Under the pieces are notes generated by a model. The model saw only the letters and a list, made by a program, of their open reading frames with translations, was not told the DNA's origin and made no database searches. Shown piece by piece: positions 1 to 64,000 of a stretch of 64,000 bases of DNA. The stretch comes from an uncultured Alphaproteobacteria bacterium. Its GTDB lineage: Bacteria; Pseudomonadota; Alphaproteobacteria; Geminicoccales; Geminicoccaceae. Position 1 is the first letter of the stretch. Every line of letters begins with the position of its first letter. Both the position numbers and the translations under genes were made by a program. The stretch covers positions 1 to 64,000 of the forward strand of contig CALKJU010000055.1 in the NCBI GenBank assembly GCA_937995535.1. Direction: 5' to 3'.

Positions 1-227
1 AGGATCGCCGCGACCAGCGTCACCAGGGGCAGCATCTCGGCGAGGATCACTGGCAAGCGCAGCAGGGAGTAGTCGAGCACCGGCCAGCGCCGTGACCCGG
101 CCGCCCGCAGCACGCTTTCGGCGTTCTCGATCAGGTCGAACATCAGGCCGAAGCCGACGACGGCGAACAGCACCACCGCCAGGCGGACGAAGAACATCCG
201 GCTAATGTAGCGTGCGACGACGCTCAT
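1..227 (-). CDS. LptG-like permease, YjgP/YjgQ family (5' part only; cut by window edge)
   Basis: Only the first 75 or so residues are in the window; the rest lies to the left of position 1. The visible N-terminus (MSVVARYISRMFF, then a hydrophobic stretch, then a second helix beginning LPVILAEMLPLV) is typical of LptF/LptG inner-membrane permeases, which with LptB drive lipopolysaccharide out of the inner membrane. The ATG at 227 overlaps the TGA of the next gene upstream (224-226), the usual lptF-lptG coupling. Because the flanking genes look like lipid-modifying enzymes rather than general LPS genes, this may be a paralogous pair serving another lipid. The family call is good; the substrate is inference. 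Confidence 0.75.
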   Translation of the reverse strand, partial: MSVVARYISRMFFVRLAVVLFAVVGFGLMFDLIENAESVLRAAGSRRWPVLDYSLLRLPVILAEMLPLVTLVAAI

Positions 228-1420
228 GAGCTGGTGCTCATCCGGCGTAGCACGGCACCGAGCCGGTCGAGGGCAGCGTCGAGGCGCGACTCGCCGGCAT
301 GCCGTGGCACGCGGTAGGCGTTGCGGACGTAGAGCCAGATGCAGAGCGCCGCGAAGATCGCGAACGGCACCCACAGGCCGAGCACGGCGCCGACCTCGTT
401 GTTGTCGACCAGCCGCTCGCCGGCGGCGAGGATCTGATTGTAGGCGATCAGCACGGCGAGGCCGATCGCGAGGCCGTATGAGCGGTGCGTGCGACGACGA
501 CCGACGGCCAGCGGCACGGCCAGCAGCGGCAGCAGCGGGATCGACAGCGAGCGGACCAGCCGCCCGCCCAGTTCGGCCTCGATCTCCCAAGGATCGACGT
601 GCGGCGGGGGATCGCCGCGCGCGGCGAACAGCTCCGTGAGGGTCAGCTCGCGCTCGTTCTCGCCTCGAGGTGCGAGTCGACCCTCGCGCCGGTCGGTCAC
701 GCTGGTCTCGAACGCGCCGAAGCGGAGGGTGACGGAGTCGGGCGGGGCGCTCCGGTCGTCGGTGCGTGCCGGCACGGCCTGCTGCACGCCGCGGGTCAGC
801 GAGATCTCGATCGGCGCTGTCCCAGCGCTGCTGCCGACGCTGCCCGCGGCTGCGGTGATCGCCACCTCGTCACCGTTCTCCGCGGTGGTGAAGATGAAGA
901 TCCCCTGGAAGCGGTCCTGGTCCTCGGACATGCGGCTGACCATCGCCGTGGTGCGATCGAGGCTGGTGAACACGCCCTCCCGCAGCAGGCTCATGAACGA
1001 CGCATTGGTCACCGCTTGGGCGGCCGCGCGGTAGGCGAACCGGCTGTAGGGCTGGACGAAGCCGACCAGGACGATGTTGACCACCACGAGGAGCACGGCC
1101 GCGGCGATCAGCGGGCGCACGAGCTGTGGCAGGCCGGATCCCGCCGCCATCATCGCGTCGAGCTCGCCTTCTCGGGACAAGCGCGAGATCACCATCAGGA
1201 TCCCGATGAAGAACGCGGCGGGAAGAGCCAAGCCCATGTAGTGCGGCACGAGGTAGCCGAGCATCTCGAAGATCACGAGCAGGCTGCCGCGCCAGCCGAT
1301 GACCAGATCGACGACGCGCAGCATCCGCTCGGCCAGGAGCACGAGCATGGCGACGAGCAATGTGGCCAGCATCGGGTGGCCGACCTGCTGCAGCACATAG
1401 CGGGAGAGCGTCGACATCAT
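224..1420 (-). CDS. LptF-like lipid/LPS export permease (YjgP/YjgQ family)
   Basis: The product is about 398 residues, normal for the family. It begins MMSTLSRYVLQQ and has two N-terminal helices, a third helix around residue 100, a periplasmic beta-jellyroll-like middle (about 130-280, including DRTTAMVSRMSEDQDRF), and three C-terminal helices (around SIPLLPLLAVPLAVGR). This is the LptF/LptG architecture. The open frame continues further upstream, but that extension is arginine-rich, low-complexity and antisense-like, so the ATG at 1420 (or the adjacent one at 1417) is preferred. The stop overlaps the lptG-like start by the ATGA arrangement. The next upstream gene ends 58 bp away. Substrate could be LPS or, given the neighbours, a sphingolipid-type outer-membrane lipid; the sequence does not decide. 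Confidence 0.8.
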   Translation of the reverse strand: MMSTLSRYVLQQVGHPMLATLLVAMLVLLAERMLRVVDLVIGWRGSLLVIFEMLGYLVPHYMGLALPAAFFIGILMVISRLSREGELDAMMAAGSGLPQLVRPLIAAAVLLVVVNIVLVGFVQPYSRFAYRAAAQAVTNASFMSLLREGVFTSLDRTTAMVSRMSEDQDRFQGIFIFTTAENGDEVAITAAAGSVGSSAGTAPIEISLTRGVQQAVPARTDDRSAPPDSVTLRFGAFETSVTDRREGRLAPRGENERELTLTELFAARGDPPPHVDPWEIEAELGGRLVRSLSIPLLPLLAVPLAVGRRRTHRSYGLAIGLAVLIAYNQILAAGERLVDNNEVGAVLGLWVPFAIFAALCIWLYVRNAYRVPRHAGESRLDAALDRLGAVLRRMSTSS

Positions 1421-1478
1421 CGTCGGTCGGCGGATGGCACGGCCCGGCGCCGAGCGGGGCGTGGTAGGGCGCGCAGCC

Positions 1479-2450
1479 TCATACCGAAGCCGGTTCCCGC
1501 GCGCCAGCCTCGACCAGGAGGAGCCGGTGTCCATTCGTCTCCGGCACGACACGGCGCAGGAACTCGCGGCGCGCGCGTCCGGTCGCCGGATCGAGCCGGC
1601 GCGCCTCGATCTCGAAGGTCCAGCCGTGCTCGCCGCGCTCCAGGCGGTGCAGCAGGTAGCCGCCATCGTGGTCGCCGGCGTCGGACCGGAGCGATGCGGA
1701 CGGCCCGCCGACCACCGGGATCGGGCCGGCCGGTCCCTGGAGCTGAGCGAACTGGAACCGATGCTGATGGCCGCACAGGACCAGCTCCGCGCCGGCGTCG
1801 CGGAGCACGGCGCGGAAGGCCGCGGCGTCGGTCAGCCGCCGCCGCCAGCTCGTCATCCCTTCCGCCGGTGGGTGATGCAGCAGCACCACGCGGCAGCAGC
1901 CGGGACGGTGCAGCTCGGCCAACAGGGCCCGCAGACGCCCGAGCTGGGCCGAGCCGATCCGTCCGGTCGCCAGCGTCGGTGGGTTGGGGACGGCCGTCGA
2001 GATGCCGACGAACGTCACCGGGCCACGGCGCCGGGCGAAGGGAAAGCTCATCCATCGGTCGGCGGGCGTGGTGTCGTCGTCGCCGCGCATGAACGGTCGG
2101 AGATGGGCCCAGCCGCCGATCCAGCGCGGCGGGACATAGGCGTCGTGGTTGCCCGGAACGAACGTCACATGGTCGGGGACGCCCAGCCCGTGGAGCCATG
2201 CCGCGCCCTGCTCGAACTCGCCCGGCAGCGCGAGGTTGACGAGGTCGCCGGTGACGGCGACGTGGTCGGGTGCCTGGGCGCGCAGGTCCTCGGCCAGCGC
2301 GTCCAGCACCTCGCGCCGATGGAGCCGCTGCCGGCGCTGCTGCCAGGAGAGCCAGCCCAGGACGCGACGGCTCGCCAGATCGCGCCAGCGCACCGGCGGC
2401 AAGGGCGCCACATGCAGGTCGGTGAGATGCGCGAACCGGTAGCCCACCAT
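1479..2450 (-). CDS. Calcineurin-like metallophosphoesterase
   Basis: The 323-residue product carries the full metallophosphoesterase motif series: DLH near the N-terminus (FAHLTDLHVA), GDLVN, GNHD (FVPGNHDAY), a histidine in VVLLHHPP, and GHQH (LVLCGHQH). These bind a two-metal centre that hydrolyses phosphate esters. There is no signal peptide, so it acts in the cytoplasm or at the inner face of the membrane. The start at 2450 overlaps the stop of the nucleotidyltransferase gene by ATGA, so the two are translationally coupled. Enzymes of this fold include LpxH (UDP-diacylglucosamine hydrolase), cyclic-nucleotide phosphodiesterases and lipid phosphatases. Next to acyltransferase and permease genes, a lipid-phosphate or nucleotide-lipid substrate is the reasonable guess. 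Confidence 0.85.
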   Translation of the reverse strand: MVGYRFAHLTDLHVAPLPPVRWRDLASRRVLGWLSWQQRRQRLHRREVLDALAEDLRAQAPDHVAVTGDLVNLALPGEFEQGAAWLHGLGVPDHVTFVPGNHDAYVPPRWIGGWAHLRPFMRGDDDTTPADRWMSFPFARRRGPVTFVGISTAVPNPPTLATGRIGSAQLGRLRALLAELHRPGCCRVVLLHHPPAEGMTSWRRRLTDAAAFRAVLRDAGAELVLCGHQHRFQFAQLQGPAGPIPVVGGPSASLRSDAGDHDGGYLLHRLERGEHGWTFEIEARRLDPATGRARREFLRRVVPETNGHRLLLVEAGAREPASV

Positions 2451-3250
2451 CAGCGCGGCTCGGCGGCGAGGATCCGCTCGACGAGTTCGAGATCGGCGAC
2501 CTTGTCGACGTCGATCGCCGCCTCGGCGAAGGGCAGGCGGACGGCGTGCACGCGGCAGCCGATCACCGTCGCCACATGGCTCATCGCCTCGTCGAGCGAG
2601 AGCCGGCCAAGGAGGTAGTGGGCGAGGGCACGCCAGCCGAAGGCGCCGGCGATGCGCCACGGCCGCTTCCGGTCGGCTTCCACCCGGCGCCAGAACGTGA
2701 CCGCTGCGGCCGCCGCAGGCGTCAGGAGCGCGAACAGGTTCGCGCCGGAATAGCGCTCGTCACGGAAGCGCAGCCAGGTGCGCCGCGAGTCCGGGTAACG
2801 GGCCAGCAGCACGCTCGACGCGGTGAGCCCGACGGCGACATCCGCCCCACTGGCTGCGGCCTCGCGGCAGAAATGCTCGACCATCTCCGGACGCAGCAAG
2901 GGGTGGTCGGCGGTGGTGAGGAGCAGGGGGTAGCAGGAGGACTCGGCGGCGAGCACCGCGGCCACACTGCGGCTCGGCGTCGCCGCGGCGTCGAACAGAC
3001 GCACGCGCCGGCCCACGATCCGCCGCGCGATCTCGACATCGCCCGCGAAGGGCGTGCCACGCTCGGCGCTGACCATCACGCCATCGACGCACGGCGTCGC
3101 GGCGAGCGTGTCGAGCACACGCGCCAGCATGGCGAGGCCGCCGGTCCGTACGAGGCATTTGTGCGGCTCGCCCCGATAGGCGGCGATGGGGTCCGCGGGG
3201 CCGCGGCTGCCCGCGAGAACCAGGGCGCGGAACCGGGGCAGGTCGCTCAC
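2450..3250 (-). CDS. MobA-like nucleotidyltransferase (possible CpgD-like cytidylyltransferase)
   Basis: This 266-residue protein starts at a GTG (3250) that overlaps the TGA of the GNAT gene (3247-3249). The N-terminus has the NTP-transferase signature in a modified form: ALVLAGSRGPADP, then HKCLVRTGGLAML, where the lysine normally contacts the nucleotide phosphates. A TADHPLL motif around residue 110 supplies the metal-binding aspartate, and a late AAIDVDKVADL motif matches the second acidic site. Such enzymes move a nucleotide onto a phosphorylated small molecule. In Caulobacter a protein of this general type, CpgD, was reported as a phosphoglycerate cytidylyltransferase for ceramide diphosphoglycerate synthesis. 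The neighbours make that role worth testing, but molybdopterin or sugar nucleotidylation cannot be excluded from sequence alone. Confidence 0.75.
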   Translation of the reverse strand: MSDLPRFRALVLAGSRGPADPIAAYRGEPHKCLVRTGGLAMLARVLDTLAATPCVDGVMVSAERGTPFAGDVEIARRIVGRRVRLFDAAATPSRSVAAVLAAESSCYPLLLTTADHPLLRPEMVEHFCREAAASGADVAVGLTASSVLLARYPDSRRTWLRFRDERYSGANLFALLTPAAAAAVTFWRRVEADRKRPWRIAGAFGWRALAHYLLGRLSLDEAMSHVATVIGCRVHAVRLPFAEAAIDVDKVADLELVERILAAEPR

Positions 3251-4389
3251 GCGAGGGCCTTCTCGTAGATGCGATACCGCTTGTAGGGTCGGCCTCCGAC
3301 CAGCTCGATGATGTCGCGGACGGGGCGGTTGTCCTCGAGGATCCAGGACAGCTCGGCCTTCCGTACGCCCTGCGACCGGGCATGGTCGCGTACCGCCGCG
3401 ATCACGCCGAGCGCAAGAGCGGCACCGCGCGGCGTGCCCTGATGCTTGCGCAGGATGCCCATCAACGGCATGCGCGCGCTGCGCAGGCCCCTGACCTTGA
3501 GCCGCCAGAGCAACTTGAGCACCCCTGTCGGCAGCAGGCGGCCGCGGAGGTCGGCGATCGCCTCGTTGAGATTGGGCAGGGTCACGACCATCGCCGCCGG
3601 CTCGCCCGCCACCTCGCCAATGGCGAAGTTGCCCGCACCGACCAGAGGCCGGATGTTGCGGCCGAGGGCCTGCACCTCCTCCTCCGTCCACGGCAGGAAG
3701 CCCCAATTGTCGGCCCAGGCGTCGTTGAAGATCCGTCGCATCGTCTCCAACTCGGCGGCGTACCGGCGCATGTCGATCGGCCGGATGCGGACGTCGGGCA
3801 GCCGCCGTAACCGATCCATCAGACGCCGTGCCGGCGGTGGCCAGTCGGCAGCCACGTCGAAGTCGTAGGCGATCAGGGTCCGGATCGGTCGATAGCCGGC
3901 GGCCTCGAGCCGCACCGCGTAGTAGGGCCGATGGTGGCCCATCATCATCGCCGGCGGACTGTCGAACCCCTCGACCAGGAGCCCGCTCTCGTCGTTGATC
4001 GAAAGGGAGAACGGGCCGATGACCCGGCGCATCCCGCGCGTCCGCAGCCAGTCCTCCGCCGCGGCGGTCAACGCCGCGAACACCTCCGGCTCGTCGGCGG
4101 CCTCGAGAAACCCGAACTGGCCGGTCGCGTCGTCGTAGCGCTGGAGATGGGCTTGGTTGACCTGAGCGCTGATCCGGCCGATCGGGCGGTCGCCACGCAA
4201 GGCCAGCCAATAGCCGACCTCCATCCGGCGCAGCGCCGGGTTCTTCGCCGGGTCGAGATGCTCCAGACGCTCGAGGAACAGCGGCTGCACCCAGTTCGGA
4301 TCGTCGGCGTAGAGCGGTGCCGCCGCGGCGATGAAGCGCCGCAGCCCCTCGCGCGTGACCGGCTCGACGCGCACCGCCGCGGCGGTCAT
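3247..4389 (-). CDS. GNAT-fold acyltransferase of the bacterial ceramide synthase-like family
   Basis: The 380-residue protein belongs to a large GNAT-related family often mis-annotated as dATP pyrophosphohydrolase. Characteristic stretches are ADDPNWVQPL near residue 30, RRVIGPFSLSINDE around 120, GFDSPPAMMMGHHRPYY around 140, WADNWGFLPW around 225 and the C-terminal RKAELSWILEDNRPV and YKRYRIYEKAL. To my knowledge the bacterial ceramide synthase (bCerS, CCNA_01212 of Caulobacter), which N-acylates a sphingoid base, is in this family. Other members have no known substrate, so the function is inferred. The gene is followed with a 4-bp overlap by the nucleotidyltransferase gene and preceded 7 bp away by the fatty acid hydroxylase gene. 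The start at 4389 is the only good ATG. Confidence 0.7.
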   Translation of the reverse strand: MTAAAVRVEPVTREGLRRFIAAAAPLYADDPNWVQPLFLERLEHLDPAKNPALRRMEVGYWLALRGDRPIGRISAQVNQAHLQRYDDATGQFGFLEAADEPEVFAALTAAAEDWLRTRGMRRVIGPFSLSINDESGLLVEGFDSPPAMMMGHHRPYYAVRLEAAGYRPIRTLIAYDFDVAADWPPPARRLMDRLRRLPDVRIRPIDMRRYAAELETMRRIFNDAWADNWGFLPWTEEEVQALGRNIRPLVGAGNFAIGEVAGEPAAMVVTLPNLNEAIADLRGRLLPTGVLKLLWRLKVRGLRSARMPLMGILRKHQGTPRGAALALGVIAAVRDHARSQGVRKAELSWILEDNRPVRDIIELVGGRPYKRYRIYEKALA

Positions 4390-4396
4390 CGCCCGG

Positions 4397-5164
4397 TCAG
4401 GCGGTCGCGCGACGGCGCTGGCGACGTGCGGTCAGCTCGTCCTCGCTTTCGGACAGTTCGGCGACCCAAGGATAACGATCGCGCTCAGCGCCGGTGTAGC
4501 CGAGATTGAAGGTCGTCGGGCTGCGCTCGACCTCCTTCATCTGCCCATAGAAGGTTCCGAAAACGCGGTCCCAAACACCGCTCGTGATTCCGAAATTGCC
4601 CTGCTCGCTGTGGAAGTGATGTGCCAGATGTCGCTTCTTGATCTCCCGCAGCCAGCCATTGCGCGGCGTAAAGGGCAGGTGCTGCACGCAATGGCAGAAC
4701 TCGTACACGGCAAAGATCAGCAAGCCGGTGGTCATCGCAGCGGCGGCACCGGCGACTCCGGCGACCAGCCAGCCGAGCGGCAAGGTGACCGCCAGGATCG
4801 TCGGCAGCGTCGTATAGAGCGCACCGAACAGCACCGAGAGATCGTGCGGGTTCTGATGATGGTCGTAGTGGACCCGCTTCCATGCCTTGGCGGTCCAGCG
4901 GCTCTTGTAGGGCCAGCGGGCGTGCAGCACCCAGCGGTGCAAAGCGTACTCGACCAGCGGATAGATCACTACTGTCGCCCCCGCGGCGAGCATCGGCCCC
5001 CACGCACTCTCGGCCAAGTACAAGGTCGATGCCAGCCCGACGAGCGCCAGGACGAGATAGACCTGGATCGAGTAATGCGTGAGGTAGGCGACGACGAGGT
5101 CACCGAGCCCCATCTTGTCGAGCTCGTACTTTCTCGTCGACCAGGTTGTCCAACGTCCCAGCAT
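4397..5164 (-). CDS. Fatty acid hydroxylase/sterol desaturase superfamily membrane enzyme
   Basis: The product is about 255 residues with four to five hydrophobic segments and the di-iron histidine clusters of the superfamily: HRWVLH near 95, HYDHH near 118, HCVQH near 165 and HLAHHFH near 190. These hold the iron pair that inserts an oxygen atom into an alkyl chain. Members hydroxylate sphingoid bases, fatty acyl chains or carotenoids, or desaturate sterols. The C-terminal GVWDRVFGTFYG motif is typical. ATG 5164 (MLGRW) was chosen; an ATG 21 bp further upstream is also in frame. The gene lies 7 bp upstream of the GNAT gene on the same strand, so the two probably act on the same lipid. A sphingoid or acyl-chain hydroxylase is the favoured inference. 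Confidence 0.8.
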   Translation of the reverse strand: MLGRWTTWSTRKYELDKMGLGDLVVAYLTHYSIQVYLVLALVGLASTLYLAESAWGPMLAAGATVVIYPLVEYALHRWVLHARWPYKSRWTAKAWKRVHYDHHQNPHDLSVLFGALYTTLPTILAVTLPLGWLVAGVAGAAAAMTTGLLIFAVYEFCHCVQHLPFTPRNGWLREIKKRHLAHHFHSEQGNFGITSGVWDRVFGTFYGQMKEVERSPTTFNLGYTGAERDRYPWVAELSESEDELTARRQRRRATA

Positions 5165-5190
5165 TGGCGATCCGCTCCAGCGCACCTAGC

Positions 5191-7536
5191 TCAGATGGCC
5201 CGGGGCGCCTCGGTCATCAACCGTTGAATCCGCTCCACCGCCATGCGCATGTCGTCCAGTGGCTTCGGCCGCGCCACCTCGCTTGGACGTCCGACGACGG
5301 TGATCAGGCCCCGCGCGACGAGGGCGTCGTGCAGCAGCCCGAGATCGACAGGCCGGCGTACCCAGCCGCGCTCGATCAGCCGGTCGAGGAGGCGGGACAG
5401 CGCATGCTGCTGCAGCGGCGTCCCGCGATAACTCTTGCCGCCACCGGCAGCAAGCTCGAGGAGCCGCAGGGTCGGGCGCACGACGAGCAGCGAGTCGTAC
5501 CATTTCGGCGGCTCGAACAGGGTCACCGGCTTGCCGGCCAAGCACGCCTCGGCAAGAAGCTGCGGGTCACCGGCGCTCAGCACCACCGCGTCCACGGCCG
5601 CGAGGACGGCGCGTCGTCGCTCGAGAGAGGCCATGGTCGCGCCGTCCAGCCCATGCCAGCCGTCGCCGCCCAGGGCGCGGCGGAGCGCAGCCGCCCCGGC
5701 GCGGTCCACACCGTCGCCGATGCTCACCAACAGGGAGCCGCCGCGGCGGCGGGTCTCCTCGAGCGCGGCCCTCCCCAGCAACTCGCCTGCCCGTGGGGTA
5801 AGCACGTAGGGGCTCGTGTGGCTCGGCACGAGCAATGCCGTCCATGGCCGCGGCACATCGCGCGCGTCGACCGGCGGTGCGCCGGTTGCCGTTGCCGCCA
5901 GGAGCGGCGCGGCGACGTGCAGCACGTTCGGGCGAATCGGCAGCCGCTCGTGCGGTACCGTCACGATGAGGTCGAACAGATCGAACGGTGCATCGGGCCG
6001 GCCGAGCTGGACCAGCCGGACCTGGCCCGGTGCCTGCTCGCGCAGCCAGCGCGCCACCGGGATGCTCGCCGCGCCGGACGAGATCACGAGATCGGGCCAA
6101 GGCGGAGCCAGGCGCGAGGAACTCGCTGCGTCGAGGCGGTCGAGCGCACGGCCGCGCGACAGGCGCGACAACAGGCTTCCCGGCCGGAACGACAGGCGTT
6201 TCTCCTCGAAGGGCCAGCCGAGCGCCCCGGCGAGGCTCAGCACCTGCGCGTCATGCGCCGCGTCTCCGTCCAGCAGCGCCCAGACACGCGGCACTCCGGG
6301 ATCGGCGAGCCGCTGGGTGGTCACGCTCAGCCCGGCGGCGGCGCCCTGCCCCACGACCTCGAGATGCCAGCTCACACCCGGGTGGCGCGCCGCCGCCTCG
6401 GCGATGCGCTGCCGCCACCAAGCGGCGCTGCCCAGCCCTTCGCTGGCGAAGGCTGGTACCCGGACCAGGACGAGGCGCTCCGCGCGTGCGAAGCTCTCGG
6501 CGAGGAGCCAGCCGATGTCGGCCGGCGGGACCTGCGCGAGCGCCCGATCCAACAGGACGGCGGCGAAGCGCCGGGCGGGCCAAGCTGCCGCGCCGCGGCG
6601 CAGGTCCACGACCGTCGCCGGCACCGCAGGTGGCTCGCCGCATGTCACGGCGAGGACGGAAGCTCCCGCATCGTCGAGCAGGCGGCGCAACGTTTCCCCC
6701 AGTTCGACGCCGCCCTCGGAGGGGCGATTGGTCGCCACGCGGCGCACGAAGTCGGGGCTCGGCGAGGACGCGGTGAACACCTGGTAGCCGGCCGCGTCGG
6801 CCGCGCGCTCCAGATCGTGCCAGATGTAGGCCAGCGGATTGGGATGGTAGGAGTAGTCACCGGGAAAGGGGTGCCAGGGCTGCTGGTGCAACGCGGTGTA
6901 GTGCAAACACTTGGTGCGACCCTCGACATACTCGTTGTCGCGCGCGTTCCAGTGCGGATCGCACGGCCCCCACAGGCCCGGCGTCGCGGCCGGCTTCTTG
7001 ATCAGGGCGTGCTTGCCTTCGCGGTTGGCCGTCTCCCGGTTCCAGAGCGGCGCCATCCGGGCGCAGTCGATCAGCATGACCGACGTCTCTTCCGGTGAGA
7101 TGGCGAGATAGCCGTGCTCGCCCATGTCGAGGTCGAAGAGCAGCGCCGGATCGGCGAGGTAGATCTGGTCGACGTCGTTGTAGATCGCGCGTCCCGCACG
7201 CCCGGCGAAGTCGGGGATCGCGAACCGGTACTTGGTGAACCCGGTGCGCCAGCCGCGTCGGTCGAAGCCGGCGATGTTCTTCATCAGGTGGATCTCGTAG
7301 GTCCGCGCGGGATCGCGGACCTGCTCGATCGACCAGAAGAAGACGCGCTCGGCGCGGTACTGCGCCTCCTCTGTGCCGAGAAAGATCCGCACCGGGGCGC
7401 GGGTCGAGGGTCTGATCCCCGGCCGCGGAGCGAGAATCACCACGTCCGGATGGTCGCGCTCGAACGGCCAACGATCCCCGGCCGGCGGTTCGGTGTGGGC
7501 GCTATCGTCGCCGGTCGGGCTCAGGGTTTCCGCCAT
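5191..7536 (-). CDS. Multidomain putative glycosyltransferase with C-terminal ELM1/GtrOC1-like domain
   Basis: This 781-residue protein appears to have three parts. Residues about 30-260 resemble a GT8-like glycosyltransferase, with a possible DxD site in IYNDVDQIYL. Residues about 265-420 resemble a methyltransferase fold that has lost the SAM-binding glycine loop: VLAVTCGEPPAV, then AAVLLDRALAQVP and RAERLVLVRVPAF. Residues about 430-781 match the ELM1 (mitochondrial fission protein-like) family, with RVWALLDGDAAHDAQ at its start, PDLVISSGAAS, SLLVSIGDG and AVVLSAGDPQLLAEAC. Bacterial ELM1 proteins are treated as putative glycosyltransferases. There is no signal peptide. The gene ends 26 bp before the hydroxylase gene and sits between it and an exporter ABC gene, so surface-glycan or glycolipid work is likely. 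Start taken at MAETLS; an ATG 36 bp upstream is possible. Confidence 0.65.
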   Translation of the reverse strand: MAETLSPTGDDSAHTEPPAGDRWPFERDHPDVVILAPRPGIRPSTRAPVRIFLGTEEAQYRAERVFFWSIEQVRDPARTYEIHLMKNIAGFDRRGWRTGFTKYRFAIPDFAGRAGRAIYNDVDQIYLADPALLFDLDMGEHGYLAISPEETSVMLIDCARMAPLWNRETANREGKHALIKKPAATPGLWGPCDPHWNARDNEYVEGRTKCLHYTALHQQPWHPFPGDYSYHPNPLAYIWHDLERAADAAGYQVFTASSPSPDFVRRVATNRPSEGGVELGETLRRLLDDAGASVLAVTCGEPPAVPATVVDLRRGAAAWPARRFAAVLLDRALAQVPPADIGWLLAESFARAERLVLVRVPAFASEGLGSAAWWRQRIAEAAARHPGVSWHLEVVGQGAAAGLSVTTQRLADPGVPRVWALLDGDAAHDAQVLSLAGALGWPFEEKRLSFRPGSLLSRLSRGRALDRLDAASSSRLAPPWPDLVISSGAASIPVARWLREQAPGQVRLVQLGRPDAPFDLFDLIVTVPHERLPIRPNVLHVAAPLLAATATGAPPVDARDVPRPWTALLVPSHTSPYVLTPRAGELLGRAALEETRRRGGSLLVSIGDGVDRAGAAALRRALGGDGWHGLDGATMASLERRRAVLAAVDAVVLSAGDPQLLAEACLAGKPVTLFEPPKWYDSLLVVRPTLRLLELAAGGGKSYRGTPLQQHALSRLLDRLIERGWVRRPVDLGLLHDALVARGLITVVGRPSEVARPKPLDDMRMAVERIQRLMTEAPRAI

Positions 7537-7599
7537 GGCGCGTGATGTACGCAGGCCAAGCGCGGGCGTCAAAGTGACAGCGTGTCCGGCCCGCCGCAG

Positions 7600-9312
7600 T
7601 CAGCTCGACATCGCCGCCGCGGCCGACACCTCCTGCACGCGGCCGTCTTCGACCCGGTAGATCCGGTCGGCGAGATCGATGAATTCCGGCCGATGCGAGA
7701 CCGCCAGCACCGCCACCTGGCGGGCGAGGTCGCGAATCTCCCGGGCGAGGGTCGTGGCCGTCGTCGGGTCGAGGGCGCTCGTCACCTCGTCCAGAACCAG
7801 GAGCCGCGGCCGCCCGACCAGCGCGCGGGCCAGGGCGATGCGCTGCCGCTGCCCGCCGGACAGCCGTGCACCCTTCTCGCCCACGACCTCGTCGAGTCCC
7901 TCCGGCAGCGCAGCGACGAATGGCCAGGCACCGGCGGTCTCCAGCGCGGCGCGGACCTCGGCGTCACCGAGCGTCGGATCGCCCAGGGTGACGTTCGCCC
8001 TAACGGTGTCGTTGAACAGCAACAGCTCCTGCGGGACGTAGCCGACCTTGGCCCGCCAGCTCTGCAGGTCGAGGGCCTGTAGTGGCACGTCGTCGATCCG
8101 GACCTCGCCGCTGTCCGGCCGATACAAGCCGAGGATCAGGTCGATCAGGGTGGTCTTGCCCGATCCCGACGGACCGGCGAGGACCGTGAGGCCGCGCGCG
8201 GGCACGGTCAGCGACACGTCGCGGAGGACCGGCGTCTCGTCGTGGGCGAAGCGCACCCGGTCGAGACGAACCTCGCGCTCGAACCTGGCCTCGGTGCGGC
8301 CCGGGTTGGGCTCGGGCGCGGCCGTGGCCTCGGCGATCAGCTCGCGCGCCGACAGATAGGCGCTCTCGAACAGCGCCGCCTTCTGATAGGCGCGCTGGAT
8401 CTTGCCGATGCCCGAGACCAGACGGTTGATGAGCACCCCGGTCACCAGCACCTCGGAGATCGGGATCTGCCAGACGCCGACGGTCAGGTAGAGGCCGACG
8501 CCGAGGACCAGAGCCAGCAGAACGTCCTGTCCGGCGGTCAGCCCCTCGCGGCTGACGACCTGCTGGCGCAGCGCACGCCGCAGCTTGGCGATCCGCTCGG
8601 CCAGCAGGTTGGCGAAAGCCTCCTGCCGCGCCATCGCCTTGACCGGCTTGATGTTGATCAGCGTATCATTGAGGAAAACGATCAGGTCGCGGGTCCGCTC
8701 GGTCTGCCGCCAGCCGGCGCGGCGCGAGACGCGCACGAGGAAGCCCAACGCCAGCGTCATCGTCCCGCCGATCAGGTAGGCGGTCAGGGCCAGTTTCCAG
8801 GAGACGAACAGGGCGACGATGCCGAGGACCAAGGTCGAGATCGCGGCGGCGAGCAGCTCTGCCACGAGCAGGTAGGCCTGGGCGGCGCGGGTCGCGTCGT
8901 TGCTCATGGCGTTGGCGATGCGGCCCATCGGCTGATGGACGAAGAAGCTCCACCGCACGGCCATCAGGCTGGCGACCAGCCGGCGGCGCAGGTTGGCCGC
9001 GACCTCGGCGGTGGCGTAGCCGACGTAGCGCATCGCCACGAAGGTCAGGGTGGCCTTGAGGACCAGAGCGCCGACGGCAAGCGTCAGCAGCGGGCCGAGG
9101 GTCGGCTCGAGGCCGATCCGTCCGAGCGCGTCCGAAAGTGCGCGTCCGACCGGTGAAGCGTCGGTCAGTTCCGGTGCCACGGCGAGATTGATCAGCGGTA
9201 GCAGCGTGGCGAGGCCGAGACCCTCGGCGAGGCTGGCGAGCAGCATGCAGCCGAGCACCAGGACCGGTCGGGTCCCATCGGCGCGGAAGAAGATCTGGAG
9301 AAGATCACGCAT
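7600..9312 (-). CDS. Exporter-type ABC transporter, fused membrane and ATPase domains
   Basis: The 570-residue half-transporter has a six-helix membrane domain (about 1-320) and an ATPase domain (about 345-565). The ATPase has Walker A (GPSGSGKTT), the Q-loop (VGYVPQELLLF), the signature LSGGQRQR, Walker B (RLLVLDEVTSALD) and the switch histidine (AVSHRPE). It should work as a homodimer in the inner membrane. The domain order matches MsbA and the lipid, glycan and peptide exporters. The ATG at 9312 lies inside the last codons of the AI-2E family gene (8-bp overlap). The open frame upstream of that ATG is only a shadow of the neighbour. Lipid or glycan export is a contextual guess. Confidence 0.85.
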   Translation of the reverse strand: MRDLLQIFFRADGTRPVLVLGCMLLASLAEGLGLATLLPLINLAVAPELTDASPVGRALSDALGRIGLEPTLGPLLTLAVGALVLKATLTFVAMRYVGYATAEVAANLRRRLVASLMAVRWSFFVHQPMGRIANAMSNDATRAAQAYLLVAELLAAAISTLVLGIVALFVSWKLALTAYLIGGTMTLALGFLVRVSRRAGWRQTERTRDLIVFLNDTLINIKPVKAMARQEAFANLLAERIAKLRRALRQQVVSREGLTAGQDVLLALVLGVGLYLTVGVWQIPISEVLVTGVLINRLVSGIGKIQRAYQKAALFESAYLSARELIAEATAAPEPNPGRTEARFEREVRLDRVRFAHDETPVLRDVSLTVPARGLTVLAGPSGSGKTTLIDLILGLYRPDSGEVRIDDVPLQALDLQSWRAKVGYVPQELLLFNDTVRANVTLGDPTLGDAEVRAALETAGAWPFVAALPEGLDEVVGEKGARLSGGQRQRIALARALVGRPRLLVLDEVTSALDPTTATTLAREIRDLARQVAVLAVSHRPEFIDLADRIYRVEDGRVQEVSAAAAMSS

Positions 9313-10378
9313 CGTTCGGGTCGGCCGGCTCCGTCGGCTGGGTGCTCCACTCGCGCAGCAGGGCGTAGCCGACCGCGAGCAGCGTCGGTCCGAGAAAGAT
9401 GCCCAGGAACCCGAAAGCCAGAAGGCCGCCGATGACACCCAGAAAGACGAGCAGCAGGCCCATGTCGGAGCCACGGCTGATCAGGTAGGGCTTGAGGAGG
9501 TTGTCCACGCCACTGACGACGAGGCCGCCCCAGACCAGCATGAAGATGCCCCAGCCATGCTGGCCGTCGTAGAGCAGCCAAGCCGCGACGGGACCCCACA
9601 CGAGGGGCGGGCCGAGCGGCGGCAACAGGGCCAGGACGGCCGTGAGGATGCCCAGGAACAGGACCTTGTCCAGACCCACGAGCCAGAAGCCCAGGGCCGC
9701 CAGCAGGCCCTGCACCAGGGCGGTGCCGATCAGGCCGTAGACGACGCTGATGATGGTGTCCCCGGCGACCTTGAGGAGGTGGTGCGCCCGGTCGCCGGCG
9801 AGGCGATGGACGAGGGTCCGCAGGCGCTGCGCCGCAAAGCGGCCATCGCGATAGAGGAAAAACGTCGCGACCACGCTCAAGGTCAGCTCCAGCAGACCGC
9901 GGCCGACCGAGGCGGTGGCGGCCAGCACCGTGTCACGCAGGGCCGACATGTAAGGCGCCAGCAGCTCGACCAGGGTGCCGGTGTTGGCGGCGAGCTCGCT
10001 CCAGCTGCGCGCGATCTCGGCACCGAGCAGCGGGATCTGCGCCACCCAGCCGGGTGGGCCGGGCAGGCCACCGGCGGCGTAGGTCCGGACGATGTCGAAC
10101 ACCGTTCGGGCGTCGTCGGCGAGGCTCGTGCCGACCAGCACCATCGGCAGGACCAGGGCCGTCGCGAGAAGCAGCGTCATGAGCAGTGCGGCGAGCGACG
10201 CGCGACCGCCCAGCCGATGCTCCAGCCAAGCGTAGACGGGCCAGGTCGAGAACGTCAGGATCACCGCCCACATCAGTGACGATGCAAACGGCAGCAGGAC
10301 CACCGCGCAGCCGATGGCGAGGAGTGAGAGAGCGGCGATGCCGAAGCCAGCCTCGATGCGACGAGTCGAGCCGTTCAT
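9305..10378 (-). CDS. AI-2E/PerM family membrane permease
   Basis: The 357-residue protein shows the typical AI-2E family pattern: two N-terminal helices, a third around residue 60-80, a long amphipathic central part (about 90-200), and four C-terminal helices with the family motifs GLIGTALVQGLLAALGF, LLPPLGPPLVWGP and SGVDNLLKPYLIS near 290. Members are widespread secondary transporters or channels. Only a few have known roles (autoinducer-2 export, Na+/H+ exchange), so no substrate is assigned. It starts the minus-strand block that runs to the left edge and overlaps the ABC transporter gene by 8 bp, so co-expression is likely. A 102-bp divergent region separates it from the reductase gene. 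Confidence 0.85.
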   Translation of the reverse strand: MNGSTRRIEAGFGIAALSLLAIGCAVVLLPFASSLMWAVILTFSTWPVYAWLEHRLGGRASLAALLMTLLLATALVLPMVLVGTSLADDARTVFDIVRTYAAGGLPGPPGWVAQIPLLGAEIARSWSELAANTGTLVELLAPYMSALRDTVLAATASVGRGLLELTLSVVATFFLYRDGRFAAQRLRTLVHRLAGDRAHHLLKVAGDTIISVVYGLIGTALVQGLLAALGFWLVGLDKVLFLGILTAVLALLPPLGPPLVWGPVAAWLLYDGQHGWGIFMLVWGGLVVSGVDNLLKPYLISRGSDMGLLLVFLGVIGGLLAFGFLGIFLGPTLLAVGYALLREWSTQPTEPADPNDA

Positions 10379-10480
10379 GCAATCCCCGGCACCGCCAGCG
10401 TCGGACGCGGGCGCTGGCGCGCATCGTGTAGCCGCCGCCTGCGGCCGCGTCGAGGCGGCACCCCTCGGATCGGTCCGCTC

Positions 10481-11692
10481 ATGAGCCCGGAACGGGTGCT
10501 CATCCTCGGCGCGGGACAGGCCGGCGCCCAGGTCGCGATCAGCCTGCGCCAGCTCGGCTTCCCCGGCCGGATCACGATCCTCGGTGACGAGCCCGAGCCC
10601 CCTTACCAGCGCCCGCCGCTGTCGAAGAAGTTCCTCAGCGGCGAGGTCCCGGCCGATCGTGCCTACATCAAGCCGCTCTCGTTCTACGAGCAGAGCCGCA
10701 TCGAGCTGCTCCTCGGCCGCCGCGCCGTGCTGATCGACCCGAGCAGGCAGCGGGTCGAGGACGAGCGCGGCGTCAGCCACGCCTACGACGCCCTGGCGAT
10801 CTGCACCGGCACGCGGGCGCGCCGGCTCGACCTCGAGGGCGCGACGCTCGGCGGCGTCCACTACCTGCGGACGATGGCCGACGCCGCGGCCATCCGGGCG
10901 CATGCGACGGCCGGGCTGCGCGTGGCGATCGTCGGCGGGGGCTACATCGGCCTCGAGGTCGCCGCGAGCCTCCGCCACCTCGGCTGCACCGTGACCGTGC
11001 TGGAGGCCATGCCGCGGGTCATGGCCCGCGTGGTGGCACCCGAGGTGGCCGAGTTCTACACCGCCGAGCATCGCCGAGCGGGGGTGGTGATCGAGACCGG
11101 CGTGCAGCTCGAGCGGTTCGTCGGTCGCCACAGCGTCGCTGCGGTCCGGGCTCGCGACGGACGGGAATGGCCGGCCGACCTGGTGGTGATCGGTGTCGGC
11201 GCTGTCCCCAACGATGAGTTGGCCCGTGCGGCCGGGCTCGCCTGCGACAACGGCATTCTCGTCGACAGCTTCGGCGCGACGCAGGATTCGGCGATCTCGG
11301 CCGCAGGCGACGTGACCAACCATCCGAGCGCCCTGTTCGAACGGCGCATCCGTCTCGAATCGGTGCACAACGCGATGGCCCAGGCGAAGACGGTGGCCGC
11401 CGCGATCGTCGGGCGCCCGGAGCCCTACGACGAGGTGCCGTGGTTCTGGTCGGACCAGTACGACCTGAAGCTGCAGATCGCCGGCCTCTCCGCCGCCGCG
11501 GACACCACCCTGCTGCGCGGCGACCCGGCGTCGCGCGCCTTCAGTTGCCTTTATCTCGCCCAGGGTCGGCTGGTCGCGGTCGACGCGATCAACCGGCCGG
11601 CCGACTTTATCGCCGCCAAACGGTTGATCGCGCAACGGCACGAGATCGACGTGACCAGCGCGACGGATCCGCACCGCAGGCTCGGCGGATGA
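10481..11692 (+). CDS. NAD(P)H-dependent ferredoxin/rubredoxin reductase (ThcD/CamA-like FAD protein)
   Basis: The 403-residue flavoprotein has an N-terminal FAD-binding Rossmann motif (VLILGAGQAGAQVA), the YQRPPLSKK segment common to putidaredoxin- and rhodocoxin-reductases, an NAD(P)-binding motif at about 150 (VAIVGGGYIGLEVA), the FAD-contacting AAGDVTNH near 275, and a C-terminal reductase domain with WFWSDQYDLKLQ. It would pass electrons from NAD(P)H to a [2Fe-2S] ferredoxin that feeds a P450 or Rieske oxygenase. No ferredoxin or oxygenase gene lies next to it, so the partner is elsewhere. It is transcribed alone and followed by a strong terminator. Start: the ATG at 10481, without an obvious Shine-Dalgarno sequence. 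Confidence 0.88.
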   Translation: MSPERVLILGAGQAGAQVAISLRQLGFPGRITILGDEPEPPYQRPPLSKKFLSGEVPADRAYIKPLSFYEQSRIELLLGRRAVLIDPSRQRVEDERGVSHAYDALAICTGTRARRLDLEGATLGGVHYLRTMADAAAIRAHATAGLRVAIVGGGYIGLEVAASLRHLGCTVTVLEAMPRVMARVVAPEVAEFYTAEHRRAGVVIETGVQLERFVGRHSVAAVRARDGREWPADLVVIGVGAVPNDELARAAGLACDNGILVDSFGATQDSAISAAGDVTNHPSALFERRIRLESVHNAMAQAKTVAAAIVGRPEPYDEVPWFWSDQYDLKLQIAGLSAAADTTLLRGDPASRAFSCLYLAQGRLVAVDAINRPADFIAAKRLIAQRHEIDVTSATDPHRRLGG

Positions 11693-11699
11693 ACAGACA

Positions 11700-11740
11700 G
11701 GCGCCCCGCCATCATCTGGCTGGATGGCGGGGCGCCTTTC
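11700..11740 (+). terminator. Intrinsic terminator after the ferredoxin reductase gene
   Basis: A perfect 14-bp stem (11700-11713 pairing with 11723-11736) encloses a 9-base loop and is followed by TTTC. It begins 7 bases after the reductase stop codon and lies between two convergent genes, so it can stop transcription from both sides, although the T-run is short. Confidence 0.85.
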
Positions 11741-11764
11741 AGAGCTTGTTCGATCTCCGCCCCG

Positions 11765-13276
11765 CTAGGGTGCGTCGAACAGGGTCCCGTCGAGTTTCAC
11801 CTGGGTCAGCCCGTTTGTGTAGAAGTCGACGAGCACGATCCGGTCGCCGGCGTCGAGCGGGCTGGTGATGCGCAGATCGTTCCCGACCCGCGTCAGGACC
11901 ATGCTGGCGCCGCTGCCGTTCAGGCTGCCGATCAGGTCGATGTTCTCACCGTCCTCGTAGTCCATGATCGTGTCGACCTGCGATCCCGGTCCGAAGAGGA
12001 ACGTATCGACACCGCCGGCTGCGCCGGTGCCGCCGTAGATGACGTCGTTGCCGTCGTTGCCGTTGAAGATGTCGTTGCCGGCGCCGCCGAACAGGGTGTC
12101 GGCACCGCCGTCACCCTGCAGGCTGTCGTTGCCGACTCCGCCGAAGAGGGTGTCGTCACCGTTGCCGCCGCGCAGGCGCCCGTCGCCGACCCGCTGCGTG
12201 ATGATGTCGTTGCCGTCGCCGCCGAACATGGTATCGCCGCCGCTGGCGCCGCCGTCCAGCGTATCGTTGCCGCCGTCACCGAAGATCGTGTCGCCCGAGG
12301 TGCCGCCCTTGACTGTGTCGTCACCGTTGCCACCCTGGAGGCGGCCGCGGCCGTTGCCCCCCTCGATCCGGTCGTTGCCCTCACCGCCTCGCAGGACGTC
12401 GACACCGTCACCGCCGAACAGCGAATCGTCGCCGGCCCCGCCGTCCATCACATCGTTCCCGGCGTCGCCGACCATGACGTCGTTGCCGTCACCGCCGACC
12501 AGGGAGTCGTTGCCGAGTCCGGCGCGCAGGATGTCGTCGCCTGCTCCGCCGATCAGCAGGTCGTCGCCGTTACCGCCGTCGAGGAGATCCGCGTCGTTCC
12601 CGCCGGCGAGGATATCGTTGCCCTCGCCGCCGTAGAGGAGGTCCTCGCCGAGGCTCCCCTGCAGGATGTCGTTGCCGAGGCCGCCATAGAGCGAATCGTT
12701 GCCAAAGCCGCCATAGAGACCGTCATCGCCGGTGCTGCCGAACAGCGCATCCTGGTCGTTGCCGCCGTAGAGCAGGTCGTTGCCGACGCCGCCGTTCATC
12801 CGGTCGTTGCCGTTACCACCGAAGAGGCGGTCGTTGCCGTTTCCGCCGTCCAGCGAATCATCACCGTTGTTGCCTAGAATGATGTCGTCGCCATTCAAAC
12901 CGAACAGCACGTCGGCGACGTTGCTTCCCTTGAGCGTGTCGTTGCCGATCAGCGCGCTCGACATGAAGCGAAGCGCACTGGCGCCGTTCACGGTCAGCAG
13001 CTTGAACGTCCCCACCGACATCGAGATATTGCGCAGATCGAACTCGACCGTGCCGCCCGGGAGCTGCGAGATGACCCGGTTGATCAGGCCGCCGGTGATC
13101 TGCAGCTGGCCACCCACGGTCTGATAGGTGAAGCCACTGCCGAAAATCCGGAACGCGCCCCCGTCGCCCGCGGTGAGCTGCGCGTAGGTCGCACGTGCGT
13201 CGGCCACGTTGGCGATGCCGGAGAACGTGTCCGTCCGCATGTTGTAGCCGCCGATGCCGGCCTGGAAGTTGGCCAC
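11765..13276 (-). CDS. RTX (hemolysin-type calcium-binding) repeat protein
   Basis: The 503-residue protein has a short N-terminal part (about 1-105) with no signal peptide, then about 33 glycine- and aspartate-rich nonapeptides of the GGxGxDxLx type (about 110-415), then a C-terminal segment of about 80 residues that includes VDTFLFGPGSQVDTIMDYEDG, the kind of tail recognised by type I secretion systems. The nonapeptides fold into a calcium-bound parallel beta-roll outside the cell. There is no catalytic domain, so it may be a surface or matrix protein. No type I secretion genes lie in the window. Start is a GTG at 13276 with an ideal ribosome site 4 bases away. A few repeat units are degenerate (NGRGR, RVGDGR), which hints at internal duplication. 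Confidence 0.88.
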   Translation of the reverse strand: MANFQAGIGGYNMRTDTFSGIANVADARATYAQLTAGDGGAFRIFGSGFTYQTVGGQLQITGGLINRVISQLPGGTVEFDLRNISMSVGTFKLLTVNGASALRFMSSALIGNDTLKGSNVADVLFGLNGDDIILGNNGDDSLDGGNGNDRLFGGNGNDRMNGGVGNDLLYGGNDQDALFGSTGDDGLYGGFGNDSLYGGLGNDILQGSLGEDLLYGGEGNDILAGGNDADLLDGGNGDDLLIGGAGDDILRAGLGNDSLVGGDGNDVMVGDAGNDVMDGGAGDDSLFGGDGVDVLRGGEGNDRIEGGNGRGRLQGGNGDDTVKGGTSGDTIFGDGGNDTLDGGASGGDTMFGGDGNDIITQRVGDGRLRGGNGDDTLFGGVGNDSLQGDGGADTLFGGAGNDIFNGNDGNDVIYGGTGAAGGVDTFLFGPGSQVDTIMDYEDGENIDLIGSLNGSGASMVLTRVGNDLRITSPLDAGDRIVLVDFYTNGLTQVKLDGTLFDAP

Positions 13277-13280
13277 ATTG

Positions 13281-13287
13281 ACCTCCT
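13281..13287 (-). promoter_or_regulatory. Ribosome binding site that fixes the GTG start of the RTX gene
   Basis: On the minus strand this reads AGGAGGT, a full match to the anti-Shine-Dalgarno sequence, placed 4 bases before the GTG at 13276. It decides the start in the absence of a nearby ATG and suggests strong translation. Confidence 0.75.
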
Positions 13288-13374
13288 GGTTCGACCCGAT
13301 AGAGGGCGAGGTTGTTCTGGTGGGAGACGCAGGGCTTGCCTCACCACCGGTTCGAAGCAGAGCGTGGAACGAAA

Positions 13375-13433
13375 CGTGATGCGTGATCGCATGCGCCCCG
13401 CGTTTGGGTCAACGATCGGCAAACGGCATCACG
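13375..13433. repeat. Nested inverted repeats between the RTX and glcF genes
   Basis: An 8-bp perfect inverted repeat (CGTGATGC at 13375-13382, GCATCACG at 13426-13433) encloses a 6-bp one (CGTTTG at 13401-13406, CAAACG at 13420-13425). The region is the shared upstream space of two divergent genes (275 bp in all), so the repeats may be regulator sites. No known consensus was recognised. Confidence 0.35.
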
Positions 13434-13551
13434 CGCTGTCGCGCACGCCGGTACGACCGTGGCGGTGGACCGTTGCGGCGTTGCCACCATGGCCGGCGCG
13501 TGGTCAGGTAGCCGCGAGGCGTCGTTGCGCCGCCGTAGCGTCGGGGCCTTC

Positions 13552-14886
13552 ATGCAGACCAACTTCACCGCCGAGCAGCTCGCCGATCCTGGGACCCGCG
13601 AGGCCGAGCGGATCCTGCGGACCTGTGTCCATTGCGGCTTCTGCACCGCGACCTGCCCGACCTATCTGCTCCTCGGCGACGAGCTCGACAGCCCGCGCGG
13701 CCGGATCTACCTGATCAAGCAGATGCTGGAGCGTGGCGAGCCGGCGACGCCGCAGGTCGTGCGCCACCTCGATCGCTGCCTGTCCTGCCTGTCGTGCATG
13801 ACGACCTGCCCGTCCGGCGTGCACTACATGCACCTGATCGATCACGCCCGGGCGCACATCGAGCACAGCTATCGGCGACCGTTCCTCGACCGTGCCCTGC
13901 GTGCGGTCCTGGCGGTGGTACTGCCGCGCCCTGGCCTGTTCCGCGCGAGCCTGATCGGGGCACGCCTCGCGCGCGGCCTCGCCGGGCGGTTGCCGGCCGC
14001 CGGGCAGCTCGGCCGACTGCGGGCGATGCTGGAGCTGGCGCCGACCGCGCTGCCGGCGCCGACCGTGCTGGCGCGGCCGGGCGTCATCCCCGCCGAGGGT
14101 GAGCGGCGCGCCCGCGTCGCGTTGCTGGTCGGCTGCGCGCAACAGGTCCTGGCCCCGCAGATCAACGATGCGACCGTTCGCCTGCTGACGCGGCACGGGG
14201 TCGAGGTGGTCGTCGCCGAGGCGTCGGCCGCCTGCTGCGGCGCCCTCACCCACCACATGGGCAAGGAGGCGCCGGCACGGGCCGCCGCGCTGCGCCTGAT
14301 CGACGCCTGGTCACGCGAACTCGACCGCGGCGGGCTCGACGCCATCGTGATCAACGCCTCCGGCTGCGGCACGACGGTCAAGGACTACGGCTTCATGTTC
14401 CGCGATGATCCCGCTCATGCGGAGCGCGCCGCGCGGATCGCCACGCTCGCCAAGGACATCAGCGAGCTGATGGCGCAGCTCGGGCTGCGCCCGGCGGTGC
14501 GGACGAGCGATCTGGTCGTCGCCTACCACTCCGCCTGCTCCTTGCAGCACGGCCAGCAGGTGCGCACACCGCCGAAGCAGCTTCTCACCGCCGCCGGCTA
14601 CACCGTGAAGGAGCCGGCGGAAGGCCATATCTGCTGCGGCTCGGCCGGAACCTACAACATCCTGCAGCCGGAGATCGCGACGCGGCTGCGCGCGCGCAAG
14701 GTCGGCAACCTGGAGCGCCTCGGGGCGGATGTGATCGCCACCGGTAACATCGGCTGCATGACCCAGATCGCGGCCGGCACGAGCCTGCCGGTCGTGCACA
14801 CCGTCGAACTCCTCGACTGGGCGACCGGAGGTCCGCCGCCTGCGGCCCTCGCGGCCCGGTCCGCTGCGTCCCGGGCAGAGGCGTGA
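13552..14886 (+). CDS. glcF: Glycolate oxidase iron-sulfur subunit GlcF
   Basis: The 444-residue protein has two [4Fe-4S] ferredoxin motifs (cysteines 25, 28, 31, 35 and 76, 79, 82, 86) followed by two cysteine-rich CCG domains (SAACCGALTHH and EGHICCGSAG). This is the GlcF layout. With GlcD and GlcE it oxidises glycolate to glyoxylate and sends the electrons to the membrane quinone pool. glcD and glcE are not next to it but at 36.1-38.8 kb on the other strand, so the operon is split. The ATG at 13552 is preferred; the frame extends 31 codons upstream but that part is arginine-rich and unlike the family. The stop overlaps the GTG start of arfB. Confidence 0.92.
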   Translation: MQTNFTAEQLADPGTREAERILRTCVHCGFCTATCPTYLLLGDELDSPRGRIYLIKQMLERGEPATPQVVRHLDRCLSCLSCMTTCPSGVHYMHLIDHARAHIEHSYRRPFLDRALRAVLAVVLPRPGLFRASLIGARLARGLAGRLPAAGQLGRLRAMLELAPTALPAPTVLARPGVIPAEGERRARVALLVGCAQQVLAPQINDATVRLLTRHGVEVVVAEASAACCGALTHHMGKEAPARAAALRLIDAWSRELDRGGLDAIVINASGCGTTVKDYGFMFRDDPAHAERAARIATLAKDISELMAQLGLRPAVRTSDLVVAYHSACSLQHGQQVRTPPKQLLTAAGYTVKEPAEGHICCGSAGTYNILQPEIATRLRARKVGNLERLGADVIATGNIGCMTQIAAGTSLPVVHTVELLDWATGGPPPAALAARSAASRAEA

Positions 14887-15302
14887 TCGCGATCACGCCG
14901 ACGATCGCGCTCGATCCGCGCGAGGTCCGCGTCGAGCCGCTGCGCGCCTCGGGTCCCGGCGGGCAGAACGTCAACAAGGTCGAGACTGCGGTGCAGCTGC
15001 GCTTCGACGTGGCACGCAGCCCGTCACTGCCCGAGGACGTGCGCCTGCGGCTGGTGGCGCTGGCCGGCCGCCGGGTCAACTCGGAGGGCGTGCTGGTGAT
15101 CAGCGCGCAGCGCTACCGCTCGCAGGAGCGAAACCGCGTCGACGCGCTGGAGCGGCTGGCGGACCTCGTCCGGCGCGCGGCCCGGCCGGAGACACCGCGA
15201 CGGCCGACCCGGCCGACCCGCGCATCGCGCGAGCGGCGGCTCGCCGCCAAGGCGTCGCGCGCGGCCGTAAAGGCCACGCGGCGCGGCCAGGGCGAGGACT
15301 GA
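14883..15302 (+). CDS. arfB: Peptidyl-tRNA hydrolase ArfB, ribosome rescue factor
   Basis: The 139-residue protein carries the release-factor catalytic motif GPGGQNVNKV (GGQ at about 26-28) and a basic C-terminal tail (repeated R, K and A after residue 100), the tail that ArfB/YaeJ inserts into the mRNA channel of stalled ribosomes before hydrolysing peptidyl-tRNA. It lacks the codon-recognition domain of RF1 and RF2. It begins at a GTG that overlaps the glcF stop (GTGA), so its translation is coupled to glcF, an unusual partner. It ends 20 bp from the convergent P-type ATPase gene. Confidence 0.92.
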   Translation: MIAITPTIALDPREVRVEPLRASGPGGQNVNKVETAVQLRFDVARSPSLPEDVRLRLVALAGRRVNSEGVLVISAQRYRSQERNRVDALERLADLVRRAARPETPRRPTRPTRASRERRLAAKASRAAVKATRRGQGED

Positions 15303-15322
15303 CGCCGGTCGTCGATGCCAGG

Positions 15323-18013
15323 CTATCGTCCGGAGGTCGCTCCGAAGCGCCGGAGCAGGGCCTTCTCGGCCTCGACGCAGACGAACACGGCGAGCGCGGC
15401 GAGCCAGATCGCCGCCCAGGTCCCGCCGTCGAGCGCGCCGGTGCCGAACAATGCCTGCATCCAGGGCGCGTAAGTGAAGGCGATCTGCAACGCGAGGACG
15501 CCGCCGATGCTGATCAGCACCGGCCGGCTGCCGAGGATGCCGTCGACGCTCAGGGCGGTCGCGGTGATCCGCCGGCTGCTGAACAGGTACATGATCTCGC
15601 CGGCGACGAGCGCGTTGACGGCGGCGCTACGCGCGGTCTCGAGGCTGCTGTGGCCCTCGACCCAGAGAAACACCCCGAAGGTCGGTAGCAGCAGCAGCAG
15701 CGAGACGAACAGCACCCGCCAGACCACGAACGGCGACAGGATCGGCGCCTCGCGGCGACGCGGCGCGCGCCGCATGATGTCAGGCTCGCCGGGCTCGAAC
15801 GCGAGGGCGAGGCCCAACGTCACGCTCGTCACCATGTTGACCCAGAGGATCTGCACCGGGGTGATCGGGAGCGTCTGACCGAGCAGGATCGCGCCGAGGA
15901 TGGCGAACGCCTGGGCGGCGTTGGTCGGCAGCACGAAGACGATGGTCTTGATGATGTTGTCGTAGATGATTCGCCCTTCCTCGACGGCGTGCGCGATCGA
16001 GACGAACCGGTCGTCGGCCAGCACCATCTCGGCCGCCTCCTTGGCCGCCTCGGTGCCCTTGCGGCCCATCGCAATGCCGACGTCCGCGCGCTTGAGCGCC
16101 GGGGCGTCGTTGACCCCGTCGCCGGTCATGGCGACGGTCTGGCCCTCGGCCTGGAGCGCCTCGACGAGGCGCAGCTTGTGCTCGGGCGTGGTCCGCGCGA
16201 ACACGTCGACCTCCATGGCGACACGGCGCAGCCCGGCGGCGTCGGTGCGGTCCAGGTCGGCCCCGGTTAGCGCCGAGTCGCCGCGCATCCCGAGCTGCGC
16301 CGCGATCGCGCGCGCCGTCGCTGCATGATCGCCGGTGATCATCTTCACGGTGATGCCGGCGCTGCGACAGGCCTCGACCGCGGCGCGCGCCTCCGGCCGC
16401 GGTGGGTCGAGCATGCCCACGATCCCCAGCAGCGTGAGCCCGTCCTCGACGTCGTCCAGATCGAGCCGCCGGCTGTCGCCCGGCGCGTCCTTGCAGGCGA
16501 TTGCGAGGGTCCGCATCGCCTCGCCGGCGAGCTCCTCGATGACCCGCTGCCAATGCGCCAGGTCGATCGGCCGGGTTCCGTCACGGGTGCGGACCTGCCC
16601 GCACATCGCCAGGATCCGCTCGGGCGCGCCCTTGACGTAGACGGTTGCCGAGCCGTCCCGATGTTCGTGAAGGGTAGCCATGAACTTGTGCGCGGAGTCG
16701 AAGGGGATCAGCGCCCGCCGGGGTGCTTCCGCGTGCAGCCGCTCCGGCTCGAGCCCGGCCTTGTGCCCCAGCGCCACGAGCGCCCCGTCGGTCGGGTTGC
16801 CGACGACCGTCCAGTGGCCGTCTTCCTGCGCGATCGCACCCTCGTTGCAGAGCAGCGCGGCGCGAGCGAGCCACATGAGGTCCTCAGCCGGCCCGTCCTC
16901 CGGTCTGTCCAGGGGCGTGATCTCGCCCTGCGGGGCGTAACCGCTGCCCGACACGGCGTAGCTGCCGGCGCCTGTGACCACGCGCCGCGCGGTCATCTCG
17001 TTCAGCGTCAGCGTGCCGGTCTTGTCCGAGCAGATCACGGTCACGGCGCCCAAGGTCTCGACCGCCGGCAGCCGGCGGATGATCGCGTTGCGCCGCGCCA
17101 TCCTGGTCACACCGAGCGCCAGCGTGATCGTCACGATCGCCGGCAGGCCCTCCGGGATCGCGGCCACCGCGAGGCCGACCGCGGCCACGAACATCTCGTC
17201 CAGCGCGTGCCCACGCGCGAGCCAGCCGAACAGCAGCGCCCAGAGCGCCACGACGACGATGACCAGGCTCAGCCAGCGGCCGAAGCGCTGCATCTGCACG
17301 AGCAGCGGCGTGGTCAGCGTCTCGACCTCGGCCAGCAGCGACGTGATCTTGCCGATCTCGGTCGCAGGGCCGGTGGCGACGACCACGCCCCGACCGGTGC
17401 CGTAGGTGACGAGCGAGCTCGCGTAGACCATCGACCTGCGCTCGCCGAGCGCCGCGTCGACGGCCACGGGCTCGGGATCCTTGTCGACCGGCACGGACTC
17501 GCCGGTGAGCGCCGCCTCCTGGGCCTGCAGGCCGTGGGCGGTCAGGACGCGCAGGTCGGCCGGCACCTTGTCCCCGGCGCGCAGCAGCACGATGTCGCCG
17601 GGCACGAGTTCCTCGGCCGGCACCTGCCGACGACGGCCGTCGCGCTCGACCAGCGCCGTCGGCGCGAGCATGTCGCGGATCGCATCCAGCGCTTTCTCCG
17701 CCCGCCCCTCCTGGATGAAGCCGACCAAGGCATTGATCACGACGACACCGATGATCACCGAGGTGTCGACCCACTCGCCGAGCGCCGCGGTGACGAGCGC
17801 CGCCGCGAGCAGCACGTAGATCAGCGTGTTGTTGAGCTGATCGAGCAGACGCCGCCACGCCGGGCGGGCCTGGTGCGTCGCGACCTTGTTCGGCCCGTAG
17901 CGCGCGAGACGGGCCTTCGCCTCGTCGGCGGTGAGACCGTCGGCGGCGCTGCCGAGACGCGCCAGCGTCTCAGGCGCGCTCAGCGCGTGCCACGCCTCGC
18001 TCGGCTCGGCCAT
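15323..18013 (-). CDS. P2-type cation-transporting ATPase (Ca2+-ATPase-like, unusual ion site)
   Basis: The product is about 896 residues with the full P-type plan: a cation-ATPase N-terminal domain (DGLTADEAKARL, YGPN), an actuator motif LTGES near 185, PEGLP in helix 4 near 290, the phosphorylation site CSDKTGTLT near 340, and the hinge MTGDGVNDAPALK near 610, then C-terminal helices. It would pump a cation across the inner membrane with ATP. In helix 5 the usual N-x-x-E is NAAQ, and in helix 6 the usual NLVTD is NMVTS, so two Ca2+ ligands of SERCA are replaced. This argues against a standard Ca2+ pump. The ATG at 18013 has GGAGG 5 bases upstream, better than the ATG 30 bp earlier. Confidence 0.88.
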   Translation of the reverse strand: MAEPSEAWHALSAPETLARLGSAADGLTADEAKARLARYGPNKVATHQARPAWRRLLDQLNNTLIYVLLAAALVTAALGEWVDTSVIIGVVVINALVGFIQEGRAEKALDAIRDMLAPTALVERDGRRRQVPAEELVPGDIVLLRAGDKVPADLRVLTAHGLQAQEAALTGESVPVDKDPEPVAVDAALGERRSMVYASSLVTYGTGRGVVVATGPATEIGKITSLLAEVETLTTPLLVQMQRFGRWLSLVIVVVALWALLFGWLARGHALDEMFVAAVGLAVAAIPEGLPAIVTITLALGVTRMARRNAIIRRLPAVETLGAVTVICSDKTGTLTLNEMTARRVVTGAGSYAVSGSGYAPQGEITPLDRPEDGPAEDLMWLARAALLCNEGAIAQEDGHWTVVGNPTDGALVALGHKAGLEPERLHAEAPRRALIPFDSAHKFMATLHEHRDGSATVYVKGAPERILAMCGQVRTRDGTRPIDLAHWQRVIEELAGEAMRTLAIACKDAPGDSRRLDLDDVEDGLTLLGIVGMLDPPRPEARAAVEACRSAGITVKMITGDHAATARAIAAQLGMRGDSALTGADLDRTDAAGLRRVAMEVDVFARTTPEHKLRLVEALQAEGQTVAMTGDGVNDAPALKRADVGIAMGRKGTEAAKEAAEMVLADDRFVSIAHAVEEGRIIYDNIIKTIVFVLPTNAAQAFAILGAILLGQTLPITPVQILWVNMVTSVTLGLALAFEPGEPDIMRRAPRRREAPILSPFVVWRVLFVSLLLLLPTFGVFLWVEGHSSLETARSAAVNALVAGEIMYLFSSRRITATALSVDGILGSRPVLISIGGVLALQIAFTYAPWMQALFGTGALDGGTWAAIWLAALAVFVCVEAEKALLRRFGATSGR

Positions 18014-18175
18014 CCGCCCTCCATCCATCATGCGTCCGATCATGTCGGGCGTAGGCCAACTCGGCCGTGGCGGCCAGAGCGCACGCCCAGACGCAGAGGC
18101 GCGCGGCGCGGCGCAGGTGGTGGATCACCGCCGCTGCGGCGCGGCCGGCCGTGGTCAGCGGCCAGCTGCCAGATC

Positions 18176-18208
18176 TTGACAATTGTTCGACGTGCGAGCA
18201 AGCGCTCA
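18176..18208 (+). promoter_or_regulatory. Candidate promoter and SorC-type operator upstream of the regulator gene
   Basis: A -35-like TTGACA (18176-18181) is followed by a GAGCAAGCGCTC inverted repeat (18196-18207). The 11-mer GCAAGYGCTCA (18198-18208) recurs upstream of the transporter operon (19276-19286), which points to a shared operator, probably of the SorC-type protein encoded next. No good -10 element was seen at the expected spacing. Confidence 0.45.
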
Positions 18209-18245
18209 GCAATAGGATGGAACGAGAGCCACCTCGGAGGTGGTG

Positions 18246-19205
18246 GTGGACCTAGCGCCGACGGCCAGCGACCAGCGCAAGCGCGACCTCGCCGCGCGCG
18301 CGGCGTGGCTCTACTACATCGCCGGCCGGACCCAGGACGAGATCGCTCAGGCCCTGAACATCTCGCGGCAGGCAGCACAGCGGCTGGTCGCGCTGGCGGT
18401 GGCGGAGAAGCTGATCAAGTTCCGGCTCGATCATCCGCTGGCCAAGGGCCTCGAGCTCGCCCACGCCCTGCGCTCGCGCTTCGCTCTCGACCTCTGCGAG
18501 GTCGCGCCGGGGAATCCCGGGACGAGCCCGGTTCCGGGGATCGCGCTCGCCGCCGCCGCGGTCATCGAGTCGTATCTGATGCACCGCGAGCCGCTGGTGC
18601 TCGCCTTCTCGACCGGCCGGACGCTGCTCGCCGCCGTGCTCGAGGTCAGCGTGACCGCCGCCGCGGCGCACCGGATCGTGTCGGTGGTGGGGGCGATGAG
18701 CCGGGACGGCCGGGCCAGCCCCTACGAGGTGGTCATGCGCCTGGGCGCCCGGACCGGCGCACAGTGCTTCCCGATGCCGACGCCCGTGGTCGCCGAGACG
18801 GTCGAGGAGCGGCGGCTGCTCCAGACACAGCGCTCCTTCACCACGCTCCGCGCCCTCGCCGCCGAGGCGGCCGCCTCCTTTCTGGGGCTCAGCCAGGTCG
18901 GCTGGGGTGCGCCGCTGCACCGCGACGGCTTCATCACCGAGACCGAGGTCAAGGCGCTGCTCGATGCCGGTGCGGTCGGCGAGATCGGCGGCTGGGCGTT
19001 CGACGCCGCCGGCCGGTTGCTCGAGAACGTGACCAACGACCGGGTCGCCGGCATTCCGCTGGCCCAACCGGCACGACCGCGCACCGTCGCGGTCGCCGGC
19101 GGACCGGAGAAGGTCGCGGCGATCCTCGCCGCCCTCCGTGGCCGCCTGATCTCCGGGCTGATCACCGACGAGACGACCGCCGAGGCGCTGCTCGCCCTGG
19201 CGTGA
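18246..19205 (+). CDS. SorC/DeoR-family sugar-responsive transcriptional regulator
   Basis: The roughly 319-residue protein has an N-terminal helix-turn-helix (about 20-60: YYIAGRTQDEIAQALNISRQ) and a C-terminal sugar-phosphate isomerase-like effector domain (LAFSTGRTL, then LGLSQVGWG and IGGWAFDAAGR). This is the SorC family, whose members bind phosphorylated sugars or polyols and control the adjoining catabolic operon. It lies directly upstream of the polyol transporter genes on the same strand. Three GTG codons in a row start at 18240; the third (18246) is chosen because a GGAGG at 18236-18240 would overlap the first but sits 5 bases before the third. A motif shared with the next promoter supports autoregulation and control of the operon. 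Confidence 0.88.
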   Translation: MDLAPTASDQRKRDLAARAAWLYYIAGRTQDEIAQALNISRQAAQRLVALAVAEKLIKFRLDHPLAKGLELAHALRSRFALDLCEVAPGNPGTSPVPGIALAAAAVIESYLMHREPLVLAFSTGRTLLAAVLEVSVTAAAAHRIVSVVGAMSRDGRASPYEVVMRLGARTGAQCFPMPTPVVAETVEERRLLQTQRSFTTLRALAAEAAASFLGLSQVGWGAPLHRDGFITETEVKALLDAGAVGEIGGWAFDAAGRLLENVTNDRVAGIPLAQPARPRTVAVAGGPEKVAAILAALRGRLISGLITDETTAEALLALA

Positions 19206-19232
19206 GATGGCGGTTGGCGGGTCCGAGCAGGC

Positions 19233-19286
19233 TTGACAGGGCGGCCTCGACGGTAGAAAAACGCTCACGACCTGGGCAAGTGCTCA
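19233..19286 (+). promoter_or_regulatory. Candidate promoter and operator of the polyol transporter operon
   Basis: TTGACA (19233-19238) lies 15 bases before TAGAAA (19254-19259), a plausible but short-spaced promoter. GCTCA occurs at 19263-19267, and GCAAGTGCTCA at 19276-19286 matches the site upstream of the regulator gene. A repressor bound just downstream of the promoter would block transcription. Confidence 0.45.
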
Positions 19287-19316
19287 AGTCGCCATCGCCA
19301 TGGGAGGCAAAACGCT

Positions 19317-20627
19317 ATGGCCCCGGTTCGTTTCGCGGCCGCGCTCGCGGCGGCGCTGCTCGGCACGAGCGCGCTCGCGCAGGCCGAGACGTTGACCATC
19401 GCCACGGTCAACAACTCGGACATGATCATCATGCAGAAGCTGTCGCCGCAGTGGGAGGCGGCGACCGGCCACAAGCTGAACTGGGTGGTGCTCGAGGAGA
19501 ACGTGCTGCGGCAGCGGGTCACCACCGACATCGCCACCAAGGGCGGCCAGTTCGACATCATCACGATCGGCTCCTATGAGACGCCGATCTGGGGCAAGCA
19601 GGGCTGGCTGGTGCCGCTCGACGATCTCGGCGACGACTACGACTACGCCGACATGATCGAGAGCGTGAAGAACGGCCTGTCGCACGAGGGCAAGCTCTAC
19701 TCGGTGCCGTTCTACGCCGAGAGCTCGTTCACTTTCTATCGCAAGGACCTGTTCGAGGCGGCCGGGATCGAGATGCCGGCAGTGCCGACCTACGACCAGA
19801 TCGCCGAGTATGCCGCCAAGCTCACCGACAAGAGCAAGGAGCAGTACGGCTTCTGCCAGCGCGGCAAACCGGGCTGGGGGGAGAACATGGCCTTCATCGG
19901 GCCGATGGTGAACGCCTTCGGCGGCCGCTGGTTCGACATGGACTGGAACCCGCAGCTCACCACCGAGCCCTGGGTCCAGGCGATCACCTACTACGTCACC
20001 AACATGCAGGCCTACGGCCCGCCCGGGGCGGCGGCCAACGGTCACAACGAGAACCGCGCGCTGTTCGCCACCGGGCACTGCGCGCTGTGGGTCGATGCGA
20101 CCTCGGCCGCCGGGTACATCTTCAACCCGAACGAGAGCCAGGTCGCGGACAAGACCTGGTTCACCGCGGCGCCGGTCCAGGTGACCAGCAACGGCTCGGG
20201 CTGGTTCTGGGCCTGGGCGCTCGGCATCCCGGCCTCCTCGCAGAAGGTCGACGCCGCCAAGTCGTTCGTGAAGTGGGCGACGTCGAAGGAGTACGTGCAG
20301 CTTGTCGGCGAGAGCGAGGGCTGGGTCGCGGCACCGCCGGGCACGCGCCACTCCACCTACGCCAACCCCGATTACCAGAAGGCGGCGCCGTTCGCGCAGG
20401 TGGTGTACGAATCGGTGAAGAACGCCGACATCACCAAGCCGACCAAGGACCCGGTGCCCTATGTCGGGATCCAGTACGTGGCGATCCCCGAGTTCCAGGG
20501 CATCGGCACGACGGTCGGGCAGCAGATGGCCGCGGCGCTGGCCGGCCAAGTGACCGTCGAGCAGGCGCTGCAGACGGCCCAGGCCGCGACCGAGCGCGTC
20601 ATGAAGCAGGCCGGCTACATCAAGTAG
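19317..20627 (+). CDS. smoE: Polyol (sorbitol/mannitol-type) ABC transporter substrate-binding protein, SmoE-like
   Basis: The 436-residue protein has a clear Sec signal (residues 1-23, cleavage after AQA) and a family 1 extracellular binding-protein fold. Recognisable segments are NNSDMIIMQKLSPQWE, VLEENVLRQRVTTDIATKGGQFD and the tryptophan-rich SNGSGWFWAWALGIP. It binds the substrate in the periplasm and delivers it to the permeases encoded next. The same order (regulator, binding protein, two permeases, ATPase, dehydrogenase) is seen in the Rhodobacter smo locus for sorbitol and mannitol. GGGAGG precedes the ATG. The exact polyol (sorbitol, mannitol, arabinitol, galactitol) is not fixed by sequence. 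Confidence 0.88.
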   Translation: MAPVRFAAALAAALLGTSALAQAETLTIATVNNSDMIIMQKLSPQWEAATGHKLNWVVLEENVLRQRVTTDIATKGGQFDIITIGSYETPIWGKQGWLVPLDDLGDDYDYADMIESVKNGLSHEGKLYSVPFYAESSFTFYRKDLFEAAGIEMPAVPTYDQIAEYAAKLTDKSKEQYGFCQRGKPGWGENMAFIGPMVNAFGGRWFDMDWNPQLTTEPWVQAITYYVTNMQAYGPPGAAANGHNENRALFATGHCALWVDATSAAGYIFNPNESQVADKTWFTAAPVQVTSNGSGWFWAWALGIPASSQKVDAAKSFVKWATSKEYVQLVGESEGWVAAPPGTRHSTYANPDYQKAAPFAQVVYESVKNADITKPTKDPVPYVGIQYVAIPEFQGIGTTVGQQMAAALAGQVTVEQALQTAQAATERVMKQAGYIK

Positions 20628-20637
20628 CCTGGGCGGT

Positions 20638-20670
20638 GACCACCGGCGGGCGTGCGGCCCGCCGGTGGTC
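20638..20670 (+). repeat. Perfect 13-bp inverted repeat between binding-protein and permease genes
   Basis: A 13-base stem (20638-20650 with 20658-20670) with a 7-base loop starts 10 bases after the smoE stop. Such hairpins between binding-protein and permease genes stabilise the upstream mRNA or attenuate readthrough, giving more binding protein than permease. There is no T-run, so it is not a classic terminator. The loop includes a GTG that is in frame with the next gene. Confidence 0.7.
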
Positions 20671-20693
20671 GATCGGGATCGGGGAGGCGAGCC

Positions 20694-21611
20694 TTGGCGA
20701 CAACGAGCACGGTCGCGGTGGGCGCGGGCAGCGTGCCCGGCGGACGGCGCCGGCGCGACGTCAACACGCTGCCGCTGATGGCTCCGTCGGTCGTCCTCCT
20801 CTTGCTGTGGATGATCGTGCCACTGGCGATGACGCTGTGGTTCTCGTTCCAGTACTACAATCTGCTCAACCCTTTCATGACCGGCTTCGCCGGCCTCGAC
20901 AATTACCGCTTCCTGCTGACCGACCGGGCGCTGTGGACGAGCATGGGCAACACGCTGCTCCTGGTCGGCTGGGTACTCGTCATCACGGTCGGCGGCGGAA
21001 CGCTGCTGGCCGTGCTGTTCGATCAGGAGTTCTGGGGCCGCGGCGTCGCCCGACTCCTCGCCATCGCCCCGTTTTTCGTCATGCCGACGGTCAGCGCGCT
21101 GATCTGGAAGAACATGCTGATGCATCCGGTGAACGGGCTGTTCGCGTTCGTCTCGCGCACGCTCGGCCTGCCGGTGATCGACTTCTTCACCAACTTCCCG
21201 CTGACCTCGATCGTCATCATCGTCGCCTGGCAGTGGCTGCCGTTCGCGCTCCTGATCCTGCTCACCGCGATCCAGTCGCTCGACAGCGAGCAGAAGGAGG
21301 CGGCGCGGATGGACGGTGCCGGGCCGTTGGCGATGTTCTTCTTCATCATCCTGCCGCATCTCGGTCGCGCGATCAGCGTCGTGATCATGATCCAGACGAT
21401 CTTCCTGCTGAGCGTGTTCGCCGAGATCTATGTCACGACGTCCGGCGGACCGGGCCTCGCCTCGACAAATCTGGCCTTCTTCATCTACCAGCGGGCGCTG
21501 CTCGATTTCGACGTCGGACTCGCCTCCGCGGGCGGCATCATCGCCATCGTGCTCGCGAACATCGTGGCGATCTTCCTGGTCCGCTCGATCGCCCGCAACA
21601 TTGCCGACTAG
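20694..21611 (+). CDS. smoF: Polyol ABC transporter permease, SmoF/MalF-like
   Basis: The 305-residue inner-membrane protein has six helices and the EAA loop that contacts the ATPase (KEAARMDGAGPLAMFFFIILP near residue 205). Its N-terminus is short and basic (GGRRRRDVNTLPLM). A TTG at 20694 is taken as the start because GGGGAGG sits 6 bases upstream. The alternative GTG at 20652 falls in the hairpin loop and has no ribosome site. It forms a heterodimer with the next gene product, which starts 9 bp after its stop. Confidence 0.88.
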   Translation: MATTSTVAVGAGSVPGGRRRRDVNTLPLMAPSVVLLLLWMIVPLAMTLWFSFQYYNLLNPFMTGFAGLDNYRFLLTDRALWTSMGNTLLLVGWVLVITVGGGTLLAVLFDQEFWGRGVARLLAIAPFFVMPTVSALIWKNMLMHPVNGLFAFVSRTLGLPVIDFFTNFPLTSIVIIVAWQWLPFALLILLTAIQSLDSEQKEAARMDGAGPLAMFFFIILPHLGRAISVVIMIQTIFLLSVFAEIYVTTSGGPGLASTNLAFFIYQRALLDFDVGLASAGGIIAIVLANIVAIFLVRSIARNIAD

Positions 21612-21620
21612 GGCGTAGCG

Positions 21621-22442
21621 ATGCGCAGCTCCCTGCGTGAGCGGATCCTGATCACCGTCCTCGGCTGGCTCGCCGCGTTCCTGATGTTCTTCCCGATCTT
21701 CTGGATGGTCCTGACCGGCTTCAAGACCGAGATCGACGCCGTCTCGACGCCGCCCAAGCTGTTCTTCACGCCCACGCTCGAGAACTTCGAGGCGGTGCGG
21801 GCGCGCGCCGACTACGTTCATTTCGCGCTCAACAGCATCATCATCTCGGTGGCCGCCACGGCGCTGTCGATCCTGATCGCCGTACCCGCGGCCTACGCCA
21901 TGGCCTTCTTTCCCAAGAAGCGGACCAAGGACATCCTGCTTTGGATGCTCTCGACCAAGATGATGCCGGCGGTCGGCGTGCTCGTGCCGATCTACCTGCT
22001 CGCCAAGGACCTCGGCGCCCTCGACACGCGCTGGGGCCTCATCCTCATCTACGTGTTGATGAACCTGCCGATCGTCGTCTGGATGCTGTACACCTTCTTC
22101 AAGGAGGTGCCGAAGGACATCCTCGAGGCCGGACGAATGGACGGCGCCAAGCCGAAGCAGGAGGTCTGGATGCTGCTCCTGCCGCTGTCCGTACCGGGCA
22201 TCGCCTCGACCGCGCTGCTGTCGATCATCCTTTGCTGGAACGAGGCGTTCTGGAGCCTCAACCTGACCTCCTCGCAGGCGGCGCCGCTGACCACCTTCAT
22301 CGCCTCCTTCTCGGCGCCGGAAGGACTGTTCTGGGCCAAGCTCTCGGCCGCCTCGACGGTGGCGATCGCGCCGATCCTGATCTTCGGCTGGATGAGCCAG
22401 CGCCAGCTCGTGCGTGGCCTGACCTTCGGCGCCGTCAAGTAG
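21621..22442 (+). CDS. smoG: Polyol ABC transporter permease, SmoG/MalG-like
   Basis: The 273-residue protein has six predicted helices and the EAA motif ([23 protein letters not shown] near 175). The C-terminal [12 protein letters not shown] is typical of MalG-type permeases, as are the features [12 protein letters not shown] near the N-terminus and [15 protein letters not shown] in the middle. It pairs with the SmoF-like permease. The gap to the ATPase gene is 10 bp, so the operon is tight. Confidence 0.88.
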
Positions 22443-22452
22443 GAGCACCTCC

Positions 22453-23586
22453 GTGGCCAGCCTGACCCTGCGCAAGATCCACAAGAGCTACGGCGAGGTC
22501 GAGGTGATCAAGGGCGTCGACCTCGACATCGACGACCGCGAGTTCTGCGTCTTCGTCGGTCCTTCCGGCTGCGGCAAGTCGACCCTGCTGCGGATGATCG
22601 CCGGCCTCGAGGAGATCACCAGCGGCGACCTGCTGATCGACGGGGAGCGGGTCAACGAGGTCCCGCCCGCCGAACGCGGCCTCGCCATGGTCTTCCAGTC
22701 CTACGCCCTCTACCCGCACATGACGGTGCGCGACAATATGGCGTTCGCCCTGCGCCTCGCCGGCGTCCCGCGGGAGGAGCGCTACGGCAAGGTCGCGGCG
22801 GCGGCGAAGGTCCTGCAGCTCGACCAGCTCCTCGACCGCAAGCCGCGCGAGCTGTCGGGCGGGCAGCGGCAGCGGGTCGCCATCGGCCGCGCGATCGTCC
22901 GCAACCCCAAGGTCTTCCTGTTCGACGAGCCGCTCTCGAACCTCGATGCGGCGCTGCGCGTGCAGATGCGCATCGAGCTCGCCCGACTGCACGAGACCCT
23001 CAATGCGACCATGGTCTACGTCACCCACGATCAGGTCGAGGCGATGACGCTGGCCGACAAGATCGTGGTCCTCGAGGGCGGGGTGATCGAGCAGGCCGGC
23101 ACGCCGCTCGAACTCTATCATCACCCGCGTAGTCTTTTCGTCGCCGGCTTCATCGGCTCGCCCCGAATGAACTTCCTTCCGGTCACGGTCACCGCGGCGG
23201 GCGATGGCGGCGCGACGGTGAGCCTGCCGGGTGGCGAGACTGTGGCTGTGCCGGTGCGCGCCGGCGGGCTGAGGCCGGGCGAGAAGGTGACCCTCGGCGT
23301 GCGCCCCGAGCACCTCCAGCCGGCAGCGGCCGGGCAGCTCGAGGCCGAGGTCCTCGTCGTCGAGCGGCTCGGCGGTGAGACCTTCCTCTACGCCCAGCTG
23401 CCCGGCGGGCAGATGCTGGTGGTGCAGGCCGACGGCGAGAACCCGACCCGGGTGCACGACCGGATCCGCGTCGCGGTCGACCCGATCACCTGCCACCTGT
23501 TCGACGCGAAAGGCCTTGCCGTGGAGCGCGCGCAGCGGCACCCGCTGGCCGACATGCGCCGGCCGACCGCGCGCAAGGCGAGCTGA
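22453..23586 (+). CDS. smoK: Polyol ABC transporter ATPase, SmoK/MalK/UgpC-like
   Basis: The 377-residue ATPase has Walker A ([11 protein letters not shown] near 37), Q-loop ([14 protein letters not shown]), signature [13 protein letters not shown], Walker B ([13 protein letters not shown]) and H-loop ([11 protein letters not shown]), followed by a C-terminal OB-fold regulatory domain (about 240-375, with GVRPEHL). This is the MalK/UgpC subfamily that energises sugar, polyol and glycerol-phosphate importers. It starts at a GTG with AGGAG just after the smoG stop. The regulatory domain leaves room for control by another protein or metabolite. Confidence 0.9.
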
Positions 23587-23598
23587 GGAGACGCTTCG

Positions 23599-24372
23599 AT
23601 GTATCTCGAGAAATACGATCTGAAGGGACGGTTGGCCGTCGTCACCGGCGCGGGCCAGGGCATCGGGCGCGCCTGCGCTCAGGCCTTGGGCGAGGCCGGG
23701 GCGCGCGTCGTGGTGGCCGACATGGTCCCAGACCGCATCGAGAGCGCGGTGGCCGAGCTGCGCGGCAAAGGGATCGCCGCTGAGGGCGCGCAGCTCGACG
23801 TGACCCGTTCCGCCGAGGTCGACGCGCTCGCCGCCCGGCTCGCGGCGACGCACGGTCCGGTGCACATCCTGGTCAACAATGCCGGCGTCGCGCGCAGCAA
23901 CGTGCCGGCCGAGGAGACCAGCGACGAGCACTGGCGCTTCCACATGGACGTCAATCTCGACGGCCTGTTCTGGTGCTGTAGGGCGTTCGGCCGGCAGATG
24001 CTCGCCGCGGGCAAGGGTTCGATCGTCAACATCGGCTCGATGTCGGGGTTCATCGTCAACAAGCCGCAGCCGCAGTCGTTCTACAATGCGTCCAAGGCGG
24101 CGGTGCACCACCTGACCAAATCGCTCGCCGCCGAGTGGGGCGCGCGAGGGGTGCGCGTCAACGCGGTGGCGCCGACCTATATCGAAACGCCGCTGACCCG
24201 GTTCGGCATGCAGGACCAGTCCATGTACCCGACCTGGATCGAGATGACACCGATGCGCCGGGTCGGCCAGCCCGACGAGATCGCCTCGGTCGTGCTGTTC
24301 CTCGCCTCCGATGCCGCGAGCCTGCTCACCGGCAGCATCGTGCTGGCCGACGGCGGCTACACCTGCTGGTAG
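23599..24372 (+). CDS. Short-chain polyol dehydrogenase (galactitol/arabinitol dehydrogenase-like)
   Basis: The 257-residue protein starts with MYLEKYDLKGR and has the SDR cofactor motif TGAGQGIG, the NNAG motif near 95, the catalytic serine in NIGSMSG, and YNASK with the active-site Tyr and Lys near 160. The sequence ends LADGGYTCW. An aspartate after the second strand (VVADMVPD) favours NAD over NADP. It oxidises a secondary hydroxyl of a polyol to a ketose. Galactitol, D-arabinitol and ribitol are candidates. It lies 12 bp after smoK and 10 bp before the next dehydrogenase gene. Confidence 0.85.
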   Translation: MYLEKYDLKGRLAVVTGAGQGIGRACAQALGEAGARVVVADMVPDRIESAVAELRGKGIAAEGAQLDVTRSAEVDALAARLAATHGPVHILVNNAGVARSNVPAEETSDEHWRFHMDVNLDGLFWCCRAFGRQMLAAGKGSIVNIGSMSGFIVNKPQPQSFYNASKAAVHHLTKSLAAEWGARGVRVNAVAPTYIETPLTRFGMQDQSMYPTWIEMTPMRRVGQPDEIASVVLFLASDAASLLTGSIVLADGGYTCW

Positions 24373-24382
24373 GAAACCTCGC

Positions 24383-25153
24383 ATGAAGCTCAAGGACAAG
24401 GTCGCCATCGTCACCGGTGGCGCGCGCGGCATCGGTGCCGCCGTGTGTCGGCGCTATGCCGAGGAGGGTGCCCGCGTTGCGGTCGCCGACGTGCTCGACG
24501 GCGAGGCCGCGGCGACCGCGCGCGACATAGGTCGTGGGGCATTCGCGGTGCATCTCGACGTGACCAGCCGCGCCTCGATCGACGCCATGGTCGAGACGGT
24601 CGTCGCCGAGGCCGGAGGGATCGACATCCTCGTCAACGGCGCCGCGATCTTCGAGATGCAGCCGGTCCTGGAGATCACCGAGGCCAGCTTCGACAAGCAG
24701 TTCGCGATCAACGTCAAGGGCCTGCTGTTCACCCTGCAGGCGGTGGCGGCGCAGATGGTCCGGCAGGGTCGCGGTGGCAAGATCATCAACTTCGCGAGCC
24801 AGGCGGGCCGCCGCGGCGAACCGCTCGTCACCGTCTACTGCGCCACCAAGGCGGCCGTGATCAGCATCACCCAGTCGACCGGCCTCGCCCTCATCAAGCA
24901 TGGCATCAACGTCAACGGCATCGCCCCTGGCGTCGTCGAGACGCCGATGTGGGACGTGGTCGACGCCCAGTTCGCCAAGTACGAGGGCCTGCCGATCGGC
25001 GAGAAGAAGCGCCGGGTCGGTGCCGCCGTACCCTTCGGCCGCTTCGGCACGCCCGAAGAGATGGCCGGGACGGCCGTGTTCCTCGCCTCTGACGACGCGC
25101 GTTACATCGTCGCCCAGACGATCGGCGTCGACGGTGGCAACTGGATGGCATGA
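24383..25153 (+). CDS. smoS: Sorbitol/L-iditol dehydrogenase, SmoS-like SDR
   Basis: The 256-residue protein has TGGARGIG for NAD binding, the NGAA motif (near 87, a variant of NNAG), serine in NFASQAG and YCATK near 150, and the C-terminal VDGGNWMA typical of sorbitol dehydrogenase SmoS, which is also 256 residues. It converts D-glucitol to D-fructose or galactitol to D-tagatose, with NAD. It ends the operon. No fructokinase, xylulokinase or long-chain mannitol dehydrogenase follows, so ketose phosphorylation must be done by genes elsewhere. Confidence 0.85.
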   Translation: MKLKDKVAIVTGGARGIGAAVCRRYAEEGARVAVADVLDGEAAATARDIGRGAFAVHLDVTSRASIDAMVETVVAEAGGIDILVNGAAIFEMQPVLEITEASFDKQFAINVKGLLFTLQAVAAQMVRQGRGGKIINFASQAGRRGEPLVTVYCATKAAVISITQSTGLALIKHGINVNGIAPGVVETPMWDVVDAQFAKYEGLPIGEKKRRVGAAVPFGRFGTPEEMAGTAVFLASDDARYIVAQTIGVDGGNWMA

Positions 25154-25155
25154 GC

Positions 25156-25183
25156 GACGGCCAGACCCTCCGGCCCGGCCGTC
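25156..25183. terminator. Possible bidirectional hairpin between convergent smoS and anti-sigma genes
   Basis: GACGGCC (25156-25162) pairs with GGCCGTC (25177-25183) across a 14-base GC-rich loop. It lies in the 35-bp gap between two convergent genes, where a terminator is expected, but there is no T-run. Confidence 0.35.
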
Positions 25184-25188
25184 CGCGC

Positions 25189-26151
25189 TCAGAGGACCTT
25201 CGGCTTCTCGAGCCCGATCTCGTCCGGCGCCGTCGGCTCGCCGGGCACCACCACCGGCGTCTCCGGCACCGGTGCCAGCGGCGCGGCCGGCAGCACGTCG
25301 GGCGTCGGCTCGACGACGACCGGCGTCGTCGCGCCCTCGGTCGGGAGTTCGGCCGTCTGGGTGATGCCGCGGCCGACCTCGCGCATGACGTCGACGAGGC
25401 GCGGCATGTCGACCGGGCCGACGACGGCAAACACCAGCTCGCCGTCGCGCCAGTTGAGCGAGATGTGCCCCTCCGGCGCGAGGGTGAAGGCCAGCGGTGC
25501 GGTGCCCGTCGCGAGTCCGACATAGACGAAGAGCGGATGCCCGACCTCGTCGACATAGACCAGCCGTGCGGCTGGCGGATGCAGGTCCGGGACAAGGTCG
25601 CCGCCGACCAGCTTCAAGCCGATGGCGGCCAGATCCGGGACCACGAGCCGCGCGCTGCGCAGCCGGCTGTCGAGCTGCGCCAACGACACGTCGCCCGTCT
25701 CGGCGAGCTGCAGATCCGCCCGACTGACGATACCGCCGAACGGGAACACGGGCGCGAAGTCGTCCTCGGGAGTTCCCGCCGACGCGATCACCGTCTCCCC
25801 GGGGAACTGGTGGCTGAGCCACCAGCCGCCGAGGGCGAGTGGCAGCGCCACGGCGACCGCCGCGGCGACGCGCAGGCTGTGCTGGAACGCACGCTGCCGG
25901 CGCAGCGCGGCGGCCAGCCGGCCCTGCAGCTCCAGCTCGAACGCCTCGTTGTCGTCCGGCTCGAGGAACGCCGCCAGCCGCTCGAGCGCCGCGCGCTGGC
26001 GGAAATAGGCGTTGACGCGCTCGGCCTCGCGCGGATTGGCGACGATGTGCGCCAGAACCTCGTTGCGGCTGTCCTCGCTCAGGACGCCGTCGACGAAGGC
26101 CTGGATGTCGTCCTCGGCGATATGGCTCGCCGACGAGTGGATGGTCTTCAT
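25189..26151 (-). CDS. Membrane anti-sigma factor (partner of the ECF sigma factor)
   Basis: The 320-residue protein begins with an anti-sigma domain (about 10-75: ISEDDIQAFVDGVLS-like start and VANPREAERVNAYFRQRAAL), then one helix (about 93-111), then a periplasmic part (about 115-255) and a tail rich in Pro, Val, Thr and Glu (about 270-320). It should bind and silence the sigma factor until a signal is sensed outside. Its ATG overlaps the sigma gene stop (ATGA), so the two are made in fixed proportion. The zinc-binding HxxxCxxC motif of ZAS anti-sigmas is not seen. Signal unknown. Confidence 0.8.
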   Translation of the reverse strand: MKTIHSSASHIAEDDIQAFVDGVLSEDSRNEVLAHIVANPREAERVNAYFRQRAALERLAAFLEPDDNEAFELELQGRLAAALRRQRAFQHSLRVAAAVAVALPLALGGWWLSHQFPGETVIASAGTPEDDFAPVFPFGGIVSRADLQLAETGDVSLAQLDSRLRSARLVVPDLAAIGLKLVGGDLVPDLHPPAARLVYVDEVGHPLFVYVGLATGTAPLAFTLAPEGHISLNWRDGELVFAVVGPVDMPRLVDVMREVGRGITQTAELPTEGATTPVVVEPTPDVLPAAPLAPVPETPVVVPGEPTAPDEIGLEKPKVL

Positions 26152-26732
26152 TTCACCACACGCAACCTGGTTGTTCGGCCAACGGTGGTGAGTTGGCGCA
26201 GGGCCTCGCGGCCGCGCGACAGCCGTGACATCACGGTGCCGATCGGCACCCCGATGACCTCGGCCGCCTCGAGATAGCTCATGCCCTCCATACCGACGAG
26301 AAGTACGACCTCACGCTGCTCGCGCGGGAGCTGGGCGAGAGCGTCCATCATGTCGCGGACCTCGAGCCGGACGTTCTGCGTAGGCGGGGTGCTGAGGCGG
26401 CCGACGACATCGTCGATCGGCACCTCGACCCCGGCACTGCGCTTGCGCCGGCCATTGTCGACGAAGACATTGTGCAAGGTGGTGAACAGATAGGCTCGCA
26501 GATCGCGGACCTCTCGCCACGCTCGCATCTGGGCCAGGACGCGGGTGAGGCATTCCTGGACCATGTCGTCGGCGTCGACCGGGTTGCCGACCAGCGCCCG
26601 CGCATAGCGCCGCAGCGCGGCGACATGGGTGACAATGTCAGCCGAGAGGTCCGTCTCGCGGGCCCGGTCGGCTGGCTCGGCTGGCTTGTGGTCGGGGGGC
26701 ATGGAAGCTGCGTAGAGCAGCGAGGCAGGCAT
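26148..26732 (-). CDS. ECF-type RNA polymerase sigma factor
   Basis: The roughly 194-residue protein has sigma region 2 (about 40-105: LRRYARALVGNPVDADDMVQE, LRAYLFTTLHNVFVD) and region 4 (about 130-180: LPREQREVVLLV, MSYLEAAEVIGVPIGTVMSRLSRGREAL). It lacks regions 1 and 3, as ECF factors do. It is encoded just before its anti-sigma factor. The ATG at 26732 has an AAGG 6 bases upstream; the ATG at 26702 would give a more usual length but has no ribosome site. Regulon unknown; ECF factors usually switch on their own gene plus a few envelope or stress genes. Confidence 0.88.
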   Translation of the reverse strand: MPASLLYAASMPPDHKPAEPADRARETDLSADIVTHVAALRRYARALVGNPVDADDMVQECLTRVLAQMRAWREVRDLRAYLFTTLHNVFVDNGRRKRSAGVEVPIDDVVGRLSTPPTQNVRLEVRDMMDALAQLPREQREVVLLVGMEGMSYLEAAEVIGVPIGTVMSRLSRGREALRQLTTVGRTTRLRVVK

Positions 26733-27171
26733 GGCAACCTTGCGGTTGACGCCCCGCTGCGCACCGCCGCAGCCGCACTGCGCAAACTCACCGGTGCATT
26801 CGGGAAATTCGACAGGGCCACGCGCAGTGGCTGCGCCGCTCGGCCCAGACCACCAGGCGACGGCGCAGCAACGCGCGGTACGAGGTGGTGCCGATGCGGC
26901 ATGTTCCATCCCTTCTACGCCGCCGGTCGGTCCGCGACACGCGACCTGACACCCTCACCGGAGGCGTGCTCGCATCCGGAGGCTTGCCCCGCTCGCGCCA
27001 CCGCGCCGGACCGGGTTGGTGGGCGCTCCCGGGCTCGATCAACCGCAGACGCGCACGATCAAGGACTATGCGCCAACCCGCTTATTCCGGCAATTCCTGA
27101 ATGGGCGACGTTGCGCTCCTCGGGTCCGACCGAGTGTTGCGCGCGGGACACGGCCCGTCTGCGCCACGGCC
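26733..27171. other. 439-bp gap upstream of the sigma gene and downstream of phaC
   Basis: No convincing gene lies here. Open frames crossing it have random-looking, arginine-rich products. It should hold the sigma gene promoter. A GGAAC sequence on the minus strand (26907-26903) resembles an ECF -35 element, but no CGTT-type -10 was found at 16-17 bases. A relatively AT-rich patch (about 27055-27105) is the only other visible feature, and I see no clear terminator for phaC. Confidence 0.5.
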
Positions 27172-28971
27172 TTAGTCCACCGTACGCCGTCGCACATAGG
27201 AGCCTGGGGCCGGCTCCAGGGGCGTCAGGGGACCTGCGGCCGGATCGCGCGGCGGCACCTTCGGGCCGCTCTTCTTGCTGAGCCAGGCATCCCAGTCGGG
27301 CCACCACGAACCTTCGTTGTGGGTCGCCGAGGCGAGCCAGGCCTGCGCCGTGGCCGGCCGGCGGTTGTTCGTCCAGTAGCCGTACTTGGTCGAGGGCGGC
27401 GGGTTGATGACGCCAGCGATGTGCCCGGAGCCGCCGAGCACGAAGCGCACGGGGCCGCCGAACAGTTTGCTGCCCTTGTAGGTCGAGGCCCAGGGGGCGA
27501 TGTGGTCTTCCCGGGTCGACAGGAAGTAGCAAGGCACCTTGATGCGGCCGAGATCGATCGGCACGCCGCGCAGCGCGATCCCGCCCGGCTTGACCAGTAG
27601 GTTCTCCTGGTACATGTTACGCAGGTAGAAGCGGTGCATCATGTAGGGCATGCGGGTGCTGTCGTTGTTCCAGTACAGCAGGTCGAATGCCATCGGCTCC
27701 TTGCCGAGCAGGTAGTTGTTGACGACGAAGCTCCAGATCAAATCGTTGGCGCGCATCATGTTGAACACGCGCTGCATGTGGCGCGCCTCGAGATAGCCCT
27801 TCTCCCGCATGTGCTGCTCGATCAGCTCGAGCTGCTCGTCGTCGATGAACACGCCGAGCTCGCCCGGCTCGGAGAAGTCGGTCATGCTGGTGAAGAACGT
27901 CGCGGCCTTGACGCGCGGCTCGTCGATGGCGGCGAGATAGGCGAGCAGGCAGGCGGTGAGCGTGCCACCGAGGCAGTAACCGATGATGTTGATCTCGCGC
28001 TCGCCGGTCTGCCGCTCGATCGCATCCATCGCGGCCAGCGGGCCGAGCGTGAGGTAGTCCTCGAAGCCTAGGCGCGCCAGGGTCTCGTCGGGATTGACCC
28101 AGGAGATCACGAATACCGTGTATCCCTGGCCGACCGCCCAGCGGATGAAGCTGTTCCGCGGCTTGAGATCCAGGATGTAGAACTTGTTGATCCAGGGCGG
28201 CACGATCAGCAGCGGTCGCTTGTAGACCTGGTCGGTGCTCGGCGCGTACTGCAAAAGCTGCATCAGCTCATTCTGGAAGATGACCTGGCCCGGCGTGGTC
28301 GCGAGGTTCTCGCCGACCTTGAAGGCGCTCTCGTCGGTCATCGAGATCTTCAGATCGCCCTTGCCCCGCTCGAGGTCGGCGAGGAGCTGGCGCAAGCCTT
28401 TGAGCAGGCTCTCGCCCTTCGTCTCGTTCGCGGCGCGCAGGACCTGCGGATTGAGCAGCGCGAAATTGCTGGGCGCCAGCGCGTCGACGAGCTGCCGGGT
28501 GTAGAAGGCGACCTTCTCGCGGGTCTTGGGGTCGAGGCCGTCGACCTCGGCCACCGTCTCCTGCAGCCACCGCGCGCTCAGGAGGTAAGACTGCTTGATG
28601 TAATCGAAGACGAGGTCCTCGTTCCAGAGCTCGTCCTTGAAGCGCCGGTCGGTCGGCTCGGCGCTGGCGACCGGCTCGACGGGCTCGCCCGTCGCCTTGC
28701 GGAACTGCACCTGCCACAGCTCGCCCATCTGCTGCCACCAGCGGGCCTGTGCCTGGACCAGCTTTTGTGGGTCAGCCAGCATCGCCTGACCGAGGCGCTG
28801 GAAGGCGTCGGCGACGATGCGCGGGTCCGGGACCTGAAAGCCGTCACTCCTCGCCTGCTGCTCCAGGAAGCGTTGCACGATCCGTTGGGTACGCTCACCG
28901 AGCTCCGCAAGCGTCCGCGTCATCTCCGCGAGGTCCGGCTTGCTCTGGCCGGTCTGCCCTTTGTCGGTCAC
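27172..28971 (-). CDS. phaC: Class I poly(3-hydroxyalkanoate) synthase PhaC
   Basis: The 599-residue protein matches class I PhaC in length and motifs: an N-terminal domain with WNEDLVFDYIKQSYLL and FYTRQLVDALAPSNF, then the alpha/beta-hydrolase core with the lipase-like box GYCLGG (catalytic Cys near 333), an aspartate in STREDHIAPW (near 490) and a histidine in GGSGHIAG (near 518). It polymerises (R)-3-hydroxyacyl-CoA into storage granules. No phaA, phaB, phaR or phasin gene is beside it. Start is a GTG at 28971 preceded by GGGGGAG. A rather proline-rich C-terminal tail follows the core. Confidence 0.95.
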   Translation of the reverse strand: MTDKGQTGQSKPDLAEMTRTLAELGERTQRIVQRFLEQQARSDGFQVPDPRIVADAFQRLGQAMLADPQKLVQAQARWWQQMGELWQVQFRKATGEPVEPVASAEPTDRRFKDELWNEDLVFDYIKQSYLLSARWLQETVAEVDGLDPKTREKVAFYTRQLVDALAPSNFALLNPQVLRAANETKGESLLKGLRQLLADLERGKGDLKISMTDESAFKVGENLATTPGQVIFQNELMQLLQYAPSTDQVYKRPLLIVPPWINKFYILDLKPRNSFIRWAVGQGYTVFVISWVNPDETLARLGFEDYLTLGPLAAMDAIERQTGEREINIIGYCLGGTLTACLLAYLAAIDEPRVKAATFFTSMTDFSEPGELGVFIDDEQLELIEQHMREKGYLEARHMQRVFNMMRANDLIWSFVVNNYLLGKEPMAFDLLYWNNDSTRMPYMMHRFYLRNMYQENLLVKPGGIALRGVPIDLGRIKVPCYFLSTREDHIAPWASTYKGSKLFGGPVRFVLGGSGHIAGVINPPPSTKYGYWTNNRRPATAQAWLASATHNEGSWWPDWDAWLSKKSGPKVPPRDPAAGPLTPLEPAPGSYVRRRTVD

Positions 28972-29081
28972 GACCTATCTCCCCCAGCAGGCAGGTGATG
29001 CCCGACGACGTCCCCACGCGCGTGCGAGGTTCGACCGCCGCGGCACGGCGCATCTGCCGGCAGCGCGTTCCGTTGCTGCCG

Positions 29082-29780
29082 TCAAGGGCCGGCGAGCTCC
29101 AGCAGCAGCTCGGTGAGCGCCGCGGGAGCGGTGATGTGCGGGCTGTGCGACGCGTCGATCTCGCGGTAGCTCCAGCCGGGTTCCCGGCGCGCGCGCTCGG
29201 CGAACGGCCGGAACACATCTACCGGGCCGGAGCGCCTGCAGTAGATGTAGGCCCGTGGCGGCGGCTGCGCCGGGCCGAGATGCAGCGACTGGGTGAAGGT
29301 CGCGAAGGGCTGCGCTGCCCGCCGCGGGACGAGCCAGGCGACGTCCTCGGCTGGCGTGTCGGCCGGCAGCGGATTGGGCGGCAGGCGCCAGCCGTCGACC
29401 ACCCGGCTGTGGATGTCCTTCGCCACGTCGGCGGGCAGCAGGGTCAACACGCTGTCCCCGTCCCGTGGCACCAAGGCATCGAGATAGATCAGCCGCCCGA
29501 TCCGGTCGGGCAGCCGACCGGCGACCCCGGTGACCACCATCCCGCCGTAGCTGTGCCCGACGAGCACCACCTCGCGCAGGTCCTCCGTCTCGATCACGCC
29601 GACAACGTCCTGGACATGGGTCGCGAGATCGACCGCGGGCGAGGCGAGATGCGTCCGCTCGCCGAGGCCCGTCAAAGTGGGCGTCAGGAGCTCGTGGCCG
29701 CGCGCGGCGATGGGCGCACGCAGCTTGCGCCACGCGAAGCCGCCGCCCCAGGCGCCGTGCACCACCACGAAGGTCGCCAT
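29082..29780 (-). CDS. Alpha/beta-fold hydrolase (esterase or hydroxynitrile-lyase-like)
   Basis: The 232-residue protein begins MATFVVVHGAWGGGFAW, the oxyanion-hole strand of this family, and has the nucleophile elbow GHSYGG (near 77) and a late histidine in IDASHSPHITAP (near 215). It resembles plant-type hydroxynitrile lyases and methyl-ketone-forming esterases found widely in bacteria, usually annotated only as alpha/beta hydrolases. No signal peptide. The gene starts 14 bp after the GNAT gene on the same strand, so they form a small operon. Substrate unknown. Confidence 0.85.
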   Translation of the reverse strand: MATFVVVHGAWGGGFAWRKLRAPIAARGHELLTPTLTGLGERTHLASPAVDLATHVQDVVGVIETEDLREVVLVGHSYGGMVVTGVAGRLPDRIGRLIYLDALVPRDGDSVLTLLPADVAKDIHSRVVDGWRLPPNPLPADTPAEDVAWLVPRRAAQPFATFTQSLHLGPAQPPPRAYIYCRRSGPVDVFRPFAERARREPGWSYREIDASHSPHITAPAALTELLLELAGP

Positions 29781-29794
29781 CGCGCGTCCCTTTC

Positions 29795-30310
29795 TCAGCC
29801 GGTCAGCCGGCGTTGGGTCAGCACCGTGTCGAGCCACCGGTCGAATTTCCAGCCGACCCGCTCCAACGTCCCGACATGGCGAAAGCCGCACCCGAGGTGC
29901 AGCGCGATCGAGGCGGTGTTCGCGCTGTCCCCGATGATCCCGATCATCTCGCGGAAGCCACGGCTCGCCGTTTCCAGAATCAGTCGTTCCAGCAGCAGAC
30001 GCCCGAGACCGTGGCCGCGTGCCCAGCGCACGACATAGACCGAGTCCTCGAGCGTGTGGCGATAGGCGGGACGCGGCCGGTACGCGCCGGCGTAGGCATA
30101 GCCGGCGATCGCGCCGTCGCATTCCGCCACCAGCCAGACCGAGCCGATCGCCAGGACCGCCTCGTGCCGGCGCACGATCTCGGCCAGGTCAGGCGGTGCC
30201 AGTTCGAAGGATGCCGTACCTTCCAGCACCTCGGGCGCGTAGATCGCCCGGCAGGCGTCGAGGTCGGCCGTTGTGGCGTGGCGGAGGCGGGCGCGGAGAA
30301 CCTCGCTCAT
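29795..30310 (-). CDS. GNAT N-acetyltransferase, phosphinothricin/methionine sulfoximine acetyltransferase-like
   Basis: The 171-residue protein has the pattern of the Pat/Bar/MddA group: LRHATTADLDACRAIYAPEVLEG-type start, GYAYAGAYRPRPAY near 75, the acetyl-CoA binding stretch RGHGLGRLLLERLI near 105, and ALHLGCGFRHVGTLERVGWKFDRWLD at the end. It would acetylate the amino group of a small amino acid analogue such as methionine sulfoximine. It is the first gene of a two-gene unit with the hydrolase and diverges from the RraA-like gene across 81 bp. Confidence 0.88.
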   Translation of the reverse strand: MSEVLRARLRHATTADLDACRAIYAPEVLEGTASFELAPPDLAEIVRRHEAVLAIGSVWLVAECDGAIAGYAYAGAYRPRPAYRHTLEDSVYVVRWARGHGLGRLLLERLILETASRGFREMIGIIGDSANTASIALHLGCGFRHVGTLERVGWKFDRWLDTVLTQRRLTG

Positions 30311-30391
30311 CGGTGCGCAGCTTGCGTGCGCTGCAATGTCGATGGAAGAGATTCGGCGAGGCTGCGGAAGGGTAAGCGGGAAGGCAGGGCC

Positions 30392-31099
30392 ATGAACGAG
30401 GACACCCGTCGCAAGCTCGCCGCGGTGACGACCGCGACGCTCACCACCTGCCTGCTCAAGCGCGGCTTGCGGAGCGCCTGGATGCAGAACGTGCATCCGG
30501 TGGCGCCGGGCCTACCGACGATGGTCGGCCCGGCGTTCACCTTGCGTTACATTCCCGCGCGCGAGGACCTCGACCGGCTCGAGGCCTATGCCGATCCCGA
30601 GCACCCGCAGCGCAAGGCGATCGAAACCTGTCCACCGGGCCATGTCCTGGTCATCGACGCGCGTAAGGACGCCCGCGCCGCCGCCGCGGGCGACCTCCTG
30701 ATCACCCGGCTGATGGTTCGCGGCGTCGCCGGCATCGTGACCGACGGCGGGTTCCGCGACACGCCGGCGATCGCGCGGCTCGGATTCCCCGCCTACCACC
30801 AGCGGCCCTCGGCGCCCACCGGGCCGATCCTGCACCATGCCGCCGACCTGCAACTACCGATCGGCTGCGGCGACGTCGCGGTCTACCCGGGCGATGTCGT
30901 CGTCGGCGATGGCGAGGGTGTGGTCGTGCTGCCGGCGCATCTCGCCGACGAGCTGGCCGCCGAGGCCTTCGAGATGACGGCCTACGAGGATTTCGTCGCG
31001 GCCAAGCTCCAGGAAGGGCGCTCGCTACCCGGGCTGTATCCGGCCAGCAACGCCAGTCGCGCCGAGTTCGCGCTCTGGCGCAGCGAACAGGGCCGCTAG
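30392..31099 (+). CDS. RraA-like / HMG-CHA aldolase-type protein
   Basis: The 235-residue protein has the RraA/HMG-aldolase fold signatures: LTTCLLKRGLRSAWM near the start, VGPAFTLRYIPA, GDLLITRLMVRGVAG near 105, and the TDGGFRD motif near 118 whose Arg and Asp bind substrate and metal. Family members cleave 4-hydroxy-4-methyl-2-oxoglutarate, decarboxylate oxaloacetate or (RraA proper) inhibit RNase E. Family members of this subtype are often near dehydrogenases of sugar acids. Its stop codon abuts the stop codon of the convergent CoA transferase gene with no spacing. Confidence 0.85.
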   Translation: MNEDTRRKLAAVTTATLTTCLLKRGLRSAWMQNVHPVAPGLPTMVGPAFTLRYIPAREDLDRLEAYADPEHPQRKAIETCPPGHVLVIDARKDARAAAAGDLLITRLMVRGVAGIVTDGGFRDTPAIARLGFPAYHQRPSAPTGPILHHAADLQLPIGCGDVAVYPGDVVVGDGEGVVVLPAHLADELAAEAFEMTAYEDFVAAKLQEGRSLPGLYPASNASRAEFALWRSEQGR

Positions 31100-32293
31100 C
31101 TAGACGACCCCGTCGGCGCGCAACGCGGCGATCTCCGCGCTCGAGAGGCCCAGTTCGCCGAGGATCGCATCGGTGTCGACGCCCAGCGCCGGGCCGGCGC
31201 GAACCTCCGTCAGGCGGTCGTCGATCCGGATCGCGCCGCAAAGCAGGTGCAGATCCGGCCGCAGCGGATGTGGCGCCGCGTGGACCAACCCACGTTCCGC
31301 GGTGAACTCGGAGGCGAGGGCTTCTGCGAGGGTCAACACCGGGGCGGCCGGCACGGCGCCCTGGAACCGCCGCATCCAGTCGCCTGTGGTCCGCGTCCGC
31401 AAGATGGCGTCGAGGATTTCGACCAGCGCCTCACGGTGACTTCGCCGCGCGTCGGCGTCGCTGAAGCGCGGATCGGCGAGGAGGTCCGGCCGGCCGCAGC
31501 GACGGGCAAGTTCCTCCCAGAACTTCTGGGTGACACACATGAGGAACAGCCAGCCGTCGGCGGTCGGGAACAGCTCGACCGGTACGGTCGCCGGATGGCC
31601 CGAGCGCGGCCGGCGCTCGGTGACGTGGCGCTCATTGAGATACCAGACGGCGGGATAGGTGAGCTGGTGCAAGGCCACGTCGTAGAGGCTGACATCGACG
31701 TCGCCGCCGCGGCCGGTGCGCAGCGCCCGGACGAGCGCAGAGGTGACGGCGAACGCCAGGGTGACGCCGGCCATGTAGTCGACCAGTGACAGCCCGGCCC
31801 GCGTCGGTGGCCCGTCCGGCTCCCCCGTGAGGTGCAGCCAGCCGGTTTCTGCTTGGAGGAGGTAGTCGTAGCCCGGCCATTGGGAGCGGCTGCCGGTCCG
31901 CCCGTAGCCCGACAGGTGGCCGCAGACGAGGCGCGGGTTGTGCGCGGCGAGATCGGCGTGGGTGAGGCGCAGCTTGCCCGGCTGGTCGCCGCGCAGGTTG
32001 TTGACGAGGATGTCGGCCGTGCCGACCAGGCGCTCGAAGACCTGGCGGCCCCGCTGGCTCTTGAGATCGAGCGTCAGGCTCCGCTTGTTGCGATTGAAGC
32101 TCTGGAAGAACTGACTGTCCTGCGGGCCGAGGCGAAACGGCCCGACCCCGCGCGCCATGTCGCCGCTTCCGGGCGGCTCGATCTTGATCACCTCGGCGCC
32201 AAGGTCGGCGAGGTGCATCGTGCCATAGGGCCCGGCCCCATAGACCTCGACCGCGAGGACGCGGACGCCGGCGAGCGGCAGCTCGCCACTCAA
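31100..32293 (-). CDS. Class III (CaiB/BaiF) CoA-transferase
   Basis: The roughly 397-residue protein shows the family III pattern: LAGVRVLAVEVYGAGPYG at the N-terminus, GAEVIKIEPP near 40, FFQSFNRNKRSLTLDLK near 75, VNNLRGDQPGKL, and the probable catalytic aspartate in LSLVDYMAG near 165. It transfers CoA between carboxylic acids without a phosphorylated intermediate. Start is uncertain: a TTG at 32293 fits the family N-terminus, while the open frame further upstream runs into the divergent permease gene. Substrate unknown; the adjacent aldolase-like gene might act on a related acid. Confidence 0.85.
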   Translation of the reverse strand: MSGELPLAGVRVLAVEVYGAGPYGTMHLADLGAEVIKIEPPGSGDMARGVGPFRLGPQDSQFFQSFNRNKRSLTLDLKSQRGRQVFERLVGTADILVNNLRGDQPGKLRLTHADLAAHNPRLVCGHLSGYGRTGSRSQWPGYDYLLQAETGWLHLTGEPDGPPTRAGLSLVDYMAGVTLAFAVTSALVRALRTGRGGDVDVSLYDVALHQLTYPAVWYLNERHVTERRPRSGHPATVPVELFPTADGWLFLMCVTQKFWEELARRCGRPDLLADPRFSDADARRSHREALVEILDAILRTRTTGDWMRRFQGAVPAAPVLTLAEALASEFTAERGLVHAAPHPLRPDLHLLCGAIRIDDRLTEVRAGPALGVDTDAILGELGLSSAEIAALRADGVV

Positions 32294-32353
32294 CGGGGCG
32301 TTCCGCGACGGGGCGCGATTGTGCCGGCCGCAGCACTGGGGCTTGTTGCCGGC

Positions 32354-33175
32354 ATGCCCGAGCGCCCGACCATCGCCGCCTCGTTGCTGGCCGTCCTGGT
32401 CAGCCTGCTGTGCGCGCTGCCGTTCCTGTGGGCCCTGTCGCTCAGCCTGCGCCCGCCGCTGCAGACCTTCGCCGTCGACGGCTGGGGCCTGCCCTGGTTC
32501 GATTTCGCGCCCGGCCCGGACGTCTGGCTGCGCGAGCTCGCCGACGCGCGCACGCAAGGCGCGATCCTGCGCTCGACCTGGGTGAGCGGGGCCGCGACCG
32601 CGCTGGCGCTGGTCCTCGGCCTGCCGGCGGCGTGGGCGCTCGCGCGGACCCGCCGCCATGGCCTCGCCGGCGCCGCGATCCTCGGCTGTCTCGCGCTGCG
32701 CCTCTTCCCGCCGATCGCCGTCATGGTGCCCTTCTGGCTGTTCTTTCTCGCATTCGGTCTGCTCGATACCGGCGCGGCGCTGGTCGTGGTCAATGCGACC
32801 TTTCTGCTGCCGCTGGCGATCATCATCATGCGCCAGGCGTTCGTCGAGCTGCCAGCGGAGCTGGAGGAGGCGGCGGCGATCGACGGTGCCGGGCCGGTCG
32901 CGGCCTTCCTGCGGATCGTGCTGCCGCTCGTGGCACCGTCGATCGCCGGCACGGCGCTGGTCCTGTTCGCCTATGCCTGGAACGACTACCTGTTCGCGAG
33001 CGCGCTGTTCCTGATGGAAGCCGATACTGTGACCCTGCGCATCCAGCAGCTGGGCAGCCCGGGGCCGGACGGTGCGGCACGAATGCTGCTCGCCATCGCG
33101 CTGCCGCTGGCCATCGCACTGATCGCCCAGCGCTGGCTGATTCGCGGTCTGACGCTCGGCGCCGTGAAGGGCTGA
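32354..33175 (+). CDS. Orphan MalG-type carbohydrate ABC permease
   Basis: The 273-residue protein has six helices, an EAA loop (EEAAAIDGAGPVAAFLRIVLPLV near residue 175) and the C-terminal WLIRGLTLGAVKG ending of MalG-type permeases. Normally a binding protein, a MalF-type permease and often an ATPase are encoded beside it; none is here. The upstream neighbour is a divergent CoA transferase gene 60 bp away and the downstream one is hisE. No ribosome site is evident before the ATG. It may be the last remnant of a broken operon or may pair with subunits encoded elsewhere. Confidence 0.8.
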   Translation: MPERPTIAASLLAVLVSLLCALPFLWALSLSLRPPLQTFAVDGWGLPWFDFAPGPDVWLRELADARTQGAILRSTWVSGAATALALVLGLPAAWALARTRRHGLAGAAILGCLALRLFPPIAVMVPFWLFFLAFGLLDTGAALVVVNATFLLPLAIIIMRQAFVELPAELEEAAAIDGAGPVAAFLRIVLPLVAPSIAGTALVLFAYAWNDYLFASALFLMEADTVTLRIQQLGSPGPDGAARMLLAIALPLAIALIAQRWLIRGLTLGAVKG

Positions 33176-33465
33176 GCGGGTTGCTCGGCCGGCCCACGGC
33201 GTCACGCGGCGCGAGCCCGCGTGCTGCCTGCCGCAGGCCTACGGCTCCGGCGTCGCCGAGCGGGTCCCGATTGGTCACACCGCTCTTGGATCTGGCCTGG
33301 AGATTCTCGGGTGCGTCCGCGCTGCGATGTGACCTAGCCGGCGAATTTCCTTGCTGGCGGTAGGGACGATCGCCTAACATGTAGGATCATTGTCGTCATA
33401 ATCCTGTCACGGTCGTCCCTCGTGATGGGCTGCCGTTCGCAGGTTGCCGCCACGGGGAATCGACC
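33176..33465 (+). promoter_or_regulatory. 290-bp gap with a candidate sigma-70 promoter for hisE
   Basis: No gene is seen. TTGCTG (33351-33356) and TAACAT (33375-33380) are spaced by 18 bases and give a plausible promoter about 80 bp before hisE. The stretch 33340-33410 is less GC-rich than its surroundings, as expected for a promoter. The first 150 bp hold no recognisable element. Confidence 0.4.
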
Positions 33466-33858
33466 ATGCTGGAGCCGACGGAGGGAAGCGCCGAGGGCGC
33501 GTGCGAGCCGGCGGTCGTGCCGCGGCTGCCCGCACGCGATCGGCTCGCCGAGCTCGCTTCGGCCGTCGAGCAAGAGCGCGCGCGCGCCGGTGCCGCCTCG
33601 CGGACCGGCCGGCTGCTCGCGTCGGGGCTCCCGAAGATGGCGCAGAAACTCGTCGAGGAGGCCGGCGAAGTGGTGGTCGACGCGATGCGCCACGACCGCC
33701 GCGCCGTCATCGAGGAGAGTGCCGATCTCCTGTACCATCTGACCGTGCTCTGGACGGAGCTGGGCATCCGCCCGGACGACGTCTGGCTGGAAATGGATCG
33801 GCGCCGGGCGCTGCTCGGGCTCGCCGAGAAGCTGCCGAAGGACAAGCCGGTGGCCTGA
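33466..33858 (+). CDS. hisE: Phosphoribosyl-ATP pyrophosphohydrolase HisE
   Basis: The 130-residue protein has the MazG-type fold of HisE: an N-terminal LAELASAVEQERARAG helix and the metal-binding core KLVEEAGEVVVDAM and EESADLLYHLTVLW (about 60-95). It removes pyrophosphate from phosphoribosyl-ATP in the second step of histidine synthesis. About 25 extra N-terminal residues precede the usual start of the fold. No other his gene is in the window, whereas hisE often follows hisF in related bacteria. Confidence 0.88.
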   Translation: MLEPTEGSAEGACEPAVVPRLPARDRLAELASAVEQERARAGAASRTGRLLASGLPKMAQKLVEEAGEVVVDAMRHDRRAVIEESADLLYHLTVLWTELGIRPDDVWLEMDRRRALLGLAEKLPKDKPVA

Positions 33859-33919
33859 AGTCACCGGTTCCCACGGCGCGCCGCTGCGGGCACCTTCCCC
33901 GCGTTGGGCGGAGGGAGCG

Positions 33920-34738
33920 ATGGCCGTCGAGCCATGGGATCTGCGCGGCCGGGTTGCGCTCGTCACGGGTGCCGGCCGCGGCCTCGGTCGGGCGTTCGCC
34001 GAGCGGCTTGCCGCGCGCGGCTGTGCGGTGGGCATGCACGGCCTGCGCGAGGATGGTCCGGCCGAGTATCGTGAGGGTACGACGCTGAGCGCCGCAGCGG
34101 CCGAGGTCGGCCGCACCTACGCCGTGCCGACGCTCCGCGTCCTTGGTGACCTGACCCGTGGCGACGAGGTCGAGCGGGTCGTCGGCTCGGTCGAGGCGAC
34201 CCTTGGTCCGCTCGACATCCTGGTCCACAACGCCGGTGGCGACATCGCCGCCGCCGGTGGCAAGCCCGATCCGAACGACGCCGTTGCGATCGCCGAGGTC
34301 GACATCCGCGCGGTGCTGGACCGCAACCTGCTCAGCACCATCCTGGTCTGCCGGCGGGTCGCCGCCGCCATGATGGCGCGCCGCGCGGGCCGCATCCTGA
34401 CGATCAGCTCGACCGCCGCCTTTCGCGGCCGCACCCAGGGCGCCATCTACGCCACCGCCAAGGCCGGTGTCGTGCACTACACGCGCTGCCTCGCCGACCA
34501 GCTCCGCCCCTACGGGATCAACGTGAACAGCCTCGCCCCGGGTGAGGCGCGGACCGGCCGCTTTCTGGGCACGCGTGCTGTCGACCCCGCCCGCCTCGTC
34601 ACCGAAGGTACCCTCGACCGCATCGCCACCGTCGACGAGGTGGCACGGCTGGTTGAGCTGTTCGCGGGCCCGCTCGGCGCCTTCGTGTCGGGGCAGGTGC
34701 TGCGCGTCGACGGTGCGGCGCAGTGTTGGCCCGGATAG
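33920..34738 (+). CDS. Short-chain dehydrogenase/reductase (3-oxoacyl-ACP reductase-like)
   Basis: The 272-residue SDR has TGAGRGLG for cofactor binding, HNAGG near 110, a catalytic serine in TISSTAA, and YATAK near 175. The segment after the second strand carries an insertion (DGPAEYREGTTLSAAAAEVG), longer than in FabG. It reduces or oxidises a carbonyl/hydroxyl pair of unknown substrate. It follows hisE by 61 bp and precedes the patatin gene by under 25 bp on the same strand. Confidence 0.82.
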   Translation: MAVEPWDLRGRVALVTGAGRGLGRAFAERLAARGCAVGMHGLREDGPAEYREGTTLSAAAAEVGRTYAVPTLRVLGDLTRGDEVERVVGSVEATLGPLDILVHNAGGDIAAAGGKPDPNDAVAIAEVDIRAVLDRNLLSTILVCRRVAAAMMARRAGRILTISSTAAFRGRTQGAIYATAKAGVVHYTRCLADQLRPYGINVNSLAPGEARTGRFLGTRAVDPARLVTEGTLDRIATVDEVARLVELFAGPLGAFVSGQVLRVDGAAQCWPG

Positions 34739-34757
34739 GATGGCGGGCCCCGGAGCG

Positions 34758-36092
34758 ATGCCCATGGCCGCCCACGACCCACTGCCGCTGCCGATCAGCC
34801 TCGCCCTGCAGGGCGGCGGCTCGCACGGAGCGTTCGGCTGGGGCGTGCTGGAGCGGCTGCTCGAGGAGCCAGGTCTGGCCATCAGGGCGGTCAGTGGCAC
34901 GAGCGCCGGGGCGGTCAACGGCTTCGTGCTCGGCTTCGGCTGGCTGGAGGGCGGTCGGGCCGGCGCCGTCGCCGCCCTGGCTCGGTTCTGGGAGGCGGTT
35001 GCGGCGGCACAGGAGCGGCTGACGCTGGGTCTGTTCGACCGGACCCGGTTCGGCTTGCCGCCGGGCGATCCGGGCCTCGACGACAACCCTCTCTATCTCT
35101 TCGCCGACCTCGTCAGCCGGCTGCTCTCGCCCTATGAGCTGGGCCTGCCCGACACCCATCCCCTGGAGCATGTGTTCCGCCAGGAGCCGCGCTTGGCACC
35201 GCTCGACCGGCTCGACGTGACCGCGCTGGTCGCGGCGGGCGGGCCGCGCGTCTGGGTCACGGCCACGGACGTGACCACCGGCGAGGCGATGCTGTTCGGC
35301 GGCGATGTGCTGACCCGCCGGCAGGTGCTCGCCTCGGCCTGCCTGCCCACCCTGACGCGAGCCGTCCGTGAAGGCGGGCGGATCTATTGGGACGGCGGCT
35401 ACAGCGCCAATCCGGCGCTCAAGCCGCTGATGCGCGCGGACGAGGTGAACGACCTCCTGATCGTCCAGGTCAACCCGCGCGACCGCGCCGAGGAGCCGGA
35501 CACCGCCCGCGCCATCATCAACCGGATCAACGAGGTGAGCTTCAACAGCTCGCTGCTGTGGCAGACGCGCGGCATCGAGCGCCTCAACGACATCGTCGTC
35601 GCGATCGAGGCGCTGCTCGACGGGCTGGCCAACGAGCCGGCGATCGACGAGGCGGTGCGTCGCCGCGTCCTGGAGCGGGCGCGCGCGACGCTCGGCCGCC
35701 ATGCCGCGCTGCGTCGTACCCTGGCCCACCGCATCGGCTGCCCGCCGCTCAACCTGCTCCTGCCCCGCCGCCTGCTCGCGGCGCTCGCCGACCTCGCGCC
35801 GGATCCGGCCGAGGTCGTGATGACGCCGCTGCGGCGAATGGCGGTGCACATGATCGACGCCGATGCGCCGGGGGATCGCGGGATCGAGCGTTTCGGCGCC
35901 TCGAGCAAGCTCAATGCGAGCCGGTGGTTCATCGAGGAGCTGCGCGAGTTCGGCCGCGCCCGCGCCGAGGCTTGGCTGCGCGAGACGCTGCCGCTGATCC
36001 TCGAGATGCGGGCGACAGGCGAGGTGCTGTCGACCTTCTGGCACGGCGGCGACAGGACGGCGCCCGCGACGCCGCGGTTCAGCGAGCGCTGA
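34758..36092 (+). CDS. Patatin-like phospholipase
   Basis: The roughly 444-residue protein has the patatin catalytic elements: the oxyanion loop LQGGGSHGAFGWG near the N-terminus, the nucleophile serine in GTSAGA near 50, and the catalytic aspartate in WDGGYSANP near 210. It hydrolyses acyl esters of lipids by a Ser-Asp dyad and appears cytoplasmic. The C-terminal 180 residues are helical and charged, as in bacterial DUF3734-type patatins. Several in-frame ATGs (34740, 34758, 34764) are possible; GGAG at 34752-34755 best fits the later ones. It converges on glcE with a 15-bp gap. Confidence 0.85.
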   Translation: MPMAAHDPLPLPISLALQGGGSHGAFGWGVLERLLEEPGLAIRAVSGTSAGAVNGFVLGFGWLEGGRAGAVAALARFWEAVAAAQERLTLGLFDRTRFGLPPGDPGLDDNPLYLFADLVSRLLSPYELGLPDTHPLEHVFRQEPRLAPLDRLDVTALVAAGGPRVWVTATDVTTGEAMLFGGDVLTRRQVLASACLPTLTRAVREGGRIYWDGGYSANPALKPLMRADEVNDLLIVQVNPRDRAEEPDTARAIINRINEVSFNSSLLWQTRGIERLNDIVVAIEALLDGLANEPAIDEAVRRRVLERARATLGRHAALRRTLAHRIGCPPLNLLLPRRLLAALADLAPDPAEVVMTPLRRMAVHMIDADAPGDRGIERFGASSKLNASRWFIEELREFGRARAEAWLRETLPLILEMRATGEVLSTFWHGGDRTAPATPRFSER

Positions 36093-36107
36093 TTCCGCCG
36101 GCCGACC

Positions 36108-37334
36108 TCAGATCGCGGCCGCGAGCCGGCCAGGGTTGAGGACGCCTTTCGGATCGAAGCCTTGCTTGACCCGTCGCGTCAGCCCCTCGAGCAGCACCGG
36201 CTCGGGGTGCATCGGCGGGACGATCCGACGAAGCTCCTCGGGCGCACGCACCAGTGTCGCGTGCCCAGCGCCCGGCGCGAGCCCGGCGCGAATCTGTCCG
36301 CAGCCGGCATCCGCTGGCACATGGCCCAGGGCCAGCCACACCAGCCCGCCCGACCAGTCGAAGAGGATCTCCGGGTCGAGTGGGGCAGCGCGCGCCGCGA
36401 CGGCCGCCGCATCGGTCGGCGCGCAGGTGACCCGCCAGAGCAGCGGGGCGAGCGCATCCACGAGCCGAACGTCGCGAATCTCCCGCCAGAGACGCCGGGT
36501 CGCATCGGCGCCGAGGCGGATCGCTTCGAGACCCGCCGGCCGGGCCACGACCCGCATCAGCGCGTCGAGCCGGTACCCGACCGAGGTCGCGGTGCCCTCG
36601 ACGCGCAGGGCGGCCAAGGCACGTCCGGCACCGGCGACCTCGGGAACCGCCGATCGCGCCGTGGCGCGCTCGGGCAGCACGGCGGCTGCCGACACCTCGC
36701 AGGAGCTGCCCATCGCGCGGCGCAGCGCGGTCAGCAGCTTGGTCATGTCGCCGCCGCTGAGGAGCAGCGTGGCGCGGTCGGTGGCAGCCGGCAGGACCTT
36801 GAACGTGATCCGGCTCATCACCGCCAGCGTGCCGTACGAGCCGGCCAGCAGCTTGGGGAGATCGTAGCCGGTTACGTTCTTCATCACCCGGCCGCCGGCC
36901 TTGATCGTCTCGCCGTGGCCGGTGACGCATTGCACGCCGAGGATGTGATCGCGCGCCGCACCGGCCTTGATCCGGCGCGGGCCGGCGAGGTTGCAGGCGA
37001 ATACCCCACCGATGCTCTGCAGGTTCGCAGGGCCACCGAGAACGACCCCATAGTCCGCCGGTTCGAAGGCGAGCTCCTGGTGACGCTCGGCGAGCATCGC
37101 CTCGATCTCGATCAGCGGCGTCCCGGCAGCCGCCGACATGACGAGCTCGTCGGGCTCGTACATGTCGATGCCGCTCATCCGCGCAAGGCGCAGCTCGGCG
37201 CGCGCGTCGACCGGGCGGCCGAGGCCGCGCTTGCTGCCGCGCCCGATCACCTCGAGCGGTGCCTCCTCGGCGACCGCCCAGCGGACGACCTGCTCCAGCT
37301 CGTCGAGGCTCGTCGGCTCGAAGACCTCGCGCAT
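36108..37334 (-). CDS. glcE: Glycolate oxidase FAD-binding subunit GlcE
   Basis: The 408-residue protein is a PCMH-type FAD-binding subunit. It starts MREVFEPTSLDELEQVV and has VIGRGSKRGLGRP, SAAAGTPLIEIEAMLAE, the FAD loop QSIGGVFACNLAGPRR near 105 and KNVTGYDLPKLLAGSYG near 150, ending with KQGFDPKGVLNPGRL. With GlcD and GlcF it forms the membrane-associated glycolate dehydrogenase. It follows glcD with a single base between stop and start. The third subunit gene, glcF, is at 13.6 kb. Confidence 0.92.
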   Translation of the reverse strand: MREVFEPTSLDELEQVVRWAVAEEAPLEVIGRGSKRGLGRPVDARAELRLARMSGIDMYEPDELVMSAAAGTPLIEIEAMLAERHQELAFEPADYGVVLGGPANLQSIGGVFACNLAGPRRIKAGAARDHILGVQCVTGHGETIKAGGRVMKNVTGYDLPKLLAGSYGTLAVMSRITFKVLPAATDRATLLLSGGDMTKLLTALRRAMGSSCEVSAAAVLPERATARSAVPEVAGAGRALAALRVEGTATSVGYRLDALMRVVARPAGLEAIRLGADATRRLWREIRDVRLVDALAPLLWRVTCAPTDAAAVAARAAPLDPEILFDWSGGLVWLALGHVPADAGCGQIRAGLAPGAGHATLVRAPEELRRIVPPMHPEPVLLEGLTRRVKQGFDPKGVLNPGRLAAAI

Positions 37335-37335
37335 C

Positions 37336-38823
37336 TCAGAACCGCGGCAGATCGGGGAAGGGAATGGCACCCTTGTGAATGTGCATCCGGCCGAGCTCGG
37401 CGCAGCGATGCAGACGCGGGAACACCTTGCCGGGATTGAGGATCTGCGCCGGATCGAACGCGCATTTCAGGCGCTGCTGCTGGGCGAGGTCGGCCTCGGT
37501 GAACATCTCCGGCATCAGGTCGCGCTTCTCGACGCCGACCCCGTGCTCGCCCGTCAGCACCCCGCCGACCTCGACGCAGAGCTTGAGGATCTCCGCACCG
37601 AAGGCCTCGGCGCGCTCGAGCTCGCCCGGCCGGTTGGCGTCGTACATGATGAGCGGATGCAGATTGCCGTCGCCGGCGTGGAACACGTTGGCCACGGCCA
37701 GCCCGTAGTGCTCGGACATCGCGCGCATCCGCTGCAGCACATGCGCGAGCTGGCTGCGCGGGATCGTCCCGTCCATGCAATAATAGTCGGGCGAGATGCG
37801 GCCGACGGCGGGGAACGCGTTCTTGCGCCCGGCCCAGAACCGCAGCCGCTCCTCCTCGCTCTCGCTGACCTTGAGGAAGGTGGCGCCATGCTGACGCGCG
37901 ATCGAGGCCACCGTCTCGACGAGCTGGTCGACCTCGGCCGCGGGCCCGTCGAGCTCGCAGATCAGCAGCGAGCCGGCCTCGCGCGGGTAGCCGGCACCGA
38001 CGAAGTCCTCGGCGGCGTTGATCGCCGGGCGGTCCATCATCTCGAGCCCGCCGGGGATGATGCCGTCGGCGATGATCGCGGCGACGCAGCTCCCGCCCTG
38101 CTCGACGCTCGGGAAGCCGATCAGCACCGCCCGAGCGGTCTCCGGTTTTTGCAGGATCCGCACCGTGACCTCGGTGACGACGCCGAGCAGGCCCTCCGAG
38201 CCGGTGATCACGCCCATCAGGTCGTAGCCGTCGGAGCCCAGATGCTTGCCACCCAGGCGCACGATCTCCCCGTTCGGCAGGACCAGCTCGAGGCCGAGCA
38301 CGTTGTTGGTGGTCAGGCCGTATTTCAGACAATGCACGCCGCCGGAGTTCTCGGCGATGTTGCCGCCGATCGTGCAGGCGATCTGCGAGGAGGGGTCCGG
38401 CGCATAGTAGAAGCCGGCATGCTCGACGGCGCGGGTGATCGCGAGGTTGGTCACGCCGGGCTGCGCGGTGACCGTGCGGTTCTCGAGATCGATCTCCAGG
38501 ATCCGGTTCAGCTTGCCCGTGCCGAGCACGATACCGTCGGTGACCGGCAGGGCGCCGCCCGACAGGGAGGTACCGGCGCCGCGCGGGACGACCTTGACCC
38601 CCTCGGCATTGCAGAGGGCTAGTACGGCAGCGACCTCGGCCGTCGTCGAGGGCAGCACCACGGCCAGGGGAAGCGCTCGATAGGCGGTCAGCCCGTCGCA
38701 CTCGTAGACGCGCCGCAGGGCCTCGTCGACAATCAGAGCCTCGCTCGGAACCAGCGCGCGCAGACGAGCGACGATCTCCGACTGTCTCGCGAGGATCGCG
38801 CCGTCCGGCTCCGGCATGTCCAT
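37336..38823 (-). CDS. glcD: Glycolate oxidase FAD-linked subunit GlcD
   Basis: The 495-residue protein is a typical GlcD: an N-terminal FAD-binding PCMH domain (about 55-235: VVPRGAGTSLSGGALP, NIAENSGGVHCLKYG) and a C-terminal FAD-linked oxidase domain (about 270-480: HAGDGNLHPLI, LTGEHGVGVEKRDLM, FDPAQILNPGKVFP). It carries the catalytic flavin that oxidises glycolate, or D-lactate to a lesser extent. It is the first gene of a glcDE pair and lies 89 bp from rpmJ. No glcC-type regulator gene is near. Confidence 0.93.
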   Translation of the reverse strand: MDMPEPDGAILARQSEIVARLRALVPSEALIVDEALRRVYECDGLTAYRALPLAVVLPSTTAEVAAVLALCNAEGVKVVPRGAGTSLSGGALPVTDGIVLGTGKLNRILEIDLENRTVTAQPGVTNLAITRAVEHAGFYYAPDPSSQIACTIGGNIAENSGGVHCLKYGLTTNNVLGLELVLPNGEIVRLGGKHLGSDGYDLMGVITGSEGLLGVVTEVTVRILQKPETARAVLIGFPSVEQGGSCVAAIIADGIIPGGLEMMDRPAINAAEDFVGAGYPREAGSLLICELDGPAAEVDQLVETVASIARQHGATFLKVSESEEERLRFWAGRKNAFPAVGRISPDYYCMDGTIPRSQLAHVLQRMRAMSEHYGLAVANVFHAGDGNLHPLIMYDANRPGELERAEAFGAEILKLCVEVGGVLTGEHGVGVEKRDLMPEMFTEADLAQQQRLKCAFDPAQILNPGKVFPRLHRCAELGRMHIHKGAIPFPDLPRF

Positions 38824-38912
38824 GCTGCGACCTCGTCCGCGGTGGCTGCCCTACCGAGGAACGATGATGGGAGTGCGGCGTCGGCCGGTCAACGACTGCC
38901 CGGCCGCGCCTC

Positions 38913-39038
38913 TCAGCCCTGTCGCGACTTGAAGCGCGGGTTGGTCTTGTTGATGACGTAGACCCGTCCCTTGCGCCGGACGAGCCGGCAGTCCTTGTGG
39001 CGGGTCTTGGCGGTACGCAGCGAATTGCGGATCTTCAT
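38913..39038 (-). CDS. rpmJ: Large ribosomal subunit protein bL36 (zinc-free type)
   Basis: The 41-residue protein starts [17 protein letters not shown] and ends RFKSRQG, the alphaproteobacterial bL36 form. It has one cysteine, so it cannot form the Cys3His zinc site of the classic type. It binds 23S rRNA near the GTPase-associated region. It lies 40 bp after rpmE on the same strand and probably shares its promoter. A GGCCGG/CCGGCC hairpin follows its stop at about 38880-38905, without a T-run. Confidence 0.95.
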
Positions 39039-39078
39039 GGCGGGCTCCGATCGGCCGGCGCGCCGAGGGCGCCTGCGA

Positions 39079-39303
39079 CTATTTCTTGCGACGGAAGTTC
39101 TGGAAGCGGCGGTTGAACTGCTCGACACGGCCGCGCTCGATGACCTGCACCGTGCCACCGGTCCAGGCCGGATGCGACTTCGGGTCGACGTCGAGGGTCA
39201 GCGTGTCCCCGGGCTTGCCGTAGGTCGAGCGCGTCTTGAACGTCGAGCCGTCCGTCATGACCACGGTGATCTCGTGGTAATCCGGATGAATGCCCTGCTT
39301 CAC
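39079..39303 (-). CDS. rpmE: Large ribosomal subunit protein bL31 (zinc-free type)
   Basis: The 74-residue protein has the bL31 pattern ([35 protein letters not shown]) and no cysteine, so it is the zinc-free C- form normal in Alphaproteobacteria. It bridges the ribosomal subunits at the central protuberance. A GGAGGAAAGG ribosome site lies 6 bases before the ATG, and a strong promoter is visible upstream. Confidence 0.95.
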
Positions 39304-39331
39304 GAACCTTTCCTCCGCACGCGGCGCCCGC

Positions 39332-39360
39332 TATATATCGGCGCGACGCGCCCCCCTCAA
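39332..39360 (-). promoter_or_regulatory. Sigma-70 promoter of rpmE-rpmJ
   Basis: On the minus strand TTGAGG (39360-39355) and TATATA (39337-39332) are separated by exactly 17 bases, a near-consensus housekeeping promoter. Transcription should start about 20 bases before the rpmE ATG. It is the clearest sigma-70 promoter in the window. Confidence 0.75.
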
Positions 39361-39421
39361 GGGGCGTGATCGTAAACCTTGTTCGCATAAGAACCTCGCG
39401 CGGGCCGCGGTCGGGAATGCG

Positions 39422-41239
39422 ATGACGGAAGCCGGGCGCTCGCGGCTCGCGGATGGCAGCAAACGCGCTCCAAGCCGCGACCTGGGCCAGTTGCGGCGCT
39501 TGGCTGCCTATCTGATCCCTTACCGGGCGCAGGTGGCGGGTGCGCTCGCCGCCCTGATCGTCGCCGCGGTGGCGGTGCTCTCCCTGGGCGTCGGCATCCG
39601 CTACGTGATCGACGGCGGCTTCGTCGAGGCGCGACCCGACGCGCTCACCCATGCCGTCGAGGCGGTGCTGATCGTCATCCTCGTCCTCGCTCTGGCAACC
39701 TTCGCCCGGAGCTATCTCGTCGCGTGGATCGGCGAGCGGGTCGTGGCCGACCTGCGCCGCGACGTCTACGCCCGCGTGGTGCGCCTGCCCCCCGGTTACT
39801 TCGAGCTGGCGCGGACCGGCGAGGTCCTGTCGCGACTGACCACGGACACAGCGATCGTCCAGACGGTCATCGGCGGCAGTGTCAGCCAGGCGCTGCGCAA
39901 CCTGCTGCTGACCGTCGGCGGGATGCTGCTGCTGGTGGCGGCGAGCCCGCGCCTCGCCGGGGTCGTCGCCATCGTCGTCCCGCTCACCGTCATCCCGGTC
40001 GTGGTCCTCGGCCGCCGCGTCCGAGCGCTGTCGCGCGCGGCGCAGGACCGGATCGGCGACATCGCCGTCCGTGTCGAGGAGAGCCTCAACGCGATCCGGA
40101 CCGTCCAGGCCTTTGCCCAGGAGGATCGCGAGAGCGAGCGGTTCGCCGCTGCGGCCGAGGAGGCGTTCGGCGCCGCGACCGCCAGCGCCCGCGCCCGCGC
40201 GCTGCTCGGGGCGATCGTCGTCGCGCTGATCTTCGGCGCGATCGTGGTCATTCTGTGGGTCGGCGGGCACGATGTCCTGGCCGGGCGCATGACCGCCGGC
40301 GAGCTGTCCTCCTTCGTGTTCTTCGCCGCCGTGGTGGCGAGCGCGATCGGCGGGCTGAGCGACGTCGCGGGTGATCTGCAGCGCGCCGCGGGGGCGGCGG
40401 AGCGGCTGCTCGACCTCCTGGCCACCGAGCCGGACATCCGCGCGCCGGCCAACCCCCTGCCGCTGGTCGCCAAGGCGCAGGGCGCGGTGACGATGGAGCG
40501 GGTGCGCTTCGCCTATCCGGCGCAGCCCGAGCGGCTGGTCCTCGACGGTCTCGACCTCGTCGTGCGGCCGGGCGAGACCGTGGCGCTGGTTGGGCCGTCG
40601 GGCGCCGGCAAGACCACCGTGTTCCAGCTCCTGCTGCGCTTCTACGACCCGCTCAGCGGGGTGATCCGCCTCGACGGGCAGCCACTGGATGCGCTGGACC
40701 CGCAGCAGTTCCGCACCCGGATCGGGCTGGTCCCGCAAGAGCCTTTCATCTTCTCGGCGGACGCCTGGAGCAACATCCGCTACGGGCGGCCCGAGGCGAG
40801 CGACGCGGAGGTCCTCGCCGCGGCCGAGGCTGCGGCGGCGCTCGAGTTTCTCGAGGCCCTGCCGAACGGCCTCGCGACCTTCCTCGGCGAGAAGGGCGTG
40901 CGGTTGTCCGGTGGCCAGCGGCAGCGGATCGCGATCGCCCGGGCATTGCTGCGCGATCCGGCGCTGCTGCTGCTCGACGAGGCGACGAGTGCCCTCGACG
41001 CGGAGAACGAGCGGCTCGTGCAGATCGCGCTGGAACGGCTGATGCGCGGCCGGACCAGCATCGTCATCGCCCATCGTCTGGCCACGGTGCAACGCGCCGA
41101 CCGCATCCTGGTGATGGAGCGCGGCCGGATCGTCGAGCAGGGCCGCCACGGCGAGCTCCTCGCCCGCGGCGGCCTCTACGCACGCCTCGCCGAACTCCAG
41201 TTCGCCAACGGCCTCCTCAGCGAGGCGCGCAGCGCCTAG
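39422..41239 (+). CDS. Exporter-type ABC transporter (MsbA/LmrA-like half-transporter)
   Basis: The 605-residue protein has a six-helix membrane domain (about 30-330) and an ATPase domain (about 360-600) with [58 protein letters not shown] and IVIAHRLATVQ. It should form a homodimer that exports lipids, drugs or peptides. It resembles ABC exporters encoded near rpmE in many Alphaproteobacteria. The stop codon lies within the palindrome CCTAGG, which also contains the stop of the convergent OmpA-domain gene, so the two coding regions overlap by 4 bp. Confidence 0.88.
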   Translation: MTEAGRSRLADGSKRAPSRDLGQLRRLAAYLIPYRAQVAGALAALIVAAVAVLSLGVGIRYVIDGGFVEARPDALTHAVEAVLIVILVLALATFARSYLVAWIGERVVADLRRDVYARVVRLPPGYFELARTGEVLSRLTTDTAIVQTVIGGSVSQALRNLLLTVGGMLLLVAASPRLAGVVAIVVPLTVIPVVVLGRRVRALSRAAQDRIGDIAVRVEESLNAIRTVQAFAQEDRESERFAAAAEEAFGAATASARARALLGAIVVALIFGAIVVILWVGGHDVLAGRMTAGELSSFVFFAAVVASAIGGLSDVAGDLQRAAGAAERLLDLLATEPDIRAPANPLPLVAKAQGAVTMERVRFAYPAQPERLVLDGLDLVVRPGETVALVGPSGAGKTTVFQLLLRFYDPLSGVIRLDGQPLDALDPQQFRTRIGLVPQEPFIFSADAWSNIRYGRPEASDAEVLAAAEAAAALEFLEALPNGLATFLGEKGVRLSGGQRQRIAIARALLRDPALLLLDEATSALDAENERLVQIALERLMRGRTSIVIAHRLATVQRADRILVMERGRIVEQGRHGELLARGGLYARLAELQFANGLLSEARSA

Positions 41240-43107
41240 GGTGCCAGCAACACGTCGGTGCGTCGGTTCATCCGACGGGCGTCGGCGTCGCTGCCGGGCA
41301 CGGCTGGACGTGTCTCGGCGAAGCCCGCGGCCATCATCCGCTCCGCGGGCAGTCCCTGCGCGACGAGGAACTCCGCCACGGTGCTGGCGCGCGCCGCCGA
41401 GAGCTGCCAGTTCGACGACCATCGGACGCCCCGCGTGGGCAGATCGTCCGTGTGACCCTCGATGCGCAGGATCCAGTCCTCCTCCGGCGGCAGGCTCGCG
41501 ATCTTGCGCTGCAGCTCGCTCGCCGCCTCGATGAGCACGTTGCGCCCGGCCGGCGTGAGGCTGGCCTCGCCGATGTCGAACAGCACGGTGCCGAGCGCCA
41601 CGACGCCACGCGCGACCTCGCGCGCCAGCGGCCCGGCGCCGGGCTCGACTGCCCGCGTCGGCGCATCGACCACGGCGAGGCGCAGCGCCGGCGTCACCGG
41701 CTCGGCCTCCGGATCGGCCACGGTCACCGCGAGGTCGGAGAGCTGTCGGCGCAGCTCGTCGCGCTCGCGCTCGACTTCGGCCAACCGCTCCGCGAGTGTG
41801 GTCAGCTCGGCCCGCAGTCCGGACAACACGTCGTCCTGCTCGGCCGAGCCGGTCTCGAGGGCGGCACGGAGGCCGTCACGCTCGCGCTCCGCCGCGCTCA
41901 GCTCGGTGCGCAGCCGGCCGACTTCGGCGTTCCGCGCCGCGATCGCCGCCGCAAGCTCGTCCTGCAGCGCAGCGCGCTCGCGCTCGGCCGCGCCGAGCTG
42001 CGCCGTGACGGTCCCGAGCTCCTCGCGGTAGCGGTCGATCTCGTCGCTGCGATCCGGCAGTGCTTGGGCGAGCTGTTGGCGCAGCTCGCCGACCTCGCGC
42101 TCGAGCGCGGCCAGTGCCGCGTCGCGCGTCGCGAGGTCGGCTTCCGAGCGCTCCAGCAGACGGCGGACCTCGTCGAGATCGGTGCGCGCGATCGCCGCAT
42201 CGGGCGAAGGTCCGCTGGCCGGGGCGACGGCCTCGGCGAGTCGGCCCGCAAAGGCATCGCGCTCGGCACGCAGCGCATCGGTTTCGGCCGCGATGGCCTC
42301 CAGCTCGACGATGCGCGCAGCTAGCCCATCACGTTCGGCGGTGACGGTCTCGAGCCGCGCCGCGGTGGTCGCGAGGTCGGCGCGGCGTGCCTCCAGCGTC
42401 CCGCGCTCGGCGGCGAGGCTGTCGGCCAGCGAGTCCCGCTCGGCGGTGAGGCGCTCGACGGCGGCCAGGCCGTCGGCGATCGCGGCCTCGGCCGTGGCGA
42501 GCGCCGCCCGCAGGCTCGCGACCTCCTCGTCCAAACGGGCACGCTCGGCGCGGCCGTCGGCTTCGCGGGCCTGCACCGCGGCGAGATCGGCGCGCAGCCG
42601 CTCGACCTCCTGCGGGTCGCCCGCAGGTGCGGCGACCTCGGGCGGGCTCGCGCGTCCCTGGAGCGCGCCGATCTCGGCGGCAAGCTCGGCGAGGCGCGCC
42701 TCGGCGGTCGCCAGCGCCACCTGCAGCTCGTCGCGCTGACGGACGAGCGCCGCCTCGTTCTCCCGCTGCGCCACCGCATCGGCCTGGGCGGCGCCGAGCG
42801 AGGCCTTGAGCTGGGCGTTCTCTTCGCGCGCGGCGCGCAGCTCGGTCTCCAGCGCGCGGAGCTGGGCGACCTGCGGCGCCAATGCCGCGATCTGATCGAG
42901 GCGTGCCTCGACGGGAGGCGCCACCTCCGGAGCCGGTGGTGCCACGCCGAGCGCCTCGGCCGTCGCGTCGACCTTGGACTGCACCGCGGCAAGACGCTGC
43001 TCGCCGGACCAGCCTAGGTAGGCTGCGGCGGCGGACGGGATGAGGAAGGCAAAAGCCAGCGGCCAGCGCCCGCTCCTGCCACGACGGGTGGGCCCCTGGT
43101 CACTCAT
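41236..43107 (-). CDS. Coiled-coil OmpA-domain protein (third gene of the motor-like set)
   Basis: The 623-residue protein has one N-terminal helix (about 15-33) with no acidic residue, then a very long Ala/Glu/Arg/Leu coiled coil (about 35-450), a short linker, and a C-terminal OmpA/MotB peptidoglycan-binding domain (about 475-620: ALGTVLFDIGEASLTPAG, LRIEGHTDDLPTRG, NWQLSAARASTVAEFL, GFAETRPAVPG, NRRTDVLL). It should span the periplasm from inner membrane to cell wall. Without the helix aspartate it cannot act as a proton-conducting stator subunit, so it may be an accessory tether. It follows the MotB-like gene by 113 bp. Confidence 0.8.
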   Translation of the reverse strand: MSDQGPTRRGRSGRWPLAFAFLIPSAAAAYLGWSGEQRLAAVQSKVDATAEALGVAPPAPEVAPPVEARLDQIAALAPQVAQLRALETELRAAREENAQLKASLGAAQADAVAQRENEAALVRQRDELQVALATAEARLAELAAEIGALQGRASPPEVAAPAGDPQEVERLRADLAAVQAREADGRAERARLDEEVASLRAALATAEAAIADGLAAVERLTAERDSLADSLAAERGTLEARRADLATTAARLETVTAERDGLAARIVELEAIAAETDALRAERDAFAGRLAEAVAPASGPSPDAAIARTDLDEVRRLLERSEADLATRDAALAALEREVGELRQQLAQALPDRSDEIDRYREELGTVTAQLGAAERERAALQDELAAAIAARNAEVGRLRTELSAAERERDGLRAALETGSAEQDDVLSGLRAELTTLAERLAEVERERDELRRQLSDLAVTVADPEAEPVTPALRLAVVDAPTRAVEPGAGPLAREVARGVVALGTVLFDIGEASLTPAGRNVLIEAASELQRKIASLPPEEDWILRIEGHTDDLPTRGVRWSSNWQLSAARASTVAEFLVAQGLPAERMMAAGFAETRPAVPGSDADARRMNRRTDVLLAP

Positions 43108-43220
43108 CCGGCCACGTCTCCTCGGCGCGACCGCCGTAACGGCGGTCGGCGTGGCGCAACTGTTGCCAATATGTTGCCGAAGCGCAACCGCGCCGGAGGC
43201 GGCCCCGATACGGCCGTATG

Positions 43221-44624
43221 TCAGCGTGTCGTCAGCTTGATCTCGATCCGCCGGTTGGCGCGGTACGCCTCCTCGGTGTCGCCGGCGGCGATCGGTTGGA
43301 ACTCGGCGAAGCCGGTGGCCGCCACGCGCTCGGGCGGGAGGCCCTGGCTGACCAGGAACTGCGCCACCGAGATCGCGCGCGCCGTCGACAGCTCCCAGTT
43401 CGAAGGGAAGCGCGGCGTGTTGATCGGGCGCTTGTCGGTATGCCCGTCGACCTGCAGCACCCAGGGCAGCTCGGGCGGGAGCTGGTCGACGATCTCGCGC
43501 AGCGTGCGGGCGAACTCGGTCAGGCGGGCGCGGCCTTCCGACCCGAGATCGGCCGTGCCACTCGCGAACAGCACCTCCGACTGGAAGACGAACCGATCAC
43601 CGACGATGCGGATGTCCTGGCGATCGCCGAGTACACGCCGCATCCGACCGAAGAACTCGGAGCGGAACTCGGACAGCTCCTCGACCTTGCTGGCAAGCGC
43701 GAGGTTGAGACGCTGTCCGAGGTCGGCGATCGTCTCGGACTGCGCGTCGATCTCCTGCTGCTTCAGCTCCAGCGCCGCGTCGAGGCGGCGGAGCTGGTCG
43801 CCGAGGAGCGCGATCTGCCGGGTCAGCTCGGCCGCCGTCTGCTGCACCTTCTCGGCATCGGCCCGGGCCGTGTCGCGGGCCTCCTCGAGCGCGGCCGCGT
43901 CGCGCAGCAGCTCCTCGATGCGCAGGTCGCGCTGCTCCACCTCGCGCTGGGCGAGCTGGGTCCGCTCGGTCTCCTCGGCGAGACGCGCCTCCAGGGCGGC
44001 GGCACGATCGCGCTCGGCGCCGAGCTCGCCGGTCCGCGCCGCGAGATCGGCCTCAAGCTGGTCGCGCACCTTGGTGAGAGCCTCGATGTCGCGCCGCAAC
44101 TGGACGAGCTGGCCAAGCTGGGTCTCGATCGTCTGCCGGTCGGCACGGATCGTCTGCCGGGCCAGCTCGATCTCGTCGCGCAGCGCCGCGAGCCGCTGGT
44201 CGGCCTGCCCCTCGTCGAGACGGAGCGCGTCCAGCGTCCGCTGCAGCTGCCGGCTCTCGTCCTCGGCCAGCGCCAGCCGCTCGCCGAGCTGTTCACGATC
44301 GGCCACCGCCTCCGCCAGCTCGGCGCGCAGGTCGTCCCGCTCGCCGGTGACTGCGGCGAGGTCGCTCGTGAGCTGGGCGAGCGAGCGGCGCAGCTCGGCG
44401 GCCTGGTCCTCCTCGAGCTGGAGGCGGGCCGCGACGTCGCGCATCTCCGCCTGCAGACGGCCGAGGTCCTGGTTCTGCCCCTGCAGCAGGCGGCTCATGA
44501 TGAACTGCGCGAGGACGAAGACGACCAGCAGGAAGATGATCGCCATGAGCAGCGTCGACAGGGCGTCGACGAACCCCGGCCAGATGTCGACGTGGCCGCG
44601 CGCCTCGCGGCGGCTGCGCGCCAC
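43221..44624 (-). CDS. MotB-like OmpA-domain stator protein with coiled coil
   Basis: The 467-residue protein has one N-terminal helix (about 20-44) headed by PGFVDALSTLLM. Asp20 sits where MotB and ExbD/TolR-type proteins carry the proton-binding aspartate. A coiled coil follows (about 48-310), then an OmpA/MotB domain (about 325-465: FQSEVLFASGTADLG, VDGHTDKRPI, NWELSTARAISVAQFL, GFAEFQPIAAG, NRRIEIKL). It begins at a GTG 5 bases after the stop of the channel gene. With that channel protein it forms a predicted ion-driven 5:2 stator-type complex anchored to peptidoglycan. Flagellar use is unlikely because no flagellar genes are near. Confidence 0.85.
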   Translation of the reverse strand: MARSRREARGHVDIWPGFVDALSTLLMAIIFLLVVFVLAQFIMSRLLQGQNQDLGRLQAEMRDVAARLQLEEDQAAELRRSLAQLTSDLAAVTGERDDLRAELAEAVADREQLGERLALAEDESRQLQRTLDALRLDEGQADQRLAALRDEIELARQTIRADRQTIETQLGQLVQLRRDIEALTKVRDQLEADLAARTGELGAERDRAAALEARLAEETERTQLAQREVEQRDLRIEELLRDAAALEEARDTARADAEKVQQTAAELTRQIALLGDQLRRLDAALELKQQEIDAQSETIADLGQRLNLALASKVEELSEFRSEFFGRMRRVLGDRQDIRIVGDRFVFQSEVLFASGTADLGSEGRARLTEFARTLREIVDQLPPELPWVLQVDGHTDKRPINTPRFPSNWELSTARAISVAQFLVSQGLPPERVAATGFAEFQPIAAGDTEEAYRANRRIEIKLTTR

Positions 44625-44629
44625 GCGGC

Positions 44630-45808
44630 TCAGTCCTTGAGCAGGCGCGGCTCGCCCGCGGCGTGGGCGATGGTCCGCGCGACGAGCTTGATCTCACTGC
44701 GCAGCTCGTCGGTCATCAGATCTCGGCCGCGGCTCAGCTCCTCGATGAGCTGGGCGAGGCGCAGATCGGTGTTGCGGATGTGGGTGCGCGTCGCCTCGTC
44801 GAGCAGCCCGTTGCTCGCGCCGCTGTCCATGCGCCGGGTCAGCCGCTCGGCGATCTGCTCCTGTGTCTCGGCGATGCGCTGCAGCAGCGCCTCCTCGGCG
44901 GCCAGCCGGTCGCCCAGCGCCCCGAGCTGCTCGACCAAGGCCATCAGCGCCCCGTCGAGGCGGACACGGGCCTCCTCGTGCCGCCCGGCCTGGCGCTCGA
45001 AGCGCTCGAGGTGCTCGTTGGTCTGCTGCAGCATGGCCTGCACATAGGCCGGGAGCGCCGCCGCCGGTGGTGGCAGCGTCGTCGCCTCTCCGCTCTGCCC
45101 GCCATCGGCGCCGCCCAGCCTGGCCAGCCCCGTCAGCCACTCCTCGAGATCGTTGTAGAAGGCGTTCTGCGCCTGGGTCGCCTGCAGGTCGAGGAAGCCC
45201 AGGACGAGCGAGCCGGCGAGGCCGAACAGCGAGGCGCTGAACGCCGTTCCCATGCCGCGCAGGGGCGCCGCCAAGCCGGCCTTCAGGTCCTCGAAGATCA
45301 CGGCGAAGTCGCCGGCGCCGATCTGCAGCCCGGCGATCACGTCGCCGATCGTCGCCATGGTCTGCAGCAGCCCCCAGAAGGTCCCGAGCAGGCCGAGAAA
45401 GATCAGCAGGCCCGTGAAATAGCGGCCGATGTCCCGGCTCTCGTCGAGCCGGGTACTGATGCTGTCGAGCAGGTGACGCAGCGAGACGGCCGAGATCGAT
45501 GGCCGTGTGCGCCGGTCGCGGGCACTGAGCAGGGTGGCGACCGGTGCGACGATCGCCGGCGCCTCCACCATCGACATGCCAGGCTGGTTGGTGCGCAGCG
45601 CCTCGATCCAGCGCACGCCCGGCTTGAGCAGCAAGATCCGCCGCACGTTGTAGACGATGCCGACCAGCAGCATGCCGAGGATCAGTGCGTTGAGCGCCGG
45701 GTTGTGCTGAAAGGCGCGCCAGATGACATCGTACAGCGCGCCCGCGACGACCGCCGCCAGCAGCAGGAAGACGAGCACGCGATTGAGAAAGCGTTGCGGA
45801 CTGGTCAT
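44630..45808 (-). CDS. MotA/TolQ/ExbB-family proton channel protein
   Basis: The 392-residue protein has four predicted helices (about 10-28, 39-62, 130-150 and 186-208). Helices 3 and 4 carry the family core: IFLGLLGTFWGLLQTM and APLRGMGTAFSASLFGLAGS. A helical cytoplasmic tail of about 180 residues follows (VRLDGALMALVEQLG, RLAAEEALLQRIAETQEQIAERL). That tail is longer than in ExbB or TolQ and recalls ZorA and related motors. It is the first gene of the set with the two OmpA-domain genes. The ATG at 45808 is preceded by the 247-bp divergent region with the SIMPL gene. Confidence 0.85.
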   Translation of the reverse strand: MTSPQRFLNRVLVFLLLAAVVAGALYDVIWRAFQHNPALNALILGMLLVGIVYNVRRILLLKPGVRWIEALRTNQPGMSMVEAPAIVAPVATLLSARDRRTRPSISAVSLRHLLDSISTRLDESRDIGRYFTGLLIFLGLLGTFWGLLQTMATIGDVIAGLQIGAGDFAVIFEDLKAGLAAPLRGMGTAFSASLFGLAGSLVLGFLDLQATQAQNAFYNDLEEWLTGLARLGGADGGQSGEATTLPPPAAALPAYVQAMLQQTNEHLERFERQAGRHEEARVRLDGALMALVEQLGALGDRLAAEEALLQRIAETQEQIAERLTRRMDSGASNGLLDEATRTHIRNTDLRLAQLIEELSRGRDLMTDELRSEIKLVARTIAHAAGEPRLLKD

Positions 45809-46055
45809 CGAGACGGGACTTGCCGGCCGAGCGGGTCGAAGCGCGACATGCCGACGACATGCCGGCGCTGCCATCGCACCATAACCCAGGGTCGGCAAGG
45901 TGGCATTAACGCTGAACGCTCCGTCGTCACGCCGGTACGCCCATCGGACGCGTCGGGAGTCGCCCAAGCGCCACGCGCCGGTCGCGGGACAACGGTCCGT
46001 CGTGCGCCGCGCGCGGCCGTGGTAGGGAGCCGCGTCCCGCACGGAGCCCGCCGCC

Positions 46056-46775
46056 ATGGTCCAGGCCTTCGCCCGCATCGTCGCCGCGGCGCTGCTCGCG
46101 CTCGGTCTCGGCGTCGGCGGCTGGCTCGTCGGACGCAGCCTCGTAGCCATGCGGACGTCGGACCGCACGGTCGAGGTGCGCGGCCTCGCCGAGCGCGACG
46201 TTCGCGCCGATCTCGCCATCTGGCCCTTGCGGTTCGTCGTCACCGGCAACGAGCTGGCCACAGCCGAGGCGGAGATCCGTGCCGCCGAGCGGCGGATCCG
46301 GACGTTCCTCGTTGAAGGCGGGCTTCCCGCCGATTCGGTCTCGGTCCAGGGCTTCGACGTGCAGGACGCGTTCGCCCAGATCTACCGCAGCGGGCCGGTC
46401 GACTTCCGCTTCGTCGTCACCGAGACGCTGCTCGCGCGCAGCGACGACGTCGAGCGCGTGGCCGCGCTCCACCAGCGCTCCGGCGAGCTCGCCGCCGCCG
46501 GCGTGGCGCTGACCCAAGACAGCGCCCCCGCCTACGTGTTCACCAGGCTCAACGACGTGAAGCCGGAGATGATCGCCGAGGCGACCCGCGCCGCGCGCGA
46601 GGCGGCACAGCAGTTCGGCGCCGACGCGGCGACCCGGATCGGCGGCATCCGCCGCGGCAGCCAGGGCCTCTTCCAGATCCTGCCGCGCGACGAGGTGCCC
46701 GGCTTGCCGCCCGAGCGGCAGATCGACAAGCGGGTGCGCGTGGTGACGACGATCGTCTTCGACCTGGTCGAGTGA
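46056..46775 (+). CDS. SIMPL (DUF541) domain protein, membrane-anchored
   Basis: The 239-residue protein has an N-terminal helix (about 5-30) that acts as a signal anchor, then the SIMPL domain (about 35-235: RTVEVRGLAERDVRADLAIW, FLVEGGLPADSVSVQGFDV, RAAREAAQQFGADAATRIGGI). SIMPL domain proteins (DUF541, Oxidative-stress-linked YggE in E. coli) are periplasmic and poorly understood. The ERDVRAD and RSDDVER motifs are conserved in this subfamily. It diverges from the channel gene and converges with the methyltransferase-like gene with a 7-bp gap. Confidence 0.85.
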   Translation: MVQAFARIVAAALLALGLGVGGWLVGRSLVAMRTSDRTVEVRGLAERDVRADLAIWPLRFVVTGNELATAEAEIRAAERRIRTFLVEGGLPADSVSVQGFDVQDAFAQIYRSGPVDFRFVVTETLLARSDDVERVAALHQRSGELAAAGVALTQDSAPAYVFTRLNDVKPEMIAEATRAAREAAQQFGADAATRIGGIRRGSQGLFQILPRDEVPGLPPERQIDKRVRVVTTIVFDLVE

Positions 46776-46782
46776 TGCGGGC

Positions 46783-47283
46783 TCACAGCCAGCGCCGCAC
46801 CTCCTGCCGGTAGCGCCGGTAGTCCTCGCCGAACTTCCGCTCGAGATAGGCTTCTTCGCGGACGATCACGCCCTGCTGCAAGGCGAGCACGAGCAGCGGC
46901 ACCTGCAGCAGCAGCCACGGACCATCACTGCCGACGGAGATGCCGACGAGCAGCAGGACGAGCCCAAGGTACATCGGGTTGCGCGTGAACCGGTACGGGC
47001 CGGAGCGCGCGAGCGCGGTGCTCGGCCGCCACGGCCGCACGTCGGTACCGACGGCGCGGAAGCTGCGTTCGGCGGCGACCGCGAGGAGGATGGCGGTGGC
47101 GATCGGCGCCGCGGCCACGAGCCAGCGCCACGGCCAGCCCGGATCGACCGGCCACAGCCGCCCGGGCAACAGCCAGTCGAGCACGATCCCCAGCGCGAGG
47201 AACCCCGCGAACAGGAGGGGAGGTGGGGCGACGACCCCGGCGGTGTCGGGAGCCGCGGCTGGCTCAGGCACCCTGCGCCGCAC
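46783..47283 (-). CDS. Isoprenylcysteine methyltransferase/PEMT-like membrane protein
   Basis: The 166-residue protein has four hydrophobic segments and the SAM-binding motif of the PEMT/ICMT group: RSGPYRFTRNPMYLGLVLLLVG near 95 and EEAYLERKFGEDYRRYRQEVRRW at the end. Family members methylate lipids or small thiols at the membrane. It starts at a GTG inside the last 20 bases of ccmC, so it is translated with it. A second in-frame GTG 12 bases on would shorten the overlap. Its place after ccmC is where the small ccmD gene usually sits. Confidence 0.82.
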   Translation of the reverse strand: MRRRVPEPAAAPDTAGVVAPPPLLFAGFLALGIVLDWLLPGRLWPVDPGWPWRWLVAAAPIATAILLAVAAERSFRAVGTDVRPWRPSTALARSGPYRFTRNPMYLGLVLLLVGISVGSDGPWLLLQVPLLVLALQQGVIVREEAYLERKFGEDYRRYRQEVRRWL

Positions 47284-48013
47284 GCAGATTGGCGATGCGG
47301 CGGCCCGTCAGCTCGGCACGCATGCGCAGGAGCAGGACCGCCACGAAATAGAGCTTGTAGACCAGCGCCATGAGGAGGAGCGGCCAGAGCATCGCCGGAT
47401 CGATGCGCGGGCCGTCGAGGCGCATCACGGTCGCCGGCTGGTGCAATGTGTTCCACCAGTCGACCGAGAACTTGATGATCGGCAGGTTCACGACGCCGAC
47501 GATCGCGAGGATCGCGGCGGCGCGGGCCCCGCGCGCGACGTCGTCGAAGGCGTCGTGCAGCGCGATATAGCCGAGGTAGAGGAAGAACAGGATCAGCACC
47601 GAGGTCAGCCGCGCGTCCCACTCCCACCACGTGCCCCACATCGGCTTGCCCCAGATGCTGCCGGTGAGCAGCGCGATGGCGGTGAAGCAGGCGCCGATCG
47701 GGGCGGCGGCGCGCGCCGCGACCTCGGCCAGGGGGTGGCGCCAGATCAGGCCGACGGCGGCGGCGACGGCCAGCACGAGGTAGGTGAACAGCGCCATCCA
47801 GGCCGCCGGGACGTGGACGAAGATGATCCGGTAGGCGTCGCCCTGCTGGTAGTCGGCCGGAGCGACGACCAGCGCCCACCACAGCCCGATGGGCGCGAGA
47901 GCCGCCGTTGCCCCCAGCACCCAGGGATAGACCGCGTCGGCGATCCGTTGGAAACGCAGCGGGTTGGCGTAGCGATGCAGCGCGCCGCCGTCGGCCGCGT
48001 CAGCCCGGGCCAT
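47264..48013 (-). CDS. ccmC: Heme exporter/handling protein CcmC
   Basis: The 249-residue inner-membrane protein has six helices and the WGTWWEWD tryptophan-rich heme-binding motif near 125, flanked by the histidines in VHVPAAWM (near 67) and in WNTLHQP (near 190). CcmC loads heme onto CcmE for cytochrome c maturation. The ATG at 48013 gives MARADAADGG. The gene is separated from ccmB by 273 bp, in which a short overlapping open frame occurs. No ccmD, ccmE, ccmF, ccmG or ccmH genes are in the window. Confidence 0.93.
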   Translation of the reverse strand: MARADAADGGALHRYANPLRFQRIADAVYPWVLGATAALAPIGLWWALVVAPADYQQGDAYRIIFVHVPAAWMALFTYLVLAVAAAVGLIWRHPLAEVAARAAAPIGACFTAIALLTGSIWGKPMWGTWWEWDARLTSVLILFFLYLGYIALHDAFDDVARGARAAAILAIVGVVNLPIIKFSVDWWNTLHQPATVMRLDGPRIDPAMLWPLLLMALVYKLYFVAVLLLRMRAELTGRRIANLRAAQGA

Positions 48014-48134
48014 GGCACGCCGCCGCGATATCCTGCTCGCCCGCGGCCGAGGCCGCTTGCTCGAACGCCCTGGCGCGCGCGGCGTCGCTCCTGGCGCACC
48101 CGTAAAGCTTGATCACCCAGCCGCTCTCCCGCAT
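48000..48134 (-). CDS. Possible small protein between ccmB and ccmC (44 residues or more)
   Basis: This small frame starts MRESGWVIKLYGCARSD and ends AAACHGPG, with its TGA inside the first codons of ccmC (14-bp overlap). It is not membrane-spanning, so it is not CcmD. A longer form would start at 48218, where GAGG lies 10 bases upstream. The part encoding WVIKLYGC is less GC-rich than its surroundings. The rest of the 273-bp gap between ccmB and ccmC shows nothing else. I do not recognise the product and it could be a chance frame. Confidence 0.25.
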   Translation of the reverse strand: MRESGWVIKLYGCARSDAARARAFEQAASAAGEQDIAAACHGPG

Positions 48135-48286
48135 CCAGGGACGGTCGGTGCGCGAACGGACGGACCGTGCTCGCATCGCTGCGGAAGATAACACGCGGCC
48201 CGCGCGGCGGAAGATCATGCCACGTATTCCTCGGTGGCGGTTCGCCTGTTCGCTGCCCGGCCGGAGCGACGATCGGCGGCGTGGCG

Positions 48287-48955
48287 TCATTCCGCCGCCA
48301 GCCTGAGCGCCGCAGCGATCGCGAAGGGGGCGAGCGCCAGAGCGGCGAGGAGCATGGCGGCGAGGATGAGGAGCTGCGGGCGTCCGCCGAGGCCCATGAC
48401 GTAGCCGTCGACCGCGCTCACCCCGAAGATCAGGACCGGGATGTAGAGCGGCAGGACGAGTAGGGCCGCGAGCACGCTGCCGCGCCGGCTGCCGAGGAGC
48501 AGCGCCGCACCGATGGCGCCGAGCAGCGTCAGCGTCGGCGTGCCGAGCAGGAGGGCCGCAGGGAGTGCCCACAGGGCCTCCCCAGGAAGGCCCATCAGCA
48601 GGGCCAGCAGCGGCGAGGCCGCGGCGAGGATGAGACCGCTGGTCAGCCAATGGGCGAGGCACTTGGCGACCACCAGCAGCTCGAGGGGCGCCGCGGCGAG
48701 CAGCAGCAGCTCGAGCGAGCCGTCCTCGTGATCGCTCTGCCACAGACGCTCGAGCCCGAGCAGCACGGCGAGCAGCGCCAGCACCCAGATCACGCCCGCG
48801 CCGATCCGTGCCAGGATCTCCGGCGAGGCGCCGACGCCGAGCGGGAACAGCGACAGGGCCAGGACGAAGAAGACGATGCCGAGGAGGCTCTCGCCGGGCC
48901 GGCGGAGTGCCAGGCGCAGGTCGCGGCGCAGCAAGGCCGAGGCGGCACTGAGCAT
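48287..48955 (-). CDS. ccmB: Heme ABC exporter permease CcmB
   Basis: The 222-residue protein has six helices and the CcmB start LLRRDLRLALRRPGE, then SDHEDGSLELLLLAAAPLEL near 75 and LPLYIPVLIFG near 165. It is the membrane subunit of the CcmAB complex, which drives release of holo-CcmE from CcmCD. The ATG at 48955 lies 5 bp after the ccmA stop. Start and length fit the family well. Confidence 0.93.
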   Translation of the reverse strand: MLSAASALLRRDLRLALRRPGESLLGIVFFVLALSLFPLGVGASPEILARIGAGVIWVLALLAVLLGLERLWQSDHEDGSLELLLLAAAPLELLVVAKCLAHWLTSGLILAAASPLLALLMGLPGEALWALPAALLLGTPTLTLLGAIGAALLLGSRRGSVLAALLVLPLYIPVLIFGVSAVDGYVMGLGGRPQLLILAAMLLAALALAPFAIAAALRLAAE

Positions 48956-48960
48956 CGGCC

Positions 48961-49584
48961 TCAGTCGCCCAGCTCGAGCCGGGCGGAATCGGGGACGGCG
49001 ACGTCGCCATGGGTCGCGACGACGACCAGGCCGCCCGTGTGGCGGTGTTCCGCGATCACCGCCTCGAGCCGCGCGCGGCTCGCGCGATCGAGGCCGACCC
49101 CGGGCTCGTCGAGCAGCCACAGCGGTCGCGGGCTCGCCAGGAGCCGGGCCAGCGCCAGCCGCCGGCGCTGCCCGGCCGACAGGAACTGCGCCGGCAGGTC
49201 CGCCAGCGGGGCCAGCCGCATCCCGTCGAGCGCGGCGCCGAGCTCTCCTCTGCGCTCGCCGAGCGCCGCGGCGAAGGCGAGGTTCTCCTCCGTGGTCAGG
49301 CCGCCCTTCACCGCGTCGGCGTGGGCGACGTAATGCACCCGGGCGCGGTGCCCGGCCGGGTCGTCGGCGACCGGCCGGCCGTCCCAGCGGATCTCGCCAT
49401 GGGCGGGGCGCAGCAGGCCGGCGAGCACACGGAGCAAGCTCGACTTGCCGGAGCCGTTGGCGCCGCGCAGCGTGAGTGCGTCGCCGCGCCGCAGCTCGAA
49501 GCCGACGCCGGCGACGACGAGCCGCCCGCCGCGCCGGACAGCGAGCTCGCGGACCTCCAGCCCGGCCGGGTCAGCCGCGGCCAC
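48961..49584 (-). CDS. ccmA: Heme ABC exporter ATPase CcmA
   Basis: The 207-residue ATPase has Walker A (GANGSGKSSLL near 41), the signature LSAGQRRRLALARLL near 135 and Walker B (LWLLDEPGVGLD). The short length and the YVAHADAVKGGLT segment are typical of CcmA. It energises CcmB. The GTG at 49584 is chosen; it overlaps the end of the upstream ligase gene by 14 bp. A longer ATG-started form would overlap it by 65 bp. The ccm genes thus appear to be read through from the liv-type operon. Confidence 0.9.
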   Translation of the reverse strand: MAAADPAGLEVRELAVRRGGRLVVAGVGFELRRGDALTLRGANGSGKSSLLRVLAGLLRPAHGEIRWDGRPVADDPAGHRARVHYVAHADAVKGGLTTEENLAFAAALGERRGELGAALDGMRLAPLADLPAQFLSAGQRRRLALARLLASPRPLWLLDEPGVGLDRASRARLEAVIAEHRHTGGLVVVATHGDVAVPDSARLELGD

Positions 49585-50881
49585 GCCGGTCGTCGATGAC
49601 CTTGCCGTCGCCGGGCAGGCTGTGCGGTGCCACAAGCTCGACCTCCGCCCGGAGGCCGGTCAGCGCGCGGATCGTCTCGACGACGCGCTCGCGCAGGCCC
49701 GGCGGGTCGGCGTCGACCTCCGCCAGCAGGCGCATGGCGTCGTGACCGTCTCGGCCGTCGACGACCTCGAGCCGCATCCGTTGCAGCTCGGGATGGCGGC
49801 GACCGATCTCCCCGACCTGGTGCGGATGGACGAACATGCCGCGAATCTTGGTCGACTGGTCGGCGCGGCCGAGCCAGCCACGCAGGCGCATGTTGGTCCG
49901 CCCGCACGGGCTTTCACCGGGCAGGATCGCCGACAGATCACCCGTCGCGAAGCGGATCAGCGGGTAGTCGGGATTGAACGTGGTCACCACGACCTCGCCG
50001 ACCTCGCCCGGGGGCAAAGGCGCACTGCCGCCCGGCTCGACGATCTCGACGATCACCGCCTCGTCGACCACGAGGCCCTCACGGGCCGAGGTCTCGTACG
50101 CGACCAGACCGAGGTCGGCCGTGGCATAGAGCTGGTAAGCGTCGATCGCGTGCTCGCGGGCGAGCCGCTCCCGCGCTGCGGTCGTGAAAGGCTCCCCCGA
50201 CAACAGGGCCTTGCGCAGCGACCCCGTCGCCAGACCGAGCTTCGCGCCCGCCTCGAGCAGGGTCAGCAGGAAAGTGGGCGTTCCCACATAGGCGACCGGC
50301 TGCAGATCGTTGATGACGCGCAGCTGCAGCTCGGTCTGGCCGGTGCCGGCCGGGATCACCGGGCAGCCTAGTGCGCGGGCGCCGCTCTCGGCCATCGCCC
50401 CACCCGGGGTCAGATGATAGCTGAAGGTGTTGTGGACCAAGTCGCCTGGCCGGAAGCCGGCGGCGAACATCGCGCGGGCGAAGCGCCAATAGTCTGGACG
50501 GCCGCCTTCGGGGTCGTAGATCGGACCCGGCGAGGCGAAGATGCGCGCAAGGCGCGCCGGCGGAGTCGCCGTCAGCCCACCGAAGGGCTTCCGCTCGTGC
50601 TGCAGCGCGACGAGGTCGCTCTTGCGCAGCACCGGCACCCGGGCCAGCGCCGTGCGGTCGGCCACGCTGTCGGGATCGATGTCGCGCAGGGCGTCGCGAT
50701 AGAAGTCGCAGTTGTCGATCGCGTGCCTGATCAGTCCGGGCAGGGCATGGAAGATCGACCGCTCACGGTCGGCCGGACCACGGACCTCCTGGCGGTCGAA
50801 ATAGCTGCCCCCGTTCTCGGCGCTGCTCACCGCGTCTCCATCGCCTTGCTGCCGATCGATCGCTGCCCGTGAGACGATCAT
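49571..50881 (-). CDS. Phenylacetate-CoA ligase-family (PaaK-like) adenylate-forming enzyme
   Basis: The 436-residue protein is a PaaK-type ligase: a FDRQEVRGPADRE start, RVPVLRKSDLVALQ near 95, the large domain with PAGTGQTELQ near 180 and VAYVGTPTFLLTLLEAG, YQLYATADLGLVAYE near 250 and the C-terminal KIRGMFVHPHQVGEI. The canonical P-loop SSGTTGKP is replaced by a SPGPIYDPEG-like segment near 125. It should turn an aryl or other carboxylic acid into its CoA thioester. It closes the liv-type operon, whose first gene is another CoA ligase. Start overlaps the preceding gene stop (ATGA). Confidence 0.82.
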   Translation of the reverse strand: MIVSRAAIDRQQGDGDAVSSAENGGSYFDRQEVRGPADRERSIFHALPGLIRHAIDNCDFYRDALRDIDPDSVADRTALARVPVLRKSDLVALQHERKPFGGLTATPPARLARIFASPGPIYDPEGGRPDYWRFARAMFAAGFRPGDLVHNTFSYHLTPGGAMAESGARALGCPVIPAGTGQTELQLRVINDLQPVAYVGTPTFLLTLLEAGAKLGLATGSLRKALLSGEPFTTAARERLAREHAIDAYQLYATADLGLVAYETSAREGLVVDEAVIVEIVEPGGSAPLPPGEVGEVVVTTFNPDYPLIRFATGDLSAILPGESPCGRTNMRLRGWLGRADQSTKIRGMFVHPHQVGEIGRRHPELQRMRLEVVDGRDGHDAMRLLAEVDADPPGLRERVVETIRALTGLRAEVELVAPHSLPGDGKVIDDRRGRG

Positions 50882-51723
50882 AAGCCGCCGGGGTTCCCGA
50901 TGGCCACGTCGTAGCGTGCGCGCAGGCGTGTGACGATGCCACGCAGCCAGCGCGGGTCGCCGAGACACTCCCACTCCGCCCAGAGCTCGTGAAAGGTCCG
51001 CGCGGCGAGAGCGACCTGCGAGCCTTCGACACGCCGACGGACCTCGTCGAGCTCGTGGCGGTGTGCGCGGAACGGTGGCAGCGCGGCGGCGTTGGCCGGC
51101 TCCAGGTACAGATAGAGCAGGGTCACGCCCCGTCTCGGAAAGGTGCGGCCGAGTCCGAGAGCGTGCTTGGCCAGGGTCGGAACGTCGACATGCCTGAAGC
51201 GGCGCGGCTCGCGCAGCACGAGCCAGACCAGGTCCAACCAGGGCTCGAGCCCCGGGGGCGTGGCGAGCCGGGCATAGCCGGGGGCCAGGCCGCCCGACCG
51301 CCGCCGGAGGTACTCGACGCAGCGGGCGCTGACGGCGACCAGGCCCCGGTCGTGCAGAGCAATCAACTCGAGCGTCGGTGGCGTGCCGCGGACGCCGGTC
51401 GGGCAGCGGGTCTCGAAGTGCAGCTCGCGGAAGCCGCTGATGCCGGCGAGCACGAGTTTCTCCGGGCAGCGCTGCCAGTTGAGGAAGCTGTTGGCGGCGA
51501 GAACGGCGCCGCTGTCCGGCTGGCGCAGGCGCGCAGTGTCGAGACGGTTCCGCTCGAGCAGCGCCACGTCGATCCCGTCGACGAGGCTCAGGCGCGAATC
51601 GTGCAGCCGACCGTCGAGGCCGAAGTGCTCGGGACCGATCCTTGCCCTGAGCGCGGCGTCCAGCGCTCGGCCGACATGCGCAGCCAAGTGCTGGCGCCGG
51701 CCGCCGACCGGTCCGCGCTCCAC
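50878..51723 (-). CDS. Uncharacterised protein with a possible degenerate nuclease-like core
   Basis: The 281-residue protein starts at a GTG with GGGAGG 10 to 15 bases upstream. It is not membrane-bound. The stretch HFETRCPTGVRGTPPTLELIAL, then VAVSARCVEYL near 130, resembles from memory the core of PGN_0703-type putative restriction endonucleases, where the matching segment reads VAVESKxTEYL. If so, the catalytic E-x-K is replaced by S-A-R and the protein is probably inactive as a nuclease. The C-terminus is rich in Arg, His and Leu. It is coupled to the PaaK-like gene and follows livF by 22 bp, so it belongs to this operon. No function is assigned. Confidence 0.6.
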   Translation of the reverse strand: MERGPVGGRRQHLAAHVGRALDAALRARIGPEHFGLDGRLHDSRLSLVDGIDVALLERNRLDTARLRQPDSGAVLAANSFLNWQRCPEKLVLAGISGFRELHFETRCPTGVRGTPPTLELIALHDRGLVAVSARCVEYLRRRSGGLAPGYARLATPPGLEPWLDLVWLVLREPRRFRHVDVPTLAKHALGLGRTFPRRGVTLLYLYLEPANAAALPPFRAHRHELDEVRRRVEGSQVALAARTFHELWAEWECLGDPRWLRGIVTRLRARYDVAIGNPGGL

Positions 51724-51745
51724 CCGAGTGGTCCTCCCGTCCCTT

Positions 51746-52558
51746 CTAGAGCCAGCGTTTGCGACGCTTGTAGCTCTTGGTATCCCGGAAGCTGCGGCGG
51801 CCCGACGAGCTCAGGCCGAGATAGAACTCCTTGACATCCTCGTTGTCGCGCAGGCCGCTCACCGGCCCCTCCAGCACGACCCGGCCGTTCTCGAGGATGT
51901 AGCCGTAGCTCGCATGGCGCAGCGCGATGCTCGCGTTCTGCTCGGCGAGCAGCAGCGTCACCCCCGCCTCGCGATTGAGCCGTGTCGTGATCTCGAAGAT
52001 CTCCTCGACGAGTTGCGGCGCCAGGCCCATCGACGGCTCGTCGAGCAGGATCATCCGCGGCCGCGCCATCAGCGCGCGGCCGATCGCGCACATCTGCTGC
52101 TCGCCGCCCGAGGTGTAGCCGGCCAACGAGCTGCGCCGCTCACGCAGGCGCGGGAAGTAGGCATAGACGCGTTCGAGGTCGGCCTGGATCGCGCCCCAGC
52201 CGTCACGACGGGTGTAGGCACCGGTGAGCAGGTTCTCCTCGACGGTCAGATGCGCGAAGCAGTGCCGCCCCTCCATGACCTGGATGCAGCCCCGGCGGAC
52301 GACCTCGTTCGGTGACAGCCGGTCGACGACCTCGCCAGCGAGACGGATCGAGCCCTTGGTCACCGCGCCGCGCTCGGCGCCGAGCAGGCAGGAGATCGCC
52401 TTGAGCGTTGTCGTCTTGCCGGCGCCGTTGGCGCCGAGGAGGGCGACGATGCCGCCCGCCGGCACCTCCAGCGACACGCCCTTGAGCACGAGGATGACGT
52501 GGTCGTAGACGACCTCGATGTTGCTGACCGCGAGCAGCGGTGCCGTCGCCGCCGTCAT
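51746..52558 (-). CDS. livF: Branched-chain-type ABC transporter ATPase, LivF-like
   Basis: The 270-residue ATPase has Walker A (GANGAGKTTTLKAIS near 43), the LivF marker VMEGRHCFAHLTVEENLLTGAY, the signature SGGEQQMCAIGRAL, Walker B (MILLDEPSMGLAP) and LLLAEQNASIAL. A basic C-terminal tail (KSYKRRKRW) is extra. It pairs with the LivG-like ATPase to drive uptake through LivHM. Given the two CoA ligase genes in the operon, the substrate is more likely an organic or aromatic acid than an amino acid. Confidence 0.88.
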   Translation of the reverse strand: MTAATAPLLAVSNIEVVYDHVILVLKGVSLEVPAGGIVALLGANGAGKTTTLKAISCLLGAERGAVTKGSIRLAGEVVDRLSPNEVVRRGCIQVMEGRHCFAHLTVEENLLTGAYTRRDGWGAIQADLERVYAYFPRLRERRSSLAGYTSGGEQQMCAIGRALMARPRMILLDEPSMGLAPQLVEEIFEITTRLNREAGVTLLLAEQNASIALRHASYGYILENGRVVLEGPVSGLRDNEDVKEFYLGLSSSGRRSFRDTKSYKRRKRWL

Positions 52559-52574
52559 CCTCGTGCCACCTACG

Positions 52575-53900
52575 TCAGGCGCAGGGCTCGGCGCGCTTGG
52601 GCCAGTCGGGGTTCTGCGCAACGTAGTCGGCAGCCGCCTTCTCGAGCAACGGCCAGACCACCTCGCGGTCGGACTCGAACCAGTCGGACGCCGGCTGCCA
52701 GGTCTTGCCATCCCATTGCTGGATGTAGACCCTGTTCCCCGGGGCGTGGTTCTTGCAGCTGACCTGGAACGGCTGGAAGAAGCCGGTGACACCCAGCTCG
52801 GCCATCCGCTCCTCGGTGAAGCTCATCGTCTCCAGGCCGAGCCGGACGTCCTCGGCGGTGACCAGCTTCTTGCCGGTCGCCCGCTGCGCGGTGGCGATCG
52901 CCTCGGCGATCAGGACCGAGTTCATGACGCCCCGGTTGTAGAGGTTCTCGCCGACGCGGCTGCGGTCGCTGACCTTGCTCAGCCCCTTGTCGACCACGTG
53001 GGTGAGAATGTCCTGGATGACCGGATAGTCCTGCCCCACGGCGTTGATGTTCATGGTCTTGTAGCCGACCGCGTCGGCTCCGGCCGGACGCGCGTCGTCC
53101 TCACCGCCGGACCACCAGACACCGATGAACCGCTCCATCGGGAAGCGGATCTTGGCCGCCTCCTTGACCGCGGTCGGGTTCATCGCACCCCAGCCCCACA
53201 TCACCATGTAGGCCGGGTTGTCGCGGCGGACGTTGAGCCATTGCGACGACTGGTTCTGCATCTGGTCGCCGGGGACCGGGTATTTCAGAAGCTGGAACCC
53301 GTAGCGCTCCGCCATCTGCTCGAGCAGCGGGATCGGCTCGCGGCCATAGCCGGCGTCGAGATAGATGAAGCCGATCTTCTTGCCGCTGAGCTGGTCGAGG
53401 CCGCCCTCCTGCTCGGCGATGTAGGCGAGGACCGCCGAGGCGCCGTCCCAATAGGTGAGAGGTGGGTTGAAGGCCCACGGGAAAACCTCGCCGACCGCTG
53501 TCGCCGACAGGCCGTAAGCCATCGACAGGATCGGGATCTTGTCGACCGGTGCCTTGGGGATGAGCTGCAGCGTGATCGCGGTCGAGTAGGGGTTGTAGAT
53601 GAGAGCCCCCTTGCCCTTGGTGCTCTCGTAGCACTCGACGCCCTTCTGGGCGTCGTAGCCGGTCTCGCACTCCTCGATCACCAGCTTGACGCCGCCGATA
53701 CCGCCATCGCGCTCGTTCAGCATGACGAGATAGTCGCGCATGCCGTCGGCGATCGGGATGCCGGAGCCGGCGAACGGGCCGGTCCGGTAGGTCAGCAGCG
53801 GCACGTAGAGCGTGTCTTCGGCCAGCGCCGGACCGGTCGGTGCGGCCAGCGCCAGCGCCAGCGCGACGGTTCCTCCGGCCAACAGACGATGCAGTCGCAT
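52575..53900 (-). CDS. Branched-chain-type ABC transporter substrate-binding protein
   Basis: The 441-residue protein has a Sec signal (about 1-27, cleavage after ALA) and a Peripla_BP_6 fold: YVPLLTYRTGPFAGSGIP, the IEECETGYDAQKGVECYE segment with a likely disulfide and ILSMAYGLSATAVGEVFPW. It belongs to the LivJ/UrtA superfamily branch associated with aliphatic and aromatic acids rather than to LivK proper. It lies 16 bp upstream of livF. The C-terminus ends PKRAEPCA. Substrate not predictable from sequence. Confidence 0.85.
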   Translation of the reverse strand: MRLHRLLAGGTVALALALAAPTGPALAEDTLYVPLLTYRTGPFAGSGIPIADGMRDYLVMLNERDGGIGGVKLVIEECETGYDAQKGVECYESTKGKGALIYNPYSTAITLQLIPKAPVDKIPILSMAYGLSATAVGEVFPWAFNPPLTYWDGASAVLAYIAEQEGGLDQLSGKKIGFIYLDAGYGREPIPLLEQMAERYGFQLLKYPVPGDQMQNQSSQWLNVRRDNPAYMVMWGWGAMNPTAVKEAAKIRFPMERFIGVWWSGGEDDARPAGADAVGYKTMNINAVGQDYPVIQDILTHVVDKGLSKVSDRSRVGENLYNRGVMNSVLIAEAIATAQRATGKKLVTAEDVRLGLETMSFTEERMAELGVTGFFQPFQVSCKNHAPGNRVYIQQWDGKTWQPASDWFESDREVVWPLLEKAAADYVAQNPDWPKRAEPCA

Positions 53901-53976
53901 CTCGTTTACCTCCCTCGGCTTTTCGGGGCCTCCGCCCCGCGCGTGTCCGCTATCAAACCCGAGCCGGCCGCGCGGC

Positions 53977-55053
53977 TCAATACGGGAACGGCCAAGTGCG
54001 GAGCTTCTGTTTCGCGGTTTGCCAGAGCCGCGCACAGCCATGCGGCTCGACGATCAGGACGACGATGATCAGGGCCCCGATCACGATCAGCGAGACATGC
54101 TCCACGGTCGCGGCGGCGATCGTCACCCCGAGCATCTCCGGCAGGGCGCGCAGCAGGACCGGCAGGATCCAGATGAAGGCGGCGCCCATGAACGACCCGG
54201 CGAGGCTGCCGAGGCCGCCGATGATCACCATGAAGAGCACCTGGAACGAGGTGTTGATGCTGAAGCTCGGCGGCTCGGCCGCGCCGAGCCAGAAGAACAC
54301 CATCAGCGCCCCGGCGACGCCGCAATAGTAGGACGAGACGGCGAACGCGAGCAGCTTGGTCGGCAGTGGCCGCACGCCGATCAGTTCTGCCGCGATGTCC
54401 ATGTCGCGGATCATCATCCAGGAGCGCCCGATCCAGCCACGGACCAGGTTCGAGGCGATCCAGGTCATGACGACCACGAGCGTCAGCAGGACCAGGTAGC
54501 GCGTCACCGGGGTCGCGTTCGGCCCGGTCAGCGCCACGCCGAAGAGCATGCGGGTCGGCACCTCGATCGCGCCGGAAGGATTGTAGTTGTACAGCCACGG
54601 GAGGCGGTTGAAGCACCAGTCGAGGAAGAACTGCGCCGCCAGGGTCGCCACGGCGAGATAGAACCCCTTGATCCGCAGCGACGGGAGGCCGAACAGAACG
54701 CCGATCCCGGCGGCGAACAGCCCGGACAGCAGGGTGTGCACGAGGATGTTGATGTCCGGGAAGATCGTCGCGAGCTTGTAGCAGGCGTAGGCGCCGACCC
54801 CCATGAAGGCCCCCGTGCCGAGCGACAGCTGGCCGGCGTAGCCCAAGAGCAGATTGAGGCCGATCGTGGCGAGGCTGAACACCAGGAACGGGATCATCAT
54901 GGTGTTCAGGAAGAAGCTGCTGCCGAAGACGGGCACGAGCAGGAAGGCGACAAGCAGGATCAGGGCGAGGCCGATGCGGTCCTGACGGATCGGGAAGACC
55001 GCCTGGTCGGCAGCGTAGCTGGTCTTGAACTGGCCCGTCTCGCGGTAGAGCAT
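53977..55053 (-). CDS. livM: Branched-chain-type ABC transporter permease, LivM-like
   Basis: The 358-residue inner-membrane protein has about ten helices and typical LivM segments: LLLGYAGQLSLGTGAFMGVGAYA near 70, RIKGFYLAVATLAAQFF near 130, RDMDIAAELIGVRPLPTKLLAFAVS near 220 and VIIGGLGSLAGSFMGAAFIWILP near 275. It forms the translocation path with LivH. The gap to livH is 4 bp. Confidence 0.88.
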   Translation of the reverse strand: MLYRETGQFKTSYAADQAVFPIRQDRIGLALILLVAFLLVPVFGSSFFLNTMMIPFLVFSLATIGLNLLLGYAGQLSLGTGAFMGVGAYACYKLATIFPDINILVHTLLSGLFAAGIGVLFGLPSLRIKGFYLAVATLAAQFFLDWCFNRLPWLYNYNPSGAIEVPTRMLFGVALTGPNATPVTRYLVLLTLVVVMTWIASNLVRGWIGRSWMMIRDMDIAAELIGVRPLPTKLLAFAVSSYYCGVAGALMVFFWLGAAEPPSFSINTSFQVLFMVIIGGLGSLAGSFMGAAFIWILPVLLRALPEMLGVTIAAATVEHVSLIVIGALIIVVLIVEPHGCARLWQTAKQKLRTWPFPY

Positions 55054-55057
55054 CGCG

Positions 55058-56017
55058 TCAGACCCGCTCGATGATGCGCTCGCCGAACAGGCCTTGCGGG
55101 CGGACCAGGAGGAAGGCCAGCGCGATCAGGTAGGCGAGCCAGCTCTCGATGCCACCGCCCAGGAGCCCGCCCCAGTAGATCTCGCCGAGCTTCTCGCCGA
55201 TGCCGATGATCAGTCCGCCCATGATCGCCCCAGGTACCGAGGTCAGGCCGCCGAGGACGAGCACCGGCAGGGCCTTGAGTGCCACGATCTGCAGCGCGAA
55301 GCTGACGTCGGAGCGGGCGCCCCACATGATCCCGGTGGCCAGCGCCACCACGCCCGCCGCGAACCACACGACCACCCAGATCGTCTCGAGCGCGATGCCG
55401 ACCGACAGCGCCGCCTGGTGGTCGTCGGCGACCGCGCGCAGCGCGCGGCCGATCTTGGTCCGCTGGAAGACCACGGCGAGCACCGCCACCATGGCGGCCG
55501 CGATCACTGCGGCGGCAATGTCGATCTGCTGCAGGATGACCCGCCCACCGAGCGTCTCCCAGACGTAGGACCCGGTCGGCAGCAGCAGCTCGCTCGTGAT
55601 CATCACCTTGGGCTCGCCGCCGAACACCAGCTCGCCCAACCCGATCAGGAAGTAGGTCAGGCCGATCGTGGCCATGAACAGGATGATGTCGGGCTGGTTG
55701 ACCAGCGGACGGAGCACGAGCCGCTCCACGGCCACCGCCAGCGCCAACATGATCAAGACGCACAGGCCAAGCGCGACGAAGGCCGGGACGCCCAGCCGGT
55801 GCAGGCCGACGAGCGACAGCGCGGCGAACACCACCATGATACCCTGGGCGAAGTTGAACACGGCCGAGGCCTTGAAGATGAGTACGAAGCCGAGCGCGAT
55901 CAGAGCGTAGAGGATCCCCGAGACGAGCCCCTCCCACAGCACCTGCACGAAGAAGTCGGGCAGCGTCCACATCTGCACGAACGGATCGACGAGCACCGTG
56001 TGGAGCAGCCCGCCCAT
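55058..56017 (-). CDS. livH: Branched-chain-type ABC transporter permease, LivH-like
   Basis: The 319-residue inner-membrane protein has about eight helices and LivH markers: LVSGILYALIALGFVLIFKASAVFNFAQG near 32, AVADDHQAALSVGI (near 195) and LPVLVLGGLTSVPGAIMGGLIIG (near 245). It is the partner of LivM. It has an N-terminal extension of about 20 residues before the first helix. The ATG at 56017 is 7 bp after the livG stop. Confidence 0.88.
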   Translation of the reverse strand: MGGLLHTVLVDPFVQMWTLPDFFVQVLWEGLVSGILYALIALGFVLIFKASAVFNFAQGIMVVFAALSLVGLHRLGVPAFVALGLCVLIMLALAVAVERLVLRPLVNQPDIILFMATIGLTYFLIGLGELVFGGEPKVMITSELLLPTGSYVWETLGGRVILQQIDIAAAVIAAAMVAVLAVVFQRTKIGRALRAVADDHQAALSVGIALETIWVVVWFAAGVVALATGIMWGARSDVSFALQIVALKALPVLVLGGLTSVPGAIMGGLIIGIGEKLGEIYWGGLLGGGIESWLAYLIALAFLLVRPQGLFGERIIERV

Positions 56018-56024
56018 CGCCGCC

Positions 56025-56810
56025 TCAGTGCGCCACGCCTAGGTAGGCCTCGATCACGGCCGGATCGCGGCTCACCACCTCGGGCGGCCCGTCGGCGAGC
56101 AGCTGGCCGTGATCGAGCACGACGATCCGATCCGAGAGGTCCATCACGACGCTCATGTCGTGCTCGATCAGCGCGATCGTCGTCCCGAGCTGCTCGTTGA
56201 CCTCGAGAATGTACCGCGACATGTCCTCCTTCTCCTCGAGATTCATCCCGGCCATCGGCTCGTCGAGCAGCAGCAGCTCGGGCTCCATGGCCAGTGCCCG
56301 ACCGAGCTCGACCCGCTTCTGCAGGCCGTAGGGCAGGCGTCCGACGGGGACCTTGCGGATGTGCTCGATCTCCAGGAAGTCGATGATCTCTTCGACCCGT
56401 CGGCGATGCGCGATCTCCTCCTCGAGCGCCGGTCCGTAGCGCAGCGCCTGCCAGAAGAAGCCACGACGCATCTTGAGGGTCCGGCCGGACATCAGGTTGT
56501 CGAGCACCGTCATGCCCTTGAACAGCGCGATGTTCTGGAAGGTGCGGGCGATGCCGGTCGAGGCCGCGAGGTAGGGCCGCATCGCCCGATGCGCCTGCCC
56601 TTTCCACACGATCCGCCCCTCCTGCGGCCGGTAGAACCCATTGATCACGTTCAGCATCGAGGATTTGCCGGCGCCGTTCGGACCGATGATCGCGCGTATC
56701 TCGTGCGCGCGGATGTCGAAGCTGACGTCGGCGATGGCGCGCACCCCGCCGAAGCGCAGCGAGACGTCCTCGACCGCCAGGATCACCTCGCCGATCGCGC
56801 GCTGGCGCAT
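56025..56810 (-). CDS. livG: Branched-chain-type ABC transporter ATPase, LivG-like
   Basis: The 261-residue ATPase has Walker A (GPNGAGKSSMLNVING near 43), the LivG feature IARTFQNIALFKGMTVLDNLM, signature region LPYGLQKRVELGRAL, Walker B (LLLLDEPMAGMN), switch histidine (IEHDMSVVMDLSD) and a C-terminal EAYLGVAH. It works with LivF. Its start overlaps the acyl-CoA ligase stop (ATGA), which fixes the order ligase then transporter in one transcript. Confidence 0.9.
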   Translation of the reverse strand: MRQRAIGEVILAVEDVSLRFGGVRAIADVSFDIRAHEIRAIIGPNGAGKSSMLNVINGFYRPQEGRIVWKGQAHRAMRPYLAASTGIARTFQNIALFKGMTVLDNLMSGRTLKMRRGFFWQALRYGPALEEEIAHRRRVEEIIDFLEIEHIRKVPVGRLPYGLQKRVELGRALAMEPELLLLDEPMAGMNLEEKEDMSRYILEVNEQLGTTIALIEHDMSVVMDLSDRIVVLDHGQLLADGPPEVVSRDPAVIEAYLGVAH

Positions 56811-58828
56811 CAGGCGCTCCGCCGAGCCAGCATCTGTCCGGCCGCGGTGTCGTGCAGGACGAGATCGGCCTCGATGCGGCCCTTGCGCCCGTCCTCGAAG
56901 GTCACTTCCGTCGCGACATGGACCTCACGCTCACCGGCGTAGAGCGCCTCGATCAGGCGTGCATAACGCTCGTCGATGACGTTGCGGCGGACCTTGCGGG
57001 TCCGGGTCAGCTCGCCGTCGTCGGCGTCGAGTTCCTTGTAAAGGACGAGGAAGCGCGCGAGACGCTGGCCTTCCGGCAGGCTCGCGTTGACCTTCTCCAC
57101 CTCGCCGGCGAGCAGCGCCTGGACGTCCGGGTTCGCGGCCAGATTCTGGTAGGTGGTGAAGCCGATGCGGCGCGACTCCGCCCATTTGGCGACCATCGAG
57201 AAGCGGATGCAGAGGATCGCGGCGAGCCACGGCCGCCCCTGGCCGAGCACCACGCACTCCCCGATGTAGGGCGAGAATTTCAGCTTGTTCTCGATGTACT
57301 GCGGGGAGAACCGGACGCCCGTCGCGGTCGTCGCGATGTCCTTGACCCGGTCGATGACCACGAGCCGGCCTTTGGCGTCGAGGTAGCCGGCGTCGCCGGT
57401 GCGCATCCAGCCGTCCTCGGTCAGCGCCTCACGCGTCGCCACCTCGTTCCGGAAATAGCCGGCGAACATGCCGGTGTGCCGGGTGAGGATCTCGCCGACC
57501 CCATCGGCGTCCGGATCGACGATGCGGATCTCGGTGTTGTCGAACGGCAGGCCGGAGCTGTCGGTGTCGATCTCGCGCCCGTCTTGCAGGGTATAGGCGC
57601 CCGACAGCTCGGTCTGCCCGTAGAGCTGGCGCAGCGGCACTCCCATGGCGAGGAAGAACTTGAAGGTGTCGGGCCCAAGTGCCGCGCCGCCGGTCGCTGC
57701 CGAGCGGACCCGCGCGAAGCCCAGCCGGTCGCGCAGCGCGCTCATCAAGAGCCAGTCGGCGAGCCGCGCCCGGCGGCCGCGCTCGAGCGCCGCCAACGCC
57801 GCCGCGAAGCCCCGCTCGAAGCACCAGCGGCTGAACGCGTTGGCGTCCATCATCCGGGCGCGGATGTCGGCGGCGGTCTGCTCCCAGACCCGCGGCGCCA
57901 ACAGCAGATGGGTCGGGCCGATCTCGCGCAGGTCGGCCATCGCGGTCGCCTGGCCCTCGGGGAAGCTCACCCGGATCCGGCACAACAGCGGCATCGCCAG
58001 GACGTAGACCTGCTCCATGATCCACGGCAGCGGCAGGAGGCAGACATACTCGTCCTCCGGCCCGCGCGGGTCGGCGCGCAGATAGGCCCGCACATGGTCG
58101 AGGAACCGCCCGAACGGCAACATCGCGAGCTTGGGGCTCGAGGTGGTCCCGGAGGTCGTGCAGAGGATGCCGACATCCTCGCCGCGACCGGCCGCGACCT
58201 CGGCCTCGAACAGATCCGGCCGCTCGGCGCCGAGCGCCGCACCGCGGCGCAGCAGCTCCGCCCAGCTCACCAGCTTCGGATGGTCGTGCCGGCCCATGCC
58301 GCGCGGGTCGTGGAAGACGATCCAGCGCAACGCCGTGGCGCGCTCGCCGACCTCGAGCAGCTTGTCGACCTGCTCCTCGTCCTCGGCGAACGCCACGACC
58401 GCCCCGGAATGGGCCAGGAGGTAACCCGCCTCCTCGGCGAGCACGTCGGCGTAGATGCCGACCGTCATGGCCCCGCAGCAGTGCGCTGCCAGCTCGCTCC
58501 ACACCCAGTTCGGCCGGTTGCGGCCGATCAACGCCACGACCTCGCCGCGCTCCAGGCCGAGGCTCTTCAGTCCGAGTGCCAGACCGCGCACCGCTTCGGC
58601 CACCTGGCGCCAGGTATAGGCCTGCCAGATGCCGAGCTCCTTCTCGCGCATCGCCACCGCGTCCGGCCAGTTGACCGCATTGTGCAGGAGGAGCTTGGGA
58701 AAGGTGTCGAGGTCGGAGGGCGCGCGTGCGGCGGGTGCGGGCGCCGTCTCCACCCGTGCCGGTTTCTGGCTCGCGGCTCCGACGACCGCCAAGGTCGCCC
58801 CCTCCCGATCGGCCCGCATCCGCGCCAC
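56810..58828 (-). CDS. Long-chain acyl-CoA synthetase-like AMP-binding enzyme
   Basis: The 672-residue protein is a long-chain (FadD15-like) AMP-dependent ligase: TWRQVAEAVRGLALGLKSLG near 75, the P-loop CTTSGTTSSPKLAML near 235, YGQTELSGAYTLQDG near 425, GWMRTGDAGYLD near 495 and the catalytic Lys region LTRTRKVRRNVIDE near 625. It activates a fatty or other carboxylic acid to acyl-CoA. It is the first gene of the liv-type operon, so it probably traps the imported acid. The start could be a GTG at 58828 or the ATG 9 bases later. Confidence 0.88.
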   Translation of the reverse strand: MARMRADREGATLAVVGAASQKPARVETAPAPAARAPSDLDTFPKLLLHNAVNWPDAVAMREKELGIWQAYTWRQVAEAVRGLALGLKSLGLERGEVVALIGRNRPNWVWSELAAHCCGAMTVGIYADVLAEEAGYLLAHSGAVVAFAEDEEQVDKLLEVGERATALRWIVFHDPRGMGRHDHPKLVSWAELLRRGAALGAERPDLFEAEVAAGRGEDVGILCTTSGTTSSPKLAMLPFGRFLDHVRAYLRADPRGPEDEYVCLLPLPWIMEQVYVLAMPLLCRIRVSFPEGQATAMADLREIGPTHLLLAPRVWEQTAADIRARMMDANAFSRWCFERGFAAALAALERGRRARLADWLLMSALRDRLGFARVRSAATGGAALGPDTFKFFLAMGVPLRQLYGQTELSGAYTLQDGREIDTDSSGLPFDNTEIRIVDPDADGVGEILTRHTGMFAGYFRNEVATREALTEDGWMRTGDAGYLDAKGRLVVIDRVKDIATTATGVRFSPQYIENKLKFSPYIGECVVLGQGRPWLAAILCIRFSMVAKWAESRRIGFTTYQNLAANPDVQALLAGEVEKVNASLPEGQRLARFLVLYKELDADDGELTRTRKVRRNVIDERYARLIEALYAGEREVHVATEVTFEDGRKGRIEADLVLHDTAAGQMLARRSA

Positions 58829-58983
58829 CCGCGCGGCGCATGGCGGCCATGCGTTGGTGAGGCTATAGCAGCGGTCCGGTGTGCGGCCTAGCGCCCGCCC
58901 GGTGCGTGAAAACCGCGCTGGCGCCGCTGTCGGCGACGCAGCTTACCCTCGGCCGTGCACCGCGCCCGCCATCGGGCGACCGG

Positions 58984-59163
58984 TCAGGTCTCCCCCGGCG
59001 GGTGGCCGGTATGCCGGTGAATGAGGGTGAAGATGTAGATCACGCCGAACAGGAACAGGAGCAGGCCGAAGAAGTGGAAGGCCGCGTCCTGGGCGCGGCT
59101 CGCCAGGAACAGCCCGACGAGGCTCAGCACGCCCATGATTGCCCCGGTGACGAATGCGGCCAC
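58984..59163 (-). CDS. Small two-helix membrane protein
   Basis: The 59-residue protein has two hydrophobic helices (about 3-22 and 30-49) around a polar SRAQDA turn, then a histidine-rich tail (LIHRHTGHPPGET). A GTG at 59163 is chosen because GGGAGG is 9 bases upstream; an earlier ATG would read through non-family sequence. It lies 28 bp after the DUF2189 gene, upstream of which the oxidase operon diverges. The function is unknown. The pairing with DUF2189 beside cytochrome oxidase genes suggests a respiratory or membrane role. Confidence 0.65.
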   Translation of the reverse strand: MAAFVTGAIMGVLSLVGLFLASRAQDAAFHFFGLLLFLFGVIYIFTLIHRHTGHPPGET

Positions 59164-59191
59164 GGTCGCCGTCCTCCCCTCGTTGCCAGGC

Positions 59192-59980
59192 CTAGCTGGC
59201 GCGCACCTCGACGAGGTCACGATAGGCGTGCCAGCTCGCATGGCCGACCAGCGGCAGCACGACGATCAGCCCGAGATAGAGCGTCAGCAGGCCGGCGGCG
59301 ACGAAGACCACGATCAGCGCGCCCCAAAAGAGAAGCGGCGCCGGGTTGGTCTGCACGGCACGGAAGCTGGTCGCGATCGCGTCGATCACGTTGGCGTCCT
59401 CGCGGTCGAGCAGGAACGGGATCGACACGACGCTGATCGAGAAGGCGACCAGTGCCAACGCGCCGCCGACCGCCGTGCCGAACACCAGGAAGGGCAGGGC
59501 CGACGGACGCAGGAAGGTGTTGACGACCAGGTCCTCGAACGAGGGCGGCTCGAGGCCCCAGTAGAGCATGAAGATCAGCGCTGCGATCCGCACCCAGGCG
59601 AACATCAGGAGGAGCAGCGCCACGCCCATCAGCGCGATCTGCGAGCCGTTGCGCATGAACGCGGCGAGGGCTTGGCCCAATGTCGTGTCGAGCCCCTGCT
59701 CGCCACGGCGGCTCGCCTCGTAGAGGCCGACGGTGAGGATCGGACCGACGATGAGGAACCCGGCCACCAGCGGCAGGGTCAGGTAGATCAGCCCGCTCGA
59801 CCACAGGCCGAAGGTGATCAGATAGCCGGTTACGGCGGCGAGCAGGCCGTAGCCGAAGCTGACCACCGGCGTGCGCCGCATGTCCTGCCAGCCGGCGGCC
59901 AGCCAGCGCCACGGCCGGTCGAGCTCGATCTTCCGGATCGCCGGCGCCGGCCCGGAATAGACGGGAACCGCTTCGGCCAT
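59192..59980 (-). CDS. DUF2189 family membrane protein
   Basis: The 262-residue protein has about six helices and the DUF2189 signature: RPWRWLAAGWQDMRRTPVVSFGYGLL near 25-50, GPILTVGLYEASRRGE near 85 and SFRAVQTNPAPLLFWGALIV near 205, ending GHASWHAYRDLV. DUF2189 proteins occur near cytochrome c oxidase genes in many Alpha- and Betaproteobacteria, and their role is not known. It starts at 59980, 155 bp from the FNR-type box shared with ccoN. Confidence 0.85.
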   Translation of the reverse strand: MAEAVPVYSGPAPAIRKIELDRPWRWLAAGWQDMRRTPVVSFGYGLLAAVTGYLITFGLWSSGLIYLTLPLVAGFLIVGPILTVGLYEASRRGEQGLDTTLGQALAAFMRNGSQIALMGVALLLLMFAWVRIAALIFMLYWGLEPPSFEDLVVNTFLRPSALPFLVFGTAVGGALALVAFSISVVSIPFLLDREDANVIDAIATSFRAVQTNPAPLLFWGALIVVFVAAGLLTLYLGLIVVLPLVGHASWHAYRDLVEVRAS

Positions 59981-60312
59981 CGCTGCTCTCCCCTTGGACG
60001 TCCGGACGCCACGCGGGCAGTCGGCGCTCAGCCATCACCTACCGTCATGCCGTCACCGGACGATCCGCGTCAACGCCGGCCCGCGCGCACACGCGCCGCC
60101 GTGACGTCCTGGCGCAGCTACAGGCCCGCACGCATTGATCCAGATCAATGCGCGGCCGCTCGCCGGGCGCGAGGGTCACGGCGTCGCAGGGGACGGTTTT
60201 CGGGTTCGCCTTCGGCCGCTGCTGGCCCTATCACCTTGGTAGCGCTGAGGAGCTGGTCGTGGGAGTTGGCCCCCGCCACGCCTGCGATGGAGCGTTTCGG
60301 GCAGGAGGAAGC
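59981..60312. other. 332-bp divergent regulatory region between DUF2189 and ccoN
   Basis: The gap contains no convincing gene; an open frame that runs from 60148 into ccoN is just its 5' extension. The only clear element is the FNR-type box at 60135-60148. AGGAGG-like sequence at 60303-60309 is the ccoN ribosome site. No good -10 element was found at the class II distance from the box. Confidence 0.6.
60135..60148. promoter_or_regulatory. FNR/FixK/ANR-type box upstream of the cbb3 oxidase operon
   Basis: TTGAT-CCAG-ATCAA is a perfect match to the FNR-family consensus TTGAT-N4-ATCAA, and the symmetry extends outward (CGCA before, TGCG after). It lies about 165 bp before the ccoN start and 155 bp before the DUF2189 start. 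It predicts control of the oxidase by an oxygen-responsive FNR or FixK protein, and possibly of DUF2189 as well. Confidence 0.9.
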
Positions 60313-61794
60313 ATGGCCGTCGCCGCCACCGCCGGGGTCGTCCCCGCCCGCCGCGACTATGTCGAGGACGTCGTCCAGGCGTTCGTCGTCGCCACCGTCT
60401 TCTGGGGCGTGGTCGGATTCCTGATGGGAACGATCATCGCCTTCCAGCTCGCCTACCCGGTGCTCAACCTCGATCTCGAATGGACCAGCTTCGGCCGGCT
60501 CCGTCCGGTCCACACCTCGGCCGTGATCTTCGCCTTCGGCGGCAACGCGCTGCTCGGCACCTCGTTCTACGTCGTCCAGCGGACCTGCCGCGCCCGGCTG
60601 TTCGGCGGCGAGCAGCTCGGCTGGTTCGTGTTCTGGGGCTACCAGCTGTTCATCGTGCTGGCCGCCACCGGCTACGTCACCGGCATCACGCAGTCGCGCG
60701 AATATGCCGAGCCCGAGTGGTTCGTCGACCTCTGGCTGACGATCGTCTGGGTGGCCTACCTCGTGGCCTTCTTCGGCACCGTGCTGAAGCGCGAGGAGCC
60801 GCACATCTATGTGGCCAACTGGTTCTATCTCGCGTTCATCGTGACGATTGCGATGCTGCACATCGTCAACAACCTGGCGCTCCCCGTCTCCTTCATGGGG
60901 ACGAAGAGCTACTCGCTGTTCGCGGGGGTGCAGGACGCGCTGACGCAATGGTGGTACGGGCATAACGCGGTGGGCTTCTTCCTCACCGCTGGCTTTCTGG
61001 CCATGATGTATTACTTCGTCCCCAAGCAGGCGGAGAGGCCGGTCTACTCCTATCGGCTGTCGATCATTCACTTCTGGGCCCTGATCTTTCTCTACATCTG
61101 GGCCGGGCCGCACCATCTCCACTACACCGCGCTGCCCGACTGGGCGCAGGTGCTCGGCATGACCTTCTCGATCATGCTGTGGATGCCGTCCTGGGGTGGC
61201 ATGATCAACGGCCTGATGACGCTCTCCGGCGCTTGGGACAAGCTGCGCACCGACCCGGTGTTACGCTTCCTCGTCGTCTCGGTGGCATTCTACGGGATGA
61301 GCACCTTCGAGGGGCCGCTGATGTCGATCCGCCAGGTCAATGCGCTCTCGCACTACACCGACTGGACCGTCGGGCACGTGCACTCGGGTGCCCTGGGCTG
61401 GGTCGCCTTCGTGACCTTCGGTGCCGTCTACTACTTGGTGCCGCGCCTGTGGGGGGCGCAGCGGCTCTACTCGCTGCGCCTGGTCGAGTGGCATTTCTGG
61501 GTCGCGACCCTGGGCATCGTGCTCTACATCACCGCGATGTGGGTCAGTGGGATCATGCAGGGCTTGATGTGGCGCTCGTTCGACCATCTCGGCTTCCTGC
61601 AGTTCTCGTTCATCGAGACCGTCGAGGCGATGCATCCCTACTATGTGATCCGGGCCTTCGGCGGGGTGCTGTTCCTGCTCGGCGCGCTGATCATGGTCTA
61701 CAACCTGATCCGCACCATGCGCGGCGAGATCCGCGAGGAGGAGGCGATGGTCGTGACCCTGCCCGCGGGCGCGCGGGCGGCGCCGGCCGAGTGA
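60313..61794 (+). CDS. ccoN: cbb3-type cytochrome c oxidase subunit I (CcoN/FixN)
   Basis: The 493-residue protein has twelve helices and the heme-copper oxidase histidines in [42 protein letters not shown] and [11 protein letters not shown], which ligate hemes b and b3 and CuB. The cbb3 type (no extended N-terminus, [19 protein letters not shown]) is clear. It reduces O2 to water at low oxygen tension. The start at 60313 follows GGAGGAA. It is the first gene of ccoNOQP and is preceded by an FNR-type box. Confidence 0.96.
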
Positions 61795-61807
61795 GGGAGC
61801 GCGCGCC

Positions 61808-62533
61808 ATGACGCTCGACCACGGTTTCGTCGAGAAGCGCGGGTTCCTCCTGCTTCTCCTGATCCTCGTCACGGTCTCGATCGGCGGCATCGTGCAGATC
61901 GCACCGCTGTTCTCGATCGAGAGCACGATCGAGCGGGTCCAGGGGATGCGTCCCTACTCCCCGCTCGAGCTGGTCGGCCGCAACATCTACATCCGCGAGG
62001 GCTGCTACAATTGCCACTCGCAGATGATCCGGCCGTTCCGCGACGAGGTCGAGCGCTACGGCCATTTCAGCCTCGCCGCTGAGAGCATGTACGATCATCC
62101 TTTCCAGTGGGGCAGCAAGCGCACCGGCCCCGACCTCGCGCGCGTCGGCGGCAAGTACTCGAACGACTGGCAGACCGTGCACCTCGTCAATCCGCGCAGC
62201 GTGGTGCCGGAGAGCATCATGCCGGGCTACCCCTTCCTGCTCGAGCGTGACCTCCGGGCGGCCGACATCGCCGCTCATCTGCGGACGCTGCGCGCGGTCG
62301 GGGTGCCCTACACGGAGGAGATGATTGAGCAGGCCGTCGCCGACCTGCACGCCCAGGCGGCGCCCGAGGGCGACCATGACAGCGTCCTGGAGCGCTATCC
62401 GAAGGCGTCGGTCGGCGATCATGACGGCCAGCCCGAGCGGCTGACCGAGATGGACGCGCTGGTGGCGTATCTGCAGATCCTCGGTCGCATGGTCGATTTC
62501 ACCGCGATCCGGGCTGAGGACCTGCGCCAGTAG
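61808..62533 (+). CDS. ccoO: cbb3-type cytochrome c oxidase subunit II (CcoO/FixO)
   Basis: The 241-residue protein has one N-terminal helix (about 13-35) that anchors it, then the monoheme domain with CYNCHSQM (heme-binding CxxCH near 68) and the axial methionine in ESIMPGYPF near 140. It passes electrons to CcoN. The gap to ccoN is 13 bp and to ccoQ 2 bp. Confidence 0.95.
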
Positions 62534-62535
62534 CG

Positions 62536-62685
62536 ATGGAGGGGCTCGTCGAGTTCGCGCGCTCGATCTGGGGTCTGTGGCTCATGATCCTGTTCGTCGG
62601 GATCGTCGCCTGGACGTTCTGGCCGAGCCGCCGCCAGAAGCTCGAGGAGCATGGCAAGATCCCGTTCAAGAACGATCCGGACTGA
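62536..62685 (+). CDS. ccoQ: cbb3 oxidase small subunit CcoQ
   Basis: The 49-residue protein has one helix (about 12-29: LWLMILFVGIVAWTFWP) followed by RRQKLEEHGKIPFKND, the standard CcoQ ending. CcoQ stabilises the cbb3 complex. It lies between ccoO (2-bp gap) and ccoP (9-bp gap). Confidence 0.92.
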   Translation: MEGLVEFARSIWGLWLMILFVGIVAWTFWPSRRQKLEEHGKIPFKNDPD

Positions 62686-62694
62686 GGCGAGCCG

Positions 62695-63567
62695 ATGCCG
62701 ACCAAGATCGAGAAGGACAGCGTCACCGGCGTTGATACCACCGGCCACGAGTGGGACGGCATCAAGGAGCTCAACAACCCGCTGCCGAAATGGTGGCTCT
62801 ACACGTTCTACGTGACGATCGCCTTCGCCGTGCTGTGGTGGATCCTCTACCCGTCCTGGCCGACGCGTACCGGGTACTTCCCCGGGGTCCTCGGCTCGCT
62901 CGCGCGCGAGGAGCTTGAGCCGCGAATGGCCGCCGCGCGCGCCGCCCAGGCCGTCTGGCTCGACCGAATCGCCGCCGCCGACACGGCCGCGATCGTCGCC
63001 GACCCGGACCTCCTGGCTTTCGCCAACGTCGGCGGCCAGGCGGCGTTCAACACCAACTGCGCCCCCTGCCACGGGCTCGGCGGTGCCGGCCAGGGCTATT
63101 TCCCGGCGCTCGGCGACGACGACTGGATCTGGGGCGGCACGCTGGAGGCGATCGAGACCACGATCCGCCACGGCATCCGCAACAACGATGATCCGGACGC
63201 GCGCGCGAGCGAGATGCCGCGCTTCGGTGTCGACGGGCTCCTGACCCGCGACGAGATCGACGAGGTCGTGGCCCATGTGCTGACGTTGAGCGGCCGCGAG
63301 GCCGACCCCGCGAAGGCCGAGGCCGGCGCTGCGCTCTACGCCGACAATTGCGCCGTCTGCCACGGCGAACAGGGGGAGGGCGTCCAGGAGCTCGGCGCGC
63401 CGAGCCTCGCCAACTCGATCTGGCTCTACGGCAGCGAGCCGGAGCAGATCGCGCAGCAGATCTGGAACCCGCGGCTCGGCGTGATGCCACCCTGGCAGGG
63501 CCGGCTCGACGACGCGACGGTCAAGATGCTCACCGTCTACGTCCACAGCCTCGGCGGCGGCGAGTAG
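62695..63567 (+). CDS. ccoP: cbb3-type cytochrome c oxidase diheme subunit III (CcoP/FixP)
   Basis: The 290-residue protein has an N-terminal helix (about 38-56) after the CcoP start TKIEKDSVTGVDTTGHEWDGI, and two c-type heme sites, CAPCH near 122 and CAVCH near 220, each with its axial methionine region (EMPRFGV and GVMPPWQGRL). It takes electrons from cytochrome c or bc1 and passes them to CcoO. It ends the operon. No ccoG, ccoH, ccoI or ccoS genes follow within the window. Confidence 0.95.
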   Translation: MPTKIEKDSVTGVDTTGHEWDGIKELNNPLPKWWLYTFYVTIAFAVLWWILYPSWPTRTGYFPGVLGSLAREELEPRMAAARAAQAVWLDRIAAADTAAIVADPDLLAFANVGGQAAFNTNCAPCHGLGGAGQGYFPALGDDDWIWGGTLEAIETTIRHGIRNNDDPDARASEMPRFGVDGLLTRDEIDEVVAHVLTLSGREADPAKAEAGAALYADNCAVCHGEQGEGVQELGAPSLANSIWLYGSEPEQIAQQIWNPRLGVMPPWQGRLDDATVKMLTVYVHSLGGGE

Positions 63568-63720
63568 CGGGGCGGGCGACCGCTGGCATCGCCTGGGACA
63601 TTGCCGCCGTTCCGCTAACCGGCTGTCGTCGGACGTTCGCAAAAGGGTCCTAGACAGGCCGCCAAGGTCCCGCTGACGCTGCGGATTCGCGGCGCGGCTG
63701 CGTGGGCTTCGGGTGCGGAG

Positions 63721-64000
63721 ATGGACTGCCCAGCCCTTTCAGGTCTGAGGCCGGCGCCGTTGCTCGCCGGGCGGGCGCCGTGGACCCGCTTCCAGGAGCC
63801 TGGCGATGTCGTGCTGACTGCGGGCCAGGGTCTCCTCGACCTCGGCAACCGGATCGTCCAGACGCTCTACGAGCGGACGGCGGCGCGGGCGACGCATGCC
63901 ATGCTGGTGGCCGCGCCGGGCCTCTACCTCGATGCCACGCCGCGGCTCGGGGTCACGCTGATCCCGGCCGAGGCCTACGCCTTCGACCAGCCTTGGCCGG
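63721..64000 (+). CDS. Partial YiiX/permuted NlpC-P60-like protein (cut by window edge)
   Basis: About 93 residues are visible. Features include FQEPGDVVLTAG near residue 26, THAMLV near 58 (with a possible active-site histidine) and YLDATPRLGVTLIP near 70. These fit the YiiX/YebB permuted papain-like peptidase fold, whose members act on lipids or peptidoglycan-linked amides. The start is uncertain because GGAG abuts the ATG. An upstream frame stays open to 63619 without a good start. The remainder lies outside the window, so the call is tentative. Confidence 0.45.
   Translation, partial: MDCPALSGLRPAPLLAGRAPWTRFQEPGDVVLTAGQGLLDLGNRIVQTLYERTAARATHAMLVAAPGLYLDATPRLGVTLIPAEAYAFDQPWP

What the first reader, a model, noticed from the sequence alone, without database searches (positions are those of the whole stretch)
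1..9312. Candidate bacterial ceramide/sphingolipid synthesis and export cluster
A fatty acid hydroxylase, a GNAT protein of the bacterial ceramide-synthase-like family, a MobA-like nucleotidyltransferase, a metallophosphoesterase and an LptF/LptG-like permease pair are joined by overlapping start/stop codons on one strand. An ELM1-type glycosyltransferase and an exporter ABC transporter lie just upstream. In Caulobacter, ceramide synthase and a phosphoglycerate cytidylyltransferase (CpgD) act in ceramide lipid synthesis. The dedicated permease pair and hydroxylase would make this a compact synthesis-and-export locus, with the cut-off genes to the left possibly carrying the first steps.
Basis: partly seen in the sequence, partly recalled or inferred. 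Interest (0 to 1): 0.75.

Follow-up and report, generated by a model that had tools for sequence, protein, structure and literature searches.

The report
Sphingolipid synthesis and export gene cluster
These genes make ceramide-based lipids and probably carry them to the outer cell surface, using a dedicated copy of the lipopolysaccharide exporter that related bacteria keep even after losing a key gene for making lipopolysaccharide.

Summary
Nine window genes form a minus-strand operon; five match the Caulobacter ceramide/phosphosphingolipid cluster. The GNAT-like protein is 49% identical to C. vibrioides bCerS, is its only homologue in the genome, and occurs in all 56 Spt-positive genomes sampled. 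The first steps (aasR-cerR-acpR-spt) are on contig C17. C17 starts with the last 27 codons of the gene that ends this operon in relatives, so C17 and the window flank one assembly gap. Corrections: the nucleotidyltransferase is the CC_1153 counterpart, not CpgD; CpgD and CpgA were not found; a second LptF/LptG pair was already proposed as sphingolipid exporter in Caulobacter. New here: ceramide-linked LptF and LptG form their own clades. Spt-positive genomes with LpxC usually carry both kinds of pair; those without LpxC usually carry only the ceramide-linked pair, always within 6.4 kb of the GNAT gene or spt (30 of 30), and keep LptD. In the window's genome this is the only LptFG found, the canonical pepA-lptFG-lptD site is empty, and LpxC has altered catalytic residues. 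This is strong comparative evidence for Lpt-type sphingolipid export. No lipid was measured.

The parts
9305..10345 (-). AI-2E family permease, first gene of the operon (overlaps the ABC gene by 8 nt); conserved beside the cluster in relatives
   Evidence: PF01594 E=2e-45; present in relatives
7600..9312 (-). ABC exporter, fused TM-ATPase, MsbA-like but below every NCBIfam cut-off; not conserved in the cluster (present in G005, absent in G001, G010, G007)
5191..7536 (-). 781-aa protein with C-terminal ELM1 domain; N-terminal part has a DxD-like motif (YNDVD) suggesting a glycosyltransferase (inference)
   Evidence: PF06258 E=4e-28 at aa 428-678; conserved in G005, G010, G007, G011, G207
4397..5185 (-). 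FA2H/Scs7-type di-iron fatty acid hydroxylase, predicted to hydroxylate the ceramide; full set of histidine boxes
   Evidence: PF04116 E=6e-21; nearest solved structure yeast ceramide hydroxylase Scs7 4zr1 E=4e-13; directly upstream of GNAT in 14 of 20 loci
3247..4389 (-). bacterial ceramide synthase (bCerS, CC_1154 counterpart)
   Evidence: 48.9% identity over 380 aa to C. vibrioides CC_1154; tree; co-occurs with Spt
2450..3250 (-). MobA-like nucleotidyltransferase, CC_1153 counterpart (not CpgD)
   Evidence: PF12804; 42.6% to C. vibrioides CC_1153 E=2e-50; no match to CpgD
1479..2450 (-). calcineurin-like metallophosphoesterase, CC_1158 counterpart
   Evidence: PF00149; 45% over 254 aa to C. 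vibrioides CC_1158, E=4e-54
224..1420 (-). LptF2, ceramide-linked LptF
   Evidence: PF03739 E=3e-60; inside the ceramide-linked LptF clade, support 100/99
1..227 (-). LptG2, first 75 codons; contig ends here
   Evidence: PF03739, TIGR04408; contig start at base 1

Best explanation
A sphingolipid synthesis-and-export locus of the Caulobacter type. Supported by orthology: acyl-ACP synthetase, ACP and Spt on contig C17 supply 3-ketosphinganine; the window's bCerS acylates it; CerR (C17) reduces it. Inferred: the FA2H-like hydroxylase adds a hydroxyl to the ceramide; the ceramide kinase (CC_1160-like) and CC_1161-like enzyme, which relatives carry where this assembly has a gap, together with the CC_1153-like nucleotidyltransferase and the phosphoesterase, build a phospho-headgroup. 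The ELM1 protein may add a sugar. [quoted passage not shown] In this lineage LptF2/G2 is the only LptFG pair found, and LPS synthesis is degenerating or gone.
For: Orthology to the C. vibrioides cluster gene by gene: bCerS 49%, CC_1153 43%, CC_1158 45%, LptF2 35%, Spt 58%, AasR 49%, CerR 39% for the window's genome; LptG2 27%, CC_1160 31% and CC_1161 41% measured with the relative G010. C17 carries aasR-cerR-acpR-spt. C17:1-81 encodes the end of the CC_1161-like gene, and four relatives show the whole locus unbroken. GNAT and Spt co-occur: 56 of 56 Spt+ and 56 of 59 GNAT+ among 387 genomes, Fisher p=2e-64. Ceramide-linked LptF/LptG form clades separate from canonical ones. Among GNAT+ genomes, 26 of 31 with LpxC have three or more LptFG genes (25 have four or five), while 31 of 34 without LpxC have two or fewer (p=4e-10). 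In 30 of 30 LpxC-less genomes that have LptFG, a pair lies within 6.4 kb of the GNAT gene or spt. LptD is kept in all 30; the four genomes without LptFG also lack LptD. In G000 and complete genome G005, pepA and lptD are adjacent with no lptFG between them, whereas sister genomes G002, G008 and G009 have lptFG next to lptD. LpxC of G000 has D and P at the catalytic positions E78 and H265; G007's has lost a zinc ligand.
Against: No lipid or activity was measured. The kinase and CC_1161-like genes of this genome fall in an assembly gap (only 27 codons of one are seen). CpgA and CpgD were not found, so the headgroup cannot be read off Caulobacter. G000 still carries an LpxC-like gene, so a residual LPS cargo cannot be excluded. 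LPS status elsewhere rests on LpxC alone. LptA, LptB and LptC were not surveyed. G076 and G040 (LpxC+, two LptFG genes), G300 (LpxC-less, four) and others break the simple count. Genomes within a family are not independent observations.
Confidence: 0.85

Rival explanations
1. Synthesis is as described, but LptF2/G2 exports mainly another lipid (residual LPS or an LPS-like glycolipid); linkage to ceramide genes reflects shared regulation only.
For: G000, G007 and G011 keep an LpxC-like gene while having only the ceramide-linked LptFG. The Lpt machine is known for LPS.
Against: Many LpxC-less genomes, including complete ones (G005, G022, G287), keep exactly this pair and LptD. LpxC active sites in G000 and G007 are altered. 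The pair is phylogenetically distinct from the canonical pair.
Confidence: 0.12
2. The operon's main product is a glycosylated sphingolipid (ELM1 glycosyltransferase, ABC flippase) rather than a phosphosphingolipid.
For: ELM1 is in the operon in most relatives; CpgA and CpgD were not found in G000.
Against: Kinase-like, CC_1161-, CC_1153- and CC_1158-like genes are conserved in the locus of relatives; in Caulobacter these serve phosphosphingolipid synthesis (PMC11324152). G001 has no ELM1 gene in its cluster; the ABC gene is not conserved.
Confidence: 0.25
3. The GNAT protein acylates another amine and the cluster makes an amino-acid or polyamine lipid.
For: GNAT enzymes are diverse; this one matches no curated family.
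Against: 49% identity to bCerS across its whole length; strict co-occurrence with Spt; convergent spt operon.
Confidence: 0.02

Closest known systems
Caulobacter crescentus/vibrioides ceramide-phosphoglycerate cluster CC_1152-CC_1168 (PMC11324152, PMC12275187)
   Same: aasR, cerR, acpR, spt, bCerS, CC_1153, CC_1158, LptF2 and LptG2 counterparts; CC_1160 (ceramide kinase) and CC_1161 counterparts in relatives' loci
   Different: No CpgA, CpgD or LptC2 found in this genome; no Wzx-like flippase or HIT gene in the locus; adds an Scs7-like hydroxylase, an ELM1 protein, an ABC exporter and an AI-2E permease; one operon convergent with the spt operon; only LptFG pair found in the genome, whereas C. 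vibrioides also has a canonical pair
Sphingomonad-type ceramide locus (L062; family assignment inferred from gene content)
   Same: spt, cerR, ACP, ceramide-linked LptF2/G2, bCerS; no LpxC; LptD kept
   Different: No hydroxylase, kinase, CC_1161- or CC_1153-like gene in the 20 kb around bCerS
Canonical LPS LptFG (pepA-lptFG-lptD locus)
   Same: PF03739 family
   Different: Separate clades; the canonical site is empty in G000 and G005
Yeast Scs7 / FA2H ceramide hydroxylase
   Same: PF04116, histidine boxes, nearest solved structure
   Different: Bacterial, hydroxylase domain only (262 aa); substrate untested

Membership tests
Bacterial ceramide synthase (bCerS, CC_1154) | Full-length homology to CC_1154 | tested here: met
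   48.9% over 380 aa, E=2e-107
Bacterial ceramide synthase (bCerS, CC_1154) | Unique homologue in genome and groups with CC_1154 | tested here: met
   one match in G000 and one in C. vibrioides; tree
Bacterial ceramide synthase (bCerS, CC_1154) | Co-occurrence with Spt | tested here: met
   56 of 56 Spt+ genomes
Bacterial ceramide synthase (bCerS, CC_1154) | N-acylation of 3-ketosphinganine | not testable with these tools
   needs enzyme assay or lipidomics
Bacterial ceramide synthase (bCerS, CC_1154) | GNAT fold | tested here: inconclusive
   no Pfam hit for the window protein; C. vibrioides bCerS hits PF00583 only at E=0.03; predicted model unusable, pLDDT 41
CpgD (CTP:phosphoglycerate cytidylyltransferase, COG1213) | Sequence similarity to CpgD | tested here: not met
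   no BLASTP match at E<10 to C. vibrioides CpgD; matches CC_1153 instead at 43%
Ceramide phosphoglycerate (CPG/CPG2) cluster | Ceramide genes aasR, cerR, acpR, spt, cerS | tested here: met
Ceramide phosphoglycerate (CPG/CPG2) cluster | CC_1160 kinase and CC_1161 for CPG | tested here: inconclusive
   27 C-terminal codons of a CC_1161-like gene in G000; both genes complete in relatives; kinase in assembly gap
Ceramide phosphoglycerate (CPG/CPG2) cluster | CpgA and CpgD for CPG2 | tested here: not met
   not found in G000, which is 93.6% complete
Sphingolipid-linked LptF2/LptG2 | Groups with C. vibrioides LptF2/LptG2 apart from canonical pair | tested here: met
   LptF clade 100/99; LptG clade 92, tested with relatives because the window's LptG is cut
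Sphingolipid-linked LptF2/LptG2 | Transports sphingolipid to outer membrane | not testable with these tools
   not shown in any organism in the papers read; PMC11324152 proposes it
FA2H/Scs7 ceramide hydroxylase | PF04116 and di-iron histidine boxes | tested here: met
   HRWVLH, HYDHH, HCVQH, HLAHH read
FA2H/Scs7 ceramide hydroxylase | 2-hydroxylation of ceramide acyl chain | not testable with these tools
   needs lipidomics

The most novel reading that the evidence does not exclude
Alphaproteobacteria have a second, sphingolipid-dedicated inner-membrane Lpt exporter (LptF2/LptG2), encoded with ceramide synthesis. When LPS synthesis was lost, apparently in about ten of the families sampled including part of the window's, the canonical LptFG was lost and the Lpt bridge (with LptD) was kept to export sphingolipids. 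Lpt is then a general outer-leaflet lipid exporter, not an LPS-only machine.
Probability: 0.65. Interest if true: 0.8.

Novelty: new variant of a known kind. Interest (0 to 1): 0.62.

Why it matters
How bacterial sphingolipids reach the outer membrane is stated to be unknown in both PMC11324152 and PMC11087976. Here, loss of LpxC acts as a natural experiment: the LptFG pair that survives is the one encoded with ceramide synthesis, together with LptD. That turns the question into a direct test in any LPS-less sphingolipid producer. The locus also names a candidate bacterial ceramide hydroxylase, found directly upstream of bCerS in 14 of 20 loci; in Caulobacter a different, unlinked desaturase/hydroxylase (CC_0202) has been assigned that step.

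Tried and rejected
1) NTP-transferase as CpgD: rejected, it is the CC_1153 counterpart. 3) Single LptFG as a relocated canonical pair: rejected by the trees. 4) L013 as a second Spt: rejected, it is 5-aminolevulinate synthase. 5) First alignment of GNAT homologues (A1) mixed strands and was redone (A2). 6) CC_1167- or CpgA-like genes in the window's operon: none. 8) Literature searches for LptFG with sphingolipid in LPS-less bacteria found only the Caulobacter proposal.
Full report
What is there. The window is the first 64 kb of contig C55 of a 3.9-Mb, 118-contig assembly; window base 1 is the contig end. On the minus strand, from a divergent oxidoreductase gene at 10481 to the contig end, lie an AI-2E permease, an ABC exporter, a 781-aa ELM1-domain protein, a fatty acid hydroxylase, a GNAT-like protein, a MobA-like nucleotidyltransferase, a calcineurin-like phosphoesterase, LptF and the first 75 codons of LptG. 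Junctions overlap by 1-8 nt or are separated by 5-63 nt.

The missing half. A family search found two alpha-oxoamine synthases in the genome. One is 5-aminolevulinate synthase; the other is serine palmitoyltransferase (NF047599, 620 bits, cut-off 500), closest to solved Sphingomonas-type SPT. It ends an operon aasR-cerR-acpR-spt on contig C17, the gene order of Caulobacter CC_1165-CC_1162. C17 begins 294 bp after spt. Its first 81 bases encode, on the opposite strand, the C-terminal 27 residues of a protein (67% identity, E=1e-4) that in relatives ends the window's operon. Four relatives (G005, G001, G010, G007) show the whole region unbroken: aasR-cerR-acpR-spt converging on an operon that runs GNAT, nucleotidyltransferase, phosphoesterase, LptF, LptG, lipid kinase, CC_1161-like gene. 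So C55 and C17 most likely flank one short assembly gap. This is inference from synteny plus the 27-codon match.

Anchoring in Caulobacter. A cpgD primer printed in PMC12275187 was used as a search pattern and retrieved C. vibrioides DSM 9893. Against its full cluster: GNAT = bCerS (CC_1154) 49% over 380 aa; nucleotidyltransferase = CC_1153 43%; phosphoesterase = CC_1158 45%; LptF2 35%; Spt 58%; AasR 49%; CerR 39%; and, measured with the relative G010, LptG2 27%, kinase = CC_1160 31%, last gene = CC_1161 41%. The nucleotidyltransferase has no match to CpgD. CpgA (CC_1159), CpgD and LptC2 were not found in the genome (two weak hits only, E=0.003 and 0.008, one inside a 595-aa ORF that does not look like LptC, the other to 66 residues of the CpgD N-terminus). 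[quoted passage not shown]

Is the GNAT a bCerS? Each genome has a single homologue. In 387 genomes of the class, 56 have a strong Spt and all 56 have the GNAT; 59 have the GNAT and 56 of these have that Spt (Fisher p=2e-64). The C. vibrioides protein sits inside the family in a maximum-likelihood tree. The GNAT fold itself was not shown here: Pfam finds nothing in the window protein and the model was too poor.

The hydroxylase. It is directly upstream of the GNAT gene in 14 of 20 loci, nearly all from different families. Its nearest solved structure is yeast Scs7, the ceramide fatty acid hydroxylase. In C. crescentus the equivalent step is assigned to a different, unlinked gene, CC_0202 (PMC11324152). 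The prediction is ceramide hydroxylation; it is untested.

The exporter. In PMC11324152 LptC2/F2/G2 were proposed to move phosphosphingolipids, without transport data, and PMC11087976 states that no sphingolipid transporter had been identified. I compared LpxC, LptF/G and LptD in 68 genomes, 65 of them GNAT-positive. Of 31 with LpxC, 26 have three or more LptF/G genes (25 have four or five; the one with three, G006, is really one pair split over two contigs). Of 34 without LpxC, 31 have two or fewer (p=4e-10, genomes not independent). In all 30 LpxC-less genomes with LptFG, a pair lies within 6.4 kb of the GNAT gene or spt, and LptD is kept. The four LpxC-less genomes without LptFG have no LptD either. 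One genome, G300, has two GNAT copies and two LptFG pairs, each pair near a GNAT copy. Trees put the ceramide-linked LptF (support 100/99) and LptG (92) in clades apart from the canonical ones; the surviving single pairs included in the tree are all of the ceramide-linked kind. They are therefore not canonical pairs that moved.

The window's own lineage. G000 has one LptFG pair, this one. At the canonical site pepA and lptD are adjacent without lptFG, as in the complete genome G005, while G002, G008 and G009 of the same family have lptFG next to lptD. LpxC is absent in G001, G003, G005, G010, G207 and G278. In G000 it survives beside ftsZ, but positions matching E. coli E78 and H265 (residue numbers and roles from my own knowledge) are D and P; in G007 the zinc ligand H79 is R. 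The reading is progressive loss of LPS with the sphingolipid exporter retained. Whether G000 still makes some LPS is open: LpxA/B/D/K were not surveyed.

Mechanism, with status. Spt, bCerS and CerR steps: supported by orthology to enzymes characterised in Caulobacter; PMC11087976 places Spt and bCerS in the cytoplasm and CerR in the periplasm. Hydroxylation, phospho-headgroup, possible glycosylation: inferred. Export by LptF2/G2 through the Lpt bridge: supported by comparative genomics, not by experiment.

Verdict. The comparative result on LPS loss is the part I did not find in the papers searched.

Noticed in passing
L100 9546-10343 (G000:C12), L119 (G007), L110 (G011): LpxC-like genes beside ftsZ whose catalytic positions are altered to different degrees (E78D and H265P in G000; H79R and H238Y in G007), as if LPS synthesis is decaying across this family.
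   Followed up: partly
L067 (G067) and genomes G246, G313, G373: Sphingolipid-gene-positive genomes of one genus (g69) that lack LpxC, LptFG and LptD altogether; how their sphingolipids reach the surface is unclear.
   Followed up: no
window 5191-7536: ELM1-domain protein with an extra N-terminal ~430 aa that matches no Pfam family; it contains a YNDVD motif like GT-A/GT8 enzymes and may be a multi-domain glycosyltransferase.
   Followed up: no
L071 4070-4867: An ELM1 homologue also lies next to aasR in an unrelated family (f80), suggesting a wider link of ELM1 proteins with sphingolipid genes.
   Followed up: no
L079 7138-8346 and L075 8442-9530: Divergent Spt-like enzymes (32-35% identity) beside a bCerS-like gene, possibly a different sphingoid or 1-deoxy-type base pathway.
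   Followed up: no
window 13459-14886 and 36108-38823: Reading of the translations suggests a glycolate-oxidase glcF-like gene about 21 kb away from glcE/glcD-like genes.
   Followed up: no
window 11765-13276: RTX-type protein made almost wholly of GGxGxD calcium-binding repeats, close to the operon.
   Followed up: no

What the first reader, a model, noticed from the sequence alone, without database searches (positions are those of the whole stretch)
50878..51723. Putative nuclease-fold protein with lost catalytic residues inside a transporter operon
A segment resembles the core of PGN_0703-type nucleases, but E-x-K appears as S-A-R. It is tightly coupled to a CoA ligase gene and a liv transporter gene. 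A dead nuclease fold reused in transport or acid activation, or as a regulator, would be new.
Basis: inference. Interest (0 to 1): 0.5.

Follow-up and report, generated by a model that had tools for sequence, protein, structure and literature searches.

The report
Domesticated dead nuclease beside transporter genes
A bacterial gene next to a nutrient-transporter operon encodes a protein shaped like a DNA-cutting enzyme whose cutting residues have been lost throughout one bacterial family although the gene is still maintained, and most of the intact relatives found sit on viral DNA.

Summary
It occurs in 18 of 31 genomes of the window's GTDB family. Profiles join it to PD-(D/E)XK nucleases of Pfam REase-ARP (hhalign 99.9%, E=6.6e-37). 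A 24-row AlphaFold2 model (pLDDT 85.9) has the nuclease core, with S-A-R where E-x-K belongs. Five positions (E104, D119, E132, K134, Q183) are invariant in 53 relatives with the motif region, 44 from viral contigs; the 18 family copies keep them in 1, 12, 1, 1 and 0, and no copy keeps both E and K. dN/dS is about 0.16-0.43, so the gene is under selection. It is a family-wide pseudonuclease. The operon link is loose: livF is not beside 8 of 18 copies, the ligase not beside 4 of 18, and close relatives have livF and ligase adjacent without the gene. A role in transport or acid activation is weakly supported; non-cutting nucleic-acid binding is my preferred, unproven reading.

The parts
50878..51723 (-). 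pseudonuclease gene, 281 aa, REase-ARP / PD-(D/E)XK fold
   Evidence: ORF; orthologues; profile match; model
51412..51414 (-). E104 codon: strand-1 Glu, E in 53 of 53 relatives, kept in 1 of 18 family copies (this one)
51367..51369 (-). E119 codon: position of the motif Asp; D in 12 of 18 family copies, E in 2
51322..51330 (-). S132-A133-R134, in the place of E-x-K, end of strand 3 of the model
51175..51177 (-). T183 codon: place of a Gln that is invariant in the 52 relatives that cover it, kept in 0 of 18
51746..52792 (-). livF-type ABC ATPase, neighbour upstream (open frame; true start probably inside)
49571..50974 (-). PaaK-like AMP-binding gene, neighbour downstream (open frame; true start uncertain)

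Best explanation
The gene is a domesticated pseudonuclease. Shown by computation: it descends from a PD-(D/E)XK nuclease of the REase-ARP kind; in this bacterial family the E-x-K, the strand-1 Glu and the helix Gln were lost while the fold, the core motifs and the open frame stayed under purifying selection. Inferred: one gene, of the type now found mostly on viral contigs, settled between livF and the PaaK-like gene early in the family, was disarmed, and was later lost from several genera. Inferred: it now binds nucleic acid without cutting it and acts in trans as a housekeeping regulator or roadblock through residues kept from the intact enzymes (R106, R112, K186, R222, R270), not as a part of the transporter or the ligase. 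The number below is for the whole statement; for the disarmed and maintained nuclease fold alone I would say 0.85.
For: Orthologues in 18 of 31 genomes. hhalign of 18 family copies against 7 relatives with the motif: 99.94%, E=6.6e-37. Model pLDDT 85.9, pTM 0.88; the best second-look matches are PD-(D/E)XK nucleases, Nt.BspD6I Z 7.6, rmsd 3.1, 139 aligned. Site lost in 18 of 18 (both E and K kept in 0), while 53 of 53 relatives keep them; of 22 columns invariant in the relatives the four least kept are 183, 104, 132, 134. dN/dS 0.16-0.43 in 8 pairs; 20 columns invariant in the 18 copies. Gene persists without livF (8 of 18) or without the PaaK-like gene (4 of 18) beside it. Basic residues at 112, 186 and 270 in 18 of 18, at 106 in 17, at 222 in 15.
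Against: No result shows nucleic-acid binding. The dead copies are more basic than the viral ones (net +5.4 against +0.1 over the core), but neighbouring proteins of these GC-rich genomes vary as widely. The window copy keeps acids at 104 and 119, and 13 of 18 copies pair an acid at 119 with R or K at 134. Foldseek alone has no match at E<=0.001 and the best Z is under 8. Monophyly of the dead copies has modest support, 86/88 and 88/47, so one disarming is not proven. The gene is missing from 13 of 31 genomes, so it is dispensable.
Confidence: 0.5

Rival explanations
1. It is a protein partner or local regulator of its neighbours (Liv transporter, PaaK-like ligase, or Ccm).
For: Tight spacing in the window; 16 of 18 copies lie in the PaaK-like/ccmA block, the other two behind livF.
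Against: No single neighbour is constant: livF beside 10 of 18, PaaK-like beside 14 of 18. Nine relatives keep livF and PaaK-like side by side without the gene, as do 11 of 18 loci from other families.
Confidence: 0.2
2. It is still a nuclease with a rearranged site: the Glu has moved to E137 after strand 3, as I recall for the Cfr10I/Bse634I group, and R134 stands in for the Lys.
For: Position 137 is E or D in 17 of 18 copies; an acid at 119 together with R or K at 134 occurs in 13 of 18. The window also has E104.
Against: Position 137 is E in 53 of 53 intact relatives as well, so it is no replacement that arose with the loss. Five copies (L010, L011, L016, L017, L018) have neither R nor K at 134, and four of them no acid at 119; Gln 183 is kept in 0 of 18.
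Confidence: 0.12
3. It shields the host from intact phage nucleases of the same family, by masking their target or by forming mixed oligomers.
For: 44 viral contigs carry full-length intact relatives; two of two tested by head genes lie beside a major head protein gene.
Against: Of 31 family genomes only G025 carries a second, intact-type copy, and that one is broken. Long vertical inheritance under purifying selection looks like housekeeping rather than an arms race.
Confidence: 0.1
4. It is a decaying gene without function.
For: dN/dS is 1.1 to 10 times that of ccmB, livF or livG in the compared pairs, and the gene is missing from 13 of 31 genomes.
Against: dN/dS stays at 0.16-0.43; no stop inside the match in 17 of 18 copies, and in the eighteenth (G026) the one stop reported is the last codon; 20 invariant columns.
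Confidence: 0.05

Closest known systems
REase-ARP, Pfam PF22558 (Restriction Endonuclease associating with ARP)
   Same: Homologous over nearly the whole length; viral-contig relatives score up to 132.5 bits against a cut-off of 27 and align with the window at 33-37%; fold and core motifs shared.
   Different: The window scores 11.1 bits; E-x-K and the helix Gln are lost; it stands in a metabolic block. The association with ARP was not tested.
PDDEXK_13, Pfam PF20796
   Same: Weak match of intact relatives over the same C-terminal stretch (E 0.0048 at best).
   Different: Below cut-off; no match of the window itself.
Catalytically dead RNase II relatives such as fungal Ssd1
   Same: Precedent for how it may work: a nuclease descendant without catalysis that binds nucleic acid as a regulator (PMC8097288, PMC8934651; only the start of the abstracts seen in the listing).
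   Different: Another fold, eukaryotic, RNA binding shown by experiment there and not here.

Membership tests
PD-(D/E)XK superfamily | Core of helix, three strands, helix, strand | tested here: met
   Model pLDDT 85.9, pTM 0.88: helix 72-85, strands 100-106, 117-124, 127-134, helices, strand 199-206. Second-look matches led by Nt.BspD6I Z 7.6, rmsd 3.1, 139 aligned; R.BspD6I2 Z 6.7, rmsd 3.7, 129 aligned; the first rows that I recall as unrelated come at Z 4.0. Foldseek itself has no match at E<=0.001.
PD-(D/E)XK superfamily, active nuclease | Asp and E-x-K of the catalytic site | tested here: not met
   Window has E119 and S132-A-R134; both E and K kept in 0 of 18 family copies.
REase-ARP (PF22558) | Score above Pfam's cut-off of 27 bits | tested here: not met
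   Window 11.1 bits; 11 of 20 rows of A1 match at E<=1. Descent from this family is shown by the profile comparison instead.
REase-ARP (PF22558) | Genomic association with ARP | not tested
   No ARP gene was sought.
   No Pfam or NCBIfam row bears the name for the window or for the relatives scanned; whether such a model exists in the libraries was not checked.

The most novel reading that the evidence does not exclude
A phage-type restriction nuclease was captured once by the ancestor of a bacterial family, disarmed, and turned into a conserved nucleic-acid-binding protein of the host that regulates genes or shields the chromosome from the intact phage enzymes.
Probability: 0.3. Interest if true: 0.7.

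Novelty: new variant of a known kind. Interest (0 to 1): 0.5.

Why it matters
Dead nucleases are a known kind, but here 18 disarmed copies and dozens of intact relatives can be compared, the disarmed ones at a recurring chromosomal site across a whole bacterial family. It offers a testable case of restriction-type weaponry turned into a host protein, and it warns against naming such genes restriction enzymes by fold alone.

Tried and rejected
A first model from two sequences was useless (pLDDT 43) and was not interpreted. Foldseek alone gave no match at E<=0.001 in PDB or BFVD. PDB sequence searches with the window protein and with two profiles gave nothing significant. PADLOC had no match for the window and three relatives; PHROGs nothing significant for the same four; NCBIfam nothing for four relatives and for the window only an FtsL model far below its cut-off. 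The genome-contig scan found one relative, L020. The first viral scan with A1 found none; scans with other queries opened the viral set; scans with L098 and L097 found none. Excess basic charge was considered as a sign of DNA binding and not used as strong evidence, because neighbouring proteins vary as widely.

Literature: 'REase-ARP' is in 0 papers of the library; searches with words for inactive PDDEXK or pseudonuclease proteins, phage cargo and Geminicoccaceae (a guess at the family, not confirmed) listed no paper that I could tie to this gene. No paper was opened.

Rows dropped before counts: L134 and L135 (viral copies whose frame ends at 161 aa before the motif; the same contigs are L171 and L173), G259 and G123 (fragments without the motif region), L101 from G274 (in-frame stop; E-S-K visible; used in the tree only). 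L104 (broken copy in G025) is counted among the 53 because its motif region can be read. G006 (contig ends inside the PaaK-like gene) and G028 (no PaaK-like match) cannot show the empty site, though neither has a match to the gene in the whole-genome searches.

Full report
What is there. The ORF 51723-50878 on the minus strand encodes 281 aa. The livF-type frame ends 22 nt upstream, and the open frame of a PaaK-like AMP-binding gene overlaps its end. The block reads, on the minus strand: acyl-CoA ligase, livG, livH, livM, livK, livF, this gene, PaaK-like, ccmA, ccmB, ccmC. The LivF-type ATPase, the binding protein and the ligase have family matches; the other names come from reading the translations. 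The window is probably from an alphaproteobacterium: the best plasmid matches of the PaaK-like protein are Azospirillum at 58-59%. That is an inference.

Is it real. tblastn with the window protein finds it in 18 of 31 genomes of the same GTDB family, the window's own included (11 of 16 genera), at 34-48% identity for the others, and in 0 of 29 genomes of other families of the class (same 18). A profile search of 385 genomes of the class gave 7 matches outside the family: five show E-S-K (one of them with an in-frame stop), two are fragments without that region. A draw of 398 genomes of the phylum gave two others, both with E-S-K. So in the genomes searched the disarmed form was seen only in this family.

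What it is. The single sequence is under every family cut-off. Relatives give the identity. L020, from a Solirubrobacteraceae MAG, and the broken second copy in G025 pass the REase-ARP cut-off of 27 bits with 48.4 and 51.6. The profile of 18 family copies aligns with 7 relatives that keep the motif at 99.94% probability, E 6.6e-37. Scans of viral contigs brought 46 contigs with a relative, 44 of them full length: 35 distinct proteins, 26 clusters at 95%. In the profile scan they match the window at 33-37%. Neighbours were tested for three of them: L119 and L120 lie beside a major head protein gene; three open frames next to the L179 copy matched no PHROG. The L179 protein reads VAVESKCIEYL where the window reads VAVSARCVEYL. 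A further intact relative lies on a Qipengyuania plasmid.

Fold. With 22 viral rows and L020 as alignment, AlphaFold2 gives pLDDT 85.9 and pTM 0.88. The core is helix 72-85, strands 100-106, 117-124 and 127-134, helices, strand 199-206. Residue 104 is in strand 1, residue 119 near the start of strand 2, residues 132-134 at the end of strand 3, residue 183 at the start of helix 181-194. That is where this superfamily carries its site, as I recall it. Foldseek finds nothing at E<=0.001. The second-look aligner, limited to Foldseek's 1000 best chains, puts Nt.BspD6I (Z 7.6, rmsd 3.1, 139 aligned), R.BspD6I2, Can2/Card1, McrBC, BstEII, Shedu, EcoT38I, Bax1 and SfsA first; the first rows that I recall as unrelated come at Z 4.0. 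Z under 8 is not strong alone, so the fold claim rests on profile, model and this ranking together.

Loss of the site. Positions 104, 119, 132 and 134 are E, D, E, K in 53 of 53 relatives that keep the motif region, and 183 is Q in the 52 that reach it. The 18 family copies keep them in 1, 12, 1, 1 and 0. L017 keeps the E but has L for K; L013 keeps K but has T for E; no copy has both. Of 22 columns invariant in the relatives the four least kept are 183, 104, 132 and 134; next come S72 (3 of 18), H187 (4) and H263 (6), while F80, L90, P116, H221 and E224 are kept in 18 of 18. A rank test of the five site positions against the other 17 gives p 0.002, but the five were chosen after the alignment had been seen. 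So the site went and the frame stayed. Against a complete verdict on the window copy alone: it still has E104 and an acid at 119, and 13 of 18 copies pair an acid at 119 with R or K at 134.

Selection and history. A Nei-Gojobori count in 8 pairs of related genomes gives dN/dS 0.16-0.43 for the gene and 0.03-0.24 for neighbours; in one pair (G018, G024) the PaaK-like gene is the less constrained of the two (0.24 against 0.17); synonymous sites are near saturation in the most distant pair. The gene tree and a tree of neighbouring genes share the groups G002+G004, G018+G024, G020+(G011,G025), G001+G015+G022 and G014+G026. Presence and absence need four changes on the neighbour tree, a quick tree with several weak forks. 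The dead copies form one side of a branch with modest support, 86/88 and 88/47, with long branches flagged. One capture, one disarming and several losses is the simplest reading; direction of transfer between phage and host is not shown.

Is it always in the operon. No. Eight copies lie between livF and the PaaK-like gene. Two (G014, G026) follow livF but precede a guaB-like gene. Six (G003, G011, G018, G020, G024, G025) have no livF in the fetched stretch but a PaaK-like gene that lacks its C-terminal domain. Two (G007, G017) have ccmA next to them and neither livF nor the PaaK-like gene; G007 has a livK-like match 0.8 kb upstream. Eight fetched relatives without the gene have livF and the PaaK-like gene next to each other with 49-156 nt between match ends; a ninth, G029, has both on one short locus. 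A profile of the family finds no copy in the 12 stretches around these PaaK-like genes. In other families, of 18 examined loci 11 have livF 4-402 nt from the PaaK-like gene, and 0 of 18 match this gene; Azospirillum and Methylibium records show livF and PaaK-like adjacent. The block is therefore wider spread, and probably older, than the gene's place in it.

What it may do. livF or the PaaK-like gene can be missing while the gene persists, so I do not favour a subunit of transporter or ligase (0.2 for any neighbour-bound role). Residues kept in intact and dead copies alike suggest that a nucleic-acid cleft survives: R or K at 112, 186 and 270 in 18 of 18, at 106 in 17, at 222 in 15. Higher net charge of the dead copies counts little after the neighbour control. 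My preferred reading is non-cutting nucleic-acid binding in trans. Displaced active site 0.12, shield against phage nucleases 0.1, slow decay 0.05. Fungal RNase II pseudonucleases that bind RNA are a precedent for the mode of action (PMC8097288, PMC8934651; abstract starts in the listing).

Novelty. No paper in the library holds the family's name, and listings for related words show none that I could tie to this gene. Catalytically dead PD-(D/E)XK proteins exist, as I recall. A family-wide one at a recurring metabolic locus, with intact relatives found largely on viral contigs, is a new variant of that kind.

Noticed in passing
window 49571-50974 (-): The PaaK-like protein has ASPGPIYDPEG where the crystallised PaaK 2y4o has the nucleotide loop ASSGTTGKP; none of the 26 family members that cover the place shows T-T-G there, with or without the pseudonuclease gene. 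The ligase may itself be altered or inactive.
   Followed up: partly
L034, L022, L113, L031, L025, L030, L036 (G003, G011, G013, G018, G020, G024, G025): In seven genomes the PaaK-like protein lacks its C-terminal domain (339-372 aa), and in the same stretches livF was not found; six of the seven carry the pseudonuclease gene.
   Followed up: partly
L104 376-771 (-), G025:C445: A second, intact-type copy (CPTGLRGG..PNLDVLLSG..GAEAK) in the same bacterial family, 53% identical to the viral-contig protein of L119, but broken by two stops.
   Followed up: partly
L119 2803-3714 (+), L120 1774-2619 (+): Intact REase-ARP genes on viral contigs, on the strand opposite to the adjacent major head protein gene, which suggests phage cargo genes.
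   Followed up: partly
L057 12004-12735 (+), Qipengyuania citrea plasmid NZ_CP098496.1: Intact relative followed by HEPN-domain and DUF3883 genes, with an Abi-family gene and a HipA-family toxin gene nearby; possibly a defence cluster.
   Followed up: no
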